64,000 bases of DNA from Aquella oligotrophica (GTDB lineage: Bacteria > Pseudomonadota > Gammaproteobacteria > Burkholderiales > UBA11063), in the NCBI RefSeq assembly GCF_002892535.1, contig NZ_CP024847.1, positions 2,666,001-2,730,000 on the forward strand, in the 5' to 3' direction. Of the stretch, positions 1 to 64,000 are shown piece by piece. The position numbers were made by a program, and so were the translations under genes. Each line of letters opens with the position of its first letter. The stretch's first letter is position 1. The notes beneath the pieces were generated by a model, which worked only from the letters and a program-made list of their open reading frames with translations, was not told where the DNA came from and made no database searches.

Positions 1-975
1 CTGGGTGATAGATTCAGTCAAACGCGTACTTCCAAGTCCGCTACTTTCGCTTGACTGTAACTGTATAGTCAAAATTACCTGATTAATATTAATCCAGTCC
101 CCAGCTAGCATATTTGTCCTAGTTTTTATTTGCCGGCTATTATTGGTTTGGATCTCGTACTGAGTAGTTAAGCCCACAGCTTCAGGAATTACTAGCTGAG
201 AAGCTGACATAGCGCCAGTAGGCAACAGAAACCTTGAATATAAGCCAGTAATACCGTTCACCGTTCCAATATAATAATACTTAGTAATAAAATTCATCAA
301 GCGCGCACTATCTCGATCATGACGTACACCTCTTATTGAAGATTCAAGTAGATTATTTCCCGCAGGTAACGTATTAGCATTTACCTGCCCCGTTATCTGA
401 TCAAAGCGGCTACAGCTAGCCAAAACATAAGTAGAATTTGCCGTGCTGCCATTTATATCAAGTGCATAGCGATTTGCCAACGGATTAGCAATATCTGCTA
501 CTAAGCGATAGCTTGGCTCTTGAAAGGTTAAAGGATTTCCAGCAGTAAGGAATGCCGAATTAACCCCATATTGCAATTTTAATATATCATTACCGGCTAC
601 AATATTTTCACCTGCAAGGGTATTATCAATATTCCGCAATGGTAATACGAAAGCATATAAACCACCATAGCTACTTTCGTAGCTTCTAAAATCATTTGGA
701 ATATTTATATAATTAATTAAATTTTGACTTTCCCCTGCAATCCTACCATTAAAGCAACCAAAACTACCCGAGGCTTTAATATCATCAGTCAGCTGTAGTA
801 ATGCCATACTTGAACGTTCGGTTAGCAGGCTTTTACTTCTAGCCTGACCAGTAGTCGAACTAACTGTACTATAAAGCTGCCATATCGCAGCCATAATAAC
901 AGCACCAAGGCTAACAGCTATTATTGTATTTAACAGGCTAAAGCCATAGACATTCGCGATTTTTTTATTAACCAT
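1..975 (-). CDS. PilW-like type IV pilus minor pilin (partial, 3' end beyond window)
   Basis: The reading frame is open from an ATG at 975 to the left edge, about 325 residues with no stop, so the C-terminus is missing. Residues 11-33 form a prepilin-like signal: a short charged leader, Gly11 followed by FSLLNTIIAVSLG, then a hydrophobic stretch. This is the type III signal processed by PilD. Length, position directly after a FimT/GspH-like gene (stop and start codons abut) and the early Cys pair region fit PilW, a minor pilin that helps start pilus assembly in the inner membrane. Odd feature: the usual Glu at mature position 5 is Asn. PilX and PilY1 genes may lie to the left, but that is inference. 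The family call rests on the signal, length and order, not on an alignment. Confidence 0.72.
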   Translation of the reverse strand, partial: MVNKKIANVYGFSLLNTIIAVSLGAVIMAAIWQLYSTVSSTTGQARSKSLLTERSSMALLQLTDDIKASGSFGCFNGRIAGESQNLINYINIPNDFRSYESSYGGLYAFVLPLRNIDNTLAGENIVAGNDILKLQYGVNSAFLTAGNPLTFQEPSYRLVADIANPLANRYALDINGSTANSTYVLASCSRFDQITGQVNANTLPAGNNLLESSIRGVRHDRDSARLMNFITKYYYIGTVNGITGLYSRFLLPTGAMSASQLVIPEAVGLTTQYEIQTNNSRQIKTRTNMLAGDWININQVILTIQLQSSESSGLGSTRLTESITQ

Positions 976-1515
976 TTAACATCCAGCACAGGTTGCATTA
1001 TCAGTTCTGGCACACGTAACACTTGCAGTATAACTGCTAAGTCGTATCTGCTGAGAAAAGAATCTGTTTAGCCCTGCATATGATTTACCAACACAAATAG
1101 TAAGATTATTAACGCTATTAACATCCGTAGAACCAATAGTCATATTTTGCTGACTAGCAGTTACCGTTATGCCATTATCAAAACGAATAAATTTAATTCG
1201 CTCTTCATCACTATAGCCATTATTTAAGTTTAAATCCTGATATACCAATATACCATTACTCCAGTCAGTGGCACCACTACATGCAGTGGGCTTTTTTGAA
1301 TTATCAAGTGCTGCGCCACAAACTATAATATTTGAACTACGCCGCAATGCTTCGGTACGGGCGAAACCCGAAAGCGCAATTATCTGCCCGGCAGCACCAT
1401 CAACACTAGCCCGCAACATGCTTTGAGTCGCAGAGGGTATTGCCATCAATGCTACTACCGCGGTTATGGCAAGAGTTACCGTCAACTCAACGAGACTGAA
1501 ACCTTTATTTTTCAA
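976..1515 (-). CDS. FimT/FimU (GspH-type) minor pilin
   Basis: The protein begins with a classic prepilin peptide: leader MKNKG, then FSLVELTVTLAITAVVALM with Glu at mature position 5, followed by a GspH-type pseudopilin domain and paired cysteines near the C-terminus (ending CAGC). It would be cleaved by PilD and join the pilus-initiating minor pilin complex. I chose a TTG start at 1515 because an AAGGTG Shine-Dalgarno sequence lies six bases upstream and this gives a five-residue leader. A GTG at 1524 in the same frame is the alternative, but it has no properly spaced ribosome binding site. It is the first pilin gene of an operon that continues with the PilW-like gene directly downstream. 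FimT and FimU cannot be told apart here. Confidence 0.8.
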   Translation of the reverse strand: MKNKGFSLVELTVTLAITAVVALMAIPSATQSMLRASVDGAAGQIIALSGFARTEALRRSSNIIVCGAALDNSKKPTACSGATDWSNGILVYQDLNLNNGYSDEERIKFIRFDNGITVTASQQNMTIGSTDVNSVNNLTICVGKSYAGLNRFFSQQIRLSSYTASVTCARTDNATCAGC

Positions 1516-1541
1516 TAATAGCACCTTAAATCAACTTTCGA

Positions 1542-1775
1542 TTAATGCTGTGGTCGAAAAAATAAACATAGAATAAGTAGTAAACTAAAAAAAACCAACC
1601 CAGAATACTTTAAATTCTGCCAATGCTCATGCGTGTATACGGCAGCAGATAAAGATGCCACCATAATCAAAACTCCACGAAACCCGCGTGAGACAATTAT
1701 TGGTAATGCCAATACAAAAAACACGAGCCCCAAAGCAACCAGCTTGAAGGTTCCTACATCAATTATTTCCTGCAT
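1542..1775 (-). CDS. Small membrane protein of unknown function
   Basis: A 77-residue protein with three likely membrane segments (roughly residues 9-26, 33-47 and 57-73) and a short cytoplasmic or periplasmic loop containing HEHWQN. I chose the ATG at 1775 because GGGGA precedes it at good spacing; an upstream TTG at 1787 is in frame. It sits 26 bases upstream of the pilin genes on the same strand and may be co-transcribed with them, but nothing in its sequence ties it to pilus assembly. I do not recognise a family. Confidence 0.55.
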   Translation of the reverse strand: MQEIIDVGTFKLVALGLVFFVLALPIIVSRGFRGVLIMVASLSAAVYTHEHWQNLKYSGLVFFSLLLILCLFFRPQH

Positions 1776-1825
1776 ACAATTCCCCAATTTAAATAAATTA
1801 TTTTAGAATTGTAACATTGGAACAA

Positions 1826-2040
1826 AAAAAATATAACCGTCCATTTTGGATGGTAGTATTTTCAACTTACTTTAAAATCACTTATAAATACAAGATATTA
1901 CTATATCTTAACACAAATAACCTTCAATCATACTAAACCTGAAATAATTTAAATTTATTTATTTTCTCAAACCCAAAATTATAAATCATGTAAAATGTTT
2001 AGTTAACTCCGTTTTTGTGGAGCTAACCCGTCGCATAAGT
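1826..2040 (-). ncRNA. Candidate small RNA (unclassified)
   Basis: This gene-free stretch on the minus strand has the parts of a short transcript. A TATAAT box lies at 2046-2051 (minus strand). A nine-pair hairpin (2019-2027 with 2002-2010) forms fully only in minus-strand RNA, thanks to one G-U pair. A seven-pair hairpin follows (1903-1909/1892-1898). The last hairpin (1847-1853/1837-1843) is followed by a T-rich tract on the minus strand. The serC terminator lies upstream, so read-through from serC is unlikely to be the source. No clear -35 box is seen, and the last hairpin has one A-C mismatch in the minus-strand RNA. It does not resemble 6S RNA, tmRNA or SRP RNA. Existence is inference. 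Confidence 0.35.
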
Positions 2041-2192
2041 TCAGCATTATACATTTGTACACTGATAAGCATACAAATTTACATAAAACTAAAATACCGC
2101 ACCAAATCAGCCAGTAATACTTTTGGCACATAATAATGATATAGTTATTTATACTTAAATTACAAGCAATAAACCTATTTCATAACCATAAT

Positions 2193-2220
2193 AAAAAACC
2201 CGGTTAATCCCGGGTTTTTT
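2193..2220 (-). terminator. serC intrinsic terminator
   Basis: A perfect 11-pair inverted repeat, 2193-2203 with 2210-2220, six-base loop, GC-rich core flanked by A and T runs. It lies two bases past the serC stop codon and could work in both directions. Confidence 0.9.
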
Positions 2221-2222
2221 AT

Positions 2223-3296
2223 CTATCCATTGCGCTTGGCAAAATCATCCATAAATTCGATAAGTAAATCAACAGCTGATTCTGGCATTGCGTTATAAAG
2301 ACTAGCTCTACCACCACCAACCGTTATATGTCCAGACAAATATTTGAGCCCTTTGGCATTAGCTTCTGCCAAAAATTTTGGTAAAACTTCATTATTTGCT
2401 AAATTAAATGGCACATTTAGCTCTGAACGATATGCCTTCTCGACATGATTTAGATAAAAGCTGCTATTATCAATATAATCATATAATTTGGCAACTTTAC
2501 GCTTATTAATAACCCCCAGAGCTTCAACCCCACCCTGTGCAATAATCCAATCAACCATTATATCCATTACATAGATTGCAAAAGTTGGCGGAGTATTCAG
2601 GCTCGAGTTTTGCTCTGCCTGTACTTTATAATTCCATACATTTGGCGTGTACGGCTTAGGATTATTGATCAAGTCTTCACGTACAACCACAAGAGTAACA
2701 CCAGCTATCCCAAGATTTTTCTGGGCTGAGGCAAATGCCAAACCAAATTTTGAATAATCCATCGGCGCATAAGCAATTGAAGATGTAAGATCGGCAACAA
2801 CCGGAACATTCCCAACTTCAGGAATATCAGGAAAGGCTATACCGTCCACAGTTTCATTCGGACAATAATATACATATGCTGCATCTGGATTCAACTTCCA
2901 TTCCGAAACAGCAGGAATAGCTGATTTACTAGCTGTTGCAACAATATTTACTTCCGCATGCTTTTTGGCAAAATCAGCAGCTTTTTTAGACCATGTACCA
3001 GTAACAAAATAATCAGCCTGCTTTTTATCACCCAAAATATTCATCGGGATCGCATCAAATTGTCCTTGCGCACCACCAGTTACAAACACAACCTTATAGT
3101 TATCAGGAATTCCCAAAACTTTACGTAACTTAATCTGCAAGTTTGTCAATAACTCTTGAAATTGCTGGGTACGATGCCCGATTTCGGTAACCGAAACACC
3201 TGTCCCTTTCCAATCAAATAATTCATCTTGTATTCTTTGAATCGCTTCTACTGGCAGCATTGCTGGACCAGCACCAAAATTAAATGCTCTTTGCAT
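2223..3296 (-). CDS. serC: Phosphoserine aminotransferase SerC
   Basis: SerC is a PLP enzyme that converts 3-phosphohydroxypyruvate and glutamate to phosphoserine, the second step of serine synthesis. It also acts on the 4-phosphohydroxythreonine precursor in pyridoxal phosphate synthesis. At 357 residues it has the usual length. Visible landmarks are the N-terminal FNFGAGPAMLP motif, GGAQGQFDAIPMN near residue 75, and the PLP-lysine motif SAQKNLGIAGVTLV near residues 190-203. The ATG at 3296 starts directly on the conserved N-terminus. The gene stands alone between two intrinsic terminators, so it is probably a single-gene unit. A pdxJ gene of the same vitamin B6 pathway lies at about 44 kb. 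Confidence 0.97.
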   Translation of the reverse strand: MQRAFNFGAGPAMLPVEAIQRIQDELFDWKGTGVSVTEIGHRTQQFQELLTNLQIKLRKVLGIPDNYKVVFVTGGAQGQFDAIPMNILGDKKQADYFVTGTWSKKAADFAKKHAEVNIVATASKSAIPAVSEWKLNPDAAYVYYCPNETVDGIAFPDIPEVGNVPVVADLTSSIAYAPMDYSKFGLAFASAQKNLGIAGVTLVVVREDLINNPKPYTPNVWNYKVQAEQNSSLNTPPTFAIYVMDIMVDWIIAQGGVEALGVINKRKVAKLYDYIDNSSFYLNHVEKAYRSELNVPFNLANNEVLPKFLAEANAKGLKYLSGHITVGGGRASLYNAMPESAVDLLIEFMDDFAKRNG

Positions 3297-3319
3297 AATA
3301 AAAACTCTTTACAAATAAA

Positions 3320-3349
3320 AATGCCACCGATATTATAAACGATGGCATT
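3320..3349 (-). terminator. Intrinsic terminator of the Cys-rich lipoprotein gene
   Basis: Ten-base arms 3320-3329 and 3340-3349 pair with one mismatch. On the minus strand the hairpin is followed by TTTTTATTTG. It lies about 60 bases past the stop of the gene at 3407-4900 and separates it from serC. Confidence 0.75.
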
Positions 3350-3406
3350 AATTAATGACAATGATATTAGGTATTTATATTAATCAGCATGGCTATTAAT
3401 TAATCT

Positions 3407-4900
3407 TTATGAAACTGGCGATTTACACTGAGCTGCCGACTCAACACAATTACCCTCTGGGCACAGTATCGGTGCCTCTTTTGGACAAACAGAGGCTTTC
3501 GGACATTCATCCGAACTAGCTCGACAAGTATTATTCCAGCATTTATACGGACGATCTCCCGGGCAGGCTGCTGGACTACCGCAATTATTGAAATTATCGC
3601 TCCAGTTTCCACTAGGACAAATAACATGCGAATTACTCCAGTTATTTGGTATAGCTGGGCAATCCGCCTCAGATTTGGCACAAGTATTATCCTGACATTT
3701 AACCGGCATATCATTAGGACAAATAGCAGGCTTAGGACATTGTACTAAATCACTAGCACAGCTTACTTTTCCATTTATTGGTGGACACTCAACTTGATTA
3801 CTTGAGCACTTACTCTTCTTAACCACACCAGAACAAGAAGGCTGACAACTACCATCATTACACATCTCCATCCCAGTTGGACAGGTAGAATGCTCTGGAC
3901 ATAAACTAATATTTGCAACACAATCCCCTGCTGGACACCGGATAGGGCTTGTAGTAGGACAAGCAGAACCAGAGCTATTACATAAAGATATATTTGCTTC
4001 ACAACGTCCGCTTGGACATAAAACATAGCCTGAACGACACGCGGCTGGCGCTACACAATTTGCAATATCAGCTACACAAGCGCCATTTGGACAAGTCAGT
4101 TTTCCTTCAGGACAAGTATTATCATTACATAGAGATGAAGAAGGCGCCCATGCTCCATTTTTACATTGAACTTCTTTAGTTGATAGTATAGGATTAGTAA
4201 CTGGGCAATTAATAAGACTAGTTGCACAACTACCATCGCCACATTTAACTTTACCAACTGAACATGAAGCATTATAATAACTTGAATATGATTGCGAAGT
4301 TGAGCAATGCTCTGGAGTGCAAACACCTATATTGGAGCCATCGAGCAGATAATTAACTTTTGTGCTTACGATCTGACTATAATCAGCAAGTTTTTCACCG
4401 CCAAGCTGAGCATTAGATAAACAAACACTAACTGGCTTCGAAGACTCTAAAAACACATAGGTAAATTTGAGTGATTTAACTTCATTTAATTCAGCCAAGC
4501 TACCAGAACCACTATTCCCTTCGTAATACTGAACCAAATGATAATTAGATAAATCAGTCGGAACATAGCTACCCGAATTAAGTACTACACCTTTTTCTGA
4601 AGATATGTTTAGCACCTTTTGAAGTTTGTCTGGTGAACACTCTAACTCAGTATAGAAACCAACCTGAATATGGACAAGTGTTGCTGTAGCGGTCAAAGTA
4701 AGTGTATTTTGCTGATAATCACCTTTTGGTGGCGTATCTAGAGCATAGTGATTAAATTCTGCAATATAGCTTTCAAGATTATTTAACTGTTGGGTTACTG
4801 GTTGTGCAGTTGAACCACTCCCATTACACCCCGAGAGAGAAATAAGATTAGTAAAAACCAAACAGGCAACCGTAAAGAAATTTTTTAGTTTATTTTTCAT
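3407..4900 (-). CDS. Lipoprotein with cysteine-rich tandem repeats
   Basis: A 497-residue protein with a lipoprotein signal peptide (lipobox LSGC, Cys25), so it should be anchored in the outer membrane. Residues 30-190 form an unrecognised N-terminal domain. From about residue 195 to the end it consists of some eight to nine repeats with the pattern C-P-x(4-6)-C-x(4)-C-x(5-7)-C, for example CPNGACVADIANC and CPSGRCEANISLC. Some units are degenerate with a CxNGxW core. The even spacing of Cys suggests disulphide-stabilised modules exposed in the periplasm or at the surface; the Cys-Pro-x-Gly pattern is reminiscent of small eukaryote-type Cys modules, but I cannot name a family. It ends in its own terminator. 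Adhesion or binding would be a guess. Confidence 0.8.
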   Translation of the reverse strand: MKNKLKNFFTVACLVFTNLISLSGCNGSGSTAQPVTQQLNNLESYIAEFNHYALDTPPKGDYQQNTLTLTATATLVHIQVGFYTELECSPDKLQKVLNISSEKGVVLNSGSYVPTDLSNYHLVQYYEGNSGSGSLAELNEVKSLKFTYVFLESSKPVSVCLSNAQLGGEKLADYSQIVSTKVNYLLDGSNIGVCTPEHCSTSQSYSSYYNASCSVGKVKCGDGSCATSLINCPVTNPILSTKEVQCKNGAWAPSSSLCNDNTCPEGKLTCPNGACVADIANCVAPAACRSGYVLCPSGRCEANISLCNSSGSACPTTSPIRCPAGDCVANISLCPEHSTCPTGMEMCNDGSCQPSCSGVVKKSKCSSNQVECPPINGKVSCASDLVQCPKPAICPNDMPVKCQDNTCAKSEADCPAIPNNWSNSHVICPSGNWSDNFNNCGSPAACPGDRPYKCWNNTCRASSDECPKASVCPKEAPILCPEGNCVESAAQCKSPVS

Positions 4901-4923
4901 GACAGTTGCCTTATAAATTGTAT

Positions 4924-5709
4924 TTAGTTAGTAGCAGCTGGCTTGGCGGCTATCGCCTGCTGAACCATTGCCTGCTGTTGTTGAAGTGTAACTTCATCTG
5001 CCTGCAATTGTTCAAGCGCAACTTTTGAACCAAGCTCAGGAGCATGTTGAGTTGTCATTTGCAAAAGCTGATCATTACTACCCATATAACTCACTTGATA
5101 ACCAATTGGTACCTGAATTTGACGATAAGCTGTTTCACATTCAGTGCTAGTACTATGATGCGCTACATAATCCGGCTGATGGCTACGTTGTATAAGATCA
5201 CCACCGACCGCACCTACGGCAGCACCAACTCCAGCACCTACCCATGAATGGGTAATTAGCCCACCTACAGCAGCACCCCCAACACCGCCGATTACCGCAC
5301 CTTCAGTGCCATTTTTATGGTTTCGCGAATAACGCGTAGTCTCGACATCATCACATTTCTGGTATGGCTGCTGAGCAGAAACTGAGGCAGGAGCAACACT
5401 TACAATACGAACTTTACCCGCATTACTTATCATTGAACCAATTCCGGCAGCTATAGCTATACCAGCAATTGCACCTAGACCAATCAAGATTTTCTTTTTA
5501 TCATGTAAAAACGAACCCGCCGGAACCGACGCATAACCTCGATCATCATATACGTCTCGTTCTACTCGTCTATTTCTCCTTGGTTCTGCCACATAATCAT
5601 CATCACGCTCTTCTGCCACACGTCGCCGTGCTGGCGGATTATTATCTCTTGCCCGCGCGGAATATTTATTTGTCTGCTGCCTGTATGTAGTTTTATCATC
5701 TCGTTCCAT
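4924..5709 (-). CDS. Glycine-zipper (17 kDa antigen/SlyB-like) membrane protein
   Basis: The start at 5709 (MERDD) is chosen because GAGGG lies five bases upstream; a longer frame begins at 5733. The 261-residue protein has a very charged, Arg/Asp-rich N-terminus (1-70), one membrane segment (about 75-97, KKILIGLGAIAGIAIAAG), a linker, then a glycine-zipper hairpin (about 140-170, GAVIGGVGGAAVGG and GAGVGAAVGAVGGD). A C-terminal tail rich in Gln follows. Glycine zippers of this Rick_17kDa type occur in SlyB-like envelope proteins. The N-terminal membrane anchor in place of a lipobox is unusual for SlyB. It is followed 23 bases later by the Cys-rich lipoprotein gene and may share its transcript. 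The exact role is unknown. Confidence 0.75.
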   Translation of the reverse strand: MERDDKTTYRQQTNKYSARARDNNPPARRRVAEERDDDYVAEPRRNRRVERDVYDDRGYASVPAGSFLHDKKKILIGLGAIAGIAIAAGIGSMISNAGKVRIVSVAPASVSAQQPYQKCDDVETTRYSRNHKNGTEGAVIGGVGGAAVGGLITHSWVGAGVGAAVGAVGGDLIQRSHQPDYVAHHSTSTECETAYRQIQVPIGYQVSYMGSNDQLLQMTTQHAPELGSKVALEQLQADEVTLQQQQAMVQQAIAAKPAATN

Positions 5710-5882
5710 AATTACCCTCAAATCATGCGCCAATTGGCTACATATTCATTTAAAAATCTATCAAAATTTATTAATACTTATTGTTATAAAGCTGCACACC
5801 CCAAACAGCTAGCAATGGATGCTACTGTAATAGATTGGAATAATAACAATTTCAGAAAATACTTATATTAGCATTTTATCAC

Positions 5883-5973
5883 AGAGATAATGCCCTTACA
5901 ATAGGGAAAATAAAATAGTATAGGACTTATCCCCAGATTTTGTGGATAACTTCGGGATAAGCCATAGGATAAC
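5883..5973. promoter_or_regulatory. Cluster of DnaA-box-like sites in a 355-bp intergenic region
   Basis: Four TTATCC cores lie within about 46 bases: 5927-5935 (TTATCCCCA), 5941-5949 (TGTGGATAA, an exact match to TTATCCACA on the minus strand), 5952-5960 and 5964-5972 (both minus). A weaker one lies near 5883. Two of them form an eight-base inverted repeat, 5926-5933 with 5954-5961. The surroundings are AT-rich. No dnaA, dnaN or gidA gene is nearby, so I do not call this an origin. Confidence 0.4.
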
Positions 5974-6064
5974 TTTTGATAGACTGAGTAAAATAGCCAT
6001 GCTAATTCACTGATTAATAAAATGATTTTTAGTTATTAACAGACTGTGAACAAATAAAAGCCAA

Positions 6065-6598
6065 CTAAACTATGCTCTTAGTTTTACTTCGGCGAGCTTT
6101 GGTCTGAGTCCCACTCGCTGGGCTAGATTTTTCATTGTCAGCAGCTGAATTTTTTACTCTAGATGCTAAGGGTTTCTCTAAATTTTCAACGCCAAGGTGC
6201 ACCCCTGCCCCAACATTATCTTGTATTAACTCAATACGATTCACCGCTGACTTTAATCCGCTTAAAAGATTATCGAGGCTTTTTTTAAGTTCGCGATTTT
6301 GTTTTTGGAGTAGTTTATTCTGTTCAGATAATAGCTGATATTCTTCTTTGGTGTAACTATCGGGAGTTTTTAGATCTTTGATATTGTCGGCACATAATTC
6401 AACATCATCAATATCAAACTCGGTATCATAATCACTACCAATAATTACCAATGAGGAACGGGACTTAGTACTAAGTTTATTGACAGTAAGAGACATAAAC
6501 CGTGAATTTTCCACACCTTCTTTTATGGTCATTTTTTCTGGTGAGGTTTTGCGATTGCAGCTAAATGTAACTTTAACCTGATATTTCTGACTTTTCAT
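6065..6598 (-). CDS. Coiled-coil protein of unknown function
   Basis: A 177-residue protein without signal peptide or membrane segment. Residues 1-75 look globular and beta-rich. Residues 80-125 (EEYQLLSEQNKLLQKQNREL and following) are a clear heptad coiled coil with a short leucine-zipper look, which suggests dimerisation. The tail (about 140-177) is basic and low complexity, ending KARRSKTKSIV, and could bind nucleic acid or another protein. The ATG at 6598 follows GGCAGG. It stands alone with the DnaA-box-like cluster downstream. I do not recognise a family and make no claim on function. Confidence 0.6.
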   Translation of the reverse strand: MKSQKYQVKVTFSCNRKTSPEKMTIKEGVENSRFMSLTVNKLSTKSRSSLVIIGSDYDTEFDIDDVELCADNIKDLKTPDSYTKEEYQLLSEQNKLLQKQNRELKKSLDNLLSGLKSAVNRIELIQDNVGAGVHLGVENLEKPLASRVKNSAADNEKSSPASGTQTKARRSKTKSIV

Positions 6599-6688
6599 GC
6601 CTGCCTTTGCGCCTTTGCTAATTAATGATTAAAATTTCTTGATGAATGCAAAAAAATCAGTTCATAAAGAATATAAATTTTGCCCTTA

Positions 6689-6718
6689 TTTTACACTAAT
6701 CAAAAAATATAGTACAAT
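6689..6718 (+). promoter_or_regulatory. Putative sigma-70 promoter of putP
   Basis: TTTACA (6689-6694) and TACAAT (6713-6718) are separated by 18 bases. If used, transcription starts near 6725 and leaves a leader of roughly 195 bases before the putP start. Confidence 0.45.
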
Positions 6719-6804
6719 CGGATTCTTATTAAAACTTGGGCACACAGCTAGTTTGCTTGAATTATCCGGTATCAATTAAAAATGGTGCTTATATATTCAA
6801 TCAG

Positions 6805-6885
6805 ATTGAAGAAGCATGGTAGGCATGAGCGACGCAGCTTACAACTAATAAGTAAGGAGCGAAACAACGACCTAGGAACTTCAAT
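6805..6885 (+). other. Possible structured leader RNA of putP
   Basis: Within the long putP leader a seven-base pair (6805-6811 with 6879-6885) can close a GC-richer block holding smaller pairings such as 6812-6815/6837-6840. The base composition stands out against the AT-rich flanks. It matches no riboswitch class I know. Confidence 0.25.
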
Positions 6886-6919
6886 TTGTTTGAGTATACA
6901 TATATAAATGAGGGCTTTT

Positions 6920-8407
6920 ATGATTACTAACTCACCTACGATGATAACCTTTATCATCTATCTTATCGCAATGATGGCAATTGGCTATTTTGGTTATCGT
7001 TCCACCAGTAATTTATCAGATTATATACTTGGTGGGCGTAGCCTCGGAAGTTTGGTAACTGCATTATCAGCAGGAGCATCGGATATGAGTGGCTGGCTCT
7101 TGATGGGCTTACCCGGAGCTGTATTCCTTCATGGAGTATCGGAGGCATGGATAGCTATCGGACTTATTGCCGGAGCATGGCTTAACTGGAAATTCGTTGC
7201 AGGACGACTCAGGATTTATACCGAAAAATGCTCAAATGCACTTACCTTGCCAGAATATTTAAGTTCAAGATTTGAAGATAATAGCAATATTATCCGAATT
7301 ATCACCGCTTTGGTAATTCTGATTTTCTTCACCATCTACTGTGCTTCAGGCGTAGTTGCCAGTGCCAGATTATTTGAAAATATGTTTGGTTTTCCCTATC
7401 ATTCGGCACTCTGGATTGGTGCATTAGCTACGATTTCATATGTATTTATTGGCGGATTTTTGGCTGTTAGTTGGACAGATACTGTTCAGGCGGCATTGAT
7501 GATAGTTGCATTACTGATAGTACCTGTATTTGTTATATTTAATAATGGCGGGATTCAAGCAAGCCTTGATCATATTAATTCACTAAATGTAAATTATCTC
7601 AGTTTTAGTCAGAATCTTGATAGTATTGCGATTATTTCATTATTAGCGTGGGGATTAGGGTACTTCGGGCAGCCACACATCCTAGTAAGATTTATGGCAG
7701 CAGAATCAGCCAAAACAATTCCAAATGCGCGGCGGATTGGCATGAGCTGGATGATATTATGCCTTGCTGGTGCTGTTACAATAGGCTTCTTCGGGATTTC
7801 TTTTTATGCAAGCCATCCAGAATTAGCTTCAGGTGTATCTGCTAACCCTGAAACGGTATTTATGGAGCTGGTTAAACAGCTATTTACCCCATGGATTGCA
7901 GGTATTTTTCTGGCATCAATCTTGGCGGCAGTCATGAGTACACTTTCATGCCAGTTATTAGTTTGCTCAAGCGCGCTGACGGAAGATTTTTATAAAACAT
8001 TCCTCCGAAAAAATGCAAGCCAAAAAGAACTTGTTTGGTTTGGTCGCGCCATGGTATTTGCCGTATCTATTATTGCTATTTGGTTGGCATCTAACCCAGA
8101 AAACAAAGTACTTGGAATGGTTAGCTACGCTTGGGCAGGATTTGGAGCGGCTTTTGGACCGGTGATATTGATTTCACTACTTTGGTCAAGAATGAATAAG
8201 GCTGGCACAATTGCCGGAATCATAGTCGGGGCAGCAACAGTACTAATCTGGAAACAATATGGCTGGCTGAATCTATATGAAATCGTACCGGGATTTGTAT
8301 TTAATAGTATCACGATTATAATCGTCAGCTTATTAACCACCCCACCTTCAGCAAAAATGCTAAGCACCTTCAAAGAAGTAGCCGAGGAAATCTCCCACTC
8401 GAGATAA
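6920..8407 (+). CDS. putP: Sodium/proline symporter PutP
   Basis: A member of the sodium:solute symporter family that takes up proline with Na+ across the inner membrane. The 495-residue protein has about 13 membrane helices. Landmarks include GASDMSGWLLMGLPG near residue 55 (the Asp and Ser of this helix help bind Na+ in E. coli PutP) and MSTLSCQLLVCSSALTEDFY near residue 335 (Ser/Thr of the second Na+ site). I chose the ATG at 6920 because GAGGG lies just upstream; an ATG at 6908 is in frame but lacks a ribosome binding site. It is a single-gene unit with its own candidate promoter and terminator. No putA lies nearby, so a role in osmoprotection or nutrition cannot be told apart. Confidence 0.93.
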   Translation: MITNSPTMITFIIYLIAMMAIGYFGYRSTSNLSDYILGGRSLGSLVTALSAGASDMSGWLLMGLPGAVFLHGVSEAWIAIGLIAGAWLNWKFVAGRLRIYTEKCSNALTLPEYLSSRFEDNSNIIRIITALVILIFFTIYCASGVVASARLFENMFGFPYHSALWIGALATISYVFIGGFLAVSWTDTVQAALMIVALLIVPVFVIFNNGGIQASLDHINSLNVNYLSFSQNLDSIAIISLLAWGLGYFGQPHILVRFMAAESAKTIPNARRIGMSWMILCLAGAVTIGFFGISFYASHPELASGVSANPETVFMELVKQLFTPWIAGIFLASILAAVMSTLSCQLLVCSSALTEDFYKTFLRKNASQKELVWFGRAMVFAVSIIAIWLASNPENKVLGMVSYAWAGFGAAFGPVILISLLWSRMNKAGTIAGIIVGAATVLIWKQYGWLNLYEIVPGFVFNSITIIIVSLLTTPPSAKMLSTFKEVAEEISHSR

Positions 8408-8419
8408 TTTAATTTAGAA

Positions 8420-8452
8420 GGTAACACCACTCAAGCGTGTTACCTCCATTTT
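8420..8452 (+). terminator. putP intrinsic terminator
   Basis: A perfect eight-pair stem, 8420-8427 with 8437-8444, nine-base loop, followed by a short T run at 8448-8452. It lies just past the putP stop. Confidence 0.75.
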
Positions 8453-8576
8453 TAGCTAAAATCATTAAGAGTTTTTGTTTTTCACATGGTCTTCCAGATC
8501 TGTTTTAATACTAAATTACCGTTATTGGTTTAGGAATGGTACAATTACAACTAAATATAACACCAGCATAGTAATT

Positions 8577-9911
8577 ATGGAATTGGCTCAAATAATCAGC
8601 CTCGGCGAAGGCTATCATCAGGAATTTAAAGAATCAATTGATAAATCATTGGTTCGTGAAATTTGTGCATTTGCCAATGCTGCTGGAGGTGTGATATTTA
8701 TCGGTATTAGCAATAAGGGTGTTATCAAGGGAATTAGCATTGATAATGTCACCCGATCACGACTACAAGATAGTATCAACCATATCGAACCAAAATTAAC
8801 GGTAAATATAGAGTATCAGACTAATTTAATAATCATCAGAGTACCAGAAAGTAGCAATAAACCACATTCATGCAGCGATGGTTTTTTCCTCCGCGTGGGA
8901 CCAAATAGCCAAAAATTGACACGAAACGAAATAATAGAGCTATTGCAAAAACAAAATATCATCCAGTTTGACAGACAAACAAATCTGAGAGCTATGTTTG
9001 ATAAAGACTTCTCTAGAAGCAAATATCAGCGATTTCTTCGCTTAGCCGGGATTTCCCCTACTCTGCCAGAGCAAGATATTTTAATAAGCCTTAATTGCCT
9101 GACTCCACAGACGCAACTAAGCAATGCTGGCACTTTGTTTTTTGCTGATAATATCGAATTTCTGATTTTACAGGCAAAAGTTTGTGCCGTACTATTTAAA
9201 GGTACCGAAAATATAACGATTCTGGATCGTAAGGATTTTTGTGGAGATATCATCAGCAATATTGATGATAGCATGATTTTTTTACGTAAACATCTAAACC
9301 TTGCTTACAAAATAGAGCATCTAAAACGGGAAGAAATACTGGAAATCCCAGAGATAGCCCTCCGCGAGGCGGTAGTCAATGCATTATGTCACCGTGATTA
9401 TTTCGAAGCTGGGGCGAATGTTGTTATCTCCATCTTTTCTGACCGAGTAGAAATAAGTAACCCAGGAGGGTTGCCACCGGGATTAAAAAAAGAAGCTTTT
9501 GGTCGAAAAAGCGTTACGCGTAACCCGATCGTTGCTGATCTACTACATAGAGTTGGATATATCGAAAAAATCGGAACCGGAATAAAACGCATCAGAGATG
9601 CCGTAGCTCTTCATGGTGGCTGTAGCGTAGAATTTGAGTATGATGAATACTGGTTTACGACGATATTTTATCGCCAAACTACACCGCAATCCGATAATGT
9701 CACCGATAAAAATGAAATTGCTACAGCTAAGAGAACAAATGTAATTTTAGAACTTATTGCAAATAATCCTAATATATCAACTAGCGAATTAGCTACCCAA
9801 TTAGAGGTATCAAAAAGGACGGTTCTTCGCGATATAAACACCTTAAAACAACAAAATAAGCTAGAACGAATAGGGGCAGAAAAAACTGGGTACTGGAAAA
9901 TAAATGGATAA
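8577..9911 (+). CDS. AlbA_2 (Schlafen-like) / ATPase-domain regulator with C-terminal HTH
   Basis: A 444-residue protein of the RecG-like/AlbA_2 transcriptional regulator group. Order of domains: AlbA_2 divergent nucleic-acid domain (about 8-125; EFKES and AFANAAGGVIFIGISNKG are typical), a linker, a GHKL-type HATPase_C_4 domain (about 255-355; REAVVNALCHRDY supplies the N-box and ISNPGGLPPG the next motif), and a C-terminal winged helix (about 385-440; NISTSELATQLEVSKRTVLR). I start at the ATG at 8577, just before the AlbA_2 fold; a TTG at 8475 would add 34 unlikely residues. The 3' end overlaps the start of the WecF-like gene by eight bases, so it is translationally coupled to the polysaccharide operon. 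A regulatory role is inferred. Confidence 0.83.
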   Translation: MELAQIISLGEGYHQEFKESIDKSLVREICAFANAAGGVIFIGISNKGVIKGISIDNVTRSRLQDSINHIEPKLTVNIEYQTNLIIIRVPESSNKPHSCSDGFFLRVGPNSQKLTRNEIIELLQKQNIIQFDRQTNLRAMFDKDFSRSKYQRFLRLAGISPTLPEQDILISLNCLTPQTQLSNAGTLFFADNIEFLILQAKVCAVLFKGTENITILDRKDFCGDIISNIDDSMIFLRKHLNLAYKIEHLKREEILEIPEIALREAVVNALCHRDYFEAGANVVISIFSDRVEISNPGGLPPGLKKEAFGRKSVTRNPIVADLLHRVGYIEKIGTGIKRIRDAVALHGGCSVEFEYDEYWFTTIFYRQTTPQSDNVTDKNEIATAKRTNVILELIANNPNISTSELATQLEVSKRTVLRDINTLKQQNKLERIGAEKTGYWKING

Positions 9912-10953
9912 AAAAATACTACATTTATGTAGTTCATCGCCAATAACTAAATCCTACATAGAATTTATCAATGAAAATTTTGGGGAAGAGAATCATTTTT
10001 TTGTCATTTTTGCAACATCGTTTGTTTATGAATATCCTAATAATTGCATGTTAATAACTCAAAACAATGGAAAATTTAACTACTTAAAAGTATTATTAAT
10101 GCTAAATAAAGCGACTAAAATAATCTTGCATGGCTTTTTTTATAATCGCTTCATTACTCGCTTACTAACGATCTCCCCATGGAACATTAAGAAGTGCTAT
10201 TGGGTAATCTGGGGAGCTGATTTATATGATGATACAAATCAAGTAAGTTATACAAAAACATTAAAATATAGACAGTTTTTCTTTTTTAAAAAATTGATTC
10301 TAAAAAATATCCCTTATTATGTCACCAATACTGAAAATGACTATTTTCTTGCTAAAAACTTCTATAATTCAGATGCACAACATATTAAGTGCATCATGTA
10401 CACCAGCAACTTATATAAAGATGTTAAAATCCCTAAAGTTAATGCCAAAACAGGTACTACTAAAATATTATTGGGGAATTCAGCTTCATTAGCTAACAAT
10501 CATATAGAAACAATCGATCGTCTTAAACCATTTGTTAATAATAATATACTAATTTATTGCCCCCTATCCTACGGTTGCCAACAGAATGCAAAAAAAGTTA
10601 TTGGATATGGAAGAGAAATATTCAAGGATAAATTTGTACCAATGATAGATTTATTAGAAGAAAATGAATACTATAAATTTTTAACTACCATTGATATTGC
10701 TATTTTCAATCATCATAGACAAGAAGCATTAGCAAATATAATTAACTTGCTGTATTTTGGTAAAAAAGTTTACATAAATAAAAATACTATATATGATGAA
10801 TTAGTAAAACAAGGCATCGAATTATTCGTTATTAATGATGGGGTAGATATGCTTAAAATCACCTCAACTGCGGCAAAACATAACTCAAACATTATCAAGA
10901 GTTATTTCAATCTTGATAATTTAATTAAACAACATCAGAGATTATTTTTATAA
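9904..10953 (+). CDS. WecF-like Fuc4NAc transferase (glycosyltransferase family 56)
   Basis: A 349-residue GT56 enzyme. In E. coli WecF moves 4-acetamido-4,6-dideoxygalactose (Fuc4NAc) from dTDP to lipid II of the enterobacterial common antigen on the inner face of the inner membrane. Matching landmarks are WVIWGADLYDD (near residue 100), LLGNSASLANNHIETI (near 195), CPLSYGCQQNAKKVI (near 220) and HHRQEALANIINLLYFGKKV (near 278). A WecE transaminase that makes the 4-amino sugar lies in the same operon at 14074, which supports the sugar assignment. The acceptor may differ from ECA lipid II. The start overlaps the regulator gene by eight bases. Codon use is very AT-rich, as in the rest of the island. 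Confidence 0.85.
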   Translation: MDKKILHLCSSSPITKSYIEFINENFGEENHFFVIFATSFVYEYPNNCMLITQNNGKFNYLKVLLMLNKATKIILHGFFYNRFITRLLTISPWNIKKCYWVIWGADLYDDTNQVSYTKTLKYRQFFFFKKLILKNIPYYVTNTENDYFLAKNFYNSDAQHIKCIMYTSNLYKDVKIPKVNAKTGTTKILLGNSASLANNHIETIDRLKPFVNNNILIYCPLSYGCQQNAKKVIGYGREIFKDKFVPMIDLLEENEYYKFLTTIDIAIFNHHRQEALANIINLLYFGKKVYINKNTIYDELVKQGIELFVINDGVDMLKITSTAAKHNSNIIKSYFNLDNLIKQHQRLFL

Positions 10954-10966
10954 ACGGGTATAAGAA

Positions 10967-11623
10967 ATGAATAAAGTCATAATTTATGGACTAGGAGATA
11001 ATGCTGAACTGGCGAAGTTCTATTTCGAAAACGATTCCCCCTATGAAGTAGTAGCATTTACTGTTGAGAGTACATTTAAAGATAAAGATCAATTTCATAA
11101 TCTTCCTATTATTGAATTTGAGAATTTGGAGAATAATTATCCGCCCGCACAATATAAGCTATTTATCGCTGTAGGCTACTCAAACATGAATGAGGTGCGT
11201 GAAAGAGTTTATAATCAAGCGAAAAGAAAAGGATATAGCTTTGTAAATTATATCAGCTCTAAAGCCACTATTTGGACAAACGAGATTGGTGAAAATAATT
11301 TTGTACTTGAAGATAACACAATTCAACCATATGTGAAAATTGGCAATAATAATGTTATTTGGAGCGGCAATCATATAGGCCATCATGGATTTATAGGAAA
11401 TCATTGTTTTATTACCTCACAAGTTACCATATCCGGCAGATGTGTAATTGAAGACAATTGTTTTATTGGTGTGAATGCCACTATAAGAGACCATACTATA
11501 ATTAAATACAAATCGTTAATTGGTGCAGGGGCATGGATTGCAAAAAATACTGAGCCATACCAAGTATATGTAGCACCAGCGGCCAAACTATATCCTCGAT
11601 CAAGCCTAGAAATAAAAATCTAA
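10967..11623 (+). CDS. NeuD/PglD-family sugar O/N-acetyltransferase
   Basis: A 218-residue protein with an N-terminal Rossmann-like domain (MNKVIIYGLGDNAELAKF) and a C-terminal left-handed beta-helix of hexapeptide repeats (about 95-205; for example SGNHIGHHGFIGNHCFITSQ). This is the layout of PglD, NeuD, VioB and PerB, which acetylate amino sugars or sialic acid with acetyl-CoA. The His pair in IGHHGFIG occupies the place of the catalytic His region in PglD. With WecE and a WecF-like transferase in the operon and no GNAT-type WecD, the simplest reading is acetylation of dTDP-Fuc4N to dTDP-Fuc4NAc. That substrate is inferred. The stop codon abuts the next start. Confidence 0.85.
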   Translation: MNKVIIYGLGDNAELAKFYFENDSPYEVVAFTVESTFKDKDQFHNLPIIEFENLENNYPPAQYKLFIAVGYSNMNEVRERVYNQAKRKGYSFVNYISSKATIWTNEIGENNFVLEDNTIQPYVKIGNNNVIWSGNHIGHHGFIGNHCFITSQVTISGRCVIEDNCFIGVNATIRDHTIIKYKSLIGAGAWIAKNTEPYQVYVAPAAKLYPRSSLEIKI

Positions 11624-12550
11624 ATGCAATTAAACTGGAATAAGATTGGATTAATTTTTGATCCCAATCTTAGCAAGAAATCAGATAGTTTATATAGTCA
11701 CGCTGCTAATCCGGTTGCTATAAAACTTGGGCAAGACTTATATCGGGTTTTTTATAGCATGCGGGACGCAGAAGGAAAGTCAAATATATCCTATTTTGAT
11801 CTTAATGTTCACAATCTAGCATTAATTAACACACATGAACCAAAACTTGTACTTTTACACGGTACAAAAGGAAGTATTGATGAAAGTGGCGTAGGCCTAG
11901 GTTGTGCAATAAATTATAAGGAAGTAACAAAGATATTTTATATGGCCTGGCAAACTCCTTCTGGACATTGGAGAGGAGATATTGCATTTGCTGACTTACT
12001 GCCCTCTTACGATCGATTCTATCGTCCTCATGATAACCTGGTATTAGGTATAGACTCAGAAGACCCCATAAGCCTGTCATACCCTTGGATCATCTTTGAA
12101 GATGGCATATATCACATGTGGTATGGTTCAACTATAACTTGGGATTATGGAAATGGGGAAATGCTACATGTAATAAAATATGCTCAATCCGCTGATTTAA
12201 AAACATGGACAAAATATGGCTGTTGTATCCCACCAACAATTAATATTGCTCAAGCCTTCTCAAGACCCAGTGTAATTAAATTAAATAAAACATATCATAT
12301 GTGGTATTCATATCGTGGGAATAAAGACAAGTATAAAATAGGCTATGCTCATTCAATTAATGGCAAAGAATGGGTAGTATTTCATGATAAAATGAATGTT
12401 ATCTCACCGTCTGCAACAGGTTGGGACTCTGAAATGGTATGTTATCCGTGCGTGTTTATAGATGACAATAAATTATATATGTTATATAATGGAAACAATT
12501 ATGGTAAAACAGGCATTGGATTAGCGATTGCAGATATTTGTGAAAAGTAG
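11624..12550 (+). CDS. Five-bladed beta-propeller (glycosidase-like) protein
   Basis: A 308-residue cytoplasmic protein without signal peptide. Repeated motifs such as HMWYGSTITWDYGNG, HMWYSYRGNKDKYKIGYA and LYMLYNGNNYGKTGIGLA are typical of the five-bladed propeller fold of the GH32/43/62/68/130-like superfamily. It could be a sugar-processing enzyme or a catalytically inert relative; I cannot point to a full acidic triad with confidence. Proteins of this kind occur inside capsule and O-antigen loci. It follows the acetyltransferase without a gap and lies ten bases before the PhyH gene, so it is part of the same transcript. The specific reaction is unknown. Confidence 0.7.
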   Translation: MQLNWNKIGLIFDPNLSKKSDSLYSHAANPVAIKLGQDLYRVFYSMRDAEGKSNISYFDLNVHNLALINTHEPKLVLLHGTKGSIDESGVGLGCAINYKEVTKIFYMAWQTPSGHWRGDIAFADLLPSYDRFYRPHDNLVLGIDSEDPISLSYPWIIFEDGIYHMWYGSTITWDYGNGEMLHVIKYAQSADLKTWTKYGCCIPPTINIAQAFSRPSVIKLNKTYHMWYSYRGNKDKYKIGYAHSINGKEWVVFHDKMNVISPSATGWDSEMVCYPCVFIDDNKLYMLYNGNNYGKTGIGLAIADICEK

Positions 12551-12559
12551 TAATAGCTT

Positions 12560-13375
12560 ATGACAACCTCATACGGAAATTTAAACTTTCATCATTATGA
12601 TGATAAAAATGATATATTGATAGAGGAAGTTCTCCTCAAAGGTTACACAATTTTACATGAAGTATTGACTCCACCCGAAATTAGTAAACTTAAAACATCA
12701 ATACTAGGAATTTACGAGAAACAAGAACTGCACTTCTCTAATTATCAACTAACAAAAATTAATGATTTAAACATGGCTCGTTGTTTATTAAAATACGATT
12801 TTAAGTTATTTAGCCAGCTAGCATTTAATAAATTGGTACTAGATTTAGTAAAAAGACTAATAAACCAAAAGTTCATTTTAGGATTACAAAATGGGATTAT
12901 CAATTTAGGTGACAACCATAACCAATCAAATTGGCATAGAGATCTTCCATATCAAAATTTTGTTTGTAATGAAATTATCAGTCTCAATGCTTTGTGGGCA
13001 CTAGATAATTTTACAGACATTAACGGCGGCACATGCATATTACCTTATTCAACTCATTTCAATACAACTCCATCACAAGAGTTTATAAATAATCATTTTA
13101 TCCAGCCAAATTTAAATGCTGGTGATGTACTAATCTTTAATTCAATGCTTTTACACAAAGCTGGTATTAATAACACTACTAATCCTAGAGTATCAATAAA
13201 TCATCAATATATAAGACCATTTATTCAGCCACAATATAAATTTCATAAAATGCCTGAAATTATCAAACATGTAATGGATGACGAACAAAAAAGTATTTTA
13301 GGATTTAATTTTAAAGATGCAATCGACGATATAGAATGGCGTCAATACAAACTGGATAAAATAGAACATGCATAA
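12560..13375 (+). CDS. Phytanoyl-CoA dioxygenase (PhyH) family oxygenase
   Basis: A 271-residue Fe(II)/2-oxoglutarate oxygenase of the PhyH family. The metal site is visible: WHRDLPYQ (about residue 129) gives the His-x-Asp pair and MLLHKAGINNT (about residue 198) the distal His; an Arg for 2-oxoglutarate follows in NPRVSIN. GGTCILPYSTH is also typical. In polysaccharide loci such enzymes may hydroxylate a sugar, acyl or amino acid side group; the substrate here is unknown. The 3' end overlaps the WbqC gene by eight bases. Confidence 0.82.
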   Translation: MTTSYGNLNFHHYDDKNDILIEEVLLKGYTILHEVLTPPEISKLKTSILGIYEKQELHFSNYQLTKINDLNMARCLLKYDFKLFSQLAFNKLVLDLVKRLINQKFILGLQNGIINLGDNHNQSNWHRDLPYQNFVCNEIISLNALWALDNFTDINGGTCILPYSTHFNTTPSQEFINNHFIQPNLNAGDVLIFNSMLLHKAGINNTTNPRVSINHQYIRPFIQPQYKFHKMPEIIKHVMDDEQKSILGFNFKDAIDDIEWRQYKLDKIEHA

Positions 13376-14072
13376 ATGTGCCATTCTCCAATCTAATTAC
13401 ATACCTTGGAAGGGTGTATTTGATATGATAAGTCAAGTAGATACCTTTGTATTTCTAGAGGATGTTGATTTTACAGTAAGAGATTGGCGTACAAGAAATA
13501 GAATTAAAACAGCAAATGGGACTATGTGGTTATCAGTGCCAGTTAAAAAATCCACTCGTGGCACAAAGATATTTGAGATAGAAACTTGTCAGGATACAAA
13601 CTGGCAGCTAAAACACTATAAAACGATTTACAATGCGTATAAGAAAGCACCCTACTTTGGAAATTACCATGGTATTATAGAAGAAATATATTTATCCCAA
13701 AGGTGGAGGAATCTCTCAGAGTTTAATATTTATGTTACAAAACTACTTGCCAAAACTCTGAGTATAAATACCACTTTTATAAATTCAAAAGAATTAAATA
13801 CAAATGGTCACAAAGATGACAAATTGATTGAAATATGCAAAAAAGTAGGTGCAAATTTTTATTTGTCAGGACCTACAGCCAAAAGCTATATTAGTTCTGA
13901 AAAATTCCTGTATGCCAATATTGAATTAGCTTATATGGATTATGTCCATTATCCCGAATACAAACAACTACATGGTAAATTTGATCATTATGTATCGGTC
14001 TTAGATGTTTTGTTTAACTGTGGCGAAAATAGTATAGACTTTATAACTAGAAATAAATTTAAGGTAGAATAA
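13368..14072 (+). CDS. WbqC family protein
   Basis: A 234-residue protein with the WbqC N-terminus CAILQSNYIPWKGVFDMI and the later VFLEDVDFTVRDWRTRNRIK and WLSVPVKKS motifs. WbqC-like proteins are recurrent in O-antigen and capsule loci; their chemistry is not firmly established, though they are often discussed as acting with amino-sugar or acyl/amino-acid decoration genes. The start overlaps the PhyH gene by eight bases and the stop lies one base before the wecE start, so it is tightly coupled in the operon. It has full length for the family. Confidence 0.88.
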   Translation: MHKCAILQSNYIPWKGVFDMISQVDTFVFLEDVDFTVRDWRTRNRIKTANGTMWLSVPVKKSTRGTKIFEIETCQDTNWQLKHYKTIYNAYKKAPYFGNYHGIIEEIYLSQRWRNLSEFNIYVTKLLAKTLSINTTFINSKELNTNGHKDDKLIEICKKVGANFYLSGPTAKSYISSEKFLYANIELAYMDYVHYPEYKQLHGKFDHYVSVLDVLFNCGENSIDFITRNKFKVE

Positions 14073-14073
14073 T

Positions 14074-15210
14074 ATGCATATTGGGTTTAATAAGCCGCCA
14101 TTTACAGGCAATGAATTTATATATATGCAAGATGCCCTAGCCAAAGGCAAAATTTCTGGTGATGGCATATATACCAAGCGCTGCCATGAATGGCTGGAAA
14201 AAAAATTAGGTGTAAAAAAAGCTTTACTTACTACTTCATGTACTCATGCGTTAGAAATGGCTGCAATTTTGTTAGATATTAAAGCAGGTGATGAAATAAT
14301 TGCACCATCATACACTTTTGTTTCCACTGTAAATGCCTTTGTGTTGCGCGGCACTAAAATCAAGTTTGTTGATATCCGCCCAGATACGATGAATATTGAT
14401 GAAAACCTAATTGAAGCTGCTATCAATGAAAAGACTAAAGCTATAGTTATTGTCCATTATGCTGGAGTTGCCTGCAATATGGATAAAATTAAAGCTCTGG
14501 CACAAAAATATAATATTCCGCTCATAGAAGATGCTGCTCAAGCGATCTTATCAACATATAATGGCAGGTATCTTGGTTCATTTGGAGATATTGCCACCCT
14601 TAGCTTCCATGAAACCAAGAATCTTTCAATGGGTGAAGGCGGCGCGCTACTAATTAATAACCCCCATCTCATCGAAAGAGCAGAAATAATCCGCGAGAAA
14701 GGTACTGATCGGAGTAAATTTTTCCGAGGTGAAGTTGATAAATACACTTGGGTAGACATTGGCTCTTCTTATTTGCCAAGTGAATTAAATGCTGCTTACT
14801 TATGGGCACAACTAGAGCAGGCGGATCAAATAATTAATTATCGGTTAAATGTTTGGCATAAATACTATAATAAATTGCAAAAGTTAAACGAAGATTATTT
14901 CACCATGCCATCCATCCCTGACAACTGTAAACATAATGGACATATTTTCTACATTAAACTCACCGATATGAATTCCCGGCAAAAGCTAATAGATTACCTT
15001 AAAGCAAAAGGTATAGTTGCAATATTTCATTACGTACCATTGCATAGTTCTACCGCAGGTAAGCTATACTCTGAATTCGTAGGAAATGATACCTATACAA
15101 CCAAAGAAAGTGAAAGAATACTCAGATTACCGTTATATTATGGTATTACTGGCAATGAAATTGATTATATCATAATGCAAATTACCGCATTTTTTAGTAC
15201 TAATACCTAA
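14074..15210 (+). CDS. wecE: dTDP-4-amino-4,6-dideoxygalactose transaminase WecE
   Basis: A DegT/DnrJ/EryC1-family PLP aminotransferase of 378 residues that turns dTDP-4-keto-6-deoxyglucose and glutamate into dTDP-Fuc4N. Close matches to E. coli RffA/WecE are visible through the chain: GDEIIAPSYTFVSTVNAFVL, VDIRPDTMNIDENLIEAAI, IVHYAGVACNMD, and the PLP-lysine segment SFHETKNLSMGEGGA near residue 180. It works in the cytoplasm and should feed the NeuD-type acetyltransferase and the WecF-like transferase of the same operon. The glucose-1-phosphate thymidylyltransferase and dehydratase (rmlA, rmlB) that make its substrate are not in the window. Confidence 0.93.
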   Translation: MHIGFNKPPFTGNEFIYMQDALAKGKISGDGIYTKRCHEWLEKKLGVKKALLTTSCTHALEMAAILLDIKAGDEIIAPSYTFVSTVNAFVLRGTKIKFVDIRPDTMNIDENLIEAAINEKTKAIVIVHYAGVACNMDKIKALAQKYNIPLIEDAAQAILSTYNGRYLGSFGDIATLSFHETKNLSMGEGGALLINNPHLIERAEIIREKGTDRSKFFRGEVDKYTWVDIGSSYLPSELNAAYLWAQLEQADQIINYRLNVWHKYYNKLQKLNEDYFTMPSIPDNCKHNGHIFYIKLTDMNSRQKLIDYLKAKGIVAIFHYVPLHSSTAGKLYSEFVGNDTYTTKESERILRLPLYYGITGNEIDYIIMQITAFFSTNT

Positions 15211-15220
15211 TTTAAAACAA

Positions 15221-16621
15221 ATGCTAAAACAATTTATACAGCATAGTTCAATTTATACTTTAGCTACTTTTGTTAGCCGAGGTGCATCGTTTGTCATGCT
15301 GCCTATTCTTACTCATTACCTCCAACCCCAGGACTATGGGATTCTAGATTTAATTACAGTCCTATCTGGCTTTGTTGGTTTAATTTGCGGGCTTGAGCTG
15401 TATCAGGGTTTAGCACGCTACATTCCAGAGAGTAAATCATTTAACGAAAAACAAGTTTTATTTAGTTCAGTAATCACCTACATTATTATTGCTTATATAA
15501 CATTTTCAATACTAGCAAATTTGTTAATGCCCACTGTTACTAAATACATTATACCTATTAGCAACTCTCTAACCTTTAACCTAATTCTCTTAATATTTCT
15601 TTCACAAGCAATAAATACTTATATTACTAATCTATTAAGGTTTGAATTACAGCAATATAAAACTTTAATAGTAGATGTTTCGCCAATTATCATTACCCTT
15701 ATTTTAAATGTTATTTTTATCATTCATTGTAAATTAGAATTAACTGGAGCAATCTTTGCTATCTTGTTAGCTTCTCTATCGGGAAATATTATCGGGCTAT
15801 ACTTTGTAAGGGATTATCTTACTTTAAATATTGATATAACAAAAATTAAAAAATTAATATATTTTTGCTTTCCGCTATTAATAAGTGCGGTTGCAACAGT
15901 AGTCCTTAACTTTAGTGATAGGATTATAATCAAAACTAATCTCTCACTAACTGAATTAGGATTATTTGGTGTTGGTTATAGATTTGCAAACGTAGTAACT
16001 ATTTTGATAAGTGGAATTGCTGCCTCAATTTTCCCCCTTATCTATGGCTCTATGAATAATCCTGACTTCCGGCAGCAGTTTTCTAAATTAGTAAATAAGA
16101 CTTTACCAATCATAATATTAATTATTACAGTTATAATAACGTATGGGGATGAAATTATCCGCCTTATAGTAGCAAAAGAATATTACTCATCTATACCAGT
16201 TTTTAGAAATATAGCAATCGGTTTATTATTTTCACAATTATATATATTCACACCTGGACTACATATAAATAAACGATTAACCTCCATTCTAATAATAAAT
16301 ATTGCTAGTGCAGCTATTAATTTGCTTTTGTGCTATTATTTGGCTAAACTATACGGGATAAATGGAGTTTCAATTGCAACTATGCTAAGCAACATGATTT
16401 TATTTTCATTATATTTTATTTTAAGCCAGCAAAATTACAAATTTGATTATAATTATATTACAATTGGTTTTTGTATGATATCTTTGCTGTTAACAAACAC
16501 TCTTTTAGGAGTATACCAGTTAAGAACTCCGTATCGGATTGGGTATTTAGTAACTATAGGTATCTGTTTTTTTATAATTAAACATCTAAATGGTAGCAAG
16601 AGTTGTAAATGTGCGGAATAA
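15221..16621 (+). CDS. Wzx-type polysaccharide flippase
   Basis: A 466-residue integral membrane protein with about 14 hydrophobic segments, of the polysaccharide-biosynthesis/MATE-like group. The start (HSSIYTLATFVSRGASFVMLPILT) is typical of Wzx proteins, which flip lipid-linked oligosaccharide repeat units across the inner membrane. No Wzy polymerase is evident in the window, so either it lies elsewhere or the oligosaccharide is transferred without polymerisation. The 3' end overlaps the amidotransferase gene by 13 bases. Substrate specificity cannot be read from sequence; by context it carries a Fuc4NAc-containing unit. Confidence 0.85.
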   Translation: MLKQFIQHSSIYTLATFVSRGASFVMLPILTHYLQPQDYGILDLITVLSGFVGLICGLELYQGLARYIPESKSFNEKQVLFSSVITYIIIAYITFSILANLLMPTVTKYIIPISNSLTFNLILLIFLSQAINTYITNLLRFELQQYKTLIVDVSPIIITLILNVIFIIHCKLELTGAIFAILLASLSGNIIGLYFVRDYLTLNIDITKIKKLIYFCFPLLISAVATVVLNFSDRIIIKTNLSLTELGLFGVGYRFANVVTILISGIAASIFPLIYGSMNNPDFRQQFSKLVNKTLPIIILIITVIITYGDEIIRLIVAKEYYSSIPVFRNIAIGLLFSQLYIFTPGLHINKRLTSILIINIASAAINLLLCYYLAKLYGINGVSIATMLSNMILFSLYFILSQQNYKFDYNYITIGFCMISLLLTNTLLGVYQLRTPYRIGYLVTIGICFFIIKHLNGSKSCKCAE

Positions 16622-18612
16622 GTGCTTTTATTGCTTTTCAAGATCATTCACTAGAAGCTAAATATATTGAACTAATGAATAATCAAATTCGCCATCGTGG
16701 ACCAGATGACGAAGGTTATTATTTAATTGATACAGAAGATAATGATTGTATTCTTGCGGGAAATGATAGCATACCTCATAATCAGTCAATATCTTATTCT
16801 CCATATTTACAGATCAATCAATATTATAATAAAAAGATAAAACTTGCTCTGGGGCATCGTAGGTTATCAATTGTTGATCTATCTGCTCATGGACATCAAC
16901 CATTAAGCATTAACAATGGAAACTATTGGATAGCTTTTAATGGTGAGGTTTACAATTTTATCGAATTACGCAAAGAGCTAGAAAACTTTGGGTATACTTT
17001 TTCTTCTCAATCAGATACCGAGGTAATACTATCTGCGTATAAACAATGGGGTGTTGCTTGCCTACATAAATTCAATGGAATGTTTGCAATTATTATTTAT
17101 GATAAGCTAAATAATAAAGTTTTTATAGCTCGTGATAGATTCGGTATAAAACCACTTTATTATTATATTGATGACAATGGAATATTTTTTGCTTCTGAAA
17201 TCAAACAATTTACAGAATTAGCAAGCTGGAATCCACACCTAAATCACCAAATAGCACATGACTTTCTGGTTTATGGCTTAAGCGATCACAGTTCAGAAAC
17301 AATGTTTTGCGAGGTAAGGCAACTGCGCGGTGGAGAAGCAACAACCATCAAATTAAACAAATTCTTTGGTCAATCTGACTTAAAAATCAGTCGCTGGTAC
17401 AATTTTGATGTAAGAGAAAATCCTAATATAAACTATAGAGAAGCTTGTAAGCAATTTCAGGAAAAATTTATAGATGCAGTTAAATTACGCTTACGTGCAG
17501 ATGTAAAAGTAGGTTCATGTTTATCTGGTGGACTTGATTCATCATCAATTGTCAGTGTAATGGCAAGATTATTAGCGGAACAGAAAGCTCTATCGTTATT
17601 AAACACATTTTCTGCGTGTAGTAAGCATAAAGAATTTGATGAAAAAGAATATATTGATGTAGTAGTGAAAGATAGCCGAGTAAATGCATTTTATTGTTAC
17701 CCTGATTTAGATAAACTATTTGAATTAAATGAAACAGTAACCTGGCATCAAGATGAACCTTTTGGTTCGACCAGTATTTTTGCGCAATGGTCGGTTTTTG
17801 AACTAGCCAAAGAGCAGCAAACAACCGTAATACTAGATGGACAAGGTGCTGATGAGCAGCTAGCTGGCTATCAGGGATTATATTTCCAGATATATTTTAA
17901 TGAGCTGCTAAAATCAGGACAATTAATAAAGTATGCTAATGAGTTATATAATTTTAGAAAACTACATAATATAAATACTATCAAAACCATTTTAAAAAGT
18001 ATTTTAGCGTTATTTCCACCACAAATTAAGCAGCTTGTAGGTAAATTACTGGGTAAAGGTATTTATACTAATAACTGGCTAAATAGTAAATTTCTTATAT
18101 TTTCTTCAACCAATCCATACATTAAAAACGGATTAAATAATTGTAATGTAAAAGAGACTCTATATAGCCAAATAATGTATAATAATCTTTCAATGCTATT
18201 ACACTGGGAAGATCGGGATTCAATGGCACACTCAATAGAATCAAGAGTTCCTTTTCTGGATTATCGGCTTGTAGAGTTTTTATTCAGCTTACCAAGCAAT
18301 TATAAAATTAAGGGTGGTGTAACTAAGCGAATCCTACGCGATGGTCTACAAGGAATATTACCAGATAAAATCCGAAATCGAATGTCGAAGCTTGGGTTTG
18401 CGACACCAGAAGAAATCTGGGTTAAGCAAAATAGCGGGTTATTTAAAGACAAGTTAATAGAAGCCATAGATAGTTGTCCGTACATCTTTAATAAAACAAA
18501 AGTAATGGCAACTTTCGAAGATATTATTGCCAATAAACGTCCATTTGATTTCTGGTTATGGCGAGTTATCAGTTTTGGTACTTGGTGTAAATTATTTAAA
18601 ATAAATATTTAA
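16609..18612 (+). CDS. Asparagine synthase-type glutamine amidotransferase
   Basis: A 667-residue AsnB-like protein. The N-terminal Ntn glutaminase domain starts with the nucleophile Cys2 (MCGISAF) and holds RHRGPDDEGY and FNGEVYNF (residues 1-215). The C-terminal synthase domain has the ATP-pyrophosphatase loop SCLSGGLDSSSI (about residue 303) and GQGADEQLAGY (about 410). The dedicated function may be asparagine synthesis, but in surface-sugar loci such enzymes often amidate a uronic acid or similar group (as with WbpS). The location between a flippase and glycosyltransferases favours the second reading, which remains inference. It overlaps wzx by 13 bases. Confidence 0.85.
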   Translation: MCGISAFIAFQDHSLEAKYIELMNNQIRHRGPDDEGYYLIDTEDNDCILAGNDSIPHNQSISYSPYLQINQYYNKKIKLALGHRRLSIVDLSAHGHQPLSINNGNYWIAFNGEVYNFIELRKELENFGYTFSSQSDTEVILSAYKQWGVACLHKFNGMFAIIIYDKLNNKVFIARDRFGIKPLYYYIDDNGIFFASEIKQFTELASWNPHLNHQIAHDFLVYGLSDHSSETMFCEVRQLRGGEATTIKLNKFFGQSDLKISRWYNFDVRENPNINYREACKQFQEKFIDAVKLRLRADVKVGSCLSGGLDSSSIVSVMARLLAEQKALSLLNTFSACSKHKEFDEKEYIDVVVKDSRVNAFYCYPDLDKLFELNETVTWHQDEPFGSTSIFAQWSVFELAKEQQTTVILDGQGADEQLAGYQGLYFQIYFNELLKSGQLIKYANELYNFRKLHNINTIKTILKSILALFPPQIKQLVGKLLGKGIYTNNWLNSKFLIFSSTNPYIKNGLNNCNVKETLYSQIMYNNLSMLLHWEDRDSMAHSIESRVPFLDYRLVEFLFSLPSNYKIKGGVTKRILRDGLQGILPDKIRNRMSKLGFATPEEIWVKQNSGLFKDKLIEAIDSCPYIFNKTKVMATFEDIIANKRPFDFWLWRVISFGTWCKLFKINI

Positions 18613-18652
18613 TAAATAAAGATGGTTATCGAATTTTTCTGACTATAAAGCA

Positions 18653-19771
18653 ATGAAGAAAATCTTATATATCAATGGACAAGAATTTAATTTTGATACA
18701 AAATATATTTCCCAAATAGGAGCTTGGAAATCTCTTGGATACAAAGCAGAATACTTTAAATTATTTCGAACAGTAGAAAGCTTGAGGGAAGTTATACGAG
18801 AAATTAGAAAATTTGATCTAATTTATCTGCGACATGGCTATGGATTAGATCGAGTATGGTTTCTGATTTACCCTTTTTTAAAAGAAAAAAATCTAATCCT
18901 TGAATTCCCTAGCCCAATTAGTTCATTATATAGTGATATAAAGACTAATAATGAATTAGGCTATATTAAAAAAAAGGTAATTTATCTTCTTTATAAATTT
19001 TATATAAAAATGATTCTTCCTAAAGTTGACTTAATCATTGAAATGGCAGAAGAAAAAGATGAAGAAGTCTTAAAATATAAGGGAAAGATATATCTTTGGC
19101 AAAATGGATTGAATTCTATAGAACTATATAAAATTAATGAGAATTATCTTCACTACCAATCACAAACAATCAAAAAGTTTGTAGAAAAAAAAGAGTTTCA
19201 TTTAGTTTTCATTGCAAATAAGCTATATTTACATCATGGATTAGATAGACTAATACATGGTTTGATTAATTTTTATCAAAATAAAAATGATAGTAATTAT
19301 CTAATCAAACTTCATATAGTATGCTCAAAAACTGTATTAATTGAGAAATTCAAGAAAGTAATTTTAAAGAATAACTTAGATAAGGAGATTATATTCTCTG
19401 ATCATATGCCAATTGAAAAATTACAAGAAGTTTATAAAACCGCAAATTTTTGTATTGGATGTCTAGGATTGCATAGAGTAGACATGCAGGAAGCAACTCC
19501 CTTAAAAACAAGAGAAGCCACTCTAATGGGTTTACCTAGTTGCATAAGCTATCATGACTATGATTTATCTAAATCTGATTTTATAATTAATTTACCAAAA
19601 GATGACTCCCCAATAGATATAAATTTGCTTATAAAATTTTACTCAAAGCTAATAACCAAATATGGTGAAGATTTAAACCAGATAATCCATGAATTTGCAG
19701 TCCATAATTTAACATGGCAAAAAAAAGTTGAGCTACTTGAAGATGAATGTAAAAAAAGAGAACTGTTATAG
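18653..19771 (+). CDS. Glycosyltransferase (GT4-like)
   Basis: A 372-residue protein of the GT-B type by layout. The C-terminal half has the GT4-like pattern: WQNGLNSIELYKI, FHLVFIANKLYLHHGLDR, then HMPIEKLQEVYKTANFCIG and a late Glu-rich REATLMGLPSCISY segment (about residue 300) where the EX7E-type motif is expected. The classic motif is not perfect, so confidence in the exact family is moderate. It is cytoplasmic, with no signal peptide. The codon use is extremely AT-rich, even for this island. It overlaps the next gene by about 29 bases. The sugar and linkage are unknown. Confidence 0.72.
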   Translation: MKKILYINGQEFNFDTKYISQIGAWKSLGYKAEYFKLFRTVESLREVIREIRKFDLIYLRHGYGLDRVWFLIYPFLKEKNLILEFPSPISSLYSDIKTNNELGYIKKKVIYLLYKFYIKMILPKVDLIIEMAEEKDEEVLKYKGKIYLWQNGLNSIELYKINENYLHYQSQTIKKFVEKKEFHLVFIANKLYLHHGLDRLIHGLINFYQNKNDSNYLIKLHIVCSKTVLIEKFKKVILKNNLDKEIIFSDHMPIEKLQEVYKTANFCIGCLGLHRVDMQEATPLKTREATLMGLPSCISYHDYDLSKSDFIINLPKDDSPIDINLLIKFYSKLITKYGEDLNQIIHEFAVHNLTWQKKVELLEDECKKRELL

Positions 19772-20852
19772 TAACTCTAAAACTAAGTCAGTAAAAATTA
19801 TTTTCATACGTACCGATCTAATCGGAGATTTCGTACTCTGGCTTAGTACTGCTGTACAATTCCGAAAATTTTATACTAATAGTACAATTACCCTACTTTG
19901 TAACCAGCAATACGTGGACTTGGCAAATAGCTTAAACATATTTGATAAGGTAATTGGATTAGATATAAAAAAGCTTAGGTCATTTGACTCTAAATACTGG
20001 CTAAAAATAATCTCAGCACTAAGGAAAAATACTTACGATCTAGCCATATCATCAATGGTTACTCGCAATATCATAGTTGACACATTGATTAGCTTCACAC
20101 ATGCCAAACAAAAGATTGGAATAAATGCTCACTATAACCGTCCAATGTTTATGAAACGTTTCTTTGATTGCTATTACGATATACTAATTGAACTATCAAA
20201 TAAGCCACTTACAGAACTTGAATTTAATCATATATTTTTAGAGAAACTAACAAACGAATCAGTAAAATTCGAACTAGTGAATCTATTTGATATATTTAAG
20301 TTACCAATTCCAAAAATAAATGGATTACCCACTAAGTATATAACAATAAATCTTGCTTCAAGCGTCTCCCAAAAAAATTGGCAATTAAAAAAATTCATTG
20401 CCGTGACGGAGAAACTATCGCTGGATTACTCCATAGTTATTTTAGGGGCAGAAAATGAACGTAGTCTAGCGACTAGATTAATTAATACCATCAATCCTAA
20501 AAATCCAATTATAGATATGGCTGGCAAAACTACGCTATTAGAGTCTATCTCAATTCTTAATAAAAGTTTATTATTTATAGGCAATGACTCTGCCCTAGCT
20601 CATTTGGCGACTCTTCTTAGAGTCAAGTCGATAATCATTTTAGGTGGAGGACAATTTGGTAGATTTTTCCCATATCCTCCTGAATTAATACAGTCAGGGT
20701 TACAGCACATCTTATATGATAAAATGGATTGTTATAATTGTAACTGGAAATGTAAGTATCCACTAGTAAATGGCAGCTGGAAATGTATTGCTGAGATATC
20801 TATAGAACAAGTCCTAGATAAAATAACTAAAATATTAGGTCTAAGTCATTAA
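19743..20852 (+). CDS. Glycosyltransferase family 9 (heptosyltransferase-like)
   Basis: A GT9 protein of about 369 residues. The start IIFIRTDLIGDFVLWLSTA is the family's phosphate/nucleotide-binding opening (compare RTDxLGDxVL). The C-terminal part has INLASSVSQKNWQLKKFIAV, DMAGKTTLLESISILNKSLL and FIGNDSALAHLAT, all typical of ADP-heptose:LPS heptosyltransferases. It may move heptose or another sugar in the lipopolysaccharide core; hldD at 27 kb makes ADP-heptose. I start at the ATG at 19743; an upstream TTG at 19728 is in frame. A late Cys group (CYNCNWKC, then C at KCIAE) is unusual and could bind metal. It overlaps both neighbours. Confidence 0.85.
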   Translation: MNVKKENCYSNSKTKSVKIIFIRTDLIGDFVLWLSTAVQFRKFYTNSTITLLCNQQYVDLANSLNIFDKVIGLDIKKLRSFDSKYWLKIISALRKNTYDLAISSMVTRNIIVDTLISFTHAKQKIGINAHYNRPMFMKRFFDCYYDILIELSNKPLTELEFNHIFLEKLTNESVKFELVNLFDIFKLPIPKINGLPTKYITINLASSVSQKNWQLKKFIAVTEKLSLDYSIVILGAENERSLATRLINTINPKNPIIDMAGKTTLLESISILNKSLLFIGNDSALAHLATLLRVKSIIILGGGQFGRFFPYPPELIQSGLQHILYDKMDCYNCNWKCKYPLVNGSWKCIAEISIEQVLDKITKILGLSH

Positions 20853-21634
20853 TGTATAAAGAACCCTTTATAACAATAATTACGGTTAGTTATAATAGCG
20901 AATCCACGATCTCTGATACTATAGAATCCGTCTTAAATCAGGACTATTCTAACTATGAGTACATCATTATTGATGGAGCCTCTACAGATAATACCCTAAA
21001 CATCATCAAAAATTATCAAATTAAGTTTGAGAATAAGAATATCCGATTTAGATTTTACTCCGAACCAGATAACGGTATTTATGACGCCATGAATAAAGGT
21101 ATTCTGCAAGCAGAAGGAAAATGGATTGGAATTTTAAATAGCGATGATTTTTATATTGATGATAAGGTACTAAGTTCAATCGCACATAATATAATTGAAA
21201 ATCCTATCGCAAAAGCCCATTATGCAGATTTGGTTTATGTCAAACAAAATGACATTAATAAAATTACCCGCTACTGGCAGTCCGGAAAATTTAATCCCCG
21301 TCGTTTTTACTATGGCTGGGTACCTCCTCACCCAACCTTATTTGTTGATCACGAAATTTACGATAGTTATGGCTTATATAATGAAGATCTTGATATTTCA
21401 GCCGATTATGAATTTATGTTACGCATCTTCGTTAAAAATAATGTACCAGCTGCATATTTGCCAAAAATACTAATTAAAATGCGTGATGGAGGAGCAAGCA
21501 ATATTAGTCTAGCTAATCGAAAAAAAGGAGCTAATAATATTAGACTTGCGTGGAAAATCAATAAGCTTACTCCGCTACCCTTTACATTTATTTTACGCCT
21601 ACTCCGTAAGATTCCACAATATATATGGAAATAA
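20852..21634 (+). CDS. Glycosyltransferase family 2
   Basis: A 260-residue GT-A enzyme. The opening ITIITVSYNSESTISDTIES, then YIIIDGASTDNT, SEPDNGIYDAMNKGI and ILNSDDFY (the DXD-type metal site near residue 100) mark a WcaA-like GT2. Length matches single-domain family members. It starts with a one-base TAATG overlap with the GT9 gene, so the two are coupled. It is the last intact gene of the polysaccharide operon before the toxin-antitoxin pair. Donor and acceptor sugars are unknown. Confidence 0.9.
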   Translation: MYKEPFITIITVSYNSESTISDTIESVLNQDYSNYEYIIIDGASTDNTLNIIKNYQIKFENKNIRFRFYSEPDNGIYDAMNKGILQAEGKWIGILNSDDFYIDDKVLSSIAHNIIENPIAKAHYADLVYVKQNDINKITRYWQSGKFNPRRFYYGWVPPHPTLFVDHEIYDSYGLYNEDLDISADYEFMLRIFVKNNVPAAYLPKILIKMRDGGASNISLANRKKGANNIRLAWKINKLTPLPFTFILRLLRKIPQYIWK

Positions 21635-21655
21635 ACCCAAATCATCTCTAAATCA

Positions 21656-21700
21656 TTTACCATGAAAAATTAAAATCACATTTTAGAATTTCATGGTAAA
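21656..21700 (+). repeat. 12-bp perfect inverted repeat after the polysaccharide operon
   Basis: TTTACCATGAAA (21656-21667) and its exact complement (21689-21700) flank a 21-base spacer, 21 bases past the GT2 stop. It could form a weak hairpin terminator, though no T run follows on the plus strand. Confidence 0.5.
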
Positions 21701-21770
21701 AGAATACTCATCCTACTTTTTATCAATGAATGCTATTTTCACTTTTACCTATTTTTTCCGTCATAAGTTA

Positions 21771-21799
21771 TTGACTAACTAAATAATATTGTGTATAAT
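21771..21799 (+). promoter_or_regulatory. Consensus-like sigma-70 promoter of the toxin-antitoxin operon
   Basis: TTGACT (21771-21776) and TATAAT (21794-21799) are spaced by exactly 17 bases. GTGT and ACAC half-sites at 21791-21794 and 21803-21806 bracket the -10 box and could be where the HTH antitoxin binds to repress the operon. The AGGTGG ribosome binding site follows at 21808. Confidence 0.75.
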
Positions 21800-21820
21800 G
21801 TAACACTAGGTGGTATCACA

Positions 21821-22186
21821 ATGAGAGTTTTTAAGACACAGTTTTTTAATAAATGGCAAAATAAAGAAAGTGAATTAAGTAATGATTCTTTAATTACTGC
21901 AATTGAAGAACTAGAAAAAGGTTTATTCGAAGCTAATTTAGGTGGCAACTTATACAAAAAGCGAGTTGCCATGCCAAATAAAGGCAAACGCGGAGCTTAT
22001 CGAGTTATAATTGCCCATAAAACAAAAGATAACTCTTGGATTTATATATATGGTTTTAGTAAATCAGAGCTTAGCAATATTGGTAATGATGATTTAGAAG
22101 AGTTAAAAAAGTTAGCTAAAGATTTATTTAGTATACATATTGATAAATTAGCTAATATTTTAATCGAGGTCAAAAATGAAAAATAA
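21821..22186 (+). CDS. RelE/HigB-type toxin (toxin-first TA module)
   Basis: A 121-residue protein of the RelE-like toxin group seen in HigB pairs (the PF06296-type motif LGGNLYKKRVAMPNKGKRGA near residues 45-64, then YRVIIAHKTKDNSWIYIYGF). Such toxins cut mRNA at the ribosome; activity here is inferred from family. I use the ATG at 21821 with AGGTGG eight bases upstream; an in-frame GTG at 21791 lies inside the promoter. The toxin gene comes first and overlaps the antitoxin by 11 bases, the usual HigBA order. The pair sits between the last intact glycosyltransferase and a broken one. Confidence 0.88.
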   Translation: MRVFKTQFFNKWQNKESELSNDSLITAIEELEKGLFEANLGGNLYKKRVAMPNKGKRGAYRVIIAHKTKDNSWIYIYGFSKSELSNIGNDDLEELKKLAKDLFSIHIDKLANILIEVKNEK

Positions 22187-22481
22187 TATAAAGCAAGCTG
22201 TTTATGAAACAGCAAAAGAATTACATGAGGCAGGATTAATTTCTAACCAACGCATGGAAAAGTATAGACATTTAAACATTCCCCCAATTCATGAGTTAAA
22301 GCCAGAAGATATAAAACACTTAAGAGAAAAAGAAAAAATATCTCAATCTATTCTAGCCGATTGTCTAAACGTTAGTATCTCAGCGGTCAGGAAGTGGGAA
22401 AGTGGTGAGAAAAAGCCCAGTGGACTGGCCTTAAAGCTACTAAATATCATTCAAAAAAAAGGCTTGAGTATTATACTGTAG
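22176..22481 (+). CDS. HigA-type antitoxin, XRE-family HTH
   Basis: A 101-residue protein with a Cro/C1-type helix-turn-helix in the C-terminal half (about 45-95; IKHLREKEKISQSILADCLN, then VSISAVRKWESGEKKPSG). The N-terminal 40 residues likely contact the toxin. It should neutralise the toxin encoded directly upstream and repress the shared promoter at 21771. The start overlaps the toxin gene by 11 bases. Length and order match HigA/NadS-like antitoxins. Confidence 0.88.
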   Translation: MKNNIKQAVYETAKELHEAGLISNQRMEKYRHLNIPPIHELKPEDIKHLREKEKISQSILADCLNVSISAVRKWESGEKKPSGLALKLLNIIQKKGLSIIL

Positions 22482-22545
22482 AGCCAAGATAATTTCCTAG
22501 GTAAGGGTACATTTTGATTGCTTGTAAATAACTGTTAAGACTAAG

Positions 22546-22719
22546 ATGCTTAATATCTCAATAGTACTTTATAAAAACAATTCGGCACAGATAGCTAATC
22601 TGCTAAACGATATCTTTAATAGTCATAGTATTCAAATTAATTTTGTCTATCTGGTGGATAATTCCCCTACGGACGAATTAAAATCACTAGCACCCTCTAC
22701 TGTTGGCAATAGCGTTTAA
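22546..22719 (+). pseudogene. Truncated N-terminal fragment of a GT2 glycosyltransferase
   Basis: An ATG at 22546 opens 57 codons with a clear GT2 start: LNISIVLYKNNSAQIANLLN and later VYLVDNSPTDELKSL. This matches the first 50 or so residues of rhamnosyltransferase-like GT2 enzymes of about 250-300 residues. Similarity stops at about 22690, where the frame runs into the 3' end of the opposing GH19-like gene and ends at TAA 22717-22719. The rest of the enzyme is missing. It looks like a remnant cut off by a rearrangement at the right edge of the polysaccharide island. Confidence 0.78.
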
Positions 22720-23821
22720 GTTGCTCCCCACACTCCATACTATTTAGTGTAATTATTTTACCCTTCTTCTGAATTGGAATACTAACAGGCTTAATATCGA
22801 CATGAAATAGATTAGTAAAATATTTATAATAATTAAGCCGCCCGGGATTATAACCACGACATCCACCATTGATGATTATAGTAGCGACACCAATATCATG
22901 GCAAACAGGCTTATCCTGATTCGTAACTATCTCATGTATGGTAGGATAACCAATGCCACCGACTCTGACCATCCAGTACCAGAAAGCTCCGGTAAAAGCC
23001 ATCTGACCATCTTGCATATATTGCTCAATAAATTTACTAATATTGTAGGACTGCGCACCATCTTTAAGAATATTGTTATTATACCAGCCAAAAAATTCGA
23101 TAATTGACCCACCAGTTAACTGAATTGGACCCATACCGACCCAATAACTAGGTGCAATCACCTTATTTAGGTTAATCAAGCGATACCCATCGGGAACATC
23201 TACCTTACCCCAAATAAGCGTCTCCGGGGTTGCTTCGAGATCCATTATAGTCGAACCACTAGGCTTGCCAAACCAAATACTTGAGCTAGACACTTCACCA
23301 TCATCATTAACCGCCACCATATATCCGTTACTTGGGAAATAACTGGTTTTATGATTTAATGAATTACCTTTAAGAGCGCTATTCTCATAACGAAAATATA
23401 AGCCATCGTTAGTATAATTATTTAATCTTGAGGTAGTTTCTTCAGATATGGTACTCAAAAAACCAGCTAATTCTTTATAACGATTATCAGCATCCCCACT
23501 ACAGCCAAAAGTCGGAAAGCTCTTCGCAGCCGCGATAAAAGAATCATAGTTTAAGTAAGAACCTTTTTTACTCTGACAAAATTTATCAAAAAAGTGTTTT
23601 TGCTGAACAGTTTTTAAGTTAGTCCGCGTAGGATTCTTACAGAAACCATCGATATTCATCTGATGGAATAATTTATAATTAAAGAAATCTTCGGGCGTAG
23701 TATCATTATTTTTGGCAGCACACGCGATCAGCTCTTTTGCGCCACAAGGCAAAGAACAATCTAGTGCATAGGTATAACTAGAAAGACTTACTATCATTAA
23801 CAGAAATAATTTTAGCTTCAT
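22697..23821 (-). CDS. Secreted GH19-like (chitinase/lysozyme fold) protein
   Basis: A 374-residue protein with a Sec signal peptide (about 1-19) and several Cys. The GH19 signature is visible in order: FLSTISEETTS (121-131) in the place of the family's ISHETTG, with Glu128 as the probable catalytic acid; YENSAL (Glu146) as a candidate second Glu; YWVGMGPIQLTGG (226-238) for the substrate loop; FTGAFWYWM; and ATIIINGGCRGYN near the C-terminus. GH19 enzymes cut chitin or peptidoglycan. The catalytic His-Glu-Thr is Glu-Glu-Thr here and GRGPIQLT is GMGPIQLT, so activity may be altered. It may be paired with the secreted propeller gene 24 bases upstream. Its 3' end overlaps the GT2 remnant. Confidence 0.82.
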   Translation of the reverse strand: MKLKLFLLMIVSLSSYTYALDCSLPCGAKELIACAAKNNDTTPEDFFNYKLFHQMNIDGFCKNPTRTNLKTVQQKHFFDKFCQSKKGSYLNYDSFIAAAKSFPTFGCSGDADNRYKELAGFLSTISEETTSRLNNYTNDGLYFRYENSALKGNSLNHKTSYFPSNGYMVAVNDDGEVSSSSIWFGKPSGSTIMDLEATPETLIWGKVDVPDGYRLINLNKVIAPSYWVGMGPIQLTGGSIIEFFGWYNNNILKDGAQSYNISKFIEQYMQDGQMAFTGAFWYWMVRVGGIGYPTIHEIVTNQDKPVCHDIGVATIIINGGCRGYNPGRLNYYKYFTNLFHVDIKPVSIPIQKKGKIITLNSMECGEQLKRYCQQ

Positions 23822-23845
23822 AAATCTAACCTAATCCAATCTCTG

Positions 23846-24841
23846 CTAAGGTAAAGTAAATTTCCATACTTTACTATAGTTTTTATTATCTTTAGATGTG
23901 GCAAAAAGCTGACTTTCGTTATTAATAGTCAGGCTATTTACATTATCACAAGGAGGAAAATTTAGGCTTTCCCATTTTTCGTTTGCATAACGCCACACTT
24001 GCCCATAAAACTTACCATCTTTACCCGCAGCAAATAAATTACCATCTTTATCTACGATAAGACTACTTAGACTCTGTGCATTATCCAGCTTTAACGAAAC
24101 CCATTTATGATTAGAATATTTCCAGACTTGTGCCCGATAATTATTATCTAGACCACCAGCATAAATAATGTTATTTTTATCAGAAATAAGGCTCCAGACA
24201 GTAACGATTTCTCGCGGCAAATAGGTATCATGCCATTTTTTTGTAATGTCGGAATATTCAAGAACTCTCGCTTTACTGGTTTTGCTATCAATCGCTGCTG
24301 CATAAAGTAACTCATTCGGAGCAATAGTCATTTCAGAAATATAATTATATCCTTTGGGACTTATTTTTACCCATCTTTTCGGCTTTGAAGAAACCCATAC
24401 CGCACCATGATCATTATAATCTGCGCCACTCACAAAAAGTATATCGCGTAAGTTTTCAATTCGTGAAATATGACTAGCTGAATTAAATTTAAGATCTTGC
24501 GGTTTATGCTTATCGGCAATATACTCTATAACCCATGAGCCTTTTCCGGGATAATTACCAGCCACGTAAAATTTACCAGCAACAATTGCCGTATCAACTA
24601 TTACGCTATCATCATTTGCCTGATATATCATTTTCCACTTATTATCAAAGTATTCCCATGATACCCCTTTGCCATTCTCATTACTTCCCGAGGTATAAAA
24701 ATAACCATGATAATATGCCATCAAATTAATATTTTCACCCGATGGAAAAGATGTATCAACCCAAGTTGCCACTGGCTCTGCATCTGTCGCCGCTGGCAAT
24801 AATAAAATCGCGCAAACTAGACTAATCAATAATCTTTTCAC
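23846..24841 (-). CDS. Secreted beta-propeller protein
   Basis: A 331-residue protein with a signal peptide (cleavage near TDA-EP, about residue 22). It is built of six to seven repeats of about 45 residues ending in W-x-Y/F-x-x-x-x-W, such as VWKYSNHKWVSL, VWRYANEKWESL and VLEYSDITKKWHD, each preceded by a LYAAG or LFAAG strand. This is a tectonin/kelch-like propeller without enzymatic motifs, probably a binding protein in the periplasm or outside. The start is GTG at 24841 with AAGGGG at good spacing. It lies 24 bases upstream of the GH19-like gene, so the two are probably one operon. Confidence 0.75.
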   Translation of the reverse strand: MKRLLISLVCAILLLPAATDAEPVATWVDTSFPSGENINLMAYYHGYFYTSGSNENGKGVSWEYFDNKWKMIYQANDDSVIVDTAIVAGKFYVAGNYPGKGSWVIEYIADKHKPQDLKFNSASHISRIENLRDILFVSGADYNDHGAVWVSSKPKRWVKISPKGYNYISEMTIAPNELLYAAAIDSKTSKARVLEYSDITKKWHDTYLPREIVTVWSLISDKNNIIYAGGLDNNYRAQVWKYSNHKWVSLKLDNAQSLSSLIVDKDGNLFAAGKDGKFYGQVWRYANEKWESLNFPPCDNVNSLTINNESQLFATSKDNKNYSKVWKFTLP

Positions 24842-25124
24842 TCGAAGCCCCTTTAGATTAAAAGCTTACTTGCTAGAGCCTATTACTAGCAAAGCATATA
24901 TTATCCTATTTTGATATCGTAATGTATCAAATTATCAAAAAGGAAACTCCTTATTTTAATTTGAATATCAGGAGTTTAGTGATAGAAATTACGGAAGCGT
25001 AAAAATAGCCTGCCAATAACGATTAAGAAGCTGTTTGCATAAATGGGAAATGAATATGCAAAACTGGGAAACCAAAGACCAGTTTATTTTGCTATCATAT
25101 CGGGGTAAGAAGATTTGTAAGAGA
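24842..25124. other. Intergenic region with a small inverted repeat, no gene seen
   Basis: This is the upstream region of the propeller gene. It holds an eight-base perfect inverted repeat (25034-25041 with 25055-25062) and a seven-base pair near 24944-24975. I see no convincing reading frame, RNA gene or promoter pair. Confidence 0.4.
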
Positions 25125-25193
25125 TTTTTTAAAAGCCTGCTTTCATTAATATGACCACTAATCCTTCCCCAATGATAGTAGGCTTTTTAAAAA
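25125..25193 (-). terminator. Long imperfect hairpin ending the lipoprotein-rhodanese operon
   Basis: Sixteen-base arms 25125-25140 and 25178-25193 pair with few mismatches around a 37-base spacer, ten bases past the rhodanese stop. T runs occur on both sides. It probably ends the minus-strand operon. Confidence 0.5.
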
Positions 25194-25202
25194 TATTTGT
25201 TA

Positions 25203-25499
25203 TTACCACCCCATTACACCATCGGCGAGATTGGTCAAATCATTAAAACCATGTGCAGCAAGAAATTTGCACGCCATCGCACTTCTAACTCCAGCCTTAC
25301 AATAGACAATCAAAGGAGAATTTTTGTACTCGTCTAACTCCGCTACACGCTCAGGCAGTTCATTTAACGGGATCAAAATAGAATTAGGAATATGAAACTC
25401 ATCATGTTCATAGGGTTGCCTAACATCAAGAAGCGTTAACCCATTATTGACATCGGTTAGAAGTTTCTTTAACTCTTCAGAATATAGTTGCTTAAACAT
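25203..25499 (-). CDS. Single-domain rhodanese-like sulfurtransferase
   Basis: A 98-residue rhodanese domain. Landmarks are LLDVRQPYEHDEFHIPNSI near residue 22 and the active-site loop VYCKAGVRS near residue 65, with Cys as the persulfide carrier. There is no signal peptide, so it acts in the cytoplasm. It likely moves sulfane sulfur or serves in thiol chemistry like GlpE/PspE-type proteins. The ATG at 25499 overlaps the stop of the upstream lipoprotein gene by one base (TGATG), so translation is coupled. A TTG one codon earlier is the alternative start. The link with two lipoproteins is unexplained. Confidence 0.88.
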   Translation of the reverse strand: MFKQLYSEELKKLLTDVNNGLTLLDVRQPYEHDEFHIPNSILIPLNELPERVAELDEYKNSPLIVYCKAGVRSAMACKFLAAHGFNDLTNLADGVMGW

Positions 25500-26170
25500 C
25501 AATCATTAACCACCTTATAATTTGCTGCATATTTGGTCGCAATTGCTGACCATAGTTTCACCTGATTAACAAAATCCTCTTGACTACGGACATCTTTTTG
25601 TAGCTTTTCTTCATTTATAGTTATTATGCTGGAACCTAATAACTCTCCACTAATACTATCTGTAATCTCAGCACTAATTTCTAGTACTGAATTTTGCTCA
25701 GGCTCCCCAGAAAGTAGCTGACTCACCGGAATCAATTTAACCGGAGTATAGCCATCAGATGCATCGACAAGTTTAGCCCCAGTTACTGTTATCTTCAATG
25801 AGGTTGCATTAGTTGCAGGCTTACTAACTACCGTTAAATAGTCTTTTAATAAATTAACCAGATATTGTTGTAGCTCAATGCGACTATTAGTATCAAAATA
25901 CATTTCAATCTGTGTCTGACTAGATTCACCACCGTAAAATACAACAGGATTAATAAGTGTATTTGTATATTTACCTTTGGTCCATGTCGGATTATTATAA
26001 CTAAAAATTCTTACGCCCGGAGATAATCGATTATTTACCTCAGTAAGATCACCATATGATTTAGCATAGCTTGAGTCTAGGTTATTAGAAATAGGCTGGG
26101 TATTAGTTGCACAAGCCGTAAAAAGAAAAACTGCCGTTCCTAAAGATATAAATAATTTTTGCATATGCAT
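25499..26170 (-). CDS. DUF3313-like lipoprotein (second copy)
   Basis: A 223-residue lipoprotein with lipobox FTAC (Cys about residue 19). Mature features match the upstream neighbour: YGDLTEVNNRLSPGVRIFSYNNP near 40-58, a central YxNTLINPVVFYGG strand, then ADVxVTGAKLVDASDGYTPVKLIP-like and a SGELLGSSIITINEE segment. The layout fits DUF3313, a family of outer-membrane-anchored lipoproteins without known function. It is a paralogue of the gene at 26176, five bases upstream, and is coupled to the rhodanese gene downstream. Family assignment rests on motifs recalled, not on a search. Confidence 0.75.
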   Translation of the reverse strand: MHMQKLFISLGTAVFLFTACATNTQPISNNLDSSYAKSYGDLTEVNNRLSPGVRIFSYNNPTWTKGKYTNTLINPVVFYGGESSQTQIEMYFDTNSRIELQQYLVNLLKDYLTVVSKPATNATSLKITVTGAKLVDASDGYTPVKLIPVSQLLSGEPEQNSVLEISAEITDSISGELLGSSIITINEEKLQKDVRSQEDFVNQVKLWSAIATKYAANYKVVND

Positions 26171-26175
26171 ATTTT

Positions 26176-26856
26176 TTAATTACTTTCATGAAAGTTCTTT
26201 AGTGCCTGACTTATCCATGGAGTCAATGCACTTTCAAATTCGGCAACACTATCTGCCTTATCCTTAAATTTTACCGCTGGCACAGATACGAATGAAGCGC
26301 CGACCAATAAACCAGACTGGGTATCGATAGCACGCCCACCGATCTCAAGCACAAGCAAACTATCATCTCCAGACTCAATCGGAATCCGTCCAGTGATTCG
26401 TCCCATAACCGAAGTTACCGAAGTAAGCTTCCTTAATTTCCACGTAACAGGATCAACTTCAGCGCCAGCAACGATAATATCTAATGCAGAAACAGATGAA
26501 CCAGAATTATTCACAACCGTATAGCCATTTTGCTTGATAAAAGCTTTTGTGTAGTCTTGCAAATATTTCTGTCCATTAGCTATTACTTCAGGTGAAATAC
26601 TATTTTCATCAGGATTACTAACAATTACAGCAGGTCTAACGATTACAGACTTATACTGATGACTCGCAAATTTTGGATTTATATAACGCCATGCCTTGAC
26701 CCCTGATTCACTTGGATAAGGTTTTAACAAATTATAGCTTTCAAGAAACCCGGGAGACTCGTCATCGGAAGGGGCTTTACTAGTTGATGACATAAATGCA
26801 CAACTGGCAAGTAAAATTGATGTAGCTAATACCAATACCGCACATTTTTTTGGCAT
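26176..26856 (-). CDS. DUF3313-like lipoprotein (first copy)
   Basis: A 226-residue lipoprotein with lipobox LASC (Cys19). The mature part starts with PGFLESYNLLKPYPSESG and AWRYINPKF, the usual DUF3313 opening, followed by YKSVIVRPAVIV, LDIIVAGAEVDPVTWKLRKL and DTQSGLLVGASFVSV. A strong GGAGGG site precedes the ATG at 26856. It is the first gene of a three-gene operon (two lipoproteins and a rhodanese). It is anchored in the outer membrane by inference; function is unknown. Confidence 0.8.
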   Translation of the reverse strand: MPKKCAVLVLATSILLASCAFMSSTSKAPSDDESPGFLESYNLLKPYPSESGVKAWRYINPKFASHQYKSVIVRPAVIVSNPDENSISPEVIANGQKYLQDYTKAFIKQNGYTVVNNSGSSVSALDIIVAGAEVDPVTWKLRKLTSVTSVMGRITGRIPIESGDDSLLVLEIGGRAIDTQSGLLVGASFVSVPAVKFKDKADSVAEFESALTPWISQALKNFHESN

Positions 26857-27112
26857 ATTAATTTCCCTCCTAGATGGCTGTTTATTAAGTCTTGCGCTGG
26901 TAAATCAGACACTAGTATCAGATTTTTTAAATATTTATTTAGAGCATTAAGATATATTAGCCTAAATTATACATTTAAATAGAAGCAAATACCCCCAAAT
27001 TTGCCTGATTCATACACGAAAATTGATTTAATTTATAAATCAGTATAATATCAGCCCTAATTAGTAGTAAAATTGATACTTATTATATCAATACACACAG
27101 GGAAATAAGCAT

Positions 27113-28123
27113 ATGATTATAGTTGTAACTGGAGCGGCTGGTTTTATTGGTGCGAACATAGTCAAAGAATTAAATGCCCGCGGGCACTTCGATATTATTG
27201 CCGTAGATAATCTGACCAATGGCAATAAAGCCAGAAATCTTGCCGATCTAGACATTCTCGATTATATCGATAAGGAAGACTTTATCCAGTCTATCGTTGC
27301 CGGTGAATACGACAATCAGGTTGACTACATTTTTCATCAAGGCGCATGCTCGGCTACAGTAGAAGCTGATGGACGCTATATCATGAAAAATAATTATGAA
27401 TACTCTTGTCTTTTACTAGAGTATGCCCAAAAAAATGAAGTGCCAATGATTTATGCATCTTCGGCTGCAACATACGGAGCAAGCAGTAAATTTGTCGAAG
27501 ACCGTGAGAATGAAATTCCATTAAATGTCTATGGCTATTCAAAACTATTATTCGATCAAACCGTGCGCCGCTATTTTGAAGGTGGTTTAAAAGCTCCGGT
27601 AGTTGGGTTAAAATATTTTAACGTCTATGGACACCGTGAATTTCACAAAGGTAGAATGGCATCAGTTGTATTACATAACTTCCGTCAATATCAGGAATTT
27701 GGCGGGGTTAAGCTTTTCGAAGGTTGTCAGGGCTACGGGAATGGGGAACAATCACGTGATTTTATATCGATTGAAGATGTAGTCAATGTAAACATGCATT
27801 TCTTTACCAACCATATCCAAAACCCGCATGAAGTATCTGGAATCTTTAACTGCGGAACTGGGCAGGCACGTAGCTTTAATGATCTGGCAATGGCAACGAT
27901 TAATGCTTGCCGTAAAGCCGAAGGTAAGCCAGCCATTGATCTCGCTACAGCAGTAACGCAAGGTATTTTGGAATATATTCCATTCCCCGGTGATCTGGCG
28001 GGTAAATATCAATGCTTTACCCAAGCAGACAATACGCGCCTGATCAATGACGGGTTATATAAAACACCATTTCTGACGCTGGAACAAGGTGTTGAAAACT
28101 ATGTAAATCAGCTACTCGCATAA
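27113..28123 (+). CDS. hldD: ADP-L-glycero-D-manno-heptose 6-epimerase HldD
   Basis: HldD (RfaD) is the last enzyme of ADP-heptose synthesis for the LPS inner core. The 336-residue protein is a short-chain dehydrogenase-type epimerase: Rossmann motif TGAAGFIGANIV near residue 7, HQGACSAT near 77, and the catalytic Tyr-x-x-x-Lys in VYGYSKLLFD near 140-147. GHREFHKGRMASVV and GEQSRDFI are typical of HldD. The ATG at 27113 follows GGAAATAAG. It stands alone; a GT9 enzyme that could use ADP-heptose lies at 19.7 kb. A TATAAT box at 27044 is a possible promoter, but its -35 spacing is poor. Confidence 0.97.
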   Translation: MIIVVTGAAGFIGANIVKELNARGHFDIIAVDNLTNGNKARNLADLDILDYIDKEDFIQSIVAGEYDNQVDYIFHQGACSATVEADGRYIMKNNYEYSCLLLEYAQKNEVPMIYASSAATYGASSKFVEDRENEIPLNVYGYSKLLFDQTVRRYFEGGLKAPVVGLKYFNVYGHREFHKGRMASVVLHNFRQYQEFGGVKLFEGCQGYGNGEQSRDFISIEDVVNVNMHFFTNHIQNPHEVSGIFNCGTGQARSFNDLAMATINACRKAEGKPAIDLATAVTQGILEYIPFPGDLAGKYQCFTQADNTRLINDGLYKTPFLTLEQGVENYVNQLLA

Positions 28124-28124
28124 C

Positions 28125-28155
28125 AAATAAACCCGGTATCATACCGGGTTTATTT
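28125..28155 (+). terminator. Bidirectional terminator between hldD and rnfB
   Basis: Arms 28125-28139 and 28141-28155 are perfect complements (15 pairs on paper), GC core, with a T-rich tail on the plus strand. It ends hldD and overlaps the last codons of the convergent rnfB gene. Confidence 0.9.
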
Positions 28156-28782
28156 TTGAGTACTTTTAGCCTTAGCCATAATCTGAGCAATTAAATCTGC
28201 CCTTGAGTTTTCCTCTTTAGCAGAATTATCATCTGGCGCTGCCCTAACCTTTTTTAGTAACTGTGTCTGCATAGCAAGGCGTGCATCTCTTGCTTTTTGT
28301 TCATTCTCACGGCGGAATTGATGCTGTTCAAAGCGAAACTGTGCACGATTTCTTCGTTCCGTACTCCAGACTTGATCCGGGTCAGGCACTACTTTGATAC
28401 AATCTACTGGACAAGCAGGAATACACAAATCACAACCAGTACATTCACTAGCAATAACCGTATGCATCATCTTATTTGCCCCAATGATCGCATCAACAGG
28501 ACAAGCTTTTATACATAAAGTACAACCGATACATGTTTCTTCTTCAATTATTGCTAATCGCCGCGGCTCAATTTTGCCATTCTCTGGATTTAGTGGTTTT
28601 ACTTCTTTATCCAGCAAATTCGCTAATAAAGTAATTCCCTCATTACCACCGGGCGGGCACTGATTGATATCTGCTTTCTCCTCGGCAATTGCAGTTGCAT
28701 AATCTCGGCAAGAAGGATAACCACATCTGGTGCACTGAGTTTGCGGCAAAATATCATTAATCTTGGCGGCTAAATCACTCAT
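28150..28782 (-). CDS. rnfB: RnfB/RsxB-type ferredoxin, soluble short form
   Basis: A 210-residue iron-sulfur protein. The N-terminus is directly the Fe4 domain ([16 protein letters not shown] near 14-29, CPPGG near 41), without the membrane helix of canonical RnfB. Two CX2CX2CX3CP [4Fe-4S] motifs follow: [12 protein letters not shown] (about 83-94) and [12 protein letters not shown] (about 112-124). The C-terminal 70 residues are charged and helical. No other rnf genes are near. In betaproteobacteria such stand-alone proteins are usually annotated RsxB/RnfB, but they may be electron carriers of other pathways. It overlaps the DUF2863-like gene by eight bases. Confidence 0.85.
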
Positions 28783-29740
28783 AACTCACTGCCAGCTGCA
28801 TATCAACAAATAAGCCGTTAAGGATGCTACAAACCAACTCAAAGTCATCACGACGCTCCAGATGCCAGCTAAGAATTTCTACTGGTTTCATACTTAAATT
28901 ATCCCACAGCTCAACTTTAATCGTCTCATCAACTGTTTTCAAGCGAACTTCGGGGTTTTTACCATTTTGGCGCATTTGACGTACTTGATTACTAAGGCGC
29001 AGCGAGATATGAATTTCCTTACGGTAACGTTCACCCAAATGAGCCGCTTCAGAAAGATTACATAGTGGAAATGGTATTGGGAATATAGTAGCCCCGTCTG
29101 TTTTTAAGCTATCAGTAATAAACTGCATTAATTCAAGCCCAAGGGTATCAAATTTGCGTTTATCAAAAGAACCAGTCTCAACTATATCCGCGCCACCAAC
29201 GATATAACGCAAATATACATTTTCGCCTAAATTTTCAATATCACTAACCGACTTATCAAATAAATCAATCTTAGCATGCGAATGCTGCTGTTTATATAAA
29301 TATGATGGTTTTAGTCTGACAACATCATCAAGCTGATAAAGTGTGTCAGATACGAAAGGATTCTGATCTTTGCTCAAAATCCCTTTGGCTAGTAATAACT
29401 GATTTAAAGCCTCACCATTAAGAATAGTTTTAACCGTAGCTTTGCTACCACTACCAACAACTAGAATTACAGGAATGCTAAAAAATCGGGTTTTACCACT
29501 ATTAATAGCACATTGCAAAGCATCCCAAATATAATCGGAAATTTCGCGATTCGGAGCCAAATTATAAGCGACACTCAAAAATTCATCCTGCTCACGTTTT
29601 AATAAGTCTTCAATCAACGCAACCATCAGTGAACTATCACTATTGTTATCTACCAAGTCGGCCTGTGCCTGACTTATCAGCATATTTGAATCGGGAAAAA
29701 TATTACTATACTGACGGGGATCACTCAAATTTAACGTCAT
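28775..29740 (-). CDS. DUF2863-like protein
   Basis: A 321-residue cytoplasmic protein without signal peptide or membrane helix. It resembles the betaproteobacterial DUF2863 group in length and motifs ([10 protein letters not shown] near 90, YLRYIVGGA near 178, and a C-terminal [16 protein letters not shown] segment). The assignment is from memory of the family, not from a search. It is translationally coupled to the RnfB-like ferredoxin downstream (eight-base overlap), which hints at a shared role that is not known. Confidence 0.6.
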
Positions 29741-29770
29741 AAACTAACCTAATAAAATTCTGTTTAAAAA

Positions 29771-29799
29771 TTGATATTGCACGAATCATCAAACATAAT
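29771..29799 (+). promoter_or_regulatory. Putative sigma-70 promoter of zapE
   Basis: TTGATA (29771-29776) and CATAAT (29794-29799) are separated by 17 bases, placing the start of transcription near 29806, about 38 bases before the zapE ATG. Confidence 0.6.
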
Positions 29800-29843
29800 T
29801 TACAATTAACAACTTTAACTTTCAATAATTACAGATATTTCGT

Positions 29844-30920
29844 ATGCAAAAGCTAACTTCATGGTACCAAAAGCAAACAGACAGTAAAGAATTAAACTAT
29901 GATCAGGCACAGTATAACCTGATTAAAGAACTAGATAAATTCTTGTCCAATTTTGCGAGCCTCAATTTTATCACGCGACTATTTAGAAATGACCACAAAT
30001 TAGGATATTATATTTATGGTGGAGTTGGACGCGGTAAATCAATGATAATGAATGCAATGTTTGACCATACCAATACCACCCGAAAAACCCGCAAACACTT
30101 TCACGAATTCATGCAGGATATTCATAGCCAGTTAGCAAATTTATCAAACGTCGATGATCCACTTGCCATTATTGCCAAAAAGCTGAAATCTGATTATGAT
30201 ATTATCTATCTAGATGAAATGCATGTTAGTGATATTGCCACTGCCATGATTATGAAACGATTGCTAGAAAGCATATTTGCCAATAAAATCTATATAGTTA
30301 CTTCGTCAAATTATCACCCCGACGGACTCTGGCCAAATGGGCTAATGCGCGAACGTTTTTTACCCGCGATTGAAGTCCTAAAAGAATGTCTCACTATACG
30401 CAGTCTTGATGCCGAACAGGATTATCGCTTATTTAATGATTCGGTAAATCAACTATTTATCATGAACGATACTGAGGCAGTAAATAAACTAGACAAGATT
30501 TTCCTGAGAATAAACAATAATAAACAAAGTACCACCGCTGGTAGTATTGAAATCTGTAAGCGCAATATTCGCTATATCAAACAGGGACACGACATCATCT
30601 GGTTTGACTTTAATGTTATCTGTGGTGACATGCGTAGCCAGCTAGATTATCTGGAGCTGATAAAAAAATTCCAGTGGTTTATTATCAGTGATATTAGCCT
30701 ACTAACTACCGACAAAAAAGATGTTGCGCGCCGATTTACTTGGCTTATTGATATCCTTTATGACAGCAACCGTAAACTTGCCATCTCAAGCTCTGTTCCA
30801 TTTAAAGATATTTATAGTCGCGGTGATTTCGCCAATGAGTTTGAGCGAACCATCAGTAGGCTTGAAGAGATGCAAACGCAAGAATATTTAGAAAAGAACT
30901 TGACAGATAAAGCCCCATAA
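29844..30920 (+). CDS. zapE: Cell division ATPase ZapE (AFG1-like)
   Basis: A 358-residue AFG1/LACE1-type AAA+ ATPase. Walker A is YIYGGVGRGKSMIMN (near residue 58), the Walker B-type strand IIYLDEMHVSDIATAM (near 120), and the sensor region TSSNYHPDGLWPNGLMRERF (near 153-172) is a hallmark of ZapE. ZapE acts with the FtsZ ring in E. coli, especially under low oxygen or high temperature. Its own promoter lies upstream. A second promoter for the tRNA genes sits in its last codons. Confidence 0.94.
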   Translation: MQKLTSWYQKQTDSKELNYDQAQYNLIKELDKFLSNFASLNFITRLFRNDHKLGYYIYGGVGRGKSMIMNAMFDHTNTTRKTRKHFHEFMQDIHSQLANLSNVDDPLAIIAKKLKSDYDIIYLDEMHVSDIATAMIMKRLLESIFANKIYIVTSSNYHPDGLWPNGLMRERFLPAIEVLKECLTIRSLDAEQDYRLFNDSVNQLFIMNDTEAVNKLDKIFLRINNNKQSTTAGSIEICKRNIRYIKQGHDIIWFDFNVICGDMRSQLDYLELIKKFQWFIISDISLLTTDKKDVARRFTWLIDILYDSNRKLAISSSVPFKDIYSRGDFANEFERTISRLEEMQTQEYLEKNLTDKAP

Positions 30921-30929
30921 CCGTATAAT
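30900..30929 (+). promoter_or_regulatory. Consensus promoter of the tRNA cluster
   Basis: TTGACA (30900-30905) and TATAAT (30924-30929), both perfect sigma-70 hexamers, are spaced by 18 bases. A GC-rich discriminator follows. The promoter lies across the zapE stop and should start transcripts near 30936, 25 bases before tRNA-Pro. Confidence 0.85.
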
Positions 30930-30960
30930 ACCGCTCTCTTAGTTAGAAATTATGGTCATT

Positions 30961-31038
30961 CGGGGCGTAGCGCAGTCTGGTTAGCGCACTTGTTTTGGGA
31001 ACAAGGGGTCGTGAGTTCGAATCCCACCGCCCCGACCA
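30961..31038 (+). tRNA. tRNA-Pro (anticodon UGG)
   Basis: Acceptor arms CGGGGCG (30961-30967) and CGCCCCG (31028-31034) pair fully, CCA is encoded at 31036-31038. The anticodon stem CTTGT/ACAAG holds the loop TTTGGGA with anticodon TGG. The T-arm GTGAGTTCGAATCCCAC is standard. Confidence 0.97.
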
Positions 31039-31084
31039 TCTATCAAAATCACCGTATAATTTCGTGGTTGACGAGAGTGATTTT

Positions 31085-31161
31085 GCGCTCGTAGCTCAAC
31101 CGGATAGAGCACCGCCCTTCTAAGGCGGGGGTTACAGGTTCGACTCCTGTCGGGCGCGCCA
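31085..31161 (+). tRNA. tRNA-Arg (anticodon UCU)
   Basis: Acceptor GCGCTCG pairs with CGGGCGC (one G-U), CCA is encoded at 31159-31161. The anticodon stem CCGCC/GGCGG holds CTTCTAA with anticodon TCT. The T-arm ACAGGTTCGACTCCTGT is intact. Confidence 0.97.
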
Positions 31162-31191
31162 TTCAAAGTATAACTATTTTAGCTATCCAAT

Positions 31192-31268
31192 GGTGGATAT
31201 AGCTCAGTTGGTAGAGCCCCGGATTGTGATTCCGGTTGTCGTCGGTTCGAGCCCGATTATCCACCCCA
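31192..31268 (+). tRNA. tRNA-His (anticodon GUG)
   Basis: The extra 5' G (G-1 at 31192) faces C at 31265, the tRNA-His hallmark. Acceptor GTGGATA pairs with TATCCAC, CCA follows at 31266-31268. The anticodon stem CCGGA/TCCGG holds TTGTGAT with anticodon GTG. Confidence 0.97.
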
Positions 31269-31421
31269 TTCTTACCCAATTATTTTATCTTCATATTAAT
31301 TACTTCATATATAATAAACATCATCTTTCCAAATAAGCCTTGTATTTTATAGCATCTTTGCAGTGCATCAAAATCATTTACAAATTTATGCAATAATAGT
31401 TACCGCACGAAAATAAATCTA

Positions 31422-31583
31422 AGAGCCTGTTTGCTAAGTCTAATGCAAGCAAGAAATCATGATAAATGCAATAAAAAATTATTAAATTTGAGGCGAATAG
31501 TTATTCTATTTAACGAGAATTTTATAAATTTTTAGCCATTTGGTCATATTTCGTAGCTCATTGGGACTTAGTAAACAGGCTCT
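31422..31583. mobile_element. MITE-like element with 19-bp terminal inverted repeats
   Basis: Left end AGAGCCTGTTTGCTAAGTC (31422-31440) and right end GACTTAGTAAACAGGCTCT (31565-31583) are inverted copies with one mismatch in 19. The 162-bp element has no gene and an AT-rich core. A nine-base direct repeat TCTAATGCA occurs at 31439-31447 inside the left end and at 31581-31589 across the right end; a clean target duplication is not evident. It lies downstream of tRNA-His, upstream of the small gene at 31621. The parent transposase is not in the window. Confidence 0.72.
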
Positions 31584-31620
31584 AATGCATATACAAATGA
31601 ATTTTAGCTATGGAGTTTTT

Positions 31621-31830
31621 ATGAATAAGCGTACTACATCACCACAAACGGTAGAACTATCACCACTGGATGCCTATATTTCAAATGAAGGTATATCTCA
31701 TATCCATCAGGATCTGATGCGAAAACTAAGCGTTACTTTTATCAATAAGAGCAAGGAACCGACATCGGTAACTCTAGCAAAGATAAAGTCTTCAACCAGA
31801 AAACGAAATCGTAAATCAGAAATACAGTAA
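31621..31830 (+). CDS. Small hypothetical protein
   Basis: A 69-residue protein, basic and low in hydrophobic residues at its C-terminus (STRKRNRKSEIQ). The ATG at 31621 has GGAG eight bases upstream. A longer frame that reaches back to 31540 would start inside the MITE-like element and is rejected. It lies 38 bases before another small gene with a strong ribosome binding site, so both could be one unit. I do not recognise a family. Confidence 0.5.
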   Translation: MNKRTTSPQTVELSPLDAYISNEGISHIHQDLMRKLSVTFINKSKEPTSVTLAKIKSSTRKRNRKSEIQ

Positions 31831-31868
31831 AGAATATTAAGCTTTAGTTGAAAGGAAGGAGTTTACAA

Positions 31869-32261
31869 ATGACTTTCAAAATAGCTGGCTCTTTAGTCTT
31901 TGAGTTAAAAAGACAAAATACCAACAATCTGGATAGTATCATATTAACCGAAAGGAATATGACCATGCCACTATTCATGACAAAAATAACAAACATCAAT
32001 ACCAATAATGAGGGACTTCTTCAAGCAGAATTTGATATTAAACAACAAAATATGATAATGGATACTGGGCACTATTGCCTAAATCTTATTCCCGATGGAA
32101 GTACTTATCGCAAAATATCATTGCTAAGAGAAACTTCACATAACTTCGAACAGGTACTAGATGTTCCAGTCCATTCAATTATCGAAAACAATGAAGATAA
32201 AATTATAATAGGTTTTATTGTCAATAAATATAACCAACCCATTAATAGAATACAACATTAA
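31869..32261 (+). CDS. Hypothetical protein
   Basis: A 130-residue protein without signal peptide, mixed alpha/beta by eye, with runs such as LLQAEFDIKQQN and IIENNEDKIIIGFIVNKYNQ. The ATG at 31869 has a strong AAGGAAGGAG site eight bases upstream, which decides the start over a TTG at 31848. A strong hairpin follows the stop. Family and function are not recognised. The very good translation signals suggest a real, well-expressed gene. Confidence 0.6.
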   Translation: MTFKIAGSLVFELKRQNTNNLDSIILTERNMTMPLFMTKITNINTNNEGLLQAEFDIKQQNMIMDTGHYCLNLIPDGSTYRKISLLRETSHNFEQVLDVPVHSIIENNEDKIIIGFIVNKYNQPINRIQH

Positions 32262-32267
32262 CCGAAT

Positions 32268-32299
32268 AGGTGCTATTTCATAATAATGAGATAGCACCT
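32268..32299 (+). terminator. Hairpin terminator after the hypothetical gene pair
   Basis: Fourteen-base arms 32268-32281 and 32286-32299 pair throughout with one G-U and a four-base loop AATA. It lies six bases past the stop at 32261. No long T run follows, so it may also protect the 3' end. Confidence 0.65.
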
Positions 32300-32381
32300 A
32301 CTTGCAATATCGTTCTAAAATAATCTTAACCCATAATTATCCCATTCTAATTCAAGAAGGCTCCTTATTTAAAGCCGTGGA

Positions 32382-35087
32382 TTATGGAATTTGACTAATT
32401 TCAGCTTGTGCAGCATTAGTATTCATAGCTAAAGGATAAGTAAGATCATCCAAAGTAAAAATAGCATTTAATATTGCTGACTGCGTTGCAAATAAAGTGT
32501 AATTAATACTATACGTATTAGCTATACTAACTACACCATTTACAGGTGACAATAAGCATTGTTCAGTCATAATTCCATTATTACTATTAGCTGAACACTG
32601 AGTGTCTAGCGAATAACTTGCAAAATAATTTTCCATCATAGTTGATAAACTAATAGCAGGGTAACCATTAGCATTAGCAAGAGTATGGGCTACAGTTAAA
32701 AATGCCCCGGGCGTACCTTGATTATTTATAGTTATCGTATTGGTTAAGGTAGCAAGATGAACTTCTGCTCTCACCTCAGTTAAAGAAGCAGTATCAGGCA
32801 GAACAGTGCTTAAATCAGGCTGTATTGTGAATTGCATTGGAGTTATCGAAGAATAATCAATCACAACAAAGCCAGGAACTGGTAAATTTACAGTATAACT
32901 CGATGTTACCAATACTGAAGAAGACCCAAATGCAGCTTGATTATAAGTGCTTAAATTATTTACATAAACAATAGTACATGTATCACTTGGTTCTAAAACT
33001 GTATTAGTGGTACATGAGTTGCTACTAATACCCCATGCATATCCCAAATTACCATTCTGAAAACCACTAATAGTAAGAGCATGTGTACCAGTATTGGTAT
33101 ACTGTAAAGAAATAGTTTGATTAGAGGAAGGGATACTACCACTAAAAACTAACGGGTCACTAGATGAACCTGTACCGCTGCTATTACCAGAAGCAGTTAC
33201 TGATGTCAAAGTCAAGCTCTGCTCATTTGGAGTAACTTGCCACGGAATATTATTACTTTCTTGAGCAGACACAATATTTGAGCCTGTGTAAGTAGCCTGA
33301 TAATGAGCAATACCATCTTGTTCGGTTGCGCTTGAAACTGGACCTAGTTTTACAATAGCAGAACAACTTTCACTCGCGTCAAGAGAGGCTCCACATGGAA
33401 CATCACCATTACTAGTGGACATGAATGCAGGATTATCGGCAAGACCAATACTATCAAAAAATGCAGTTTCAGTTCCCACATTACTAATTATTAAATTGCG
33501 GGTAACACTTTCAATGTCATTTCCTACTACTGACATTAACGTTACCGGATTTGGTGTAATAACCAAGATAGGCTGTGATGAGGTCGAAGTATAATAAAGA
33601 GGCATGACTGTTGAATAGTTTTGTGTAGTACCACCACTAAAATAGCTACCTTGTAAGTAGACATTAATTTGCTTTTCAGCCTCAACGACGTTATCATTTA
33701 CATTAATCATAAAACTGCAAGTTGCCCCCGAATTCAAGGTTGAACCAGTACAACTATTTCCAGATGGTAACACGTTAGCTACGCCACTTCCACTGTAAGT
33801 ACTTGAGCTTGGGGTATTTGTGATATCTAGGGGAAGCCCACCAACATTAGTAACGGTAATTGTAACATTCGTACCAATTGATTGAACAAAAGTTACTGGG
33901 TTAGCCGATGCAATCATTGATATCATAGCAGAATTCTTGCCATTAAACCAATAAATTGATTGATTACTATTATTATAACCTGTAGCTCCTCCTGTATAAT
34001 TTACACTAATAGTATTCGTTGAAGAAGTTGGAGTACTCATACTTACACTATAGTGTACGCTACAGCTGTCCCCTGCGGCTAGAGGACCTGAGGCACACTG
34101 ATTACTGCCAGGTTCAATGGTAATACCGCTAGTAGCAATAATATCTGAAATGTTAGCATCGCTATTACCTATATTAGTTACAAAATATAATGAATGATTC
34201 GACTCCTCTGCTGTATTAAGTACTGGCGGTAAGGATGAGATCAAAACCGCACCATTATTAGGCAACGCAGATACATATGCAGTATTCAAAAAACTAGCTG
34301 ATTTAAGGTTGCCATTTTTGAAGAGCCGAGCTTGCTTGGTAACCGATTGCATTGTAGCCAAAGTTGCATCAACTGTAATTGGGATATTATAACTACTATT
34401 AGCATTGTAAACGCTAACTTCTATTGCCTGAACAAAGCCAGATTGAATTTGCTGATTACTGATATTACCATTAGTAATCACGGCTCCATTATTACCAATT
34501 TTTAAGGAGCTTATATTATAGATTTGGTTATCACCAGTAGCATAAGCATAAAATACACCGTATCCTTTATTATTAGCAACACTGCTAACTGCAACATTGG
34601 AACTAAAGAATACGCCTTCTTTCTGAGTTGCCACCGGAGCAAAATTAATTGATTGGGAGTTTGTCTTTAATTTCCCATCATATTCATATTCAAGCTTAAT
34701 TAGCCCTGAATATGGCTTTTGTCTGTTTATACCATTAATTGTTAAGGGGCAAGATTGATGTGCCTTAATCGATTTACAATTATTAACTGAATCTGGATCA
34801 AGCATAGGTTCATTGTCATTTAAATTGGTAAATGTATCGTATTTAATATTATTAATGGTAACGTCACTATTATTATGTACCCACGTTAAAGTCCGGGTAT
34901 TACTGGTTCCTAATAATGGAATAGTGCCCATATTATCAACTGATAATTCTTTTATGAATGAATTGGAGGAAGTGTTAGTATTAGTCGCCCCTCCACTTGA
35001 GCTCTGACCGCATCCATTAAGCAATAAACTCAACCCTAAGACAAGAAATACTAGGCTTATTTTCTTCCTGATTTTAATTAACATCAT
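32382..35087 (-). CDS. Giant surface lipoprotein B: Ig-like repeats
   Basis: A 901-residue lipoprotein. The ATG at 35087 is set by AGAGGAC just upstream; the frame extends to an ATG at 35117 that overlaps the previous stop. Signal peptide ends in lipobox LNGC. The first 450 or so residues align by eye with the upstream gene: TIPLLGTSNTRTLTWVHNNS, a C-x-SI-type Cys pair, GVFFSSNVAVS, then units with C-x(n)-L-x-x-G-x-x-C. The rest continues with more Ig-like units of about 100 residues (SNVGTETAFFDSIGL, LDASESCSAIVKL, LEPSDTCTIVYVNN), like ASPM/SPD-2/Hydin or choice-of-anchor repeats. It is likely displayed on the outer membrane. No enzyme motif is seen. Confidence 0.8.
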   Translation of the reverse strand: MMLIKIRKKISLVFLVLGLSLLLNGCGQSSSGGATNTNTSSNSFIKELSVDNMGTIPLLGTSNTRTLTWVHNNSDVTINNIKYDTFTNLNDNEPMLDPDSVNNCKSIKAHQSCPLTINGINRQKPYSGLIKLEYEYDGKLKTNSQSINFAPVATQKEGVFFSSNVAVSSVANNKGYGVFYAYATGDNQIYNISSLKIGNNGAVITNGNISNQQIQSGFVQAIEVSVYNANSSYNIPITVDATLATMQSVTKQARLFKNGNLKSASFLNTAYVSALPNNGAVLISSLPPVLNTAEESNHSLYFVTNIGNSDANISDIIATSGITIEPGSNQCASGPLAAGDSCSVHYSVSMSTPTSSTNTISVNYTGGATGYNNSNQSIYWFNGKNSAMISMIASANPVTFVQSIGTNVTITVTNVGGLPLDITNTPSSSTYSGSGVANVLPSGNSCTGSTLNSGATCSFMINVNDNVVEAEKQINVYLQGSYFSGGTTQNYSTVMPLYYTSTSSQPILVITPNPVTLMSVVGNDIESVTRNLIISNVGTETAFFDSIGLADNPAFMSTSNGDVPCGASLDASESCSAIVKLGPVSSATEQDGIAHYQATYTGSNIVSAQESNNIPWQVTPNEQSLTLTSVTASGNSSGTGSSSDPLVFSGSIPSSNQTISLQYTNTGTHALTISGFQNGNLGYAWGISSNSCTTNTVLEPSDTCTIVYVNNLSTYNQAAFGSSSVLVTSSYTVNLPVPGFVVIDYSSITPMQFTIQPDLSTVLPDTASLTEVRAEVHLATLTNTITINNQGTPGAFLTVAHTLANANGYPAISLSTMMENYFASYSLDTQCSANSNNGIMTEQCLLSPVNGVVSIANTYSINYTLFATQSAILNAIFTLDDLTYPLAMNTNAAQAEISQIP

Positions 35088-35116
35088 ATTTAAGTCCTCT
35101 AAAATTATTGTACCCA

Positions 35117-38100
35117 TTAGTTATAAACTGTATTAGCCAATATAGCTAAGGTATTACCTGAATTTACATTTGCCCAGGTTTGACCCCCATTTAATGATTT
35201 TAAGAGTAAACCATTTTGACCACCAGCAACGCAGATATTTCCAAAACAAGCAATAGTATTGACATCATTAGCTCCACTATATACACCTGTCCAACTGGAA
35301 CTACCAGAAGCTGGTATCTGATCATTCGCAAGAAGAATACTACCTTGCCGTATAATTAAAAATTTCCCTTGGGCATTAACCGTTGCCCCTTTAAAATCAG
35401 CTGTCCCAAAGCCAATTCCACTCCAGGTACTTCCATTTGAAGTCAAACGAATTATGCCTCCATTACCAACCGCGATACACGTATTTGCATTGCTACAGCT
35501 TATACCATTAAGCCGATTTCCAGTACCACTGGTTAGCTCAGTAAAAACAAAATTATTGGTATTGGCTGTAATTATTTTTCCATTATATCCAACTGCATAA
35601 CATTTACTATCAAAGCAACTCGTAGCCGTTAAATTATTTGTGATTGGAGAAGCAATGCTTGACCAGATTCTGCCAAAATTGGAAGATCGACGAATAACTC
35701 CCCCATCTCCTACTGCAAGACAGGTATATGTCCCAAATAAACAAGTAACACTATTCAAGTTATTAGTTGTTAAGGAATTCGCACTCTGCCAGCTAATGCC
35801 ATTATCACTAGAATAAACTACATTACCTGAAGCACCAACCAATACACAGTTAATCGCATCCCTGCAACTAGCCGAACTAAGACTATCTGCGCCATAGTTT
35901 ATTTGACTCCACGTTGCCCCTGAATTATTTGAAGTATAAATTACTCCGCTATCACCAACTATCAAACAACGATCACCAATACAACTAATCGCATTTAGAT
36001 TATTACTACCTAATGCAGTCCGTGTTTCCCATTCACTACCATCAGTTGTAATAGTCCTTGCAAGACCACCATTATTTCCTACACTAATACAAGCATTGCT
36101 AGCACAACTAACGGCATTGTAACGAACATTTCCAACTCCTACTCCACTCCAATTTACCCCTCCAGCCTGTCCAATATTACTGGCATTGCTAGTTCGTCGA
36201 ATTGTTCCACTCCCACCAACGGCAAAACAAATATTTTCATCTTTACAGGCAACACCCCATAAACTTACGAAAATAGAAGCTCCAGTACCAGAACTACCCC
36301 AAGTATTTCCCTGACTATTAAAAGATATTCTAGTTATGGTCGAATTATTAATGATATAAATCCATGTTCGCCCAAATGAACTTACCGCACTTCCTGGATT
36401 ATTATTAGATTCAGTCCAAGTTACACCATTATTGGTGGAACGAAGACTTATGGAGGAACTACTACCTACTACCGTCCCAACTAAAATACAGATTCCTGAC
36501 TCATCACAGTGAACAGCATTCGGAACCAGACCATTAAGCCCACTGGAGTTAAGCCTCCTCACAATATTCCAATTTTTGCCACCATCAATAGATCGTAATA
36601 TACCTTTATCAACAGTGCCTTCAGAACCATAAACAGCAATACAAACTGTTCCATTACAGGATACGCTATTTATAGGGGCTCTAATCCCAGCAGAAACCTG
36701 TGTCCAAGATTCACCATAATTCTCACTGTATAAAATCACACCATCATCTCCCACTGCAACTGCATTACCAGAACTGCTGAGAGAAACTCCTAATAGCTTA
36801 GTTTTGGCAGCCAGTAATGGCTGAATATAATCACTTTCAACATCAAGACGACTTACACTACCCCCCTCTGCAACTAAGACAGCGGATGGTCTAGTTATCC
36901 AGTACCTAACTCCGATTACGCGGCTATAAACTTGGTTATTAGAATAATTACCTGTAGCTCTTATAACCAAACTTTGTTCCGCTATATCACCAATTTGGCT
37001 ACTAAATACAGCTTGAAAACTACAACTTTGACCGACCGCAAGAGTCGTACATACTCCAGCAGGAATATTCACTACTGCACTGCCAGTATTATTTTCTACG
37101 GTATAAGTTAGATTAGTTAATTTGTATCCACCAAGATTTATCAGCGTTACACTTTCTGTATAAGTACTACTGCGTGGAAAAATAATCAAGCTAACGCTTT
37201 CTTGCATAGCAAGTAAAGCACTACCACTCGAATTAAACCAATTAATTGTTGTTTGATTTTGTTGATTACCCCCATAATCGATGGTAATTATTCCATTACC
37301 AGAGTTAGTATCTGGCACAGTGTAATAAATAATACAAGTATCACCAGACGGTAGTTCTTGATTATTGCCACAAGCATTACTACCCGTCGTAAGATTAATC
37401 CCATCTGTGGACGTAATATGCATTGTGAGGCTAGTGTCTCCTACATTTTGAACTGGAAAACTACCATTATTGCCTAAAGCGGTATTCAGTATCTCCGGAG
37501 TGCCTGTTACTATTAAACCACCAAATACCGGCGTAGATCGTAATGCTGATTTAACTATTTGACTTCCTGTTAGTTCATTTTCAATAGTTGCTTCAAGCTC
37601 TGCATTAACCACCGAACTATTTGCTGTTATTTTTACTTCTAATGATTTGATTTGATAAGAGGCTAAATAATCTATCTTATCAATAACTGAAACATTTGGA
37701 TTTGAGCTACGTATATCCAGAATATGATTTAAATTGCTATTAGAATTATTGTAGATAAAAGTGGTTAAATATGTTCCAGCTGCATCTTTACCCTGATAAG
37801 CTATATTGTCGTCCGAGAAATAGACCCCCTGATCTGGTTTAACTTGTTTAAAATTGATAATCCGTGATTGTCTCAAAGATAAACCATTAACTTGATAATC
37901 TGCATTTATTTGCAAAGAACCTGACTGTTGATTTGGTGCATCAAATAAAAATGAGGGTTGAGTGACTTCGAGCCCACAACGTGACTTAGCTGGAATATGA
38001 GCACATGAAGTAAGTGATGCTTTACTAATGATTGGCATGCCGCCACTATTTTGAGTATTTTTATTGATGGTGTAAATAATATTGTTAATATCATCATCGG

Positions 38101-38302
38101 TATTATTATGAACATAGATTGTCACTGTAGTTGATAGATCATTAATTAATGGGATAGTAGAGACGTAATCAATTGTTAATTGCGACAAATTGCTTGCTGA
38201 AGCATGGTTCGTGATGCTTGAATTATCACTTCCATTATTACATGCGCTAAGCAATAAAAATAATAGAAATATAATAAAGTTTTTCAATTTCTTGCTTCCC
38301 AT
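35117..38302 (-). CDS. Giant surface lipoprotein A: Ig-like half plus BNR/Ycf48-type propeller
   Basis: A 1061-residue lipoprotein (lipobox LSAC). I use the ATG at 38302; a TTG at 38320 is in frame. Residues to about 475 are Ig-like, related to the downstream neighbour (TIPLINDLSTTVTIYVHNNT; GVYFSDDNIAY; LPSGDTCIIYYTV; LAVGQSCSFQAVF). From about 485 to the end run roughly a dozen Asp-box (BNR) units of the type GVILYSENYGESWTQV, GILRSIDGGKNWNIV, SLRSTNNGVTWTES, each followed by a strand with C-x-x-x-x-C and AVG. This predicts one or two sialidase/Ycf48-like propellers with disulphides, exposed outside. There is no sign of sialidase catalytic residues; binding is more likely. Confidence 0.82.
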   Translation of the reverse strand: MGSKKLKNFIIFLLFLLLSACNNGSDNSSITNHASASNLSQLTIDYVSTIPLINDLSTTVTIYVHNNTDDDINNIIYTINKNTQNSGGMPIISKASLTSCAHIPAKSRCGLEVTQPSFLFDAPNQQSGSLQINADYQVNGLSLRQSRIINFKQVKPDQGVYFSDDNIAYQGKDAAGTYLTTFIYNNSNSNLNHILDIRSSNPNVSVIDKIDYLASYQIKSLEVKITANSSVVNAELEATIENELTGSQIVKSALRSTPVFGGLIVTGTPEILNTALGNNGSFPVQNVGDTSLTMHITSTDGINLTTGSNACGNNQELPSGDTCIIYYTVPDTNSGNGIITIDYGGNQQNQTTINWFNSSGSALLAMQESVSLIIFPRSSTYTESVTLINLGGYKLTNLTYTVENNTGSAVVNIPAGVCTTLAVGQSCSFQAVFSSQIGDIAEQSLVIRATGNYSNNQVYSRVIGVRYWITRPSAVLVAEGGSVSRLDVESDYIQPLLAAKTKLLGVSLSSSGNAVAVGDDGVILYSENYGESWTQVSAGIRAPINSVSCNGTVCIAVYGSEGTVDKGILRSIDGGKNWNIVRRLNSSGLNGLVPNAVHCDESGICILVGTVVGSSSSISLRSTNNGVTWTESNNNPGSAVSSFGRTWIYIINNSTITRISFNSQGNTWGSSGTGASIFVSLWGVACKDENICFAVGGSGTIRRTSNASNIGQAGGVNWSGVGVGNVRYNAVSCASNACISVGNNGGLARTITTDGSEWETRTALGSNNLNAISCIGDRCLIVGDSGVIYTSNNSGATWSQINYGADSLSSASCRDAINCVLVGASGNVVYSSDNGISWQSANSLTTNNLNSVTCLFGTYTCLAVGDGGVIRRSSNFGRIWSSIASPITNNLTATSCFDSKCYAVGYNGKIITANTNNFVFTELTSGTGNRLNGISCSNANTCIAVGNGGIIRLTSNGSTWSGIGFGTADFKGATVNAQGKFLIIRQGSILLANDQIPASGSSSWTGVYSGANDVNTIACFGNICVAGGQNGLLLKSLNGGQTWANVNSGNTLAILANTVYN

Positions 38303-38460
38303 TAAAAATTGATTGATCAAAAATAAGACATTGTTAACACAATATAGTTAAAGCACCATTTAATTTTGTAATGATCGAATACTGAAAAAACTTTCTCAAT
38401 AGACTCAATATGAAAGATTTGATTGAACGCTATTCTACATGAAGAGTAGAAAAATAAAAA

Positions 38461-38477
38461 CCGTCCAAAAATGACGG
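38461..38477 (-). terminator. Possible intrinsic terminator upstream of the lipoprotein pair
   Basis: On the minus strand CCGTC-N7-GACGG is followed by TTTTTATTTTT (38460-38450). It lies in the 336-bp gap between lipoprotein A and yggS, about 160 bases before the lipoprotein start. It could attenuate a long leader or end a small RNA. The stem is only five pairs. Nothing else is evident in this gap besides the yggS promoter. Confidence 0.4.
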
Positions 38478-38597
38478 GAATGAGTAATCACAGTTTAATT
38501 GTAGATTTTAATAATTAACCGACTCTTGCTTCATTAATGTACTATTAGTTTTCTATCTGAGACATAACATCTACCTTTCAAATAGCCTGAATAACTA

Positions 38598-38606
38598 TGC
38601 TATAAT
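38598..38606 (+). promoter_or_regulatory. Extended -10 promoter of yggS-proC
   Basis: TGCTATAAT is a perfect extended -10 element (TGn followed by TATAAT). No good -35 box is seen at 17 bases, as is common for extended -10 promoters. It lies 33 bases before the yggS ATG. Confidence 0.55.
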
Positions 38607-38638
38607 TAATCTTCCATAAGAAAAACCAACAAGCAAAC

Positions 38639-39313
38639 ATGAAAAATATAAATGATGATCTTATAGCCCTAAAACAAGAAATTAACTCTACCATAAGACC
38701 GATTAAACTTATTGCAGTAAGTAAAACACACTCTGAAGCAGCAATACTGGAAGCAATTAATGCGGGACAACAAGACTTTGGTGAAAACTATGCTCAAGAA
38801 ATGAGTAGTAAGGCTATAAACCTGGAGAACCACTCGATTAGTTGGCATTTTATTGGAACTATCCAGAGCAATAAAACAAAACTTATAGCCAAACATGCCA
38901 GCTGGGTTCATACACTAACTACACCTCAGCACGCCAAACGACTTAATGATCAACGAGCAGAGGACTCTCCACCACTAAATATCCTGATTGAAGTTAATAT
39001 TAGTAATGAAGAAAGTAAGGGTGGATTAAAAAGCTATGCTGAAATTTATGAATTAGCAAAGGTGGTCACTGATTTACCCAGATTAAAATTAAAAGGACTG
39101 ATGGGTATGCCAAGTAATACTAAGGATGAGCAGCTGCTTAAGCAACAATTTAATCTACTTTCTCAATATCTTTATCAGCTTAACCAGAATGGATTTGAAT
39201 TAGAGCACCTCTCAATGGGCATGTCGAATGACTATAAGATCGCAATTGAGTGTGGTTCAACCATGATAAGAATTGGTAGTAAAATTTTTGGAGAACGTAA
39301 CTATGACAAATAA
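38639..39313 (+). CDS. yggS: YggS/PLPBP pyridoxal phosphate homeostasis protein
   Basis: A 224-residue single-domain TIM-barrel PLP protein of the YggS/PROSC family. The PLP lysine lies in LIAVSKTHSEAAI (near residue 29); FGENYAQEM (near 47), WHFIGTIQSNKTK (near 67), and the phosphate-binding end LSMGMSNDYKIAIECGSTMIR are typical. It keeps free PLP in balance and has no clear enzymatic activity. It overlaps proC by 11 bases, a common pairing in bacteria. Confidence 0.95.
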   Translation: MKNINDDLIALKQEINSTIRPIKLIAVSKTHSEAAILEAINAGQQDFGENYAQEMSSKAINLENHSISWHFIGTIQSNKTKLIAKHASWVHTLTTPQHAKRLNDQRAEDSPPLNILIEVNISNEESKGGLKSYAEIYELAKVVTDLPRLKLKGLMGMPSNTKDEQLLKQQFNLLSQYLYQLNQNGFELEHLSMGMSNDYKIAIECGSTMIRIGSKIFGERNYDK

Positions 39314-40115
39314 ACTTGTTTTCTTTGGTGGTGGTAATATGGCTGAGGCTATATTTAGCAAACTAAAAAATAACCCGGCATTTAAAATTGAGATAATTCA
39401 AAATAATAATGAACGAGCACAAGAACTTTCTCATAACTACCCAGAGTTCCAGATCTGGCAAACCCTGGATAGCACCTTAGATAAAAATGATATTTTAATT
39501 ATCGCTGTCAAACCACAGCATGCCAAGGAAGCCATCAATGCAATTAAAGAGAAAATAAAGGATTGCATAATCATTTCAGTAATGGCAGGAATCCCTAGTC
39601 AAACTATCATAAACTGGACAGGAAATGAACGAGTAATCAGAACCATGCCAAATACTCCCGCAAGTCTTGGTTTGGGAGCAACGGCAATATATTGCCCAGA
39701 GCTAGTTACTGATCAGGAAAAAGCAATTATTTATAGCATTTTTGAAGCAATAGGAATAATTTATCCGGCAAAAGATGAAAGCTTTGTGGATAAAGTATTG
39801 CCAGTAACTAGTAGCACAGTGGCTTTTATTTATTACTTTATCGAAGGTTTCATAAATCATGCAGTTGAAAAATATGGCTTTACTGCGACTGATGCCAGAA
39901 ATCTTGTGAACCAAACGGTCATGGGCAGCAGCGCGATGATTACTAGTAATCCAAATATTGCCATCGAAGAATTACGTGCAAGAGTTACCTCGAAAAAAGG
40001 TACTACAGAACAGGGAATACTAACATTTGAAACGAATGGATTACATGACATAATTGCACAAGCAATGGATAATTGCTATAACCGAGCACTTGAAATGGCA
40101 AAAGAATTTAATTAA
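39303..40115 (+). CDS. proC: Pyrroline-5-carboxylate reductase ProC
   Basis: A 270-residue oxidoreductase that makes proline from pyrroline-5-carboxylate with NAD(P)H. The Rossmann motif is VFFGGGNMAEAIFSKL; IIAVKPQH (near 65), RTMPNTPASLGLGATAIY (near 110-127) and the C-terminal DARNLVNQTVMGSSAMI and LRARVTSKKGTTEQG motifs are all family hallmarks. I place the start at ATG 39303 with GGAG upstream, giving an 11-base overlap with yggS; an earlier ATG at 39273 lacks a ribosome binding site and would add ten residues. Confidence 0.96.
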   Translation: MTNKLVFFGGGNMAEAIFSKLKNNPAFKIEIIQNNNERAQELSHNYPEFQIWQTLDSTLDKNDILIIAVKPQHAKEAINAIKEKIKDCIIISVMAGIPSQTIINWTGNERVIRTMPNTPASLGLGATAIYCPELVTDQEKAIIYSIFEAIGIIYPAKDESFVDKVLPVTSSTVAFIYYFIEGFINHAVEKYGFTATDARNLVNQTVMGSSAMITSNPNIAIEELRARVTSKKGTTEQGILTFETNGLHDIIAQAMDNCYNRALEMAKEFN

Positions 40116-40137
40116 AACTTAGGTTTTAGCAATCTTA

Positions 40138-40165
40138 AAGTGGGGAAGTATGTTACACCCCACTT
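40138..40165. terminator. Hairpin between convergent proC and recN
   Basis: Arms AAGTGGGG (40138-40145) and CCCCACTT (40158-40165) pair perfectly over a 12-base loop. It lies 22 bases past the proC stop and spans the recN stop codon. On the minus strand it is followed by a short T run. Confidence 0.55.
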
Positions 40166-41814
40166 CCAAGCATCTCGCGAGCGTGCTGCAACGTAGTTTC
40201 AGTAATGTTTAATCCGCCAAGCATGCGTGCTATTTCACCAATTCTTGACTCATCAGAAACATATTCTATTCTAGAAAAACTAGTTTTCTTAGCTGCTTCC
40301 TTACTAACGCGAAGATGATAATTACCACAGCAAGCAGTCTGAGGCTGATGAGTAATGCAGATCACTTGCTTCGATTTACCAAGTTCAGCAAGTAAAGTTC
40401 CAACTACTTCGGCAACGCCACCACCAATCCCAACGTCAATTTCATCAAAAACGATTACTTCGGGCGGATTATTAATACTCAAAATAACATATAAAGCTAA
40501 AGTAACCCGGGATAATTCACCACCGGATGCAACCTTATTCAATGGCTGTAATGGCATACCTTTATTAAAACATACCTGATATTGAATATCATCTAGACCA
40601 AAGCTAGACATTAATTCTAATTTAGTTAGATTAACCTTAAATTCGCCATTAATCGCAAGTTTATTTAATAATTGGCTAACTTCTTTACCTAGTTTATTTG
40701 CAGTTTTAATCCTAGATTCAGAAATTTCTATAGCAAGTTGCATATAGCTGGCAGTTTTTTGTTCAAGCTCTTGTAAAAGCTTATCTAAATCACTTTCGGC
40801 AGATAAATTATCTAAATCTTGCTGCCAAATCTGTTGATGTTCTTGAATTTCTTCGGGACGTATCCGATATTTACGAGCCAGACTATAAATTTCATCTATC
40901 CGTGCATCAACTATTGCTAGTTGCTCAGGATCCTGCTCGATTTTATTTGCAACGAGCTGTAATTCATGCTCAAGTTCAGCTACTTCTGATTCCATACTGC
41001 TAATTAATTGACTAATTTGCTGGCTATTTGGCAGATAATCATTAATTTTCGCTAAGCGATTATCCAATGTTCCAAGTATATCGGCTATTGAATTTTGCTC
41101 TCCAGATACCAGATTTACTGCAAAGTCTAACTCCTGCAATAAAAAACCAGCATTGGCTAGCTGCTTCTGCCTAATCTGTAACTCATCCCATTCACCCTCA
41201 GCAAGATCAAGTTCTTTCAGGTCATTCAGTTTTTCAGTTAATATTTCCTGCCTGATTAGTATATCTTGGCTAAATTGACGTGCTTTCTCGATTTTTTGTT
41301 TTACATTATTAATATCACTAAATACTTTTGCCAAATTGGTGACTTTATCAGTAACACCAGCAAATTCATCAAGTAGCTTACGCTGATTTTCAGGCTTTAA
41401 AAGCGCAATTGAAGCATGCTGAGTATGAATATCAAGTAACATCTCACCAAGCTCTTTTAATATGCTCAAATTAACCGGAATGCTATTTATAAAGGATTTG
41501 GAACGTCCATTGGCATCAATTACGCGTCTACAAATAACTATATTTTGTTGATTATCATCAATAAATTCACGCTCAGCTAGCCAGCTAAGAATCAGCTCGC
41601 TATCAACCTGAAATGTGGCAGTAAATGAAGCCTGCTTCTGTCCAGAACGGATCATTTCAGCACTAGCTTTAGCACCAAAAATCAGCATTAGCGCATCAAT
41701 CGAAATCGATTTACCACTACCAGTTTCTCCGGTAATAACCGTTAAGCCAGAATAAAAATCAATATCCAACTCATCAATTAAAAGATAATCTTTTACCTGC
41801 AAACTTGTTAGCAT
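40153..41814 (-). CDS. recN: DNA repair protein RecN
   Basis: A 553-residue SMC-like ATPase for recombinational repair of double-strand breaks. Walker A is TVITGETGSGKSISIDAL (near residue 27-44); the coiled-coil arms span about 155-370; the ABC signature is ASGGELSRVTLAL (near 428), and Walker B is VIVFDEIDVGIGGG (near 455). Length is normal. The ATG at 41814 has GAGGTAAG upstream. It lies 17 bases after nadK, an arrangement seen in many bacteria, and is probably co-transcribed with it. No LexA box is obvious to me. Confidence 0.97.
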   Translation of the reverse strand: MLTSLQVKDYLLIDELDIDFYSGLTVITGETGSGKSISIDALMLIFGAKASAEMIRSGQKQASFTATFQVDSELILSWLAEREFIDDNQQNIVICRRVIDANGRSKSFINSIPVNLSILKELGEMLLDIHTQHASIALLKPENQRKLLDEFAGVTDKVTNLAKVFSDINNVKQKIEKARQFSQDILIRQEILTEKLNDLKELDLAEGEWDELQIRQKQLANAGFLLQELDFAVNLVSGEQNSIADILGTLDNRLAKINDYLPNSQQISQLISSMESEVAELEHELQLVANKIEQDPEQLAIVDARIDEIYSLARKYRIRPEEIQEHQQIWQQDLDNLSAESDLDKLLQELEQKTASYMQLAIEISESRIKTANKLGKEVSQLLNKLAINGEFKVNLTKLELMSSFGLDDIQYQVCFNKGMPLQPLNKVASGGELSRVTLALYVILSINNPPEVIVFDEIDVGIGGGVAEVVGTLLAELGKSKQVICITHQPQTACCGNYHLRVSKEAAKKTSFSRIEYVSDESRIGEIARMLGGLNITETTLQHAREMLGSGV

Positions 41815-41831
41815 TCTTACCTCAACATCTA

Positions 41832-42707
41832 TCAGGAAACTCGTTTTGACCAGTCAAGCTTGGTACGTAAAGTATGATAATAGTTATATCCTACCGGGTG
41901 TAATAATTTCAATGGGCGTTTTGCCTTACTTATTACAATTTTATCGAGATATTGCAAGTCTGTATATTCCTGACCATCATAATGAATAATAGTCGGAGTA
42001 TCTTTGACAATAATCAACTCAATAACAACATCATCACTAAGAACAATCGGACGATTTGACATTGACTGTGGACAGATTGGAACTATTGAAAAAACCTTTG
42101 AGTTAGGGTGAAGGATAGGTCCTCCAGCGGCTAAAGAATAAGCCGTTGAACCCGTTGGAGTTGAAAAAATCACTCCATCAGATTTTTGTGAATGGACAAA
42201 CTCGGTATCAACACTCATTTCAAATTCAATCATACTACCAATTTCGCCACGAGAAATAACAATATCATTAAGTGCCAAAGACTGATAAACAAATTTACCT
42301 TCGCGTAGAACTTGAGCAGACAATAGGGTTCGTTCTTCTTGACGATACTTACGTTCGACCAGAATATCACTAACCGCCTGAATCATATCTTCAATAGCAA
42401 TATCAGTCATAAAACCAAGACGCCCCTGATTGATTCCCACGATTGGGATATTATAATTAACAATCTCACGTCCAGCAGAGAGCATAGTTCCATCACCACC
42501 AATAATTATTACTAAATCAATAATATCAAGCCATTGCTGTAAATCACCACATTTATATCCACTACAGTCTAATTCACCAGAAACACTGGAATCAATATAA
42601 GCTTTACAGCCGATGCTTTGCAGAAATCTTGCCAGCATTGTAACTTGTTCTACTAGATACTCAGAATTTCGCCGACCAATTATGGCAACATTTGTAAAAT
42701 TTGTCAT
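41832..42707 (-). CDS. nadK: NAD kinase NadK
   Basis: A 291-residue NAD kinase that makes NADP from NAD and ATP. The GGDGTML motif (near residue 75), the NE/D-type segment LGFMTD (near 103), and the second NAD-binding motif STPTGSTAYSLAAGGPILHP (near 183-202) are present. It is full length. The ATG at 42707 follows GGAAG. The 17-base gap to recN suggests an operon. Confidence 0.96.
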   Translation of the reverse strand: MTNFTNVAIIGRRNSEYLVEQVTMLARFLQSIGCKAYIDSSVSGELDCSGYKCGDLQQWLDIIDLVIIIGGDGTMLSAGREIVNYNIPIVGINQGRLGFMTDIAIEDMIQAVSDILVERKYRQEERTLLSAQVLREGKFVYQSLALNDIVISRGEIGSMIEFEMSVDTEFVHSQKSDGVIFSTPTGSTAYSLAAGGPILHPNSKVFSIVPICPQSMSNRPIVLSDDVVIELIIVKDTPTIIHYDGQEYTDLQYLDKIVISKAKRPLKLLHPVGYNYYHTLRTKLDWSKRVS

Positions 42708-42808
42708 TAACTTCCATAACTATGCATTAACAATGCATTCAAAAACCACACTCAAACAGATCCATCATCCTAGGTTGTGTTGCCAAGCTTCTTGCTTACT
42801 AGTTACAA

Positions 42809-43186
42809 TTAGGATTCAAAAATTACGATTGCACTACTAAGACTTCGCTCATCACTCAAGCTCAGATGACAGCGCAATATCCCTCTCGTTAAAAGCCACT
42901 CATCTAGTATTTTAGCTAGTTTAAAAAAGGGTTTCCCTAGTTCATCATTAAGAATACTAATATTTGAAAGTAGTACTGGCTCACGTAATCCTGTACCGCA
43001 AGCTTTGGCAAATGCTTCTTTAGCAGCAAACCGCTTGGCAACAAATTTTATCTTGTCACTCCGTTTTTCAAGAAGCTCCAGCTCTAGCGGTGTAAGTATC
43101 CGACTCAAACTACGATTACCATATCGCGAGAGCATATGTTCAATCCGTCGGTTCTCAACAATATCATGCCCAATTGCGTAAATCAT
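42809..43186 (-). CDS. acpS: Holo-[acyl-carrier-protein] synthase AcpS
   Basis: A 125-residue AcpS that moves the 4'-phosphopantetheine group of CoA to acyl carrier protein. The first metal-binding motif IGHDIVENRRIEHML (Asp8) and the second, KFVAKRFAAKEAFAKACGTG (Glu about residue 57), are intact. The start ATG overlaps the lysE-type stop (ATGA). It usually follows pdxJ directly; here a LysE-family gene lies between them. Confidence 0.95.
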   Translation of the reverse strand: MIYAIGHDIVENRRIEHMLSRYGNRSLSRILTPLELELLEKRSDKIKFVAKRFAAKEAFAKACGTGLREPVLLSNISILNDELGKPFFKLAKILDEWLLTRGILRCHLSLSDERSLSSAIVIFES

Positions 43187-43794
43187 GTAAACAAGAAAGA
43201 AACCATACGAATTAATATATATGCAACCAGAAGGATGGTAGAAATATCAATAAATAACCATACCAATGGACGATTAAGCCGTTCAGCAAATGTCCTTGAG
43301 ATCAGTGTCAAGCCAAATAACCAGATAAAATCACCCAGAATAGCTCCAGCAATAAACGCAAAATTAAAAATACCATGATAATTAGTTGATGCACCACCAA
43401 TCACGATAAGTGTATCAATTGCCACCAATGGGTTTAGCCACGTTAATGCCAAGGCTCGTAAAATGGCAGACTTCTTATCAAGAATTTCGTGGCTAAATTT
43501 AACATCATGAGGCTTATTTAAGCCCCGGATTTTAACCCAAAGATAGTAGCCAAGAAAGCCTATCCCAACTACATTAATAAGTAAAAGTACAACTTTTGAT
43601 TCTGTGAATTTTAACCCCAAGCACCCGATTAGAATCAGGACCGTATCGGCAAAAAAACAGGTCGTAGCAACGGCATATTCATGATTGCGCCTTATCGCAT
43701 GAGTCATGGTATTAAGATTTTGTGGACCAATTCCGGCTATTACCGCCAAAACAAAAAGAGTTCCACCAAAAAGAGTTGTAAAAAACTGTAGCAT
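43183..43794 (-). CDS. LysE/ArgO-family amino acid exporter
   Basis: A 203-residue inner membrane protein with about five to six helices. IAGIGPQNLNTMTHAIRRNH near residue 20-40 is the LysE/ArgO opening (GPQN), and WLNPLVAIDTLIVIGG near 115-130 is the second conserved motif. Such proteins export basic amino acids (Lys, Arg) or analogues. It sits between pdxJ (two-base gap) and acpS (four-base overlap), so it is part of that operon. Substrate is not certain. Confidence 0.88.
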   Translation of the reverse strand: MLQFFTTLFGGTLFVLAVIAGIGPQNLNTMTHAIRRNHEYAVATTCFFADTVLILIGCLGLKFTESKVVLLLINVVGIGFLGYYLWVKIRGLNKPHDVKFSHEILDKKSAILRALALTWLNPLVAIDTLIVIGGASTNYHGIFNFAFIAGAILGDFIWLFGLTLISRTFAERLNRPLVWLFIDISTILLVAYILIRMVSFLFT

Positions 43795-43796
43795 GA

Positions 43797-44519
43797 TTAT
43801 CTAGCCTCCTCAATTAGCCGTTTCATATCACTGACTGCTTTTCCCAGCCCATGAAAAATACTTTGGGCAATTATAGCATGTCCAATATTCAATTCATGAA
43901 TTTGGGGAATCGCTGCAACTGATTTTACATTATGATAATGTAAGCCATGACCAGCATTGACCACTAATCCAAGATTTGCTGCAAACTCACTCATGATTGC
44001 TATTTTCTGTAATTCTTGATTAGCCAGAACTGAATTATCAGCATCAGCGTATTTTCCAGTATGTATTTCAATCGAATAGCAACCAGTCTGTTTTGCCGCA
44101 ATAATCTGCTGCTGGTCAGCATCAATAAAAAGTGATACTAAAATACCCTGTTGCTGCAATAACTGCACCATCTGCGAAACAGGGGCGAAATTACTGACTA
44201 CATCAAGCCCACCCTCTGTTGTTACTTCCTGACGCTTTTCAGGAACTAGGCAAGCAAAATGTGGCTTTACTTGCAGAGCAATTTCGAGCATCTCTCGGGT
44301 AACTGCCATCTCTAAATTCATTTCAGTTTTGAGACAGTTTCTAAGAATATACACATCCTGATCTTTGATATGCCTGCGATCTTCACGTAAGTGTAATGTT
44401 ATTAGATCTGCACCATTAGTTTCTGCAACTAGAGCTGCCTCAATTACACTGGGATAAATTGTACCTCTCGCATTTCTTAATGTTGCGACATGATCTATAT
44501 TAATTCCAAGCCTTGGCAT
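43797..44519 (-). CDS. pdxJ: Pyridoxine 5'-phosphate synthase PdxJ
   Basis: A 240-residue TIM-barrel enzyme that joins deoxyxylulose 5-phosphate and 3-amino-2-oxopropyl phosphate to pyridoxine 5'-phosphate. [16 protein letters not shown] at residues 5-20, [15 protein letters not shown] near 43-57, [18 protein letters not shown] near 90-107, and the C-terminal [15 protein letters not shown] are hallmarks. It heads the pdxJ-lysE-acpS operon. serC, also needed for the pathway, is at 2.2 kb. Confidence 0.97.
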
Positions 44520-44670
44520 GATATCTATTTCCCCATATGAACTAAATACTAATTATTATAATAGATAAAAGCATTCTCAGGTTAAATGATATTAACTCCA
44601 GAATGAAAAGAAATATAGTGATAAAACTTTATATAGTCAATACTACCCAAAAAAACTGGAGAAAAGCCCC

Positions 44671-45936
44671 CTATTTCTGATGGTTATTATATCTAGTAAA
44701 AGTATCTTTTGACATAAACCAGAGACTAATTAATGAAACATAGCTAAAAAAGATAATATACATTGATGGCATATAAAGACTATGTGTTTTCTGAATCAGA
44801 AAACCGATTATATACTGCGAAAACCCAAACATTATCCCAAAACTGGTATTATAAACCAAACTAACTCCAGCATAACGTAAATGAGTTGGAAAGCTTGTAA
44901 TCATCATTACTGGTAATTTGGCAACAAAAAACCCAAACATAAAACAACAAAAATCACTTAATAGTAGCACCTCATAAAAATCATGCGTAATATAAGAATG
45001 AAATACAAAAACTAGAAGAGCTTTAAAAATAAACCCAGAAGAAATATAAAAATTCTTATTTATATATTCATGGAAAAAGACCGCAACTATCATCCCGAAC
45101 AAATATGAAACAACAACTGAAATACCAAAAATTCTGGTTTCAGTCCAAGTATAATGAAAGTACTGGGTAAGAAAATCAGGCATTATATAGAAAAATACTG
45201 CTGCACCACTAGTTAAGAATGTGGCAAAACAAAAAAGACGAATAATTTCCCACTTATGTCCATTAATTACATCCCGAATGGAATGAAATCCACCTAAAGT
45301 GGTTTGCTGTGGTGCTTTAGAGTTGATAAAGTAACTTTTGGTAAAAATAAAAAGTAACAAACAAATGGCTGAAACTGCGAACATAATATACCGCCAATTA
45401 TGTTCATCCAGAAAGATATACATAAAATCAGCACTTAACATTGCCAGCAAGAAGCCACAACCTGTTGCCATATTAGCCAGATTGGTAGCAAATAATCTAC
45501 TATGCGGCTCACTCTGCTCATAGCAATATAAAATCGCCTCGGGAATAACCGCGCCAATAACAATGCCCTGACACATCCGAATAAAAAGTAAAAGAATCGG
45601 TGCCCAAAATCCAAAATATATCGCATTGGGTAGGCAAGCAATAATCATGCTGGAAATAGCCATTACCAGAGAAGAAAAATTAAAAATCCGGTAGCGAATT
45701 GGGGAGTCACCAATAGAACTAAATAAAATACCGCCAAGGGGTCTCGAAAGTCCAGCAAGGCACAGTACAGATATTGTAAACAATTGGTGCCCCAAAACAG
45801 ATACTTTTGGTAATAAATCAGCACTAATGGTTTTGGAAAATAAAATAAAAGTGGTAAATAAAAAATACTCACAGAGTATTCCAGATAGAACTAACAACAA
45901 ACGTTTATTTAATAAAACCGTAAATTGAGGATGCAT
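44671..45936 (-). CDS. MFS transporter (metabolite:H+ symporter-like)
   Basis: A 421-residue inner membrane protein with about 12 helices. LAGLSRPLGGILFSSIGD near residue 60-77 fits the MFS loop 2-3 motif, and MCQGIVIGAVIPEAILY near 120 the next conserved stretch; the general layout resembles the ProP/KgtP/MHS branch. The large central loop (about 200-220) and the many aromatic residues are normal. It is a single gene between pdxJ and the T6SS locus, with no regulator nearby. Substrate is not predictable here. Confidence 0.82.
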   Translation of the reverse strand: MHPQFTVLLNKRLLLVLSGILCEYFLFTTFILFSKTISADLLPKVSVLGHQLFTISVLCLAGLSRPLGGILFSSIGDSPIRYRIFNFSSLVMAISSMIIACLPNAIYFGFWAPILLLFIRMCQGIVIGAVIPEAILYCYEQSEPHSRLFATNLANMATGCGFLLAMLSADFMYIFLDEHNWRYIMFAVSAICLLLFIFTKSYFINSKAPQQTTLGGFHSIRDVINGHKWEIIRLFCFATFLTSGAAVFFYIMPDFLTQYFHYTWTETRIFGISVVVSYLFGMIVAVFFHEYINKNFYISSGFIFKALLVFVFHSYITHDFYEVLLLSDFCCFMFGFFVAKLPVMMITSFPTHLRYAGVSLVYNTSFGIMFGFSQYIIGFLIQKTHSLYMPSMYIIFFSYVSLISLWFMSKDTFTRYNNHQK

Positions 45937-46064
45937 TTATTTACCCAAAGAAATATCGAATATTATATCAATATTACTAACTAGTTCTGAAACAAAATAT
46001 AAATCAAAGAAGACTACAACTAACACGAATATTAAATATAACCGCCAAATAATCCAAAAGCAGT

Positions 46065-46093
46065 TTTATCATATCAATCCCATATGGTATAAT
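46065..46093 (+). promoter_or_regulatory. Promoter of the DUF2169 gene pair
   Basis: TTTATC (46065-46070) and TATAAT (46088-46093) are spaced by 17 bases; TGG just before gives an extended -10. Transcription would start near 46100, about 70 bases before the first gene. Confidence 0.6.
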
Positions 46094-46170
46094 TAAATGA
46101 CTGCTGTTAGCTAAAAGTACATAATAAGAATTATATACAATCAACATTAACTTTTATAGTTAAGATTATA

Positions 46171-47643
46171 ATGATAACTCATGATAATTTCCTTTTAAAA
46201 TTGAAAAAAATTTCTGCAGACAATAATAATATTCTGTGTCTGAATCTTGCCTTAGGCTTTTCTCTAAATAGTTTGAGTATAAATAATCGTTTGATATCCT
46301 CAGAGCAGTTAGAACTTATTATAAAAAACACCATGGGAGAAGATACTTTTTGGGATATGGGAATACCTAAGGGACAAGCTGAATTTCTTGTCTTTGGCGC
46401 GGCATACTCAACCAAGCCAGTTCATGCACTTAGCGTTAATGTATCGGTAGGCGAAATATCTAAAACTCTCATGGTTTTTGGACATCGGGAATGGACAAAT
46501 TATGGGGCCAGTATTGCAAGGCAATTTAATTTAATGCCGATTAAATATAATTATGCATTTGGTGGTAATGGTTTTGAACTAAACCCAGATGGAGTTGGTT
46601 ATAAGGCAACTATTGGAACGTTACTTCCCAACATTGAGTCATCTGAGGAGTTATTGGTTTCAATCGAAGATATAGTAACACCAGCTGGATTTGAGCCATT
46701 TCCACCAAACTGGCAACAAAGAAGTCAACACTTTATACAACATCCAAATATCGATTTTAAAATGGATTCAGTAACTATACCAGACGATATTCTTCCCGAA
46801 CACTTTAATACAGCGCCGAATGATCAGCGATTATCCGGTTTTTTTAATGGTGATGAACCAATACAGATTACCAATATGCACCCACTATATCCAAGCATAA
46901 ATTCAAAATTACCAGGGAAGCGGCTGCGTGTATTTGCTATTCAAGCAGAAGAAGATAAAGAAGTTCTTAATGAATTAAATATTCAATCTGATACTCTGTG
47001 GGTAATTCCTAACTTAGAATGTGGAATACTCCAATATCGAATAACAATAAAAATCAACAGCGACGATCTACAAGATATTAAGTTTCTTTTGATTCAACAA
47101 GAGGAAATCAATGGAGAAATAAGACCACTGGAATATTACGCTAACAATATCATAAAACGCTATAAAGAAGCCCCCTCCAATGCCGATTTATACTCCAAAA
47201 TTCAGTTTACAATGGCAGCTGAAGATTTATCACCAAAAGAACCCAATAACCGAAACAATATATGTTCTCAATATAAAATCCAATTACCTCCACCTGAATT
47301 AAAATATGTACCACAGAATAATGCTAGTTTAAATGAAGACCCTGAGCTCAGCACAATGTTTATAGAAGTTCAAAAGGAAGTTAGTAAAATAATGGAGAAA
47401 TTAAACCTTAATCATGAAAGTCTTGAATCATTTAAAAAACATCGGGAACAATCCGGACTTAATTCTTACCCATCGGGTGAAGAGGTAATTAATTACTTAA
47501 GAGAATCAGGAATTAAGTCCCCGGAGCTAGAAGTTTTAATAAATAAAGCCAATCAGCTACTAATGGAGATTGAAGAAGATATAACTGCTGAAAATGCCCC
47601 TCTGAATAATCATAAAGAACATGAAAACAATAAAACCAAATAA
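46171..47643 (+). CDS. DUF2169 protein (T6SS-associated adaptor-like), first copy
   Basis: A 490-residue cytoplasmic protein. Residues 1-320 form a DUF2169 domain: FLVFGAAYSTKPVHALSVNV near 68-87, FGHREWTNYGAS, YNYAFGGNGFELNPDGVGYK near 127-146, and a PAGFEPFPPNWQQRSQ segment near 171. DUF2169 proteins are regular partners of PAAR/VgrG effectors in T6SS loci and act as chaperones or adaptors in the cases studied. The C-terminal 120 residues are charged and helical without known domain. It is a paralogue of the next gene, overlaps it by 23 bases if the ATG at 47621 is used there, and belongs to the T6SS locus by context. Confidence 0.85.
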   Translation: MITHDNFLLKLKKISADNNNILCLNLALGFSLNSLSINNRLISSEQLELIIKNTMGEDTFWDMGIPKGQAEFLVFGAAYSTKPVHALSVNVSVGEISKTLMVFGHREWTNYGASIARQFNLMPIKYNYAFGGNGFELNPDGVGYKATIGTLLPNIESSEELLVSIEDIVTPAGFEPFPPNWQQRSQHFIQHPNIDFKMDSVTIPDDILPEHFNTAPNDQRLSGFFNGDEPIQITNMHPLYPSINSKLPGKRLRVFAIQAEEDKEVLNELNIQSDTLWVIPNLECGILQYRITIKINSDDLQDIKFLLIQQEEINGEIRPLEYYANNIIKRYKEAPSNADLYSKIQFTMAAEDLSPKEPNNRNNICSQYKIQLPPPELKYVPQNNASLNEDPELSTMFIEVQKEVSKIMEKLNLNHESLESFKKHREQSGLNSYPSGEEVINYLRESGIKSPELEVLINKANQLLMEIEEDITAENAPLNNHKEHENNKTK

Positions 47644-50191
47644 TATGTCGCTATTGTTTAGAACTCAGTTGCTAAATAAACAAGATATTCTAACTATTGG
47701 TGCTTTTGCAACCTTCTCTTTTAACATGAATGAACCACGACTTCTAGAAGAACAACAATTATGGAAAATAGTAGAGCTAAACCTAGGAAAAGATGAGATT
47801 CTTGATTTAGGACTACCCAAACCTCGTGGTGAATATTTGATATATGGAAAAGCCTATTCTAGCAAGCCTGTTCAAGCTATGGCAATACATATAACCATAG
47901 ATCAGCTATCCAAGTCATTAGTTGTAATCGGTAATCGCTACTGGACGCCCATAGGCGCAAGTAAGCCAGAATTTTTTACGGAACTAACAGTTGATTATAC
48001 AAATGCATATGGAGGGGATGGATGTGCAGAAAACCCTGTAGGAAAAGGGTATAAGGCGCCAGAGGCTGGGAAATTTTATTTACCAAATATTGAGGATCCA
48101 AATAGCCCCATTACCAGAAAAGGTGATCAACCACACCCAGCAGGTTTTAATGCCTACCCAATCAATTGGCCACAAAGAATGCAATATATGGGGCAAATTG
48201 ATAATAACTACTTACAGGAATGCTGGCCTGAATTCCCAAAAGGAACTGATCCGTTAATCTTCAATTCCGCACCGGAAGATCAGCAATTAAAAGGTTATTT
48301 TCAGGGTACAGAAAAATTTACTATAAAAAACATGCATCCGGTTAACTCTACACAAACATCAAAGCTACCAGGGGTGAGGGCAAGAATCTTCATCACCCAG
48401 AAAAACAGAAATAATGAAGAAGTATTTAAGGAGCTTCCGACAAAAGCAGAAACCCTTTGGTTATTTCCAAATCAGGAAGTAGGTACCTTACTTTTTCGTG
48501 CCAATATAAATGTGATTGATGAAGAATATAGTGATCTTTTACAACTATATGCAGTATGGGAATCAGTAGAGGAAGCCCCTCGTTCAGCTGAATTCTATTT
48601 ACAGCAGCTACTTCTAAACGACCAAATAGAAAATGAAGCTGTCGCGGAACCTCCAATAGAAGAACCACCTATAGCAAAAGAATCAGCTCCAGTAGAAGAA
48701 ACAGTAGCTGAAGAATATACTCTACCACAGAACCCAGAACTAGATAAAGCATTAAAAGACCTACAAGATATTCAGAAAAAACTCTCAGATCAACTAAAAG
48801 CACAGGGAGTTGATCCCGAACAGCAAACAGCAAAAATAATGTCAATGTCTGCCAACCCGCAAAGTAAAGAAATGAGTAGTGAGGAAGCATTGAAGGAATT
48901 GCAGCAAATCACACAAAATATAATGCAGAAAAATAATTTAACTCAGGCAGATTTGGATAAGGTAATTACGCAGTCAGCTGAGAGTAAACTCCCTCCCCTG
49001 TCAGATTTATTGAAGCAACTTGGTCCATTAGAGGGTAATGCTGCTGAGTTAGTAGAAAATTTGGTAAAACTGGATAAAATTTCACAAGATAACCAAGTAG
49101 CACAAGAACCAGAAATAGCTGAAGAAAGCCCTATAGATAATAACGGTATTGATGAAGCTACCATACCATTGCCAGTCCTAACTCCATTAACATTAACCAC
49201 TAGCGATGTAATGACCAAATACAATCGCAATAAAGATTTAAGCAGTCTGGACTTAAGTAATTTTGATCTAAGCAGTTTAGATTTAAAAGGCGCTGACTTC
49301 AGTCGGTCAATTTTAAACAATGTGAATTTTCAAAATAGTAATCTTGACAATGTAGTTTTTAATAATTCCTTTCTAGACAGTGCAGATTTTAGTAATACCT
49401 CATTAAACGATGCTACTATCAATGATTCATATCTAGGTCGTGCTAATTTTCTAAATGCTAATTTAACTAGTGTTAAGATCACTAATTCAGATTTAAATAG
49501 CAGTAATTTTAATAAAAATATTTTATTAGGTGCTCAATTTACTGATGTTAACCTAGATCAAAGTAATCTGGAAAATATAGTGGCACAACAATCAAAATTT
49601 ATTCGCTGTATAATATCAAACTGTAACCTATCTAACGCCAACTTTACGAAGGCAACTCTAACAGATTCTGATCTATCCCTTTCAATTTTGAACAACTCTA
49701 AATTTAATAATGCTAGTGCTACTGGGATTAAATTAGCTGGAGCTACTGGAGAATCAACTGACTTTAAGGATGCAAACCTTAGCTATTCGCGAGCAGATGA
49801 AACTACTTCCCTTTATAAAGCAAATTTTAAAAATACCAACCTAAATTTTGCCAGCTGGGAAGGCGCACAACTTGCAGAGTCTGATTTTAGTAATGCTATT
49901 TTTGATGAATCAAATTTTAGTAGTTCAAATTTTACCAAAGCAAAACTAGAACTAGCATCTGCCAAAAAAACAAATTTTACAAAAGCGGTGTTTGAACATG
50001 CAGACTTAAATAGAATCAACCTATTTAAGGGGTCATTACGGCGAAGCAATTTACTAGCAACTGATTTACGCTATTCAAATCTTTACGGCGTAGATTTTTA
50101 CAAAGCTAGTATGGGGCAAACTGACTTAACTGGGGCAAACCTTGAACAGACCTTACTCTCTGCAATGGGCGTTAGCCCCAAAATAATTTAA
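47621..50191 (+). CDS. DUF2169 protein with C-terminal pentapeptide-repeat domain
   Basis: An 856-residue protein. Residues about 15-335 are DUF2169 (YLIYGKAYSSKPVQAMAIHI, YTNAYGGDGCAENPVGKGYK, PAGFNAYPINWPQRMQYMG). A Glu/Gln-rich coiled linker (about 340-530) follows, then about 60 pentapeptide units (about 535-852; SLDLSNFDLSSLDLKGADFS and on, A/S-D/N-F/L-x-x pattern), which fold as a right-handed quadrilateral beta-helix. The combination is known from T6SS loci; the helix may sit on a spike tip or bind an effector, which is inference. The ATG at 47645 is an equally good start and would leave a one-base gap to the previous stop. It ends at a shared terminator with tssC. Confidence 0.87.
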   Translation: MKTIKPNNMSLLFRTQLLNKQDILTIGAFATFSFNMNEPRLLEEQQLWKIVELNLGKDEILDLGLPKPRGEYLIYGKAYSSKPVQAMAIHITIDQLSKSLVVIGNRYWTPIGASKPEFFTELTVDYTNAYGGDGCAENPVGKGYKAPEAGKFYLPNIEDPNSPITRKGDQPHPAGFNAYPINWPQRMQYMGQIDNNYLQECWPEFPKGTDPLIFNSAPEDQQLKGYFQGTEKFTIKNMHPVNSTQTSKLPGVRARIFITQKNRNNEEVFKELPTKAETLWLFPNQEVGTLLFRANINVIDEEYSDLLQLYAVWESVEEAPRSAEFYLQQLLLNDQIENEAVAEPPIEEPPIAKESAPVEETVAEEYTLPQNPELDKALKDLQDIQKKLSDQLKAQGVDPEQQTAKIMSMSANPQSKEMSSEEALKELQQITQNIMQKNNLTQADLDKVITQSAESKLPPLSDLLKQLGPLEGNAAELVENLVKLDKISQDNQVAQEPEIAEESPIDNNGIDEATIPLPVLTPLTLTTSDVMTKYNRNKDLSSLDLSNFDLSSLDLKGADFSRSILNNVNFQNSNLDNVVFNNSFLDSADFSNTSLNDATINDSYLGRANFLNANLTSVKITNSDLNSSNFNKNILLGAQFTDVNLDQSNLENIVAQQSKFIRCIISNCNLSNANFTKATLTDSDLSLSILNNSKFNNASATGIKLAGATGESTDFKDANLSYSRADETTSLYKANFKNTNLNFASWEGAQLAESDFSNAIFDESNFSSSNFTKAKLELASAKKTNFTKAVFEHADLNRINLFKGSLRRSNLLATDLRYSNLYGVDFYKASMGQTDLTGANLEQTLLSAMGVSPKII

Positions 50192-50203
50192 ATTATTAAG
50201 CAT

Positions 50204-50234
50204 AAAAAAGATGCAGTTAAACTGCATCTTTTTT
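50204..50234. terminator. Bidirectional terminator between the DUF2169 gene and tssC
   Basis: A perfect 13-pair stem, 50204-50216 with 50222-50234, five-base loop, A run before and T run after. It lies between two convergent genes. Confidence 0.93.
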
Positions 50235-50239
50235 ATTTA

Positions 50240-51727
50240 CTATTTTTTATCTAATTTACCAACTAGTGATAAAGTAAATGAAGCACCCATATATTTAAAA
50301 TGAGGCTGTACTAGCAAATTAACCTTATACCAACCAGGATCTCCCTCTACATCAGCTATAGTTATTTGTGCTTTACGTAATGGTCGACGGCTTCTCACGC
50401 CTGGAGAGACGTTTTCCTGATCAGCAACGTATTGGCGAATCCAGTTATTAAGCTCATTTTCAATATCATCACGAGTTTTCCAAGTACCAATATTCTCACG
50501 CTGAATAACTTTGATATAGTGAGCAAGCCTACTAACAATGAATGTATATGGCAATTGAGTACCAAGCTTATAATTTGCCTCAGCTTGCTTTCCTTCAGGT
50601 GTATCACCAAATATCTTCGGTTTCTGCACTGAATTTGCCGAGAAAAATGCAGCATTATCACTACCTTTACGCATGGTCAGGGCAATAAACCCTTCCTCAG
50701 CAAGCTCAAACTCACGCCGCTCCGAAATCAAAATCTCAGTAGGGATTTTAGTTTGCAATTCGCCCATTGCTTCGTACTGATAGATTGGCATATCTTCTAC
50801 CGCACCGCCGCCTTGTGGACCAATGATATTCGCACACCAGCGATATTTAGCAAAACTGTCAGTAACTCGAGTAGCAAATGCAAAAGCTGCATTACCCCAC
50901 AGAAATTTTTTATTACTATCAAGCACTGTCTCTTTATAATTAAAGCTCTTAACTGGAACAGTATCCTGACCATATGGCAAACGCAATAAAAAGTGCGGTA
51001 ATGCCAAGCCAACATTACGTGCATCTTCACTTTCACGAAACGACTGCCATTTGATATACTGAGGCATTTCAAAAATTGATTTAAGATCTTTCAAATTTGG
51101 CAGTTTTGAGAAATCCTCCAACCCAAAAAACTCAGGCCCCGCAGCAGCAATAAATGGTGCATGAGACATGGTTGCAACACTAGCAATTGACTGTAGAAGC
51201 TTAATATCTTGACTTCCAGGGATAAATTCATAGTTGCCCAAAATTAAACCATATGGACGACCACCAAATTGACCATATTCGCTGGTATAAATGGTTTTAT
51301 ACAAACCAGACTTGTTAATTTCTGGAGCATCTTCAAAATCGTCAAGCAAATCCTGTTTGGATACATTAACTAACTCAATCCGTACATTTTCGCGAAAATC
51401 AGTTTTATCAACTAGATATTTTAATGATCGCCATGCTGATTCAAGTTTTTGAAAATGTTCATGATGGAGAATCTCATCCATCTGCATACTAATTTTCTGA
51501 TCAAGATGGGCAATCATTTCATCTACCAAACCTTGGGTCACTTTAGTTGCTGCATTTTCAGGTTTAAGTAACTCATCGAGAAACGCCTGTAACCCTTGCT
51601 TGGTCGCGGCATAACCTTCATCAACTGGCTTTAGTCTGGTCGCTAAAACTATTTCATCAATTAACGACTGAGACTCAGCATTCTGGGCTGCTGCACCGCC
51701 TTCAACTTGCTTTTCTGCATCACTCAT
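50240..51727 (-). CDS. tssC: T6SS contractile sheath large subunit TssC (VipB)
   Basis: A 495-residue TssC/VipB/ImpC protein. It forms the contractile sheath with TssB in the cytoplasm around the Hcp tube. Landmarks: WRSLKYLVDKTDFRENVRIE (near 92), YGQFGGRPYGLILGNYEF (near 150), APFIAAAGPEFFG, LRLPYGQDTVPVKSFNYKE (near 247) and the C-terminal handle VEGDPGWYKVNLLVQPHFKY. Length is usual. It lies 14 bases after tssB on the same strand, the standard pair order. The N-terminal 20 residues are low complexity. Confidence 0.97.
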   Translation of the reverse strand: MSDAEKQVEGGAAAQNAESQSLIDEIVLATRLKPVDEGYAATKQGLQAFLDELLKPENAATKVTQGLVDEMIAHLDQKISMQMDEILHHEHFQKLESAWRSLKYLVDKTDFRENVRIELVNVSKQDLLDDFEDAPEINKSGLYKTIYTSEYGQFGGRPYGLILGNYEFIPGSQDIKLLQSIASVATMSHAPFIAAAGPEFFGLEDFSKLPNLKDLKSIFEMPQYIKWQSFRESEDARNVGLALPHFLLRLPYGQDTVPVKSFNYKETVLDSNKKFLWGNAAFAFATRVTDSFAKYRWCANIIGPQGGGAVEDMPIYQYEAMGELQTKIPTEILISERREFELAEEGFIALTMRKGSDNAAFFSANSVQKPKIFGDTPEGKQAEANYKLGTQLPYTFIVSRLAHYIKVIQRENIGTWKTRDDIENELNNWIRQYVADQENVSPGVRSRRPLRKAQITIADVEGDPGWYKVNLLVQPHFKYMGASFTLSLVGKLDKK

Positions 51728-51741
51728 TCACTACTCCTTAG

Positions 51742-52227
51742 TCATGCTTCAATATTTAATTCTTTTAATAAGCGCTCACGAGCACCATCATCTTTAATAA
51801 TATCCTGAATTTTTTTACGGAATTCTGGAACATTTCCAAGTGGACCCTTCAATGCTTTTAATGCCTCACGCAATTCTTTCATTTGGGCTAATTCAGGAAC
51901 TTGTTGCATAATTGAATCTGGGTTAAAATCTTTCATCTGTTCAAATCGCAAATTAACAGCTAGTTCTGCATCTGGTTCCGAAGACAGTTTATTGGCTACA
52001 CTTAAAGTTGCCTTAACATTAGATGCTTTTAATACTTCATCAAAATTATCTTTATCAATATTAACTGGCTTACGGTTTTCCAACGGACGATTATCAACAT
52101 CACCAGTAAAATCACCAAGCACCAATAACTTCAATGATAATTCAATGTCTTCCTTAGCATCGCCCGTATGTGGACGATATACAATATTCACCCGTTCTTT
52201 GGGTGCAATTGAGGATTCTTTAGCCAT
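51742..52227 (-). CDS. tssB: T6SS contractile sheath small subunit TssB (VipA)
   Basis: A 161-residue TssB/VipA protein that pairs with TssC to build the sheath. KERVNIVYRPHTGDAKEDIE near 11-30, LKLLVLGDFTG near 32, FEQMKDFNPDSIMQQVPEL near 103 and a C-terminal helix are typical. A TTGACA box lies on the minus strand at 52281-52286, but the best -10 (TATATT) is 20 bases away, so a promoter of its own is uncertain. The gene is 106 bases downstream of the octad-repeat protein gene. Confidence 0.97.
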   Translation of the reverse strand: MAKESSIAPKERVNIVYRPHTGDAKEDIELSLKLLVLGDFTGDVDNRPLENRKPVNIDKDNFDEVLKASNVKATLSVANKLSSEPDAELAVNLRFEQMKDFNPDSIMQQVPELAQMKELREALKALKGPLGNVPEFRKKIQDIIKDDGARERLLKELNIEA

Positions 52228-52333
52228 TATTTAGTTCCTTTAAAATTAGCATCTAATATACTTTAATTGTTAGCAATATATGTCAAGTATTTTAACATTT
52301 ACCATAAATCAATTGTAAAAACTTTGATTCCCT

Positions 52334-53698
52334 CTACGTAAATATTAAATCCTCTACATCTTTCCTCAAAGTATTAATAGTTGTATTTAGTGTCGCATTT
52401 TCTGTTTGTAACGCTTGGATGTCCAATTGTAACTGATTTATTTGTGCAGTATACTGTGTTGCTGCTTGAGTTGCAGTTTGTTGTGCCAGTTGTATTGCGG
52501 AATTTAATCCAGGAATTGCACTTGCCATAACAGTTAAAACCCCACCAATAGATATCTGATTACTGCTTATCTGAACCCCACCAAGAGTAATACCATTCGC
52601 ATTAAAAGTTGCATTATTAACACCCGTCCCAACTACAACAGAGTTAGGTGTTACAGTTACAGCCCCGGTTTGCCCACCTCCAGTGGCACTCAAGGCGGCT
52701 TGATTATTCTGTAGATTTAAAGCGGAATTTGTAGCCGCATTTCCAACCTGCAACAAGGTATTTTGAGCTGGACGCATAATTTTAGTTGCAGTATTATCCA
52801 TCGTAATTACACCATTGGAAACCCCAGTACTATTATTAAATAGTGAAACAGTCCCCCCATTTGTACTATTATTTAATGCAATCGTAGGAGTAACTCCATT
52901 ATTTTTAGTTTTTATTAAGATCCTTTTCTGCCCAAGATAGATATTGCTGAAATTACTGTTTGCTACCGTAGAACTGGTATTTAGTTCTATTACTGGAAAA
53001 GTATTTGCTGGACTTGTAATCCCAATATCTGCCGTATAGCTATTACTATTTGTAGCAGTAGCTTTAAAGCCATTACTATCTAAAGTTAATTTAGCAACTG
53101 GGGCCACCTGAATCTGGTTAAAGAGATATTTAGTTGTTAGCATTTGAACTACCATAGTAAAAACTGCAGTTATTCCTATCTCAAGACCGCTCCAGCTTGA
53201 TGAATATCCTGTAGCATAACCATTTGCTCCTGTTGATGAGCTAACAGTAAATGGTGGATTCATCAAACCATAGATTGACCCACCAATTGTAGCAGCTAAG
53301 GAAGCTGCAGTTGCTAATAAAGCAATACCGATCTCTTTTTTACGGGAAATTCTTGCCACATTACCTGCATTACCAGCCAGAGTCCCACCTTGAATAAGAT
53401 ATGTCCCCGTCGCAGAATTTGTTGTATTCTCCGCAGTTTCTGTCTTGTCGTCTGCATAAATTTTCTTGGCCTTGCTTGCGCTAAAGGAAATTGTTGTTGA
53501 TGCATTAAAGCTAACAGTCGTCCCTAGGTTAAATGAAGTGGTAGGTCCTATTGCCAAACTCGCTGTAGCACCTGCTGTTACTTTAGTTGTAGTTCCAGCT
53601 GCCATTGAAATAGTATCTCCAATAGCTAATGTTGCATTACTATTTGAAGAGCTAACAGTTAATCCAGGACCTTTATTTGAAAGTAGATAACCAGCCAT
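52334..53698 (-). CDS. Unknown T6SS-locus protein: gp5-like octad needle, two hydrophobic helices, coiled coil
   Basis: A 454-residue protein that I cannot assign to a family. Residues 21-75 are built of octapeptide units with Gly at 27, 35, 43, 51 and 59, then Ser at 67 and 75 in the same register (GDTISMAA, GTTTKVTA, GATASLAI, GPTTSFNL, GTTVSFNA, STTISFSA). This is the period of the gp5/VgrG triple-stranded beta-helix. Two hydrophobic segments follow (about 122-145 and 171-193), then Asn/Thr/Ser-rich strands (200-395) like phage tail-fibre or beta-helix shafts, and a C-terminal coiled coil (about 400-452). A very strong AAGGAGG site precedes the ATG. It lies 28 bases downstream of vgrG, so it is probably co-expressed and loaded with it. 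A spike extension or a membrane-acting effector is inference. Confidence 0.75.
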   Translation of the reverse strand: MAGYLLSNKGPGLTVSSSNSNATLAIGDTISMAAGTTTKVTAGATASLAIGPTTSFNLGTTVSFNASTTISFSASKAKKIYADDKTETAENTTNSATGTYLIQGGTLAGNAGNVARISRKKEIGIALLATAASLAATIGGSIYGLMNPPFTVSSSTGANGYATGYSSSWSGLEIGITAVFTMVVQMLTTKYLFNQIQVAPVAKLTLDSNGFKATATNSNSYTADIGITSPANTFPVIELNTSSTVANSNFSNIYLGQKRILIKTKNNGVTPTIALNNSTNGGTVSLFNNSTGVSNGVITMDNTATKIMRPAQNTLLQVGNAATNSALNLQNNQAALSATGGGQTGAVTVTPNSVVVGTGVNNATFNANGITLGGVQISSNQISIGGVLTVMASAIPGLNSAIQLAQQTATQAATQYTAQINQLQLDIQALQTENATLNTTINTLRKDVEDLIFT

Positions 53699-53725
53699 AA
53701 TAATATCCTCCTTAAAGTTTAGTAA

Positions 53726-55327
53726 TTACTTGTAATAATGCCATGAGTCATTAGCACATAGCCCTACAGCACAGTTACCTTGTGTGTCATCCATTACAAA
53801 AACATTACCAGATTTACTAATAATGGCTCCTCCCAAATAGGCATTTTGATCAACAACAAAATTACTATTTATTGAATTAAATACTGCACTCATAATTACT
53901 GGTAAATCAGGGTCGCCATTTCGGAATGATAAAGCTACCTCTGTTCCTTTATGTAATGGAAAATTAAGTCCATAACCATTACCGGCATATGGGGTTGCCA
54001 TTCTAATCCAGATTGAACCTTTACCATCAGCTTTAGCGGTCTTAAGAAATGGAAGCCTAACTTTATAGCGCCCAGTACTATCAAGCTGTGGGTATTGGCT
54101 ATCTTGTTCACCATCAACTAGTGCATTCATGATACCATAAATTTTCGGCAAAGGAGTAATCCGTTTTGGACGAAACTGAATTTTGGCTGGTAATAATACT
54201 AGTGTGTTCTCATAAAAACGCAAATTATCTTTCTGATTTTGCATTCCAGCCAATTGCTGCTGTCCTTTATGAATTACTTCCACTACTAAATATTCACCAT
54301 TGTATTCATCATATTTTGTATCATCCAGCTTTATTTTCATTCCCGCATGAATCGGAACCGCAGTACTTTTCGCATAACAAAATTGGCTATGTGAATATAG
54401 TTCCTGTGCGCGAATTGTAGCTAAAAATTGACCATCCCCCTGATTCTCTTGGCTAATAAAATTTTCGCCATAGATAACCTCTTCGCCAAAAAGACTTTTA
54501 TCCTCAGTGCCATCAGCACTAACAAAAGCAGAACAAGAAATTACCCCTTGATCACCAAGATTAGCTTTTTCATAACCATAATTAAGAATAGTTACTTGTT
54601 TGGGAACACTAACCATCTTTTTTTCGAAAGCATGAATTGAATTCGGATCCGGAGCAGAAGTTTGCTCACTTAAAAAACGAAACCGCAATGACTCCTGCCG
54701 TGAAATAAAATCTTCTTTCCGGTCAGTGATAACTACTTGCTCACCACTTTCCGTTTGTTTAAAGTAATAATAAACGCCATCTCGCTCCATCAGCCGATTA
54801 ATAAAGTTATAATCACTTTCTTCGTACTGACAGATAAAAGCATAGCGATTATAGCAATCTGAACTTGGTTGATATTTTTTATCAGATGAATTAAAAGAAA
54901 GCTTACGCTCTTCCTGTGAGAAGCCCTGCTCGTTAAAAACATTATTTAGTATATCCCCCAAACCATTGCCTATATATACATCTGATTTTTTTGAATACCT
55001 TAATTTGGCTAGTTTTGGGGCTAGAATAACCCGATAATAGTAGTAATCTTTAATCTTGACTAGGCTACTAAATCCTATTATTATTCCATTATATACTGAT
55101 TGTTGATTAGTAACCGAAAAATCATGCATATTCTCCATTTGGATGGTTAAACTTGCTTTTCTTCCTAATGGATTAGTGTTTTTTAGTAACTCACTTGAAC
55201 GAAGATTGATAACAAACTCATAATGCTGTGATAAAGCTTCCTTACCATCAAGTTCTACCACATCAAAATCTATTTTGTTTTTATCTGTTTCTTCCCATTT
55301 TATTTTAAAATGAAATACATTGGCCAT
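53726..55327 (-). CDS. tssI: T6SS spike protein VgrG (TssI), short form
   Basis: A 533-residue VgrG. The gp27-like base spans about 1-370 (RSSELLKNTNPLGRKASLTI; YAFICQYEESDYNFINRLME; GVYYYFKQ), the gp5 OB fold about 385-480 (DSTGRYKVRLPF, then GSIWIRMATPYAGNGYGLNF and GTEVALSFRNGDPDLPVIM). After NSINSNFV it ends within one or two turns of the place where the beta-helix needle normally starts (SKSGNVFVMDDTQG). VgrGs are usually 600 residues or more. The start is the ATG at 55327 with AGGAG six bases upstream, not the ATG at 55333, which abuts the site. The next gene encodes octad repeats. Confidence 0.94.
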   Translation of the reverse strand: MANVFHFKIKWEETDKNKIDFDVVELDGKEALSQHYEFVINLRSSELLKNTNPLGRKASLTIQMENMHDFSVTNQQSVYNGIIIGFSSLVKIKDYYYYRVILAPKLAKLRYSKKSDVYIGNGLGDILNNVFNEQGFSQEERKLSFNSSDKKYQPSSDCYNRYAFICQYEESDYNFINRLMERDGVYYYFKQTESGEQVVITDRKEDFISRQESLRFRFLSEQTSAPDPNSIHAFEKKMVSVPKQVTILNYGYEKANLGDQGVISCSAFVSADGTEDKSLFGEEVIYGENFISQENQGDGQFLATIRAQELYSHSQFCYAKSTAVPIHAGMKIKLDDTKYDEYNGEYLVVEVIHKGQQQLAGMQNQKDNLRFYENTLVLLPAKIQFRPKRITPLPKIYGIMNALVDGEQDSQYPQLDSTGRYKVRLPFLKTAKADGKGSIWIRMATPYAGNGYGLNFPLHKGTEVALSFRNGDPDLPVIMSAVFNSINSNFVVDQNAYLGGAIISKSGNVFVMDDTQGNCAVGLCANDSWHYYK

Positions 55328-55514
55328 TGTCATCTCCTAAACCAATAAACCATACTATAAGAATCTGCCAAATTATCTACATACTTTATATATCTATGTT
55401 TTTATTTATTATTTTAGATATAAATGCAATACCCTCACTTACCCTCATTCAGTTGTCTAGTCATACATATTTTTGTAATAGAGTTAATACTTTATTACAA
55501 ATTGACTAGCCAAG

Positions 55515-58226
55515 TCAATCCTGTTTTGCTTTTTTTGCCTTAGCTTTAGTTTTTTCTTTTACTTCACTCTCGATATTTTTTATTTCTTCATCAAATTTAA
55601 AAATAAATTCACCAGACTCCATAATATCTATAAACACCTTCTCTGGCATTTTTCCACTACCAGCATGAGTAATTATTGTTTTTGAAAGTTTGGGTAAAAC
55701 ATTACCATTTAATATGAAATCAATATTCCTCGCACCACTTTCCACTTCTACGCAACGACTAACGATGGCTTCTACCACAGCCTTGGAATAAGTAAGCACC
55801 ATTTTATTATTTGCAAATAAGGTATTTTGAATATTCTTTAACTTTTGCTCAACAATCCCATACATAGCATCACTGCCAAGACTAAAGAAAGGAACAACTG
55901 TCATTCTAGCCAGCAATGCAGGTTTAAAATATGCACTCAAGATCGGATTTATCGCACTAATAATATTGGCAACCGGAATTTCACTAGCCCCATCACCACT
56001 AGTCATCTCCTGAATAACATCTGATGCCAGATTACTAGTTAAGATAATAATGGTATTTTTAAAATTGATTTCTTTGCCTTCACCATCATTAACGATACCT
56101 TTATCAAATACCTGATAAAATACGTTTAATACATCCAAATGAGCCTTTTCTGCTTCATCAAGTAATACCACAGAATATGGACGTTGTCTAACTGCTTCTG
56201 TTAGCATCCCACCCTCACCATAACCGACATATCCAGGAGGGGAGCCAAGTAATCTACTAGCTGTATGACTCTCCTGAAATTCGCTCATGTTTATAGTAAC
56301 AATATTCTTGCGATTACCAAAAATCAAATCAGCTAAAGCTTGACTACATTCAGTTTTACCCGTACCACTTGGACCAACAAATAAAAATACACTTATTGGC
56401 TGCTGAGTATTCTTCAGCCCAGACTTGGCAGCACGAATAGAATCAGCAACTAAATGAAGCGCATGATTTTGACCCCGGATAGATTCAGCAAGCCTACTCT
56501 CCAAGTCAATAAGAATACCACTCTCATCACGCTGCATTTTACCCAAAGGCACACCAGTCCAATCTGAAACAACCTCAGCTACGACATCCTGATCAACATC
56601 AATCCTTAATAAAGCATCCGGATTTTGATTACGTTTTAGTTCAGATTCGGCTTCATTTAGTTTTTCACCTAACTCCCTAGCTCTATCTGCATTTTCTTTA
56701 TTGGCAAATAACTCTTTCCGTAAATCAAGTACTTCTTCTACTAACTTCTTCTCTTTCATCCAGCGCTCATAAAGCTCGTGTGCTTCGGCTTCAAGTAGAC
56801 TTTTCTCAATTGCTAGTTTGGTATATTTTTCTTCATCAATGGTAATCCGATTTAAACGATCTCGTTCCAGAGCATTCAAAGTACGGTTTATAGCAAGAAT
56901 CTCCCGTTCTTTATTATCAAGGATGCCCGGCTTAGCAGAAAGATTTATCTTTATTCTCGAGCAACTAGTATCAAGAAGATCAATCGCTTTATCCGGTAAA
57001 AACCGATCGGTTATATAGCGGTCAGATAGAATAACTGCAGCTTCCACTGCTGCATCGCGAATTGTTACCTGATGTTCTTTTTCATAATGCTCTTTTATTC
57101 CCCGTAAAATTAGCGTAGCATCAGAAAGCGAAGGTTCATCAAGCTTCACTAGCTGAAACCTTCTTACCAACGCAGGATCTTTCTCAAAATACTTCTTGTA
57201 TTCTTTCCAAGTGGTTGCGGCAATAGTTCTCAACTCCCCACGCGCCAAAGATGGCTTTAATAAATTAGCAGCATCATTCCCACCAGCAGCGCCACCTGCC
57301 CCGATAAGCATATGAGCTTCATCAATAAATAAAATAGTTTTTTGCGCGCTAGACTTTATTTCATTAATCACACCACGCAAACGTTTTTCAAATTCGCCCT
57401 TTACGCCAGCTCCAGCTTCCAAAGCCCCCATATCTAAACCAAGAATCCGCATGTCTTTTAATAAATCAGGAACATCATTATTTATTACTCGTAATGCTAA
57501 CCCTTCGACAATAGAGGTTTTACCAACCCCAGGTTCTCCAACACATATAGGGTTATTTTTCCGTCTGCGCCCCAAAATCTCAACTATCAAACGCAATTCT
57601 TCATCCCGCCCAAAGACCGGGTCAATTTTGCCATCTTTAGCAAGTTCGGTAAAGTCAGTACAAAACTGTTTAACAAAGCCAGTTGTACCATTTACTTGCT
57701 GAACCCCATCCATTGGATTTGATGAGCTCCCAGCATCATCTACTGTCGAATGCTCTTTTGAGGCTCGAGTATAATCAGCAAATGACTTCAGTAAAGCATC
57801 GCGATCTATTTCTTTTAACAAATCAGCGTAATAACCAGATGAATACAACACAAGCTTAGTTAAGTAAGCAATTAAAATAGCTCCACTACGAATTTTGCGC
57901 TCAGAAAGGTCAATGGAGGTAATTAGCCAAGAGTCCTGAATTAAATCTAACAGTTGTGGCGAAAAAACGGGCTTGGAAGAATTACCAGACTTATACTCTT
58001 CAAGTGCCTGTAAAAGCAACTTTTGGACTTTTACATGCTCTAGACCACTTTCTTTTAATATTACCGAGCAATCACTGTCCATATCTTCAAGTAGTTTATA
58101 TAAGAAATGCTCAATTGTAATCTCATAATGAGTTCGTGAAACACACATTCCGATCGCATTTTGCAGTGCCATACTACTGCAATCATTTAACTTCATCAAC
58201 AAGGCTTTGATATCGCTAGCGATCAT
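55515..58226 (-). CDS. clpV: T6SS sheath-recycling ATPase ClpV (TssH)
   Basis: A 903-residue AAA+ disaggregase that unfolds contracted TssBC sheaths. An N-terminal Clp repeat domain (about 1-150) precedes AAA1 with Walker A GEPGVGKTS (near 228) and IDEAHMLIGAGGAAGGNDAAN, a middle coiled-coil domain (about 415-525), and AAA2 with GPSGTGKTE (near 620) and VVLLDEAEKAH. The Gly-Ala-rich loop after Walker B is typical of ClpV rather than ClpB. A Lys-rich tail ends the protein. It is divergent from hcp and leads the arm clpV-vgrG-unknown-tssB-tssC. GGAGC precedes the ATG. Confidence 0.96.
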   Translation of the reverse strand: MIASDIKALLMKLNDCSSMALQNAIGMCVSRTHYEITIEHFLYKLLEDMDSDCSVILKESGLEHVKVQKLLLQALEEYKSGNSSKPVFSPQLLDLIQDSWLITSIDLSERKIRSGAILIAYLTKLVLYSSGYYADLLKEIDRDALLKSFADYTRASKEHSTVDDAGSSSNPMDGVQQVNGTTGFVKQFCTDFTELAKDGKIDPVFGRDEELRLIVEILGRRRKNNPICVGEPGVGKTSIVEGLALRVINNDVPDLLKDMRILGLDMGALEAGAGVKGEFEKRLRGVINEIKSSAQKTILFIDEAHMLIGAGGAAGGNDAANLLKPSLARGELRTIAATTWKEYKKYFEKDPALVRRFQLVKLDEPSLSDATLILRGIKEHYEKEHQVTIRDAAVEAAVILSDRYITDRFLPDKAIDLLDTSCSRIKINLSAKPGILDNKEREILAINRTLNALERDRLNRITIDEEKYTKLAIEKSLLEAEAHELYERWMKEKKLVEEVLDLRKELFANKENADRARELGEKLNEAESELKRNQNPDALLRIDVDQDVVAEVVSDWTGVPLGKMQRDESGILIDLESRLAESIRGQNHALHLVADSIRAAKSGLKNTQQPISVFLFVGPSGTGKTECSQALADLIFGNRKNIVTINMSEFQESHTASRLLGSPPGYVGYGEGGMLTEAVRQRPYSVVLLDEAEKAHLDVLNVFYQVFDKGIVNDGEGKEINFKNTIIILTSNLASDVIQEMTSGDGASEIPVANIISAINPILSAYFKPALLARMTVVPFFSLGSDAMYGIVEQKLKNIQNTLFANNKMVLTYSKAVVEAIVSRCVEVESGARNIDFILNGNVLPKLSKTIITHAGSGKMPEKVFIDIMESGEFIFKFDEEIKNIESEVKEKTKAKAKKAKQD

Positions 58227-58463
58227 ATATATGCTCCTAAATAATAGCGAGTGTTATAGTTGAATGTTTAGCCAATTATATCATAAGTAGTTTGACAGTC
58301 AACCCAGATTTAAACACTGGTTTTCAAAGAAAATATATGAAACCTTTATGGCAGCAATCTTATTAATACCATATATTAATTTCTTGTCCAAATTGGCTAA
58401 CTAAAAAGCTTGCAATACAATTTTCTTTATGATATTATTTTGCCATACCAAAATAATAAGTAT

Positions 58464-58485
58464 ATTTTACTTAACAAAGTAAAAT
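58464..58485. promoter_or_regulatory. Perfect 22-bp palindrome in the clpV-hcp intergenic region
   Basis: ATTTTACTT-N4-AAGTAAAAT has two nine-base arms without mismatch. A possible hcp promoter, TTTACT (58466-58471) and TATAAC (58488-58493) with 16-base spacing, overlaps it, so a bound regulator would control it. Which regulator is unknown; none is encoded nearby. Confidence 0.55.
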
Positions 58486-58503
58486 GTTATAACAGGTATA
58501 AAA

Positions 58504-58537
58504 GTTAGTTCAGATAGCTCAATAACTAACTATCTGA
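58504..58537 (+). promoter_or_regulatory. Overlapping alternative hairpins in the hcp leader
   Basis: GTTAGTT (58504-58510) can pair with AACTAAC (58524-58530), or TCAGATAG (58510-58517) with CTATCTGA (58530-58537). The two stems interlock and exclude each other. The second is followed by GCTTTT and would look like a weak terminator. This lies 44-77 bases before the hcp start. The rest of the 354-bp gap between clpV and hcp holds only the palindrome listed above. Confidence 0.45.
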
Positions 58538-58580
58538 GCTTTTCAATACTAAAAAATTCTTAATAAACTAGGAGATGAAA

Positions 58581-59069
58581 ATGGCTATTACAATATACGC
58601 AACTATTCAAGGTTCAAGTCAGGGAGCTATCCAGGGCGATGTTAAACAGCAAGGTCGTGAAAATACCATTTTAGGTTACGCACTTGATCATGATGTTGAA
58701 ATCCCTCGTGACACGCATACTGGTTTGGCTGTTGGTCAACGGATTCATAATCCTGTAGTACTAACCACTGAAATTGGAAAGCATACGCCGAAAATTTTCC
58801 AAGCATGTTCTACTGGTGAACCATTAGATGTAACCCTTGATTTTTATCGTATTAATGATAAAGGTCTTGAAGAAAAATATTACACTGTTAAGTTAACAAA
58901 GGCAATCGTAGTAAACTCTCGTGAATGGTTTCCAGAGACTTTTATTGCTGATAATAAACCGTACAAACATATGCAGACAATTTCAATGTCGTATGAGAAA
59001 ATTTCATGGATAGACAATATAAATAGTACGGAAGCAGAAGATGCATGGAATGCACCTAAATTAGCATAA
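58581..59069 (+). CDS. hcp: T6SS tube protein Hcp (TssD)
   Basis: A 162-residue Hcp. Hexamers stack into the inner tube that carries the VgrG spike and effectors. ITIYATIQGSSQGAIQGDVK at the start, the HDVEIPRDTHTGLAVGQRIH stretch (near 35-54) and PETFIADNKPYKHMQTISMS later are typical of the Hcp1 type. I use the ATG at 58581, six bases after AGGAG; the ATG at 58575 directly abuts it. The same AGGAGATGnnAATGGC arrangement opens vgrG. A hairpin terminator follows, which would make hcp more abundant than tssEFG. Confidence 0.96.
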   Translation: MAITIYATIQGSSQGAIQGDVKQQGRENTILGYALDHDVEIPRDTHTGLAVGQRIHNPVVLTTEIGKHTPKIFQACSTGEPLDVTLDFYRINDKGLEEKYYTVKLTKAIVVNSREWFPETFIADNKPYKHMQTISMSYEKISWIDNINSTEAEDAWNAPKLA

Positions 59070-59092
59070 TCCAAGTATTTGTGGTTTATAAT

Positions 59093-59118
59093 ATGGCATT
59101 GGTTTTAATCAATGCCAT
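59093..59118 (+). terminator. Terminator between hcp and tssE
   Basis: Stem ATGGCATTG (59093-59101) with CAATGCCAT (59110-59118), followed by TTTTTATTT. It lies 24 bases after hcp and would reduce read-through into tssEFG. Confidence 0.8.
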
Positions 59119-59138
59119 TTTTATTTGAAGTACTATAA

Positions 59139-59558
59139 ATGACAACTCGCACTTTATTTGAAACTTTCCGTTATATTGAGAAAACTCTTGATAAACAGGA
59201 TAATAATAGCTCTGCATATATTGACTCGATTTTGGAACATCTGCGAAATATTTTAAATACCAGACGAGGAAGTGTATTAATTGCAGATAATTATGGCATG
59301 CCAGATTTAACTAACTTTCCGGGGGAAAACCTTGCTGAAGCTGTTCAGGAACTAGAAAAGATGATGCGAATCACTATCGAGCGTTATGAACCCAGATTAC
59401 GCAATATTAAAATTAGTTATAACCCTGACACAAGTGATGCTCTCACACTAAAGTTTGGCTTATCAGCAGAACTAATTGTTGATAATGGTGGGCGCCAGCA
59501 CCCAATTTTTTTTGAAACAGTAATAACGTCTGATGGCATGGTGAAAGTTGAAAGGTAA
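59139..59558 (+). CDS. tssE: T6SS baseplate protein TssE (gp25-like)
   Basis: A 139-residue gp25-like baseplate component that starts sheath assembly. RTLFETFRYIEKT opening, IDSILEHLRNILNTRRGS (near 25-42) with the EX-R type region of gp25 proteins, DNYGMPDLTNF, and IERYEPRLRNI (near 82-92) are typical. It leads tssE-tssF-tssG; the gap to tssF is eight bases. Confidence 0.95.
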   Translation: MTTRTLFETFRYIEKTLDKQDNNSSAYIDSILEHLRNILNTRRGSVLIADNYGMPDLTNFPGENLAEAVQELEKMMRITIERYEPRLRNIKISYNPDTSDALTLKFGLSAELIVDNGGRQHPIFFETVITSDGMVKVER

Positions 59559-59566
59559 AAAAGCTT

Positions 59567-61303
59567 ATGTTTAATAAATACTATGAGAATGAGCTACATA
59601 AGCTACGAGAAGCAGCTACTGAATTTGCAAGAGAACATCCAGTAACAGCACCACTATTAATGGGACCAAGTATGGATCCCGGAGCTGAACGGATGCTTGA
59701 AGGCGTTGCCTTTTTAAGTGGTCTATTAAATCAAAAACTAGATAATGAATTTCAGAAATTCATTAAAGAAACCATCGAGTTAATTTACCCACAATTCGTA
59801 AGACCTATTCCGGCAACATCAATTGTATTATTTGAGCCCAAAGCAGGGCAAACTGAACCAGTAACTGTAAAAGCTAAAACAACACTTGCAGCGAACAAAG
59901 TTGATGGCACATCATGTCAGTTCCAAACTTCTTTTGATCTTGAAGTTCACCCACTAAAAATCATCTCTGCAAAACTGGAGCGGGTAACAGAAGAGGTCTC
60001 CCATCTAGATGTATATTTTGAATTACAAGGTACTACATTGGAAAGCTGGAATATTCAACAGGGATTATATCTTTTTCTTGGTGGAACTTATACCCGGGCA
60101 GCAAATATTTATATGCTTCTGTATAATAACTTAAAAAAGATTATTATAAAATCTGAAGATGGGAGACAGTTTATCCTAAAACCAGAGCAGCTAGAAGCAA
60201 TTGGGATGGATATAGATAATCAGCTTCTTGATTATCCAGTACAATCATTCTCCGCCTTTCGCTTATTACAGGAATATTTTATTTTACCTTACAAATTCTT
60301 CTTTATGAAGCTTACCGGGTTTGATAAATGGCTGGATCGAGGAAAATCAGATAAATTTTCAATTACTTTTGAATTGCATGACATTCCAGAAAATGACCTA
60401 CAGGTAAATAAGGATACTTTCATTTTAAATGCAGTTCCGGTAATAAATCTGTTTTCGTACGAAATGGATCCAATTACTCTCAATCACCAAATAGAAAAAA
60501 CTTTATTGCGTCCAAACCCCCACTATCCAACTCATTATCAGGTATATGAAGTCCAAAGTGTAGTTGCATATACCGAAGGGGTTAATGATAAAAAAGAATA
60601 CCTTCCAATTAACAGTTTTGTTGGACATAAAAGCTCTAACAGCCCTGTATATCAGCTACTTCGAGAACGCTCAATAATAAACAACCATCCAGAAGTATAT
60701 TTATTTTTCCCATATCAGGAAGACGCTACCAAAATAAATGAAGAGACTCTTGTGGTTACTGTAAAATCCACTAATGGCAGGCTACCCGAAAAATTAAGAA
60801 TAGGCGATATTTGCGTTCCAACTTTTAATTCCCCTGAAAGCCTTAATTTTCGGAATATTTTACAACCGACATATTCGATAGAACCACCAACCGACTCAAT
60901 GAATTTCTGGCGGTTTATTTCATACTTATCACTGAATTTTCTGTCATTAACACAATTAGATAATCTTAAAGCCATGTTAAAACTATTTCTATCGAGTGAA
61001 GATCAGGATAAACCCAGACTTACAGCCAATCAGAAGAGAATTACAGGAATAAGTAGTATCAAGGCAGCTCCAATTGACAGGGTACATAAAGGACGTATAG
61101 TTCGGGGACACAAGATAGAAATGGAAGTATATGCAGATCAGTTTGCAGGACTTGGCGATGTATATTTATTTGGAAGTGTATTAAATAGTTTCTTCACGAT
61201 CTATGCAAGTATTAATACTTTTATCCAATTTAATCTTAAAGAACTTAACTCGGGAGTAAGTTTTAAATGGCCAGTGAAAATAGGCAATCGAACATTAATA
61301 TAA
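59567..61303 (+). CDS. tssF: T6SS baseplate protein TssF
   Basis: A 578-residue TssF, part of the TssEFGK wedge of the baseplate. The opening YYENELHKLREAATEFAREH, MDPGAERMLEGVAFLSGLLN (near 37-56), LDNEFQKFIKETIELIYPQF and RPIPATSIVLFEP are all characteristic. A C-terminal segment with HKGRIVRGHKIEMEVYADQF and GDVYLFGSVLNSFFTIYASI also matches. Length is normal. The 3' end overlaps tssG by 37 bases, the usual coupling. Confidence 0.97.
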   Translation: MFNKYYENELHKLREAATEFAREHPVTAPLLMGPSMDPGAERMLEGVAFLSGLLNQKLDNEFQKFIKETIELIYPQFVRPIPATSIVLFEPKAGQTEPVTVKAKTTLAANKVDGTSCQFQTSFDLEVHPLKIISAKLERVTEEVSHLDVYFELQGTTLESWNIQQGLYLFLGGTYTRAANIYMLLYNNLKKIIIKSEDGRQFILKPEQLEAIGMDIDNQLLDYPVQSFSAFRLLQEYFILPYKFFFMKLTGFDKWLDRGKSDKFSITFELHDIPENDLQVNKDTFILNAVPVINLFSYEMDPITLNHQIEKTLLRPNPHYPTHYQVYEVQSVVAYTEGVNDKKEYLPINSFVGHKSSNSPVYQLLRERSIINNHPEVYLFFPYQEDATKINEETLVVTVKSTNGRLPEKLRIGDICVPTFNSPESLNFRNILQPTYSIEPPTDSMNFWRFISYLSLNFLSLTQLDNLKAMLKLFLSSEDQDKPRLTANQKRITGISSIKAAPIDRVHKGRIVRGHKIEMEVYADQFAGLGDVYLFGSVLNSFFTIYASINTFIQFNLKELNSGVSFKWPVKIGNRTLI

Positions 61304-62271
61304 AAGAGCTACTATTAACCTCTGGCAATAAGTTTTCCTTCGTTCAGGCTAATAGGCTACTAAACCTATTAACTAAAGAAGAAAAAACTTCCTTACAGGA
61401 ACAACTCCGTATTCGCCCTGAGTTATCACTTGAATTCCCAGGCTCAGATGTTGCCAGCATTGAAGAAGTTGCGACAGAAAATGGCAGCCGTTATTTGCTA
61501 ACTGCTACTTTTCTTGGACTTTATGGGGTATCTTCTCCGCTGCCAACATTCTATACTGAGAATCTATTTCATGAAGCGGCAGAAGACAATTCATTAAATA
61601 GAGAATTTATCGACATTTTTAACAATCACCTTTATCATTCTTTTTTCAAAATATGGCGGACTCATCGACTTGGCTATAAGCTTTTTGAAGAAAAAGATAA
61701 CAGTTATATGTTTTTCTTATATAGCTTTGGTGGACTTACCAATGAAAATGTAAGAAATAATATTTCTTCAGAATATAATCCGCTGCGCTACCTTGGAATA
61801 TTAGGGCACTTCCCCAGATCTGCGTATGGCTTGAAAACTCTACTTAGTGACCTACTAAACTTAAGCACAATCAAAATCATTGAATGCCAAGATAGTTTAT
61901 TACCAATCCCTAAAGATCAGCAGTTTAGCTTAGGAATTAATAACTGTCAACTAGGCGAAACTAGCCACCTGGGCAAAGAGATAATCTCCACTAATAATGC
62001 ATTTACAATTCAGATTGGACCAATTTCTTATGATGACTACTCCCAGTTATTACCTAACTCTAAAAAATTTAAACTACTTCATCAATCGGTTAGTTTATAT
62101 ATTGATCAACCATTAATTTGGGATGTAGAATTATCAATTCTAGGAGAAGAAGTCCCTGGAATAACTCTTGGAAAAATAAATGGTGCACAACTGGGATATG
62201 ATAGCTGGCTTTTAGATAAGAAAGCTTCAAGAAAGGCTGTTTATAATGTCAGATTTGATTATATTGAATAA
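61267..62271 (+). CDS. tssG: T6SS baseplate protein TssG
   Basis: A 334-residue TssG that forms a wedge with TssF. The features are FVQANRLLNLL (near 24), IRPELSLEFPGSDVASIEEV (near 46-65), TATFLGLYGVSSPLPTFYTE (near 77-96) and a HSFFKIWRTHRLGY motif (near 118). The C-terminus holds CQLGETSHLGKEI (near 228) and LGYDSWLLDKKASRKA. It ends the plus-strand T6SS arm; no tssK, tssL or tssM follows. A terminator lies between it and rho. Confidence 0.96.
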   Translation: MASENRQSNINIKELLLTSGNKFSFVQANRLLNLLTKEEKTSLQEQLRIRPELSLEFPGSDVASIEEVATENGSRYLLTATFLGLYGVSSPLPTFYTENLFHEAAEDNSLNREFIDIFNNHLYHSFFKIWRTHRLGYKLFEEKDNSYMFFLYSFGGLTNENVRNNISSEYNPLRYLGILGHFPRSAYGLKTLLSDLLNLSTIKIIECQDSLLPIPKDQQFSLGINNCQLGETSHLGKEIISTNNAFTIQIGPISYDDYSQLLPNSKKFKLLHQSVSLYIDQPLIWDVELSILGEEVPGITLGKINGAQLGYDSWLLDKKASRKAVYNVRFDYIE

Positions 62272-62275
62272 TATT

Positions 62276-62316
62276 CCAACGGTTTTACTAACTCTTAGAG
62301 ACATCAAAACCGTTGG
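62276..62316. terminator. Hairpin between convergent tssG and rho
   Basis: CCAACGGTTTT (62276-62286) and its perfect complement (62306-62316) form an 11-pair stem over a 19-base loop. It could end both genes. Confidence 0.7.
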
Positions 62317-62334
62317 TTAAATGAATAATTAAAA

Positions 62335-63591
62335 CTACCTAGTCATTGCATTAAAGAAATCACCATTATTCTTGGTTTCCCTGATTTTCTCAAGAACAAA
62401 ACTACTCGCTTCAATCGGTTGTTTCTCAGACAAGAACTTCCGCAACACCCATAACTTTTGTAACTGATCCTTACTTAATAGTAACTCTTCACGACGAGTT
62501 CCGGACCGTAAGATATCAATTGCCGGATAAACTCGGCGTTCTGCCAAAGTACGATCCATATGTAATTCCATATTTCCGGTACCTTTAAACTCTTCATAAA
62601 TCACGTCATCCATGCGCGAACCAGTATCAACTAACGCTGTAGCTATGATCGTCAGTGAACCACCCTCTTCTATATTCCGTGCAGCCCCAAAGAAACGTTT
62701 TGGTCGATGTAAGGCATTAGCATCAACACCACCAGTTAAAATTTTCCCCGAAGCAGGCGCAACCGTATTATAAGCACGCGCAAGACGCGTAATTGAATCA
62801 AGCAAAATTACCACATCTTTCTTACTCTCAACCAAGCGTTTAGCCTTTTCCATAACCATCTCCGCAACCTGTACATGGCGCGCAGCTGGTTCATCAAATG
62901 TTGAGGCAACAACTTCACCTTTTACCGAGCGTTGCATCTCAGTAACCTCTTCCGGGCGCTCATCAATCAATAATACAATCAGAACAACTTCAGGATGATT
63001 AGCTGTAATAGAATGAGCAATATGTTGAAGCATAACTGTTTTACCAGTCTTAGGTGGTGCAACCAGTAAACCACGCTGTCCTTTACCGATTGGAGAGAAC
63101 AAATCAATTACTCTTCCTGTATAATTCTCTTCACCCTTAATATCTCGCTCAAGGTGTATCTGCTGATCTGGAAATAATGGAGTTAAATTTTCAAATAATA
63201 TCTTATGTTTATTTGCCTCAGGTGGATTGCCATTAACTGTATCAACTCTTACCAAGGCAAAATACTTTTCACCTTCTTTTGGCATCCTAATTTCACCTTC
63301 AACGGTATCACCAGTTTGCAAATTAAAACGACGAATCTGACTTGGACTGATGTATATATCATCATGACTGGCTAGATATGAAGTATCTGGCGAGCGTAGA
63401 AAGCCAAAACCATCAGGCAAAACCTCAAGTACCCCACCACCGGATATATTCTCACCCTGTTCGGCAACTTTACGCAAAATAGCAAAAATCAGATCATGCT
63501 TACGCAGTCTGCTCGCCCCCTCAATATTATAACCAGCAGCCATTTCAACAAGCTGCGATACGTGAATATCTTTTATTTCTGATAAATGCAT
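62335..63591 (-). CDS. rho: Transcription termination factor Rho
   Basis: A 418-residue hexameric RNA helicase that ends transcription. The N-terminal domain has the Rho SAP-like helix ([20 protein letters not shown]) and the RNA-binding cold-shock fold with [17 protein letters not shown] (near 54-70). The ATPase has Walker [16 protein letters not shown] (near 175-189), Walker [17 protein letters not shown] (near 262-277), and the Q/R-loop segments [19 protein letters not shown]. It matches proteobacterial Rho in length. The trxA-rho order, with rho downstream, is common in beta- and gammaproteobacteria. Confidence 0.98.
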
Positions 63592-63707
63592 GTTTTTATA
63601 ACACCTAAAAACCTGTTACTGTTAGTTTTAATTTCCTGCCAGACAATGAATTTTGAATTTTTGAGAATTTTTGTGGTATTTGGAATTACTCGATTTGATT
63701 GAAAGAT

Positions 63708-63735
63708 AAATAGTTGCCTTATTCGGCAACTATTT
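63708..63735 (-). terminator. trxA intrinsic terminator
   Basis: AAATAGTTGCC (63708-63718) and its perfect complement (63725-63735) with a six-base loop lie eight bases past the trxA stop on the minus strand. It separates trxA from rho. Confidence 0.85.
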
Positions 63736-63742
63736 ATAATAA

Positions 63743-64000
63743 CTAGATATTGCTGTCAATAAATGCAGCCAGCTGACCTTTAGGTAAAGCACCAACCTTA
63801 GTTTCTACAACTTGACCATTTTTAAATAGCAATAATGTAGGAATTCCGCGCACTCCATAAGTTGCAGCAGAAACACTATTTTCATCCACATTAACTTTAA
63901 CAATTTTCAAACGCCCAGCGTATTCTTTAGATAAATCATCCAGAATTGGCGCAACCATACGGCATGGACCACACCACTCAGCCCAGAAATCGACTAAAAC
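63743..64000 (-). CDS. trxA: Thioredoxin TrxA (partial, 5' end beyond window)
   Basis: The frame is open to the right edge and gives 85 residues of the usual 108 or so. The active site [10 protein letters not shown] is visible just inside the edge (63953-63982), then [17 protein letters not shown], the cis-Pro loop [15 protein letters not shown] and a C-terminal helix. It reduces protein disulphides in the cytoplasm. An internal ATG at 63958 is not the start, because the catalytic cysteines lie before it. It is upstream of rho on the same strand with its own terminator between. Confidence 0.96.

What the first reader, a model, noticed from the sequence alone, without database searches (positions are those of the whole stretch)
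52334..53698. Unknown gene next to vgrG encodes octapeptide needle repeats, two hydrophobic helices and a coiled coil
Seen: residues 21-75 run in strict period eight with Gly at 27, 35, 43, 51, 59 and Ser at 67, 75. The gp5 tail spike of phage T4 and the VgrG needle are built of just such octads in a trimeric beta-helix. After it come two likely membrane-spanning segments, long Ser/Thr/Asn-rich strands and a C-terminal coiled coil. Inference: a separate spike-shaft or spike-tip protein that pairs with VgrG and may insert into a target membrane. I know no described T6SS part with this order of domains.
Basis: partly seen in the sequence, partly recalled or inferred. Interest (0 to 1): 0.78.

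Follow-up and report, generated by a model that had tools for sequence, protein, structure and literature searches.

The report
Two-part injection needle with membrane hairpin
In a tap-water bacterium the needle of its molecular injection machine seems to be made as a separate protein, instead of as the tail of the hub protein VgrG, and that piece carries two greasy helices that may enter the target's membrane.

Summary
The 454-aa gene lies 27 nt after a 535-aa VgrG that ends about 50 residues beyond its OB domain, in the genome of Aquella oligotrophica. Gly stands at residues 27-59 in period eight. An octad matrix trained on VgrG tails, without this gene, scores it 23.2 (0 of 2000 shuffles as high); the VgrG scores like noise. 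The octads are therefore in the neighbour, not in VgrG.

The closest VgrG relatives found (Syntrophus and other mostly uncultured lineages) carry the same tail fused: octads, an AG motif, two hydrophobic helices about 40 residues apart, a beta-rich end. I read the gene as the detached needle half of such a VgrG. A Gammaproteobacteria MAG has the same split, in another frame. The genome carries the markers of a class III Tvp T6SS.

Membrane action is inferred only. The helices are unremarkable in this sequence alone and persuade only through conservation. Serratia VgrG1 and Burkholderia VgrG5 are precedents from the literature, not tested here. New variant of a known kind.

The parts
52334..53698 (-). 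the gene: detached needle protein, 454 aa
   Evidence: open frame; octad matrix 23.2, 0/2000 shuffles; fused-VgrG-tail HMM 14.0 bits, 0/2000 shuffles
53474..53638 (-). octad array, residues 21-75 (Gly 27, 35, 43, 51, 59; Ser 67, 75)
53381..53401 (-). residues 100-106, conserved strand ending in the AG/GG motif before the first hydrophobic helix
   Evidence: G105 invariant in the 11 rows of A5; strand 100-104 in the model
53261..53377 (-). first hydrophobic helix, residues 108-146 (peak 123-141)
53117..53200 (-). second hydrophobic helix, residues 167-194 (peak 171-189)
52547..53095 (-). Ser/Thr/Asn-rich beta region, residues 202-384, read as resumed prism
   Evidence: strands to residue 318 in the model (low confidence); colinear with fused tails over residues 25-384
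52340..52507 (-). C-terminal coiled coil, residues 398-453
   Evidence: heptads 15/5000; pLDDT 84-94 over 411-454
53699..53725 (-). 27-nt gap after VgrG with a strong Shine-Dalgarno 8 nt before the ATG; same reading frame as VgrG
53726..55333 (-). VgrG, 535 aa, gp27-like and OB domains, no octad array; the only PF05954 match in the genome
55515..58226 (-). TssH (ClpV)
   Evidence: TIGR03345
51742..52227 (-). TssB
   Evidence: assigned by eye, no family scan
50240..51727 (-). TssC
   Evidence: assigned by eye; used as query
46171..47643 (+). DUF2169 protein (TvpA-like)
   Evidence: PF09937
47621..50191 (+). DUF2169-pentapeptide protein (TvpAB-like)
   Evidence: PF09937, PF00805
58575..59069 (+). 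TssD (Hcp)
   Evidence: TIGR03344
59139..59558 (+). TssE
   Evidence: assigned by eye, no family scan
59567..61303 (+). TssF
   Evidence: TIGR03359
61267..62271 (+). TssG
   Evidence: TIGR03347

Best explanation
The gene encodes the needle half of the T6SS spike as its own polypeptide. Step 1 (shown by sequence): the VgrG of this locus supplies hub and OB domain only; the next gene supplies the octads and, in the same order, the later elements that related VgrGs carry fused. Step 2 (inferred): three copies trimerise, helped by the C-terminal coiled coil, into a beta-prism that stacks on the three VgrG ends, much as cleaved T4 gp5C stays on gp5*. Step 3 (inferred): the prism is interrupted by a hydrophobic helical hairpin in each chain, six helices per trimer, held shielded before firing by the Tvp accessory complex (DUF2169, pentapeptide, DUF3540), which also loads the DUF4150 PAAR tip. 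Step 4 (inferred, roughly even odds): on firing the hairpins enter the target membrane and anchor the spike or make it leak, so the needle is structural part and membrane-active effector in one. No gene stands between it and TssB, so there is no immunity gene directly behind it (none was sought elsewhere), which fits a eukaryotic (grazer) target or a mainly structural role.
For: VgrG ends about 50 aa after OB and scores -24.7 for octads (462/2000 shuffles as high), the neighbour 23.2 (0/2000). HMM of 11 fused tails: gene 14.0 bits, colinear over residues 25-384; 0/2000 whole and 0/2000 segment-wise shuffles as high, best 4.4 and -0.3; G318 homologue E 1.4e-8. Two split versions besides this one: G318 (stands alone after DUF2169-pentapeptide; similar start) and L082 (other frame, 56-nt gap). 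AF2 runs on the gene and on the L051 tail, with partly shared alignments, give the same order of elements: no fold for octads, strand, two long helices, paired strands. Class III Tvp markers are in this genome. Coiled-coil score: gene 10, L082 4, 0 of 11 fused hairpin VgrGs above 0, as expected if a free needle needs its own trimerisation. Precedents: Serratia VgrG1 pathway depolarises target inner membrane (PMC13373197); VgrG5 C-terminal domain needed for cell fusion (PMC7082077).
Against: The hydrophobic pair of this gene alone is not beyond chance (178/500 shuffles at 1.3; absent at 1.5), nor is that of G318 (106/500 at 1.5). The fused-tail profile does not single out hairpin tails: in its list the gene ranks 72nd (E 0.002, large composition correction), below many VgrG frames, some of them without a hairpin; the first control, a reversed sequence, comes at E 0.054. 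hhalign of gene+G318 against fused tails is weak (probability 48%, E 1.9e-4, octads to AG motif only). AF2 means are 43.6 and 37.8, so no fold is established. G318 has no VgrG in its assembly. Other fused VgrGs also end in coils (G164 12; L095, L067, L054 9), so coil and split are not strictly linked. VgrG and gene share a reading frame, which leaves a recent break possible.
Confidence: 0.75

Rival explanations
1. The two hydrophobic helices never meet a membrane: in the trimer they pack on each other as a six-helix collar that locks the prism, and the protein is purely structural.
For: The helices are Ala/Gly/Thr-rich and only modestly hydrophobic here (1.66, 1.42); model helix 108-146 is longer than a membrane needs; no immunity gene directly behind it.
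Against: In several fused relatives the peaks reach 2.0-2.6; the Serratia VgrG1 pathway of a class III system is membrane-active (PMC13373197).
Confidence: 0.35
2. A VgrG recently broken in this strain: the gene is the orphaned tail of a fused VgrG and the machine is dead or depends on rare readthrough.
For: VgrG and the gene lie in the same reading frame with a 27-nt gap; the fused form is the common one.
Against: A strong Shine-Dalgarno at proper distance; G318 has the gene alone, starting at a similar place, away from any VgrG; L082 is split in another frame; both frames are otherwise open.
Confidence: 0.1
3. A cargo effector of its own, whose N-terminal octads only dock it on the spike and whose toxic part is the rest.
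For: Separate gene; many T6SS effectors carry transmembrane domains (PMC7773334, start of abstract in the search listing).
Against: Without it the only VgrG found in the genome has no needle; the later part is colinear with VgrG tails, several of which end like a prism tip (by eye).
Confidence: 0.15
4. A TvpC-like VgrG mimic that fills the baseplate in the pre-complex and is then replaced.
For: Likely beta-prism protein in a Tvp class III system.
Against: No DUF3540 or DUF6484 hit for the gene up to E 1 and a separate DUF3540 gene exists in this genome (PF12059); VgrG would then lack a needle.
Confidence: 0.05

Closest known systems
C-terminal half of fused VgrGs, most in Tvp loci (L050-L053, L057, L072, L073, L079-L081, L088)
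   Same: Octads in register, AG motif, two hydrophobic helices 33-55 residues apart, beta-rich end
   Different: Fused to hub and OB domain in one chain; none of 11 scored hairpin VgrGs has a C-terminal coil; in the three scanned (L051, L072, L088) no Pfam model reaches its cut-off in the tail, one sub-cut-off T6SS_Vgr match at 509-539 of L072 apart
Split VgrG loci: L082 (Gammaproteobacteria MAG); 'split vgrG locus' in Acinetobacter (PMC6838775, one passage read)
   Same: Separate hub and needle genes; the L082 needle gene also has octads, two hydrophobic helices and a C-terminal coil
   Different: The Acinetobacter cases are described in one or two sentences of that passage without hairpin or coil, and were not examined here
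Phage T4 gp5 / gp5C (PMC3004832, passages)
   Same: Octad needle that is a separate chain in the mature spike, as (gp27-gp5*-gp5C)3
   Different: Split by proteolysis, not by gene; VXGXXXXX motif with Val two before Gly, absent here; no hydrophobic hairpin or coil in the passages read
Serratia marcescens VgrG1 (class III Tvp; PMC13373197: abstract passage, sections 5 and 12, part 1 of 13)
   Same: Same accessory set; very long beta-prism; its pathway harms the target inner membrane
   Different: One chain; hydrophobicity in the last 26 residues, not an internal hairpin; adjacent immunity gene Vai1
Burkholderia VgrG5 (PMC7082077, PMC5626464, PMC7641602, PMC13391677, passages only)
   Same: VgrG whose C-terminal domain, called hydrophobic in one review table, acts in membrane fusion
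   Different: One chain; sequence not fetched or compared here; host-cell fusion is a virulence trait of pathogens, not implied for Aquella

Membership tests
VgrG (TssI) | gp27-like hub domain and OB domain | tested here: not met
   No PF05954/PF04717 hit in the gene; both in the neighbour. So it is a piece of a spike, not a VgrG
VgrG needle (C-terminal beta-prism) | octad array as in VgrG tails | tested here: met
   Score 23.2, 0/2000 shuffles
VgrG needle (C-terminal beta-prism) | trimeric beta-prism stacked on the OB domain | not testable with these tools
   Only monomer prediction offered; octads unfolded in it
Hairpin VgrG tails (group defined here) | octads, AG motif, two hydrophobic helices, beta-rich end in this order | tested here: met
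   Colinear HMM match over 25-384; A5; but the hydrophobicity of this member alone is weak and the HMM also scores VgrGs without hairpin
T4 gp5C | VXGXXXXX repeat | tested here: not met
   0 of 5 Gly octads have Val two before Gly (sequence)
Class III Tvp T6SS (the machine) | DUF2169 with pentapeptide extension, separate pentapeptide protein, DUF3540, DUF4150 | tested here: met
   PF09937+PF00805, PF13599, PF12059, PF13665; spread over two loci of one chromosome. That PF13665 stands for DUF4150 is recalled
Class III Tvp T6SS (the machine) | TvpC pre-complex exchanged for VgrG | not testable with these tools
   needs binding experiments
TvpC (DUF3540/DUF6484) | profile match | tested here: not met
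   No match of the gene up to E 1
prePAAR/Eag transmembrane effectors | PAAR domain in the protein, Eag (DUF1795) chaperone | tested here: not met
   No PAAR hit; no PF08786 match in the genome at E 0.1 (that PF08786 is the former DUF1795 is recalled)
VgrG5-type fusogenic C-terminal domain | sequence relation and fusion activity | not tested

The most novel reading that the evidence does not exclude
Hairpin VgrG tails are an undescribed, widespread kind of spike-borne membrane effector, in which three helical hairpins fold out of the needle itself, so that the weapon is the needle. In some lineages the needle has become an interchangeable second polypeptide with its own trimerising coil (Aquella, the L082 MAG), and in an uncultured Shewanella possibly three different needle chains that make a hetero-needle. 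This would be a common cause behind the unexplained membrane effects of Serratia VgrG1 and Burkholderia VgrG5.
Probability: 0.3. Interest if true: 0.8.

Novelty: new variant of a known kind. Interest (0 to 1): 0.6.

Why it matters
If right, the T6SS spike can be built from two polypeptides, hub and needle, as in phages, and the needle can carry membrane-entering parts within its shaft. It offers a small system in a tap-water bacterium in which needle assembly and spike-borne membrane damage can be tested apart from the hub. It also gives a sequence signature (octads, AG motif, helix pair) for a group of VgrG tails; in the three scanned, no Pfam model reaches its cut-off in the tail.

Tried and rejected
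Homology by the gene alone: nothing confirmed among 94 candidate stretches of genome contigs, no match in plasmids or phages, none confirmed among 21 stretches of viral contigs with A4, 14 PDB sequences all at E 0.23 or worse, nothing in PADLOC. Pfam and NCBIfam gave sub-cut-off hits, all to the coil but one (PF09610 at the first helix); PHROGs gave phrog_27494, a virion structural protein, at E 0.0093 over residues 236-315 and five hits at the coil end. I take these as chance or composition. Order search: 3 of 399 genomes (self, G318, G370); G370 rejected, a 58-residue match with a stop inside and no T6SS gene recognised by eye around it. Class search with A4: 3 of 369 (self and two at E 6.1e-4 and 9.5e-4); L130 looked at and rejected, L131 not looked at.

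Absence of a PAAR tip (PF05488, one sub-threshold match) was my first idea and is wrong: the DUF4150 form is there, at the same place. AF2 models were too poor for a fold search, so none was run. The idea that split and coil always go together fails. Of the VgrG5 papers, PMC3993413 is not held and PMC3993412 was not asked for.

In one search, 74 had a VgrG frame and 60 a DUF2169 match; 12 of 74 loci had a hydrophobic pair at 1.5, 18 of 74 at 1.3. Six loci had no VgrG frame in that script and were dropped (nine). The profile used 11 tails chosen for octads and hydrophobic stretches, so their shared hairpin is by selection; the gene, G318 and L082 were not chosen for it. The octad matrix used 10 tails (of those 11, L052 and L079 left out; L086 added), and the coil score a third set of 11 (L086 for L052). 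One search also listed VgrG frames of L012-L040; some of these are wrong frames, and only that of L012 was used later. In some searches the frames ranked above the gene were taken as VgrGs by position and were not each checked.

Full report
Where it is. The window lies in a single-contig genome of 2,820,660 bases, the length printed in the abstract for Aquella oligotrophica P08T from laboratory tap water (PMC6612550; abstract start, passages; the terms 'type VI', 'T6SS' and 'secretion system' do not occur in its held text). The gene at 52334-53698 (-) follows VgrG by 27 nt and precedes TssB. Around it are ClpV, VgrG, TssB, TssC on one strand and two DUF2169 genes, Hcp, TssE, TssF, TssG on the other (TssB, TssC and TssE by eye). 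A second locus of the same chromosome, at about 0.23 Mb, holds a pentapeptide protein, DUF3540, DUF4150, a TssJ-like gene, TssK, and TssL-, TssM- and TssA-like genes (the 'like' genes by eye). This is the gene set of a class III Tvp T6SS (PMC13373197, section 12). The genome has one match to the VgrG hub family and none to PF08786, the Eag chaperone family.

The observation. The octads are real and in the stated register. A matrix of one octad, trained on 10 VgrG tails from other organisms, gives the consensus [ILFV]-[TV]-[LAI]-G-[ST]-[KES]-[VIF]-[ES]. The gene scores 23.2 against a best shuffle of 6.9 (0 of 2000); its G318 homologue 39.1 and the L082 split gene 13.8 (0 of 2000 each); the VgrG of this locus -24.7, which 462 of 2000 shuffles reach. 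So the octads are missing from VgrG and present next door. The repeat is of the VgrG-tail kind, not the strict T4 VXGXXXXX kind.

What it descends from. A search with VgrG, not with the gene, solved it. Two VgrGs of the order (G164, G272) at 36% identity continue past the OB domain into octads and, by eye, a terminal coil (coil scored for G164 only). In genome contigs the four best hits of the listing (L050-L053: Syntrophus and deltaproteobacterial MAGs) have tails of 357-397 residues with octads followed by two hydrophobic helices (L052 is cut by its contig end). Eleven such tails made a profile. It finds the G318 homologue at E 1.4e-8 and the gene at 14.0 bits (E about 0.002), colinear over residues 25-384, the hairpin included. 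Of 2000 shuffles the best reaches 4.4, of 2000 segment-wise shuffles that keep each region's composition the best reaches -0.3, and the reversed gene -8.7. The profile is not specific for hairpins: the gene is 72nd in the list, under many VgrG frames, some without a hairpin, while the first control (a reversed sequence) stands at E 0.054. Profile-profile comparison is weaker (48%, E 1.9e-4, octads and AG motif). In the joint alignment of 11 rows G35 and G105 are invariant.

The helix pair. All 16 proteins examined show a pair of peaks of at least 1.3, 33-55 residues apart, but 13 of these were picked for having hydrophobic stretches. The gene's own pair is not unusual for its composition (178 of 500 shuffles at 1.3, 87 at 1.4; absent at 1.5); the G318 pair is reached at 1.5 by 106 of 500, the L082 pair by 20 of 500. 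For 11 VgrG tails tested at 1.5, shuffles reach it in 3-57 of 500, so single cases are not all beyond chance, and L080 lacks the pair at that level. In the unpicked set, 12 of 74 loci have it at 1.5, 18 at 1.3. AF2 runs on the gene and on the L051 tail, poor overall and with partly shared alignments, give the same series: unfolded octads, a strand, two long helices, strand pairs.

Split or broken. VgrG and gene share a frame, so a recent break had to be considered. Against it: a strong Shine-Dalgarno at the right distance; a homologue in G318 that starts at a similar residue and stands alone behind DUF2169-pentapeptide; and L082, a Gammaproteobacteria MAG, where a 531-aa VgrG is followed after 56 nt, in another frame, by a 499-aa gene with octads, the helix pair and a coil, then DUF2169, two pentapeptide genes (by eye) and DUF3540. 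The G318 contig ends inside the gene and its assembly (90% complete) shows no VgrG, so the pairing cannot be checked there. Of 11 hairpin VgrGs scored none has the coil; both hairpin split genes that are complete have one, although L082 scores only 4 and other fused VgrGs have coils too. I read the coil as the trimerisation aid of a free needle; this is inference.

How rare it is. Stand-alone needle genes turned up in G318 (order search, 3 of 399 genomes with a match, one of them rejected) and L082, and perhaps L115. The class search with A4 added none that I accept (3 of 369: self, one rejected, one not looked at). The first-look filters of these searches may miss such low-complexity proteins.

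How it may work. Shown: composition and order of parts, relation to VgrG tails, T6SS context. Inferred: trimer stacked on VgrG; hairpins shielded by Tvp proteins; entry into the target membrane on firing. Functional precedents, from papers: the Serratia VgrG1 pathway depolarises the target inner membrane, VgrG1 is the likely effector and no toxin domain could be isolated (PMC13373197, sections 5 and 13 part 1); the VgrG5 C-terminal domain is needed for host-cell fusion (PMC7082077, PMC5626464, PMC7641602, passages), and a review's table lists 'C-terminal hydrophobic domains' for it (PMC13391677). T4 gp5 shows that a needle may be a separate chain in the mature spike (PMC3004832, passages).

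What is in print. One passage reports split vgrG loci in Acinetobacter (PMC6838775). Searches for split, truncated or heterotrimeric VgrG and for hairpins or transmembrane parts in VgrG (listings of 20 of 21, 20 of 91, 20 of 37, 9 of 9 and 3 of 4 papers) listed no paper whose title or abstract start describes a separate needle gene with a helix pair. The library lacks most subscription papers, and most listed papers were not opened.

Verdict. A separate needle protein of a class III Tvp T6SS: likely (about 0.85). Membrane-active in the target: about even. New variant of a known kind.

Noticed in passing
L115:7521-10782 (uncultured Shewanella, NZ_CANLZC010000090.1): A tailless VgrG (508 aa) is followed by three tandem genes (213, 302, 227 aa), each with an octad-like stretch and, by eye, a long coil; possibly a needle of three different chains. 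Octad score of the first is only marginal (34/2000 shuffles), its coil score 8; no Pfam hit for any.
   Followed up: partly
L087, L061, L067, L054, L110, L113, L118: Two or three VgrG frames in tandem, from about 0 to about 430 nt apart (L087: 747, 784, 781 aa), several beside DUF2169-like genes by eye; L110 pairs a tailless VgrG (521 aa) with a hairpin-tailed one (1109 aa). Hetero-trimeric spikes?
   Followed up: no
L048:15176-15946 and L041:3304-4083: A 256-259 aa gene between DUF4150 and a TssJ-like gene in both Aquella and G164, alike by eye; the Aquella copy has no Pfam hit. A candidate accessory protein of this T6SS type.
   Followed up: no
window 46171-62271 and own genome about 227.9-238.7 kb: The T6SS of Aquella is split over two chromosomal loci; of 23 genus genomes searched, this one included, one has a match to the VgrG and two to TssC.
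   Followed up: partly
window 32382-38320: Two adjacent very large proteins (911 and 1067 aa) with lipoprotein-like starts; the second has beta-propeller-like repeats by eye.
   Followed up: no
window 3407-4900: Cys-rich protein with many repeats of about 20 residues and a lipoprotein-like start, by eye.
   Followed up: no
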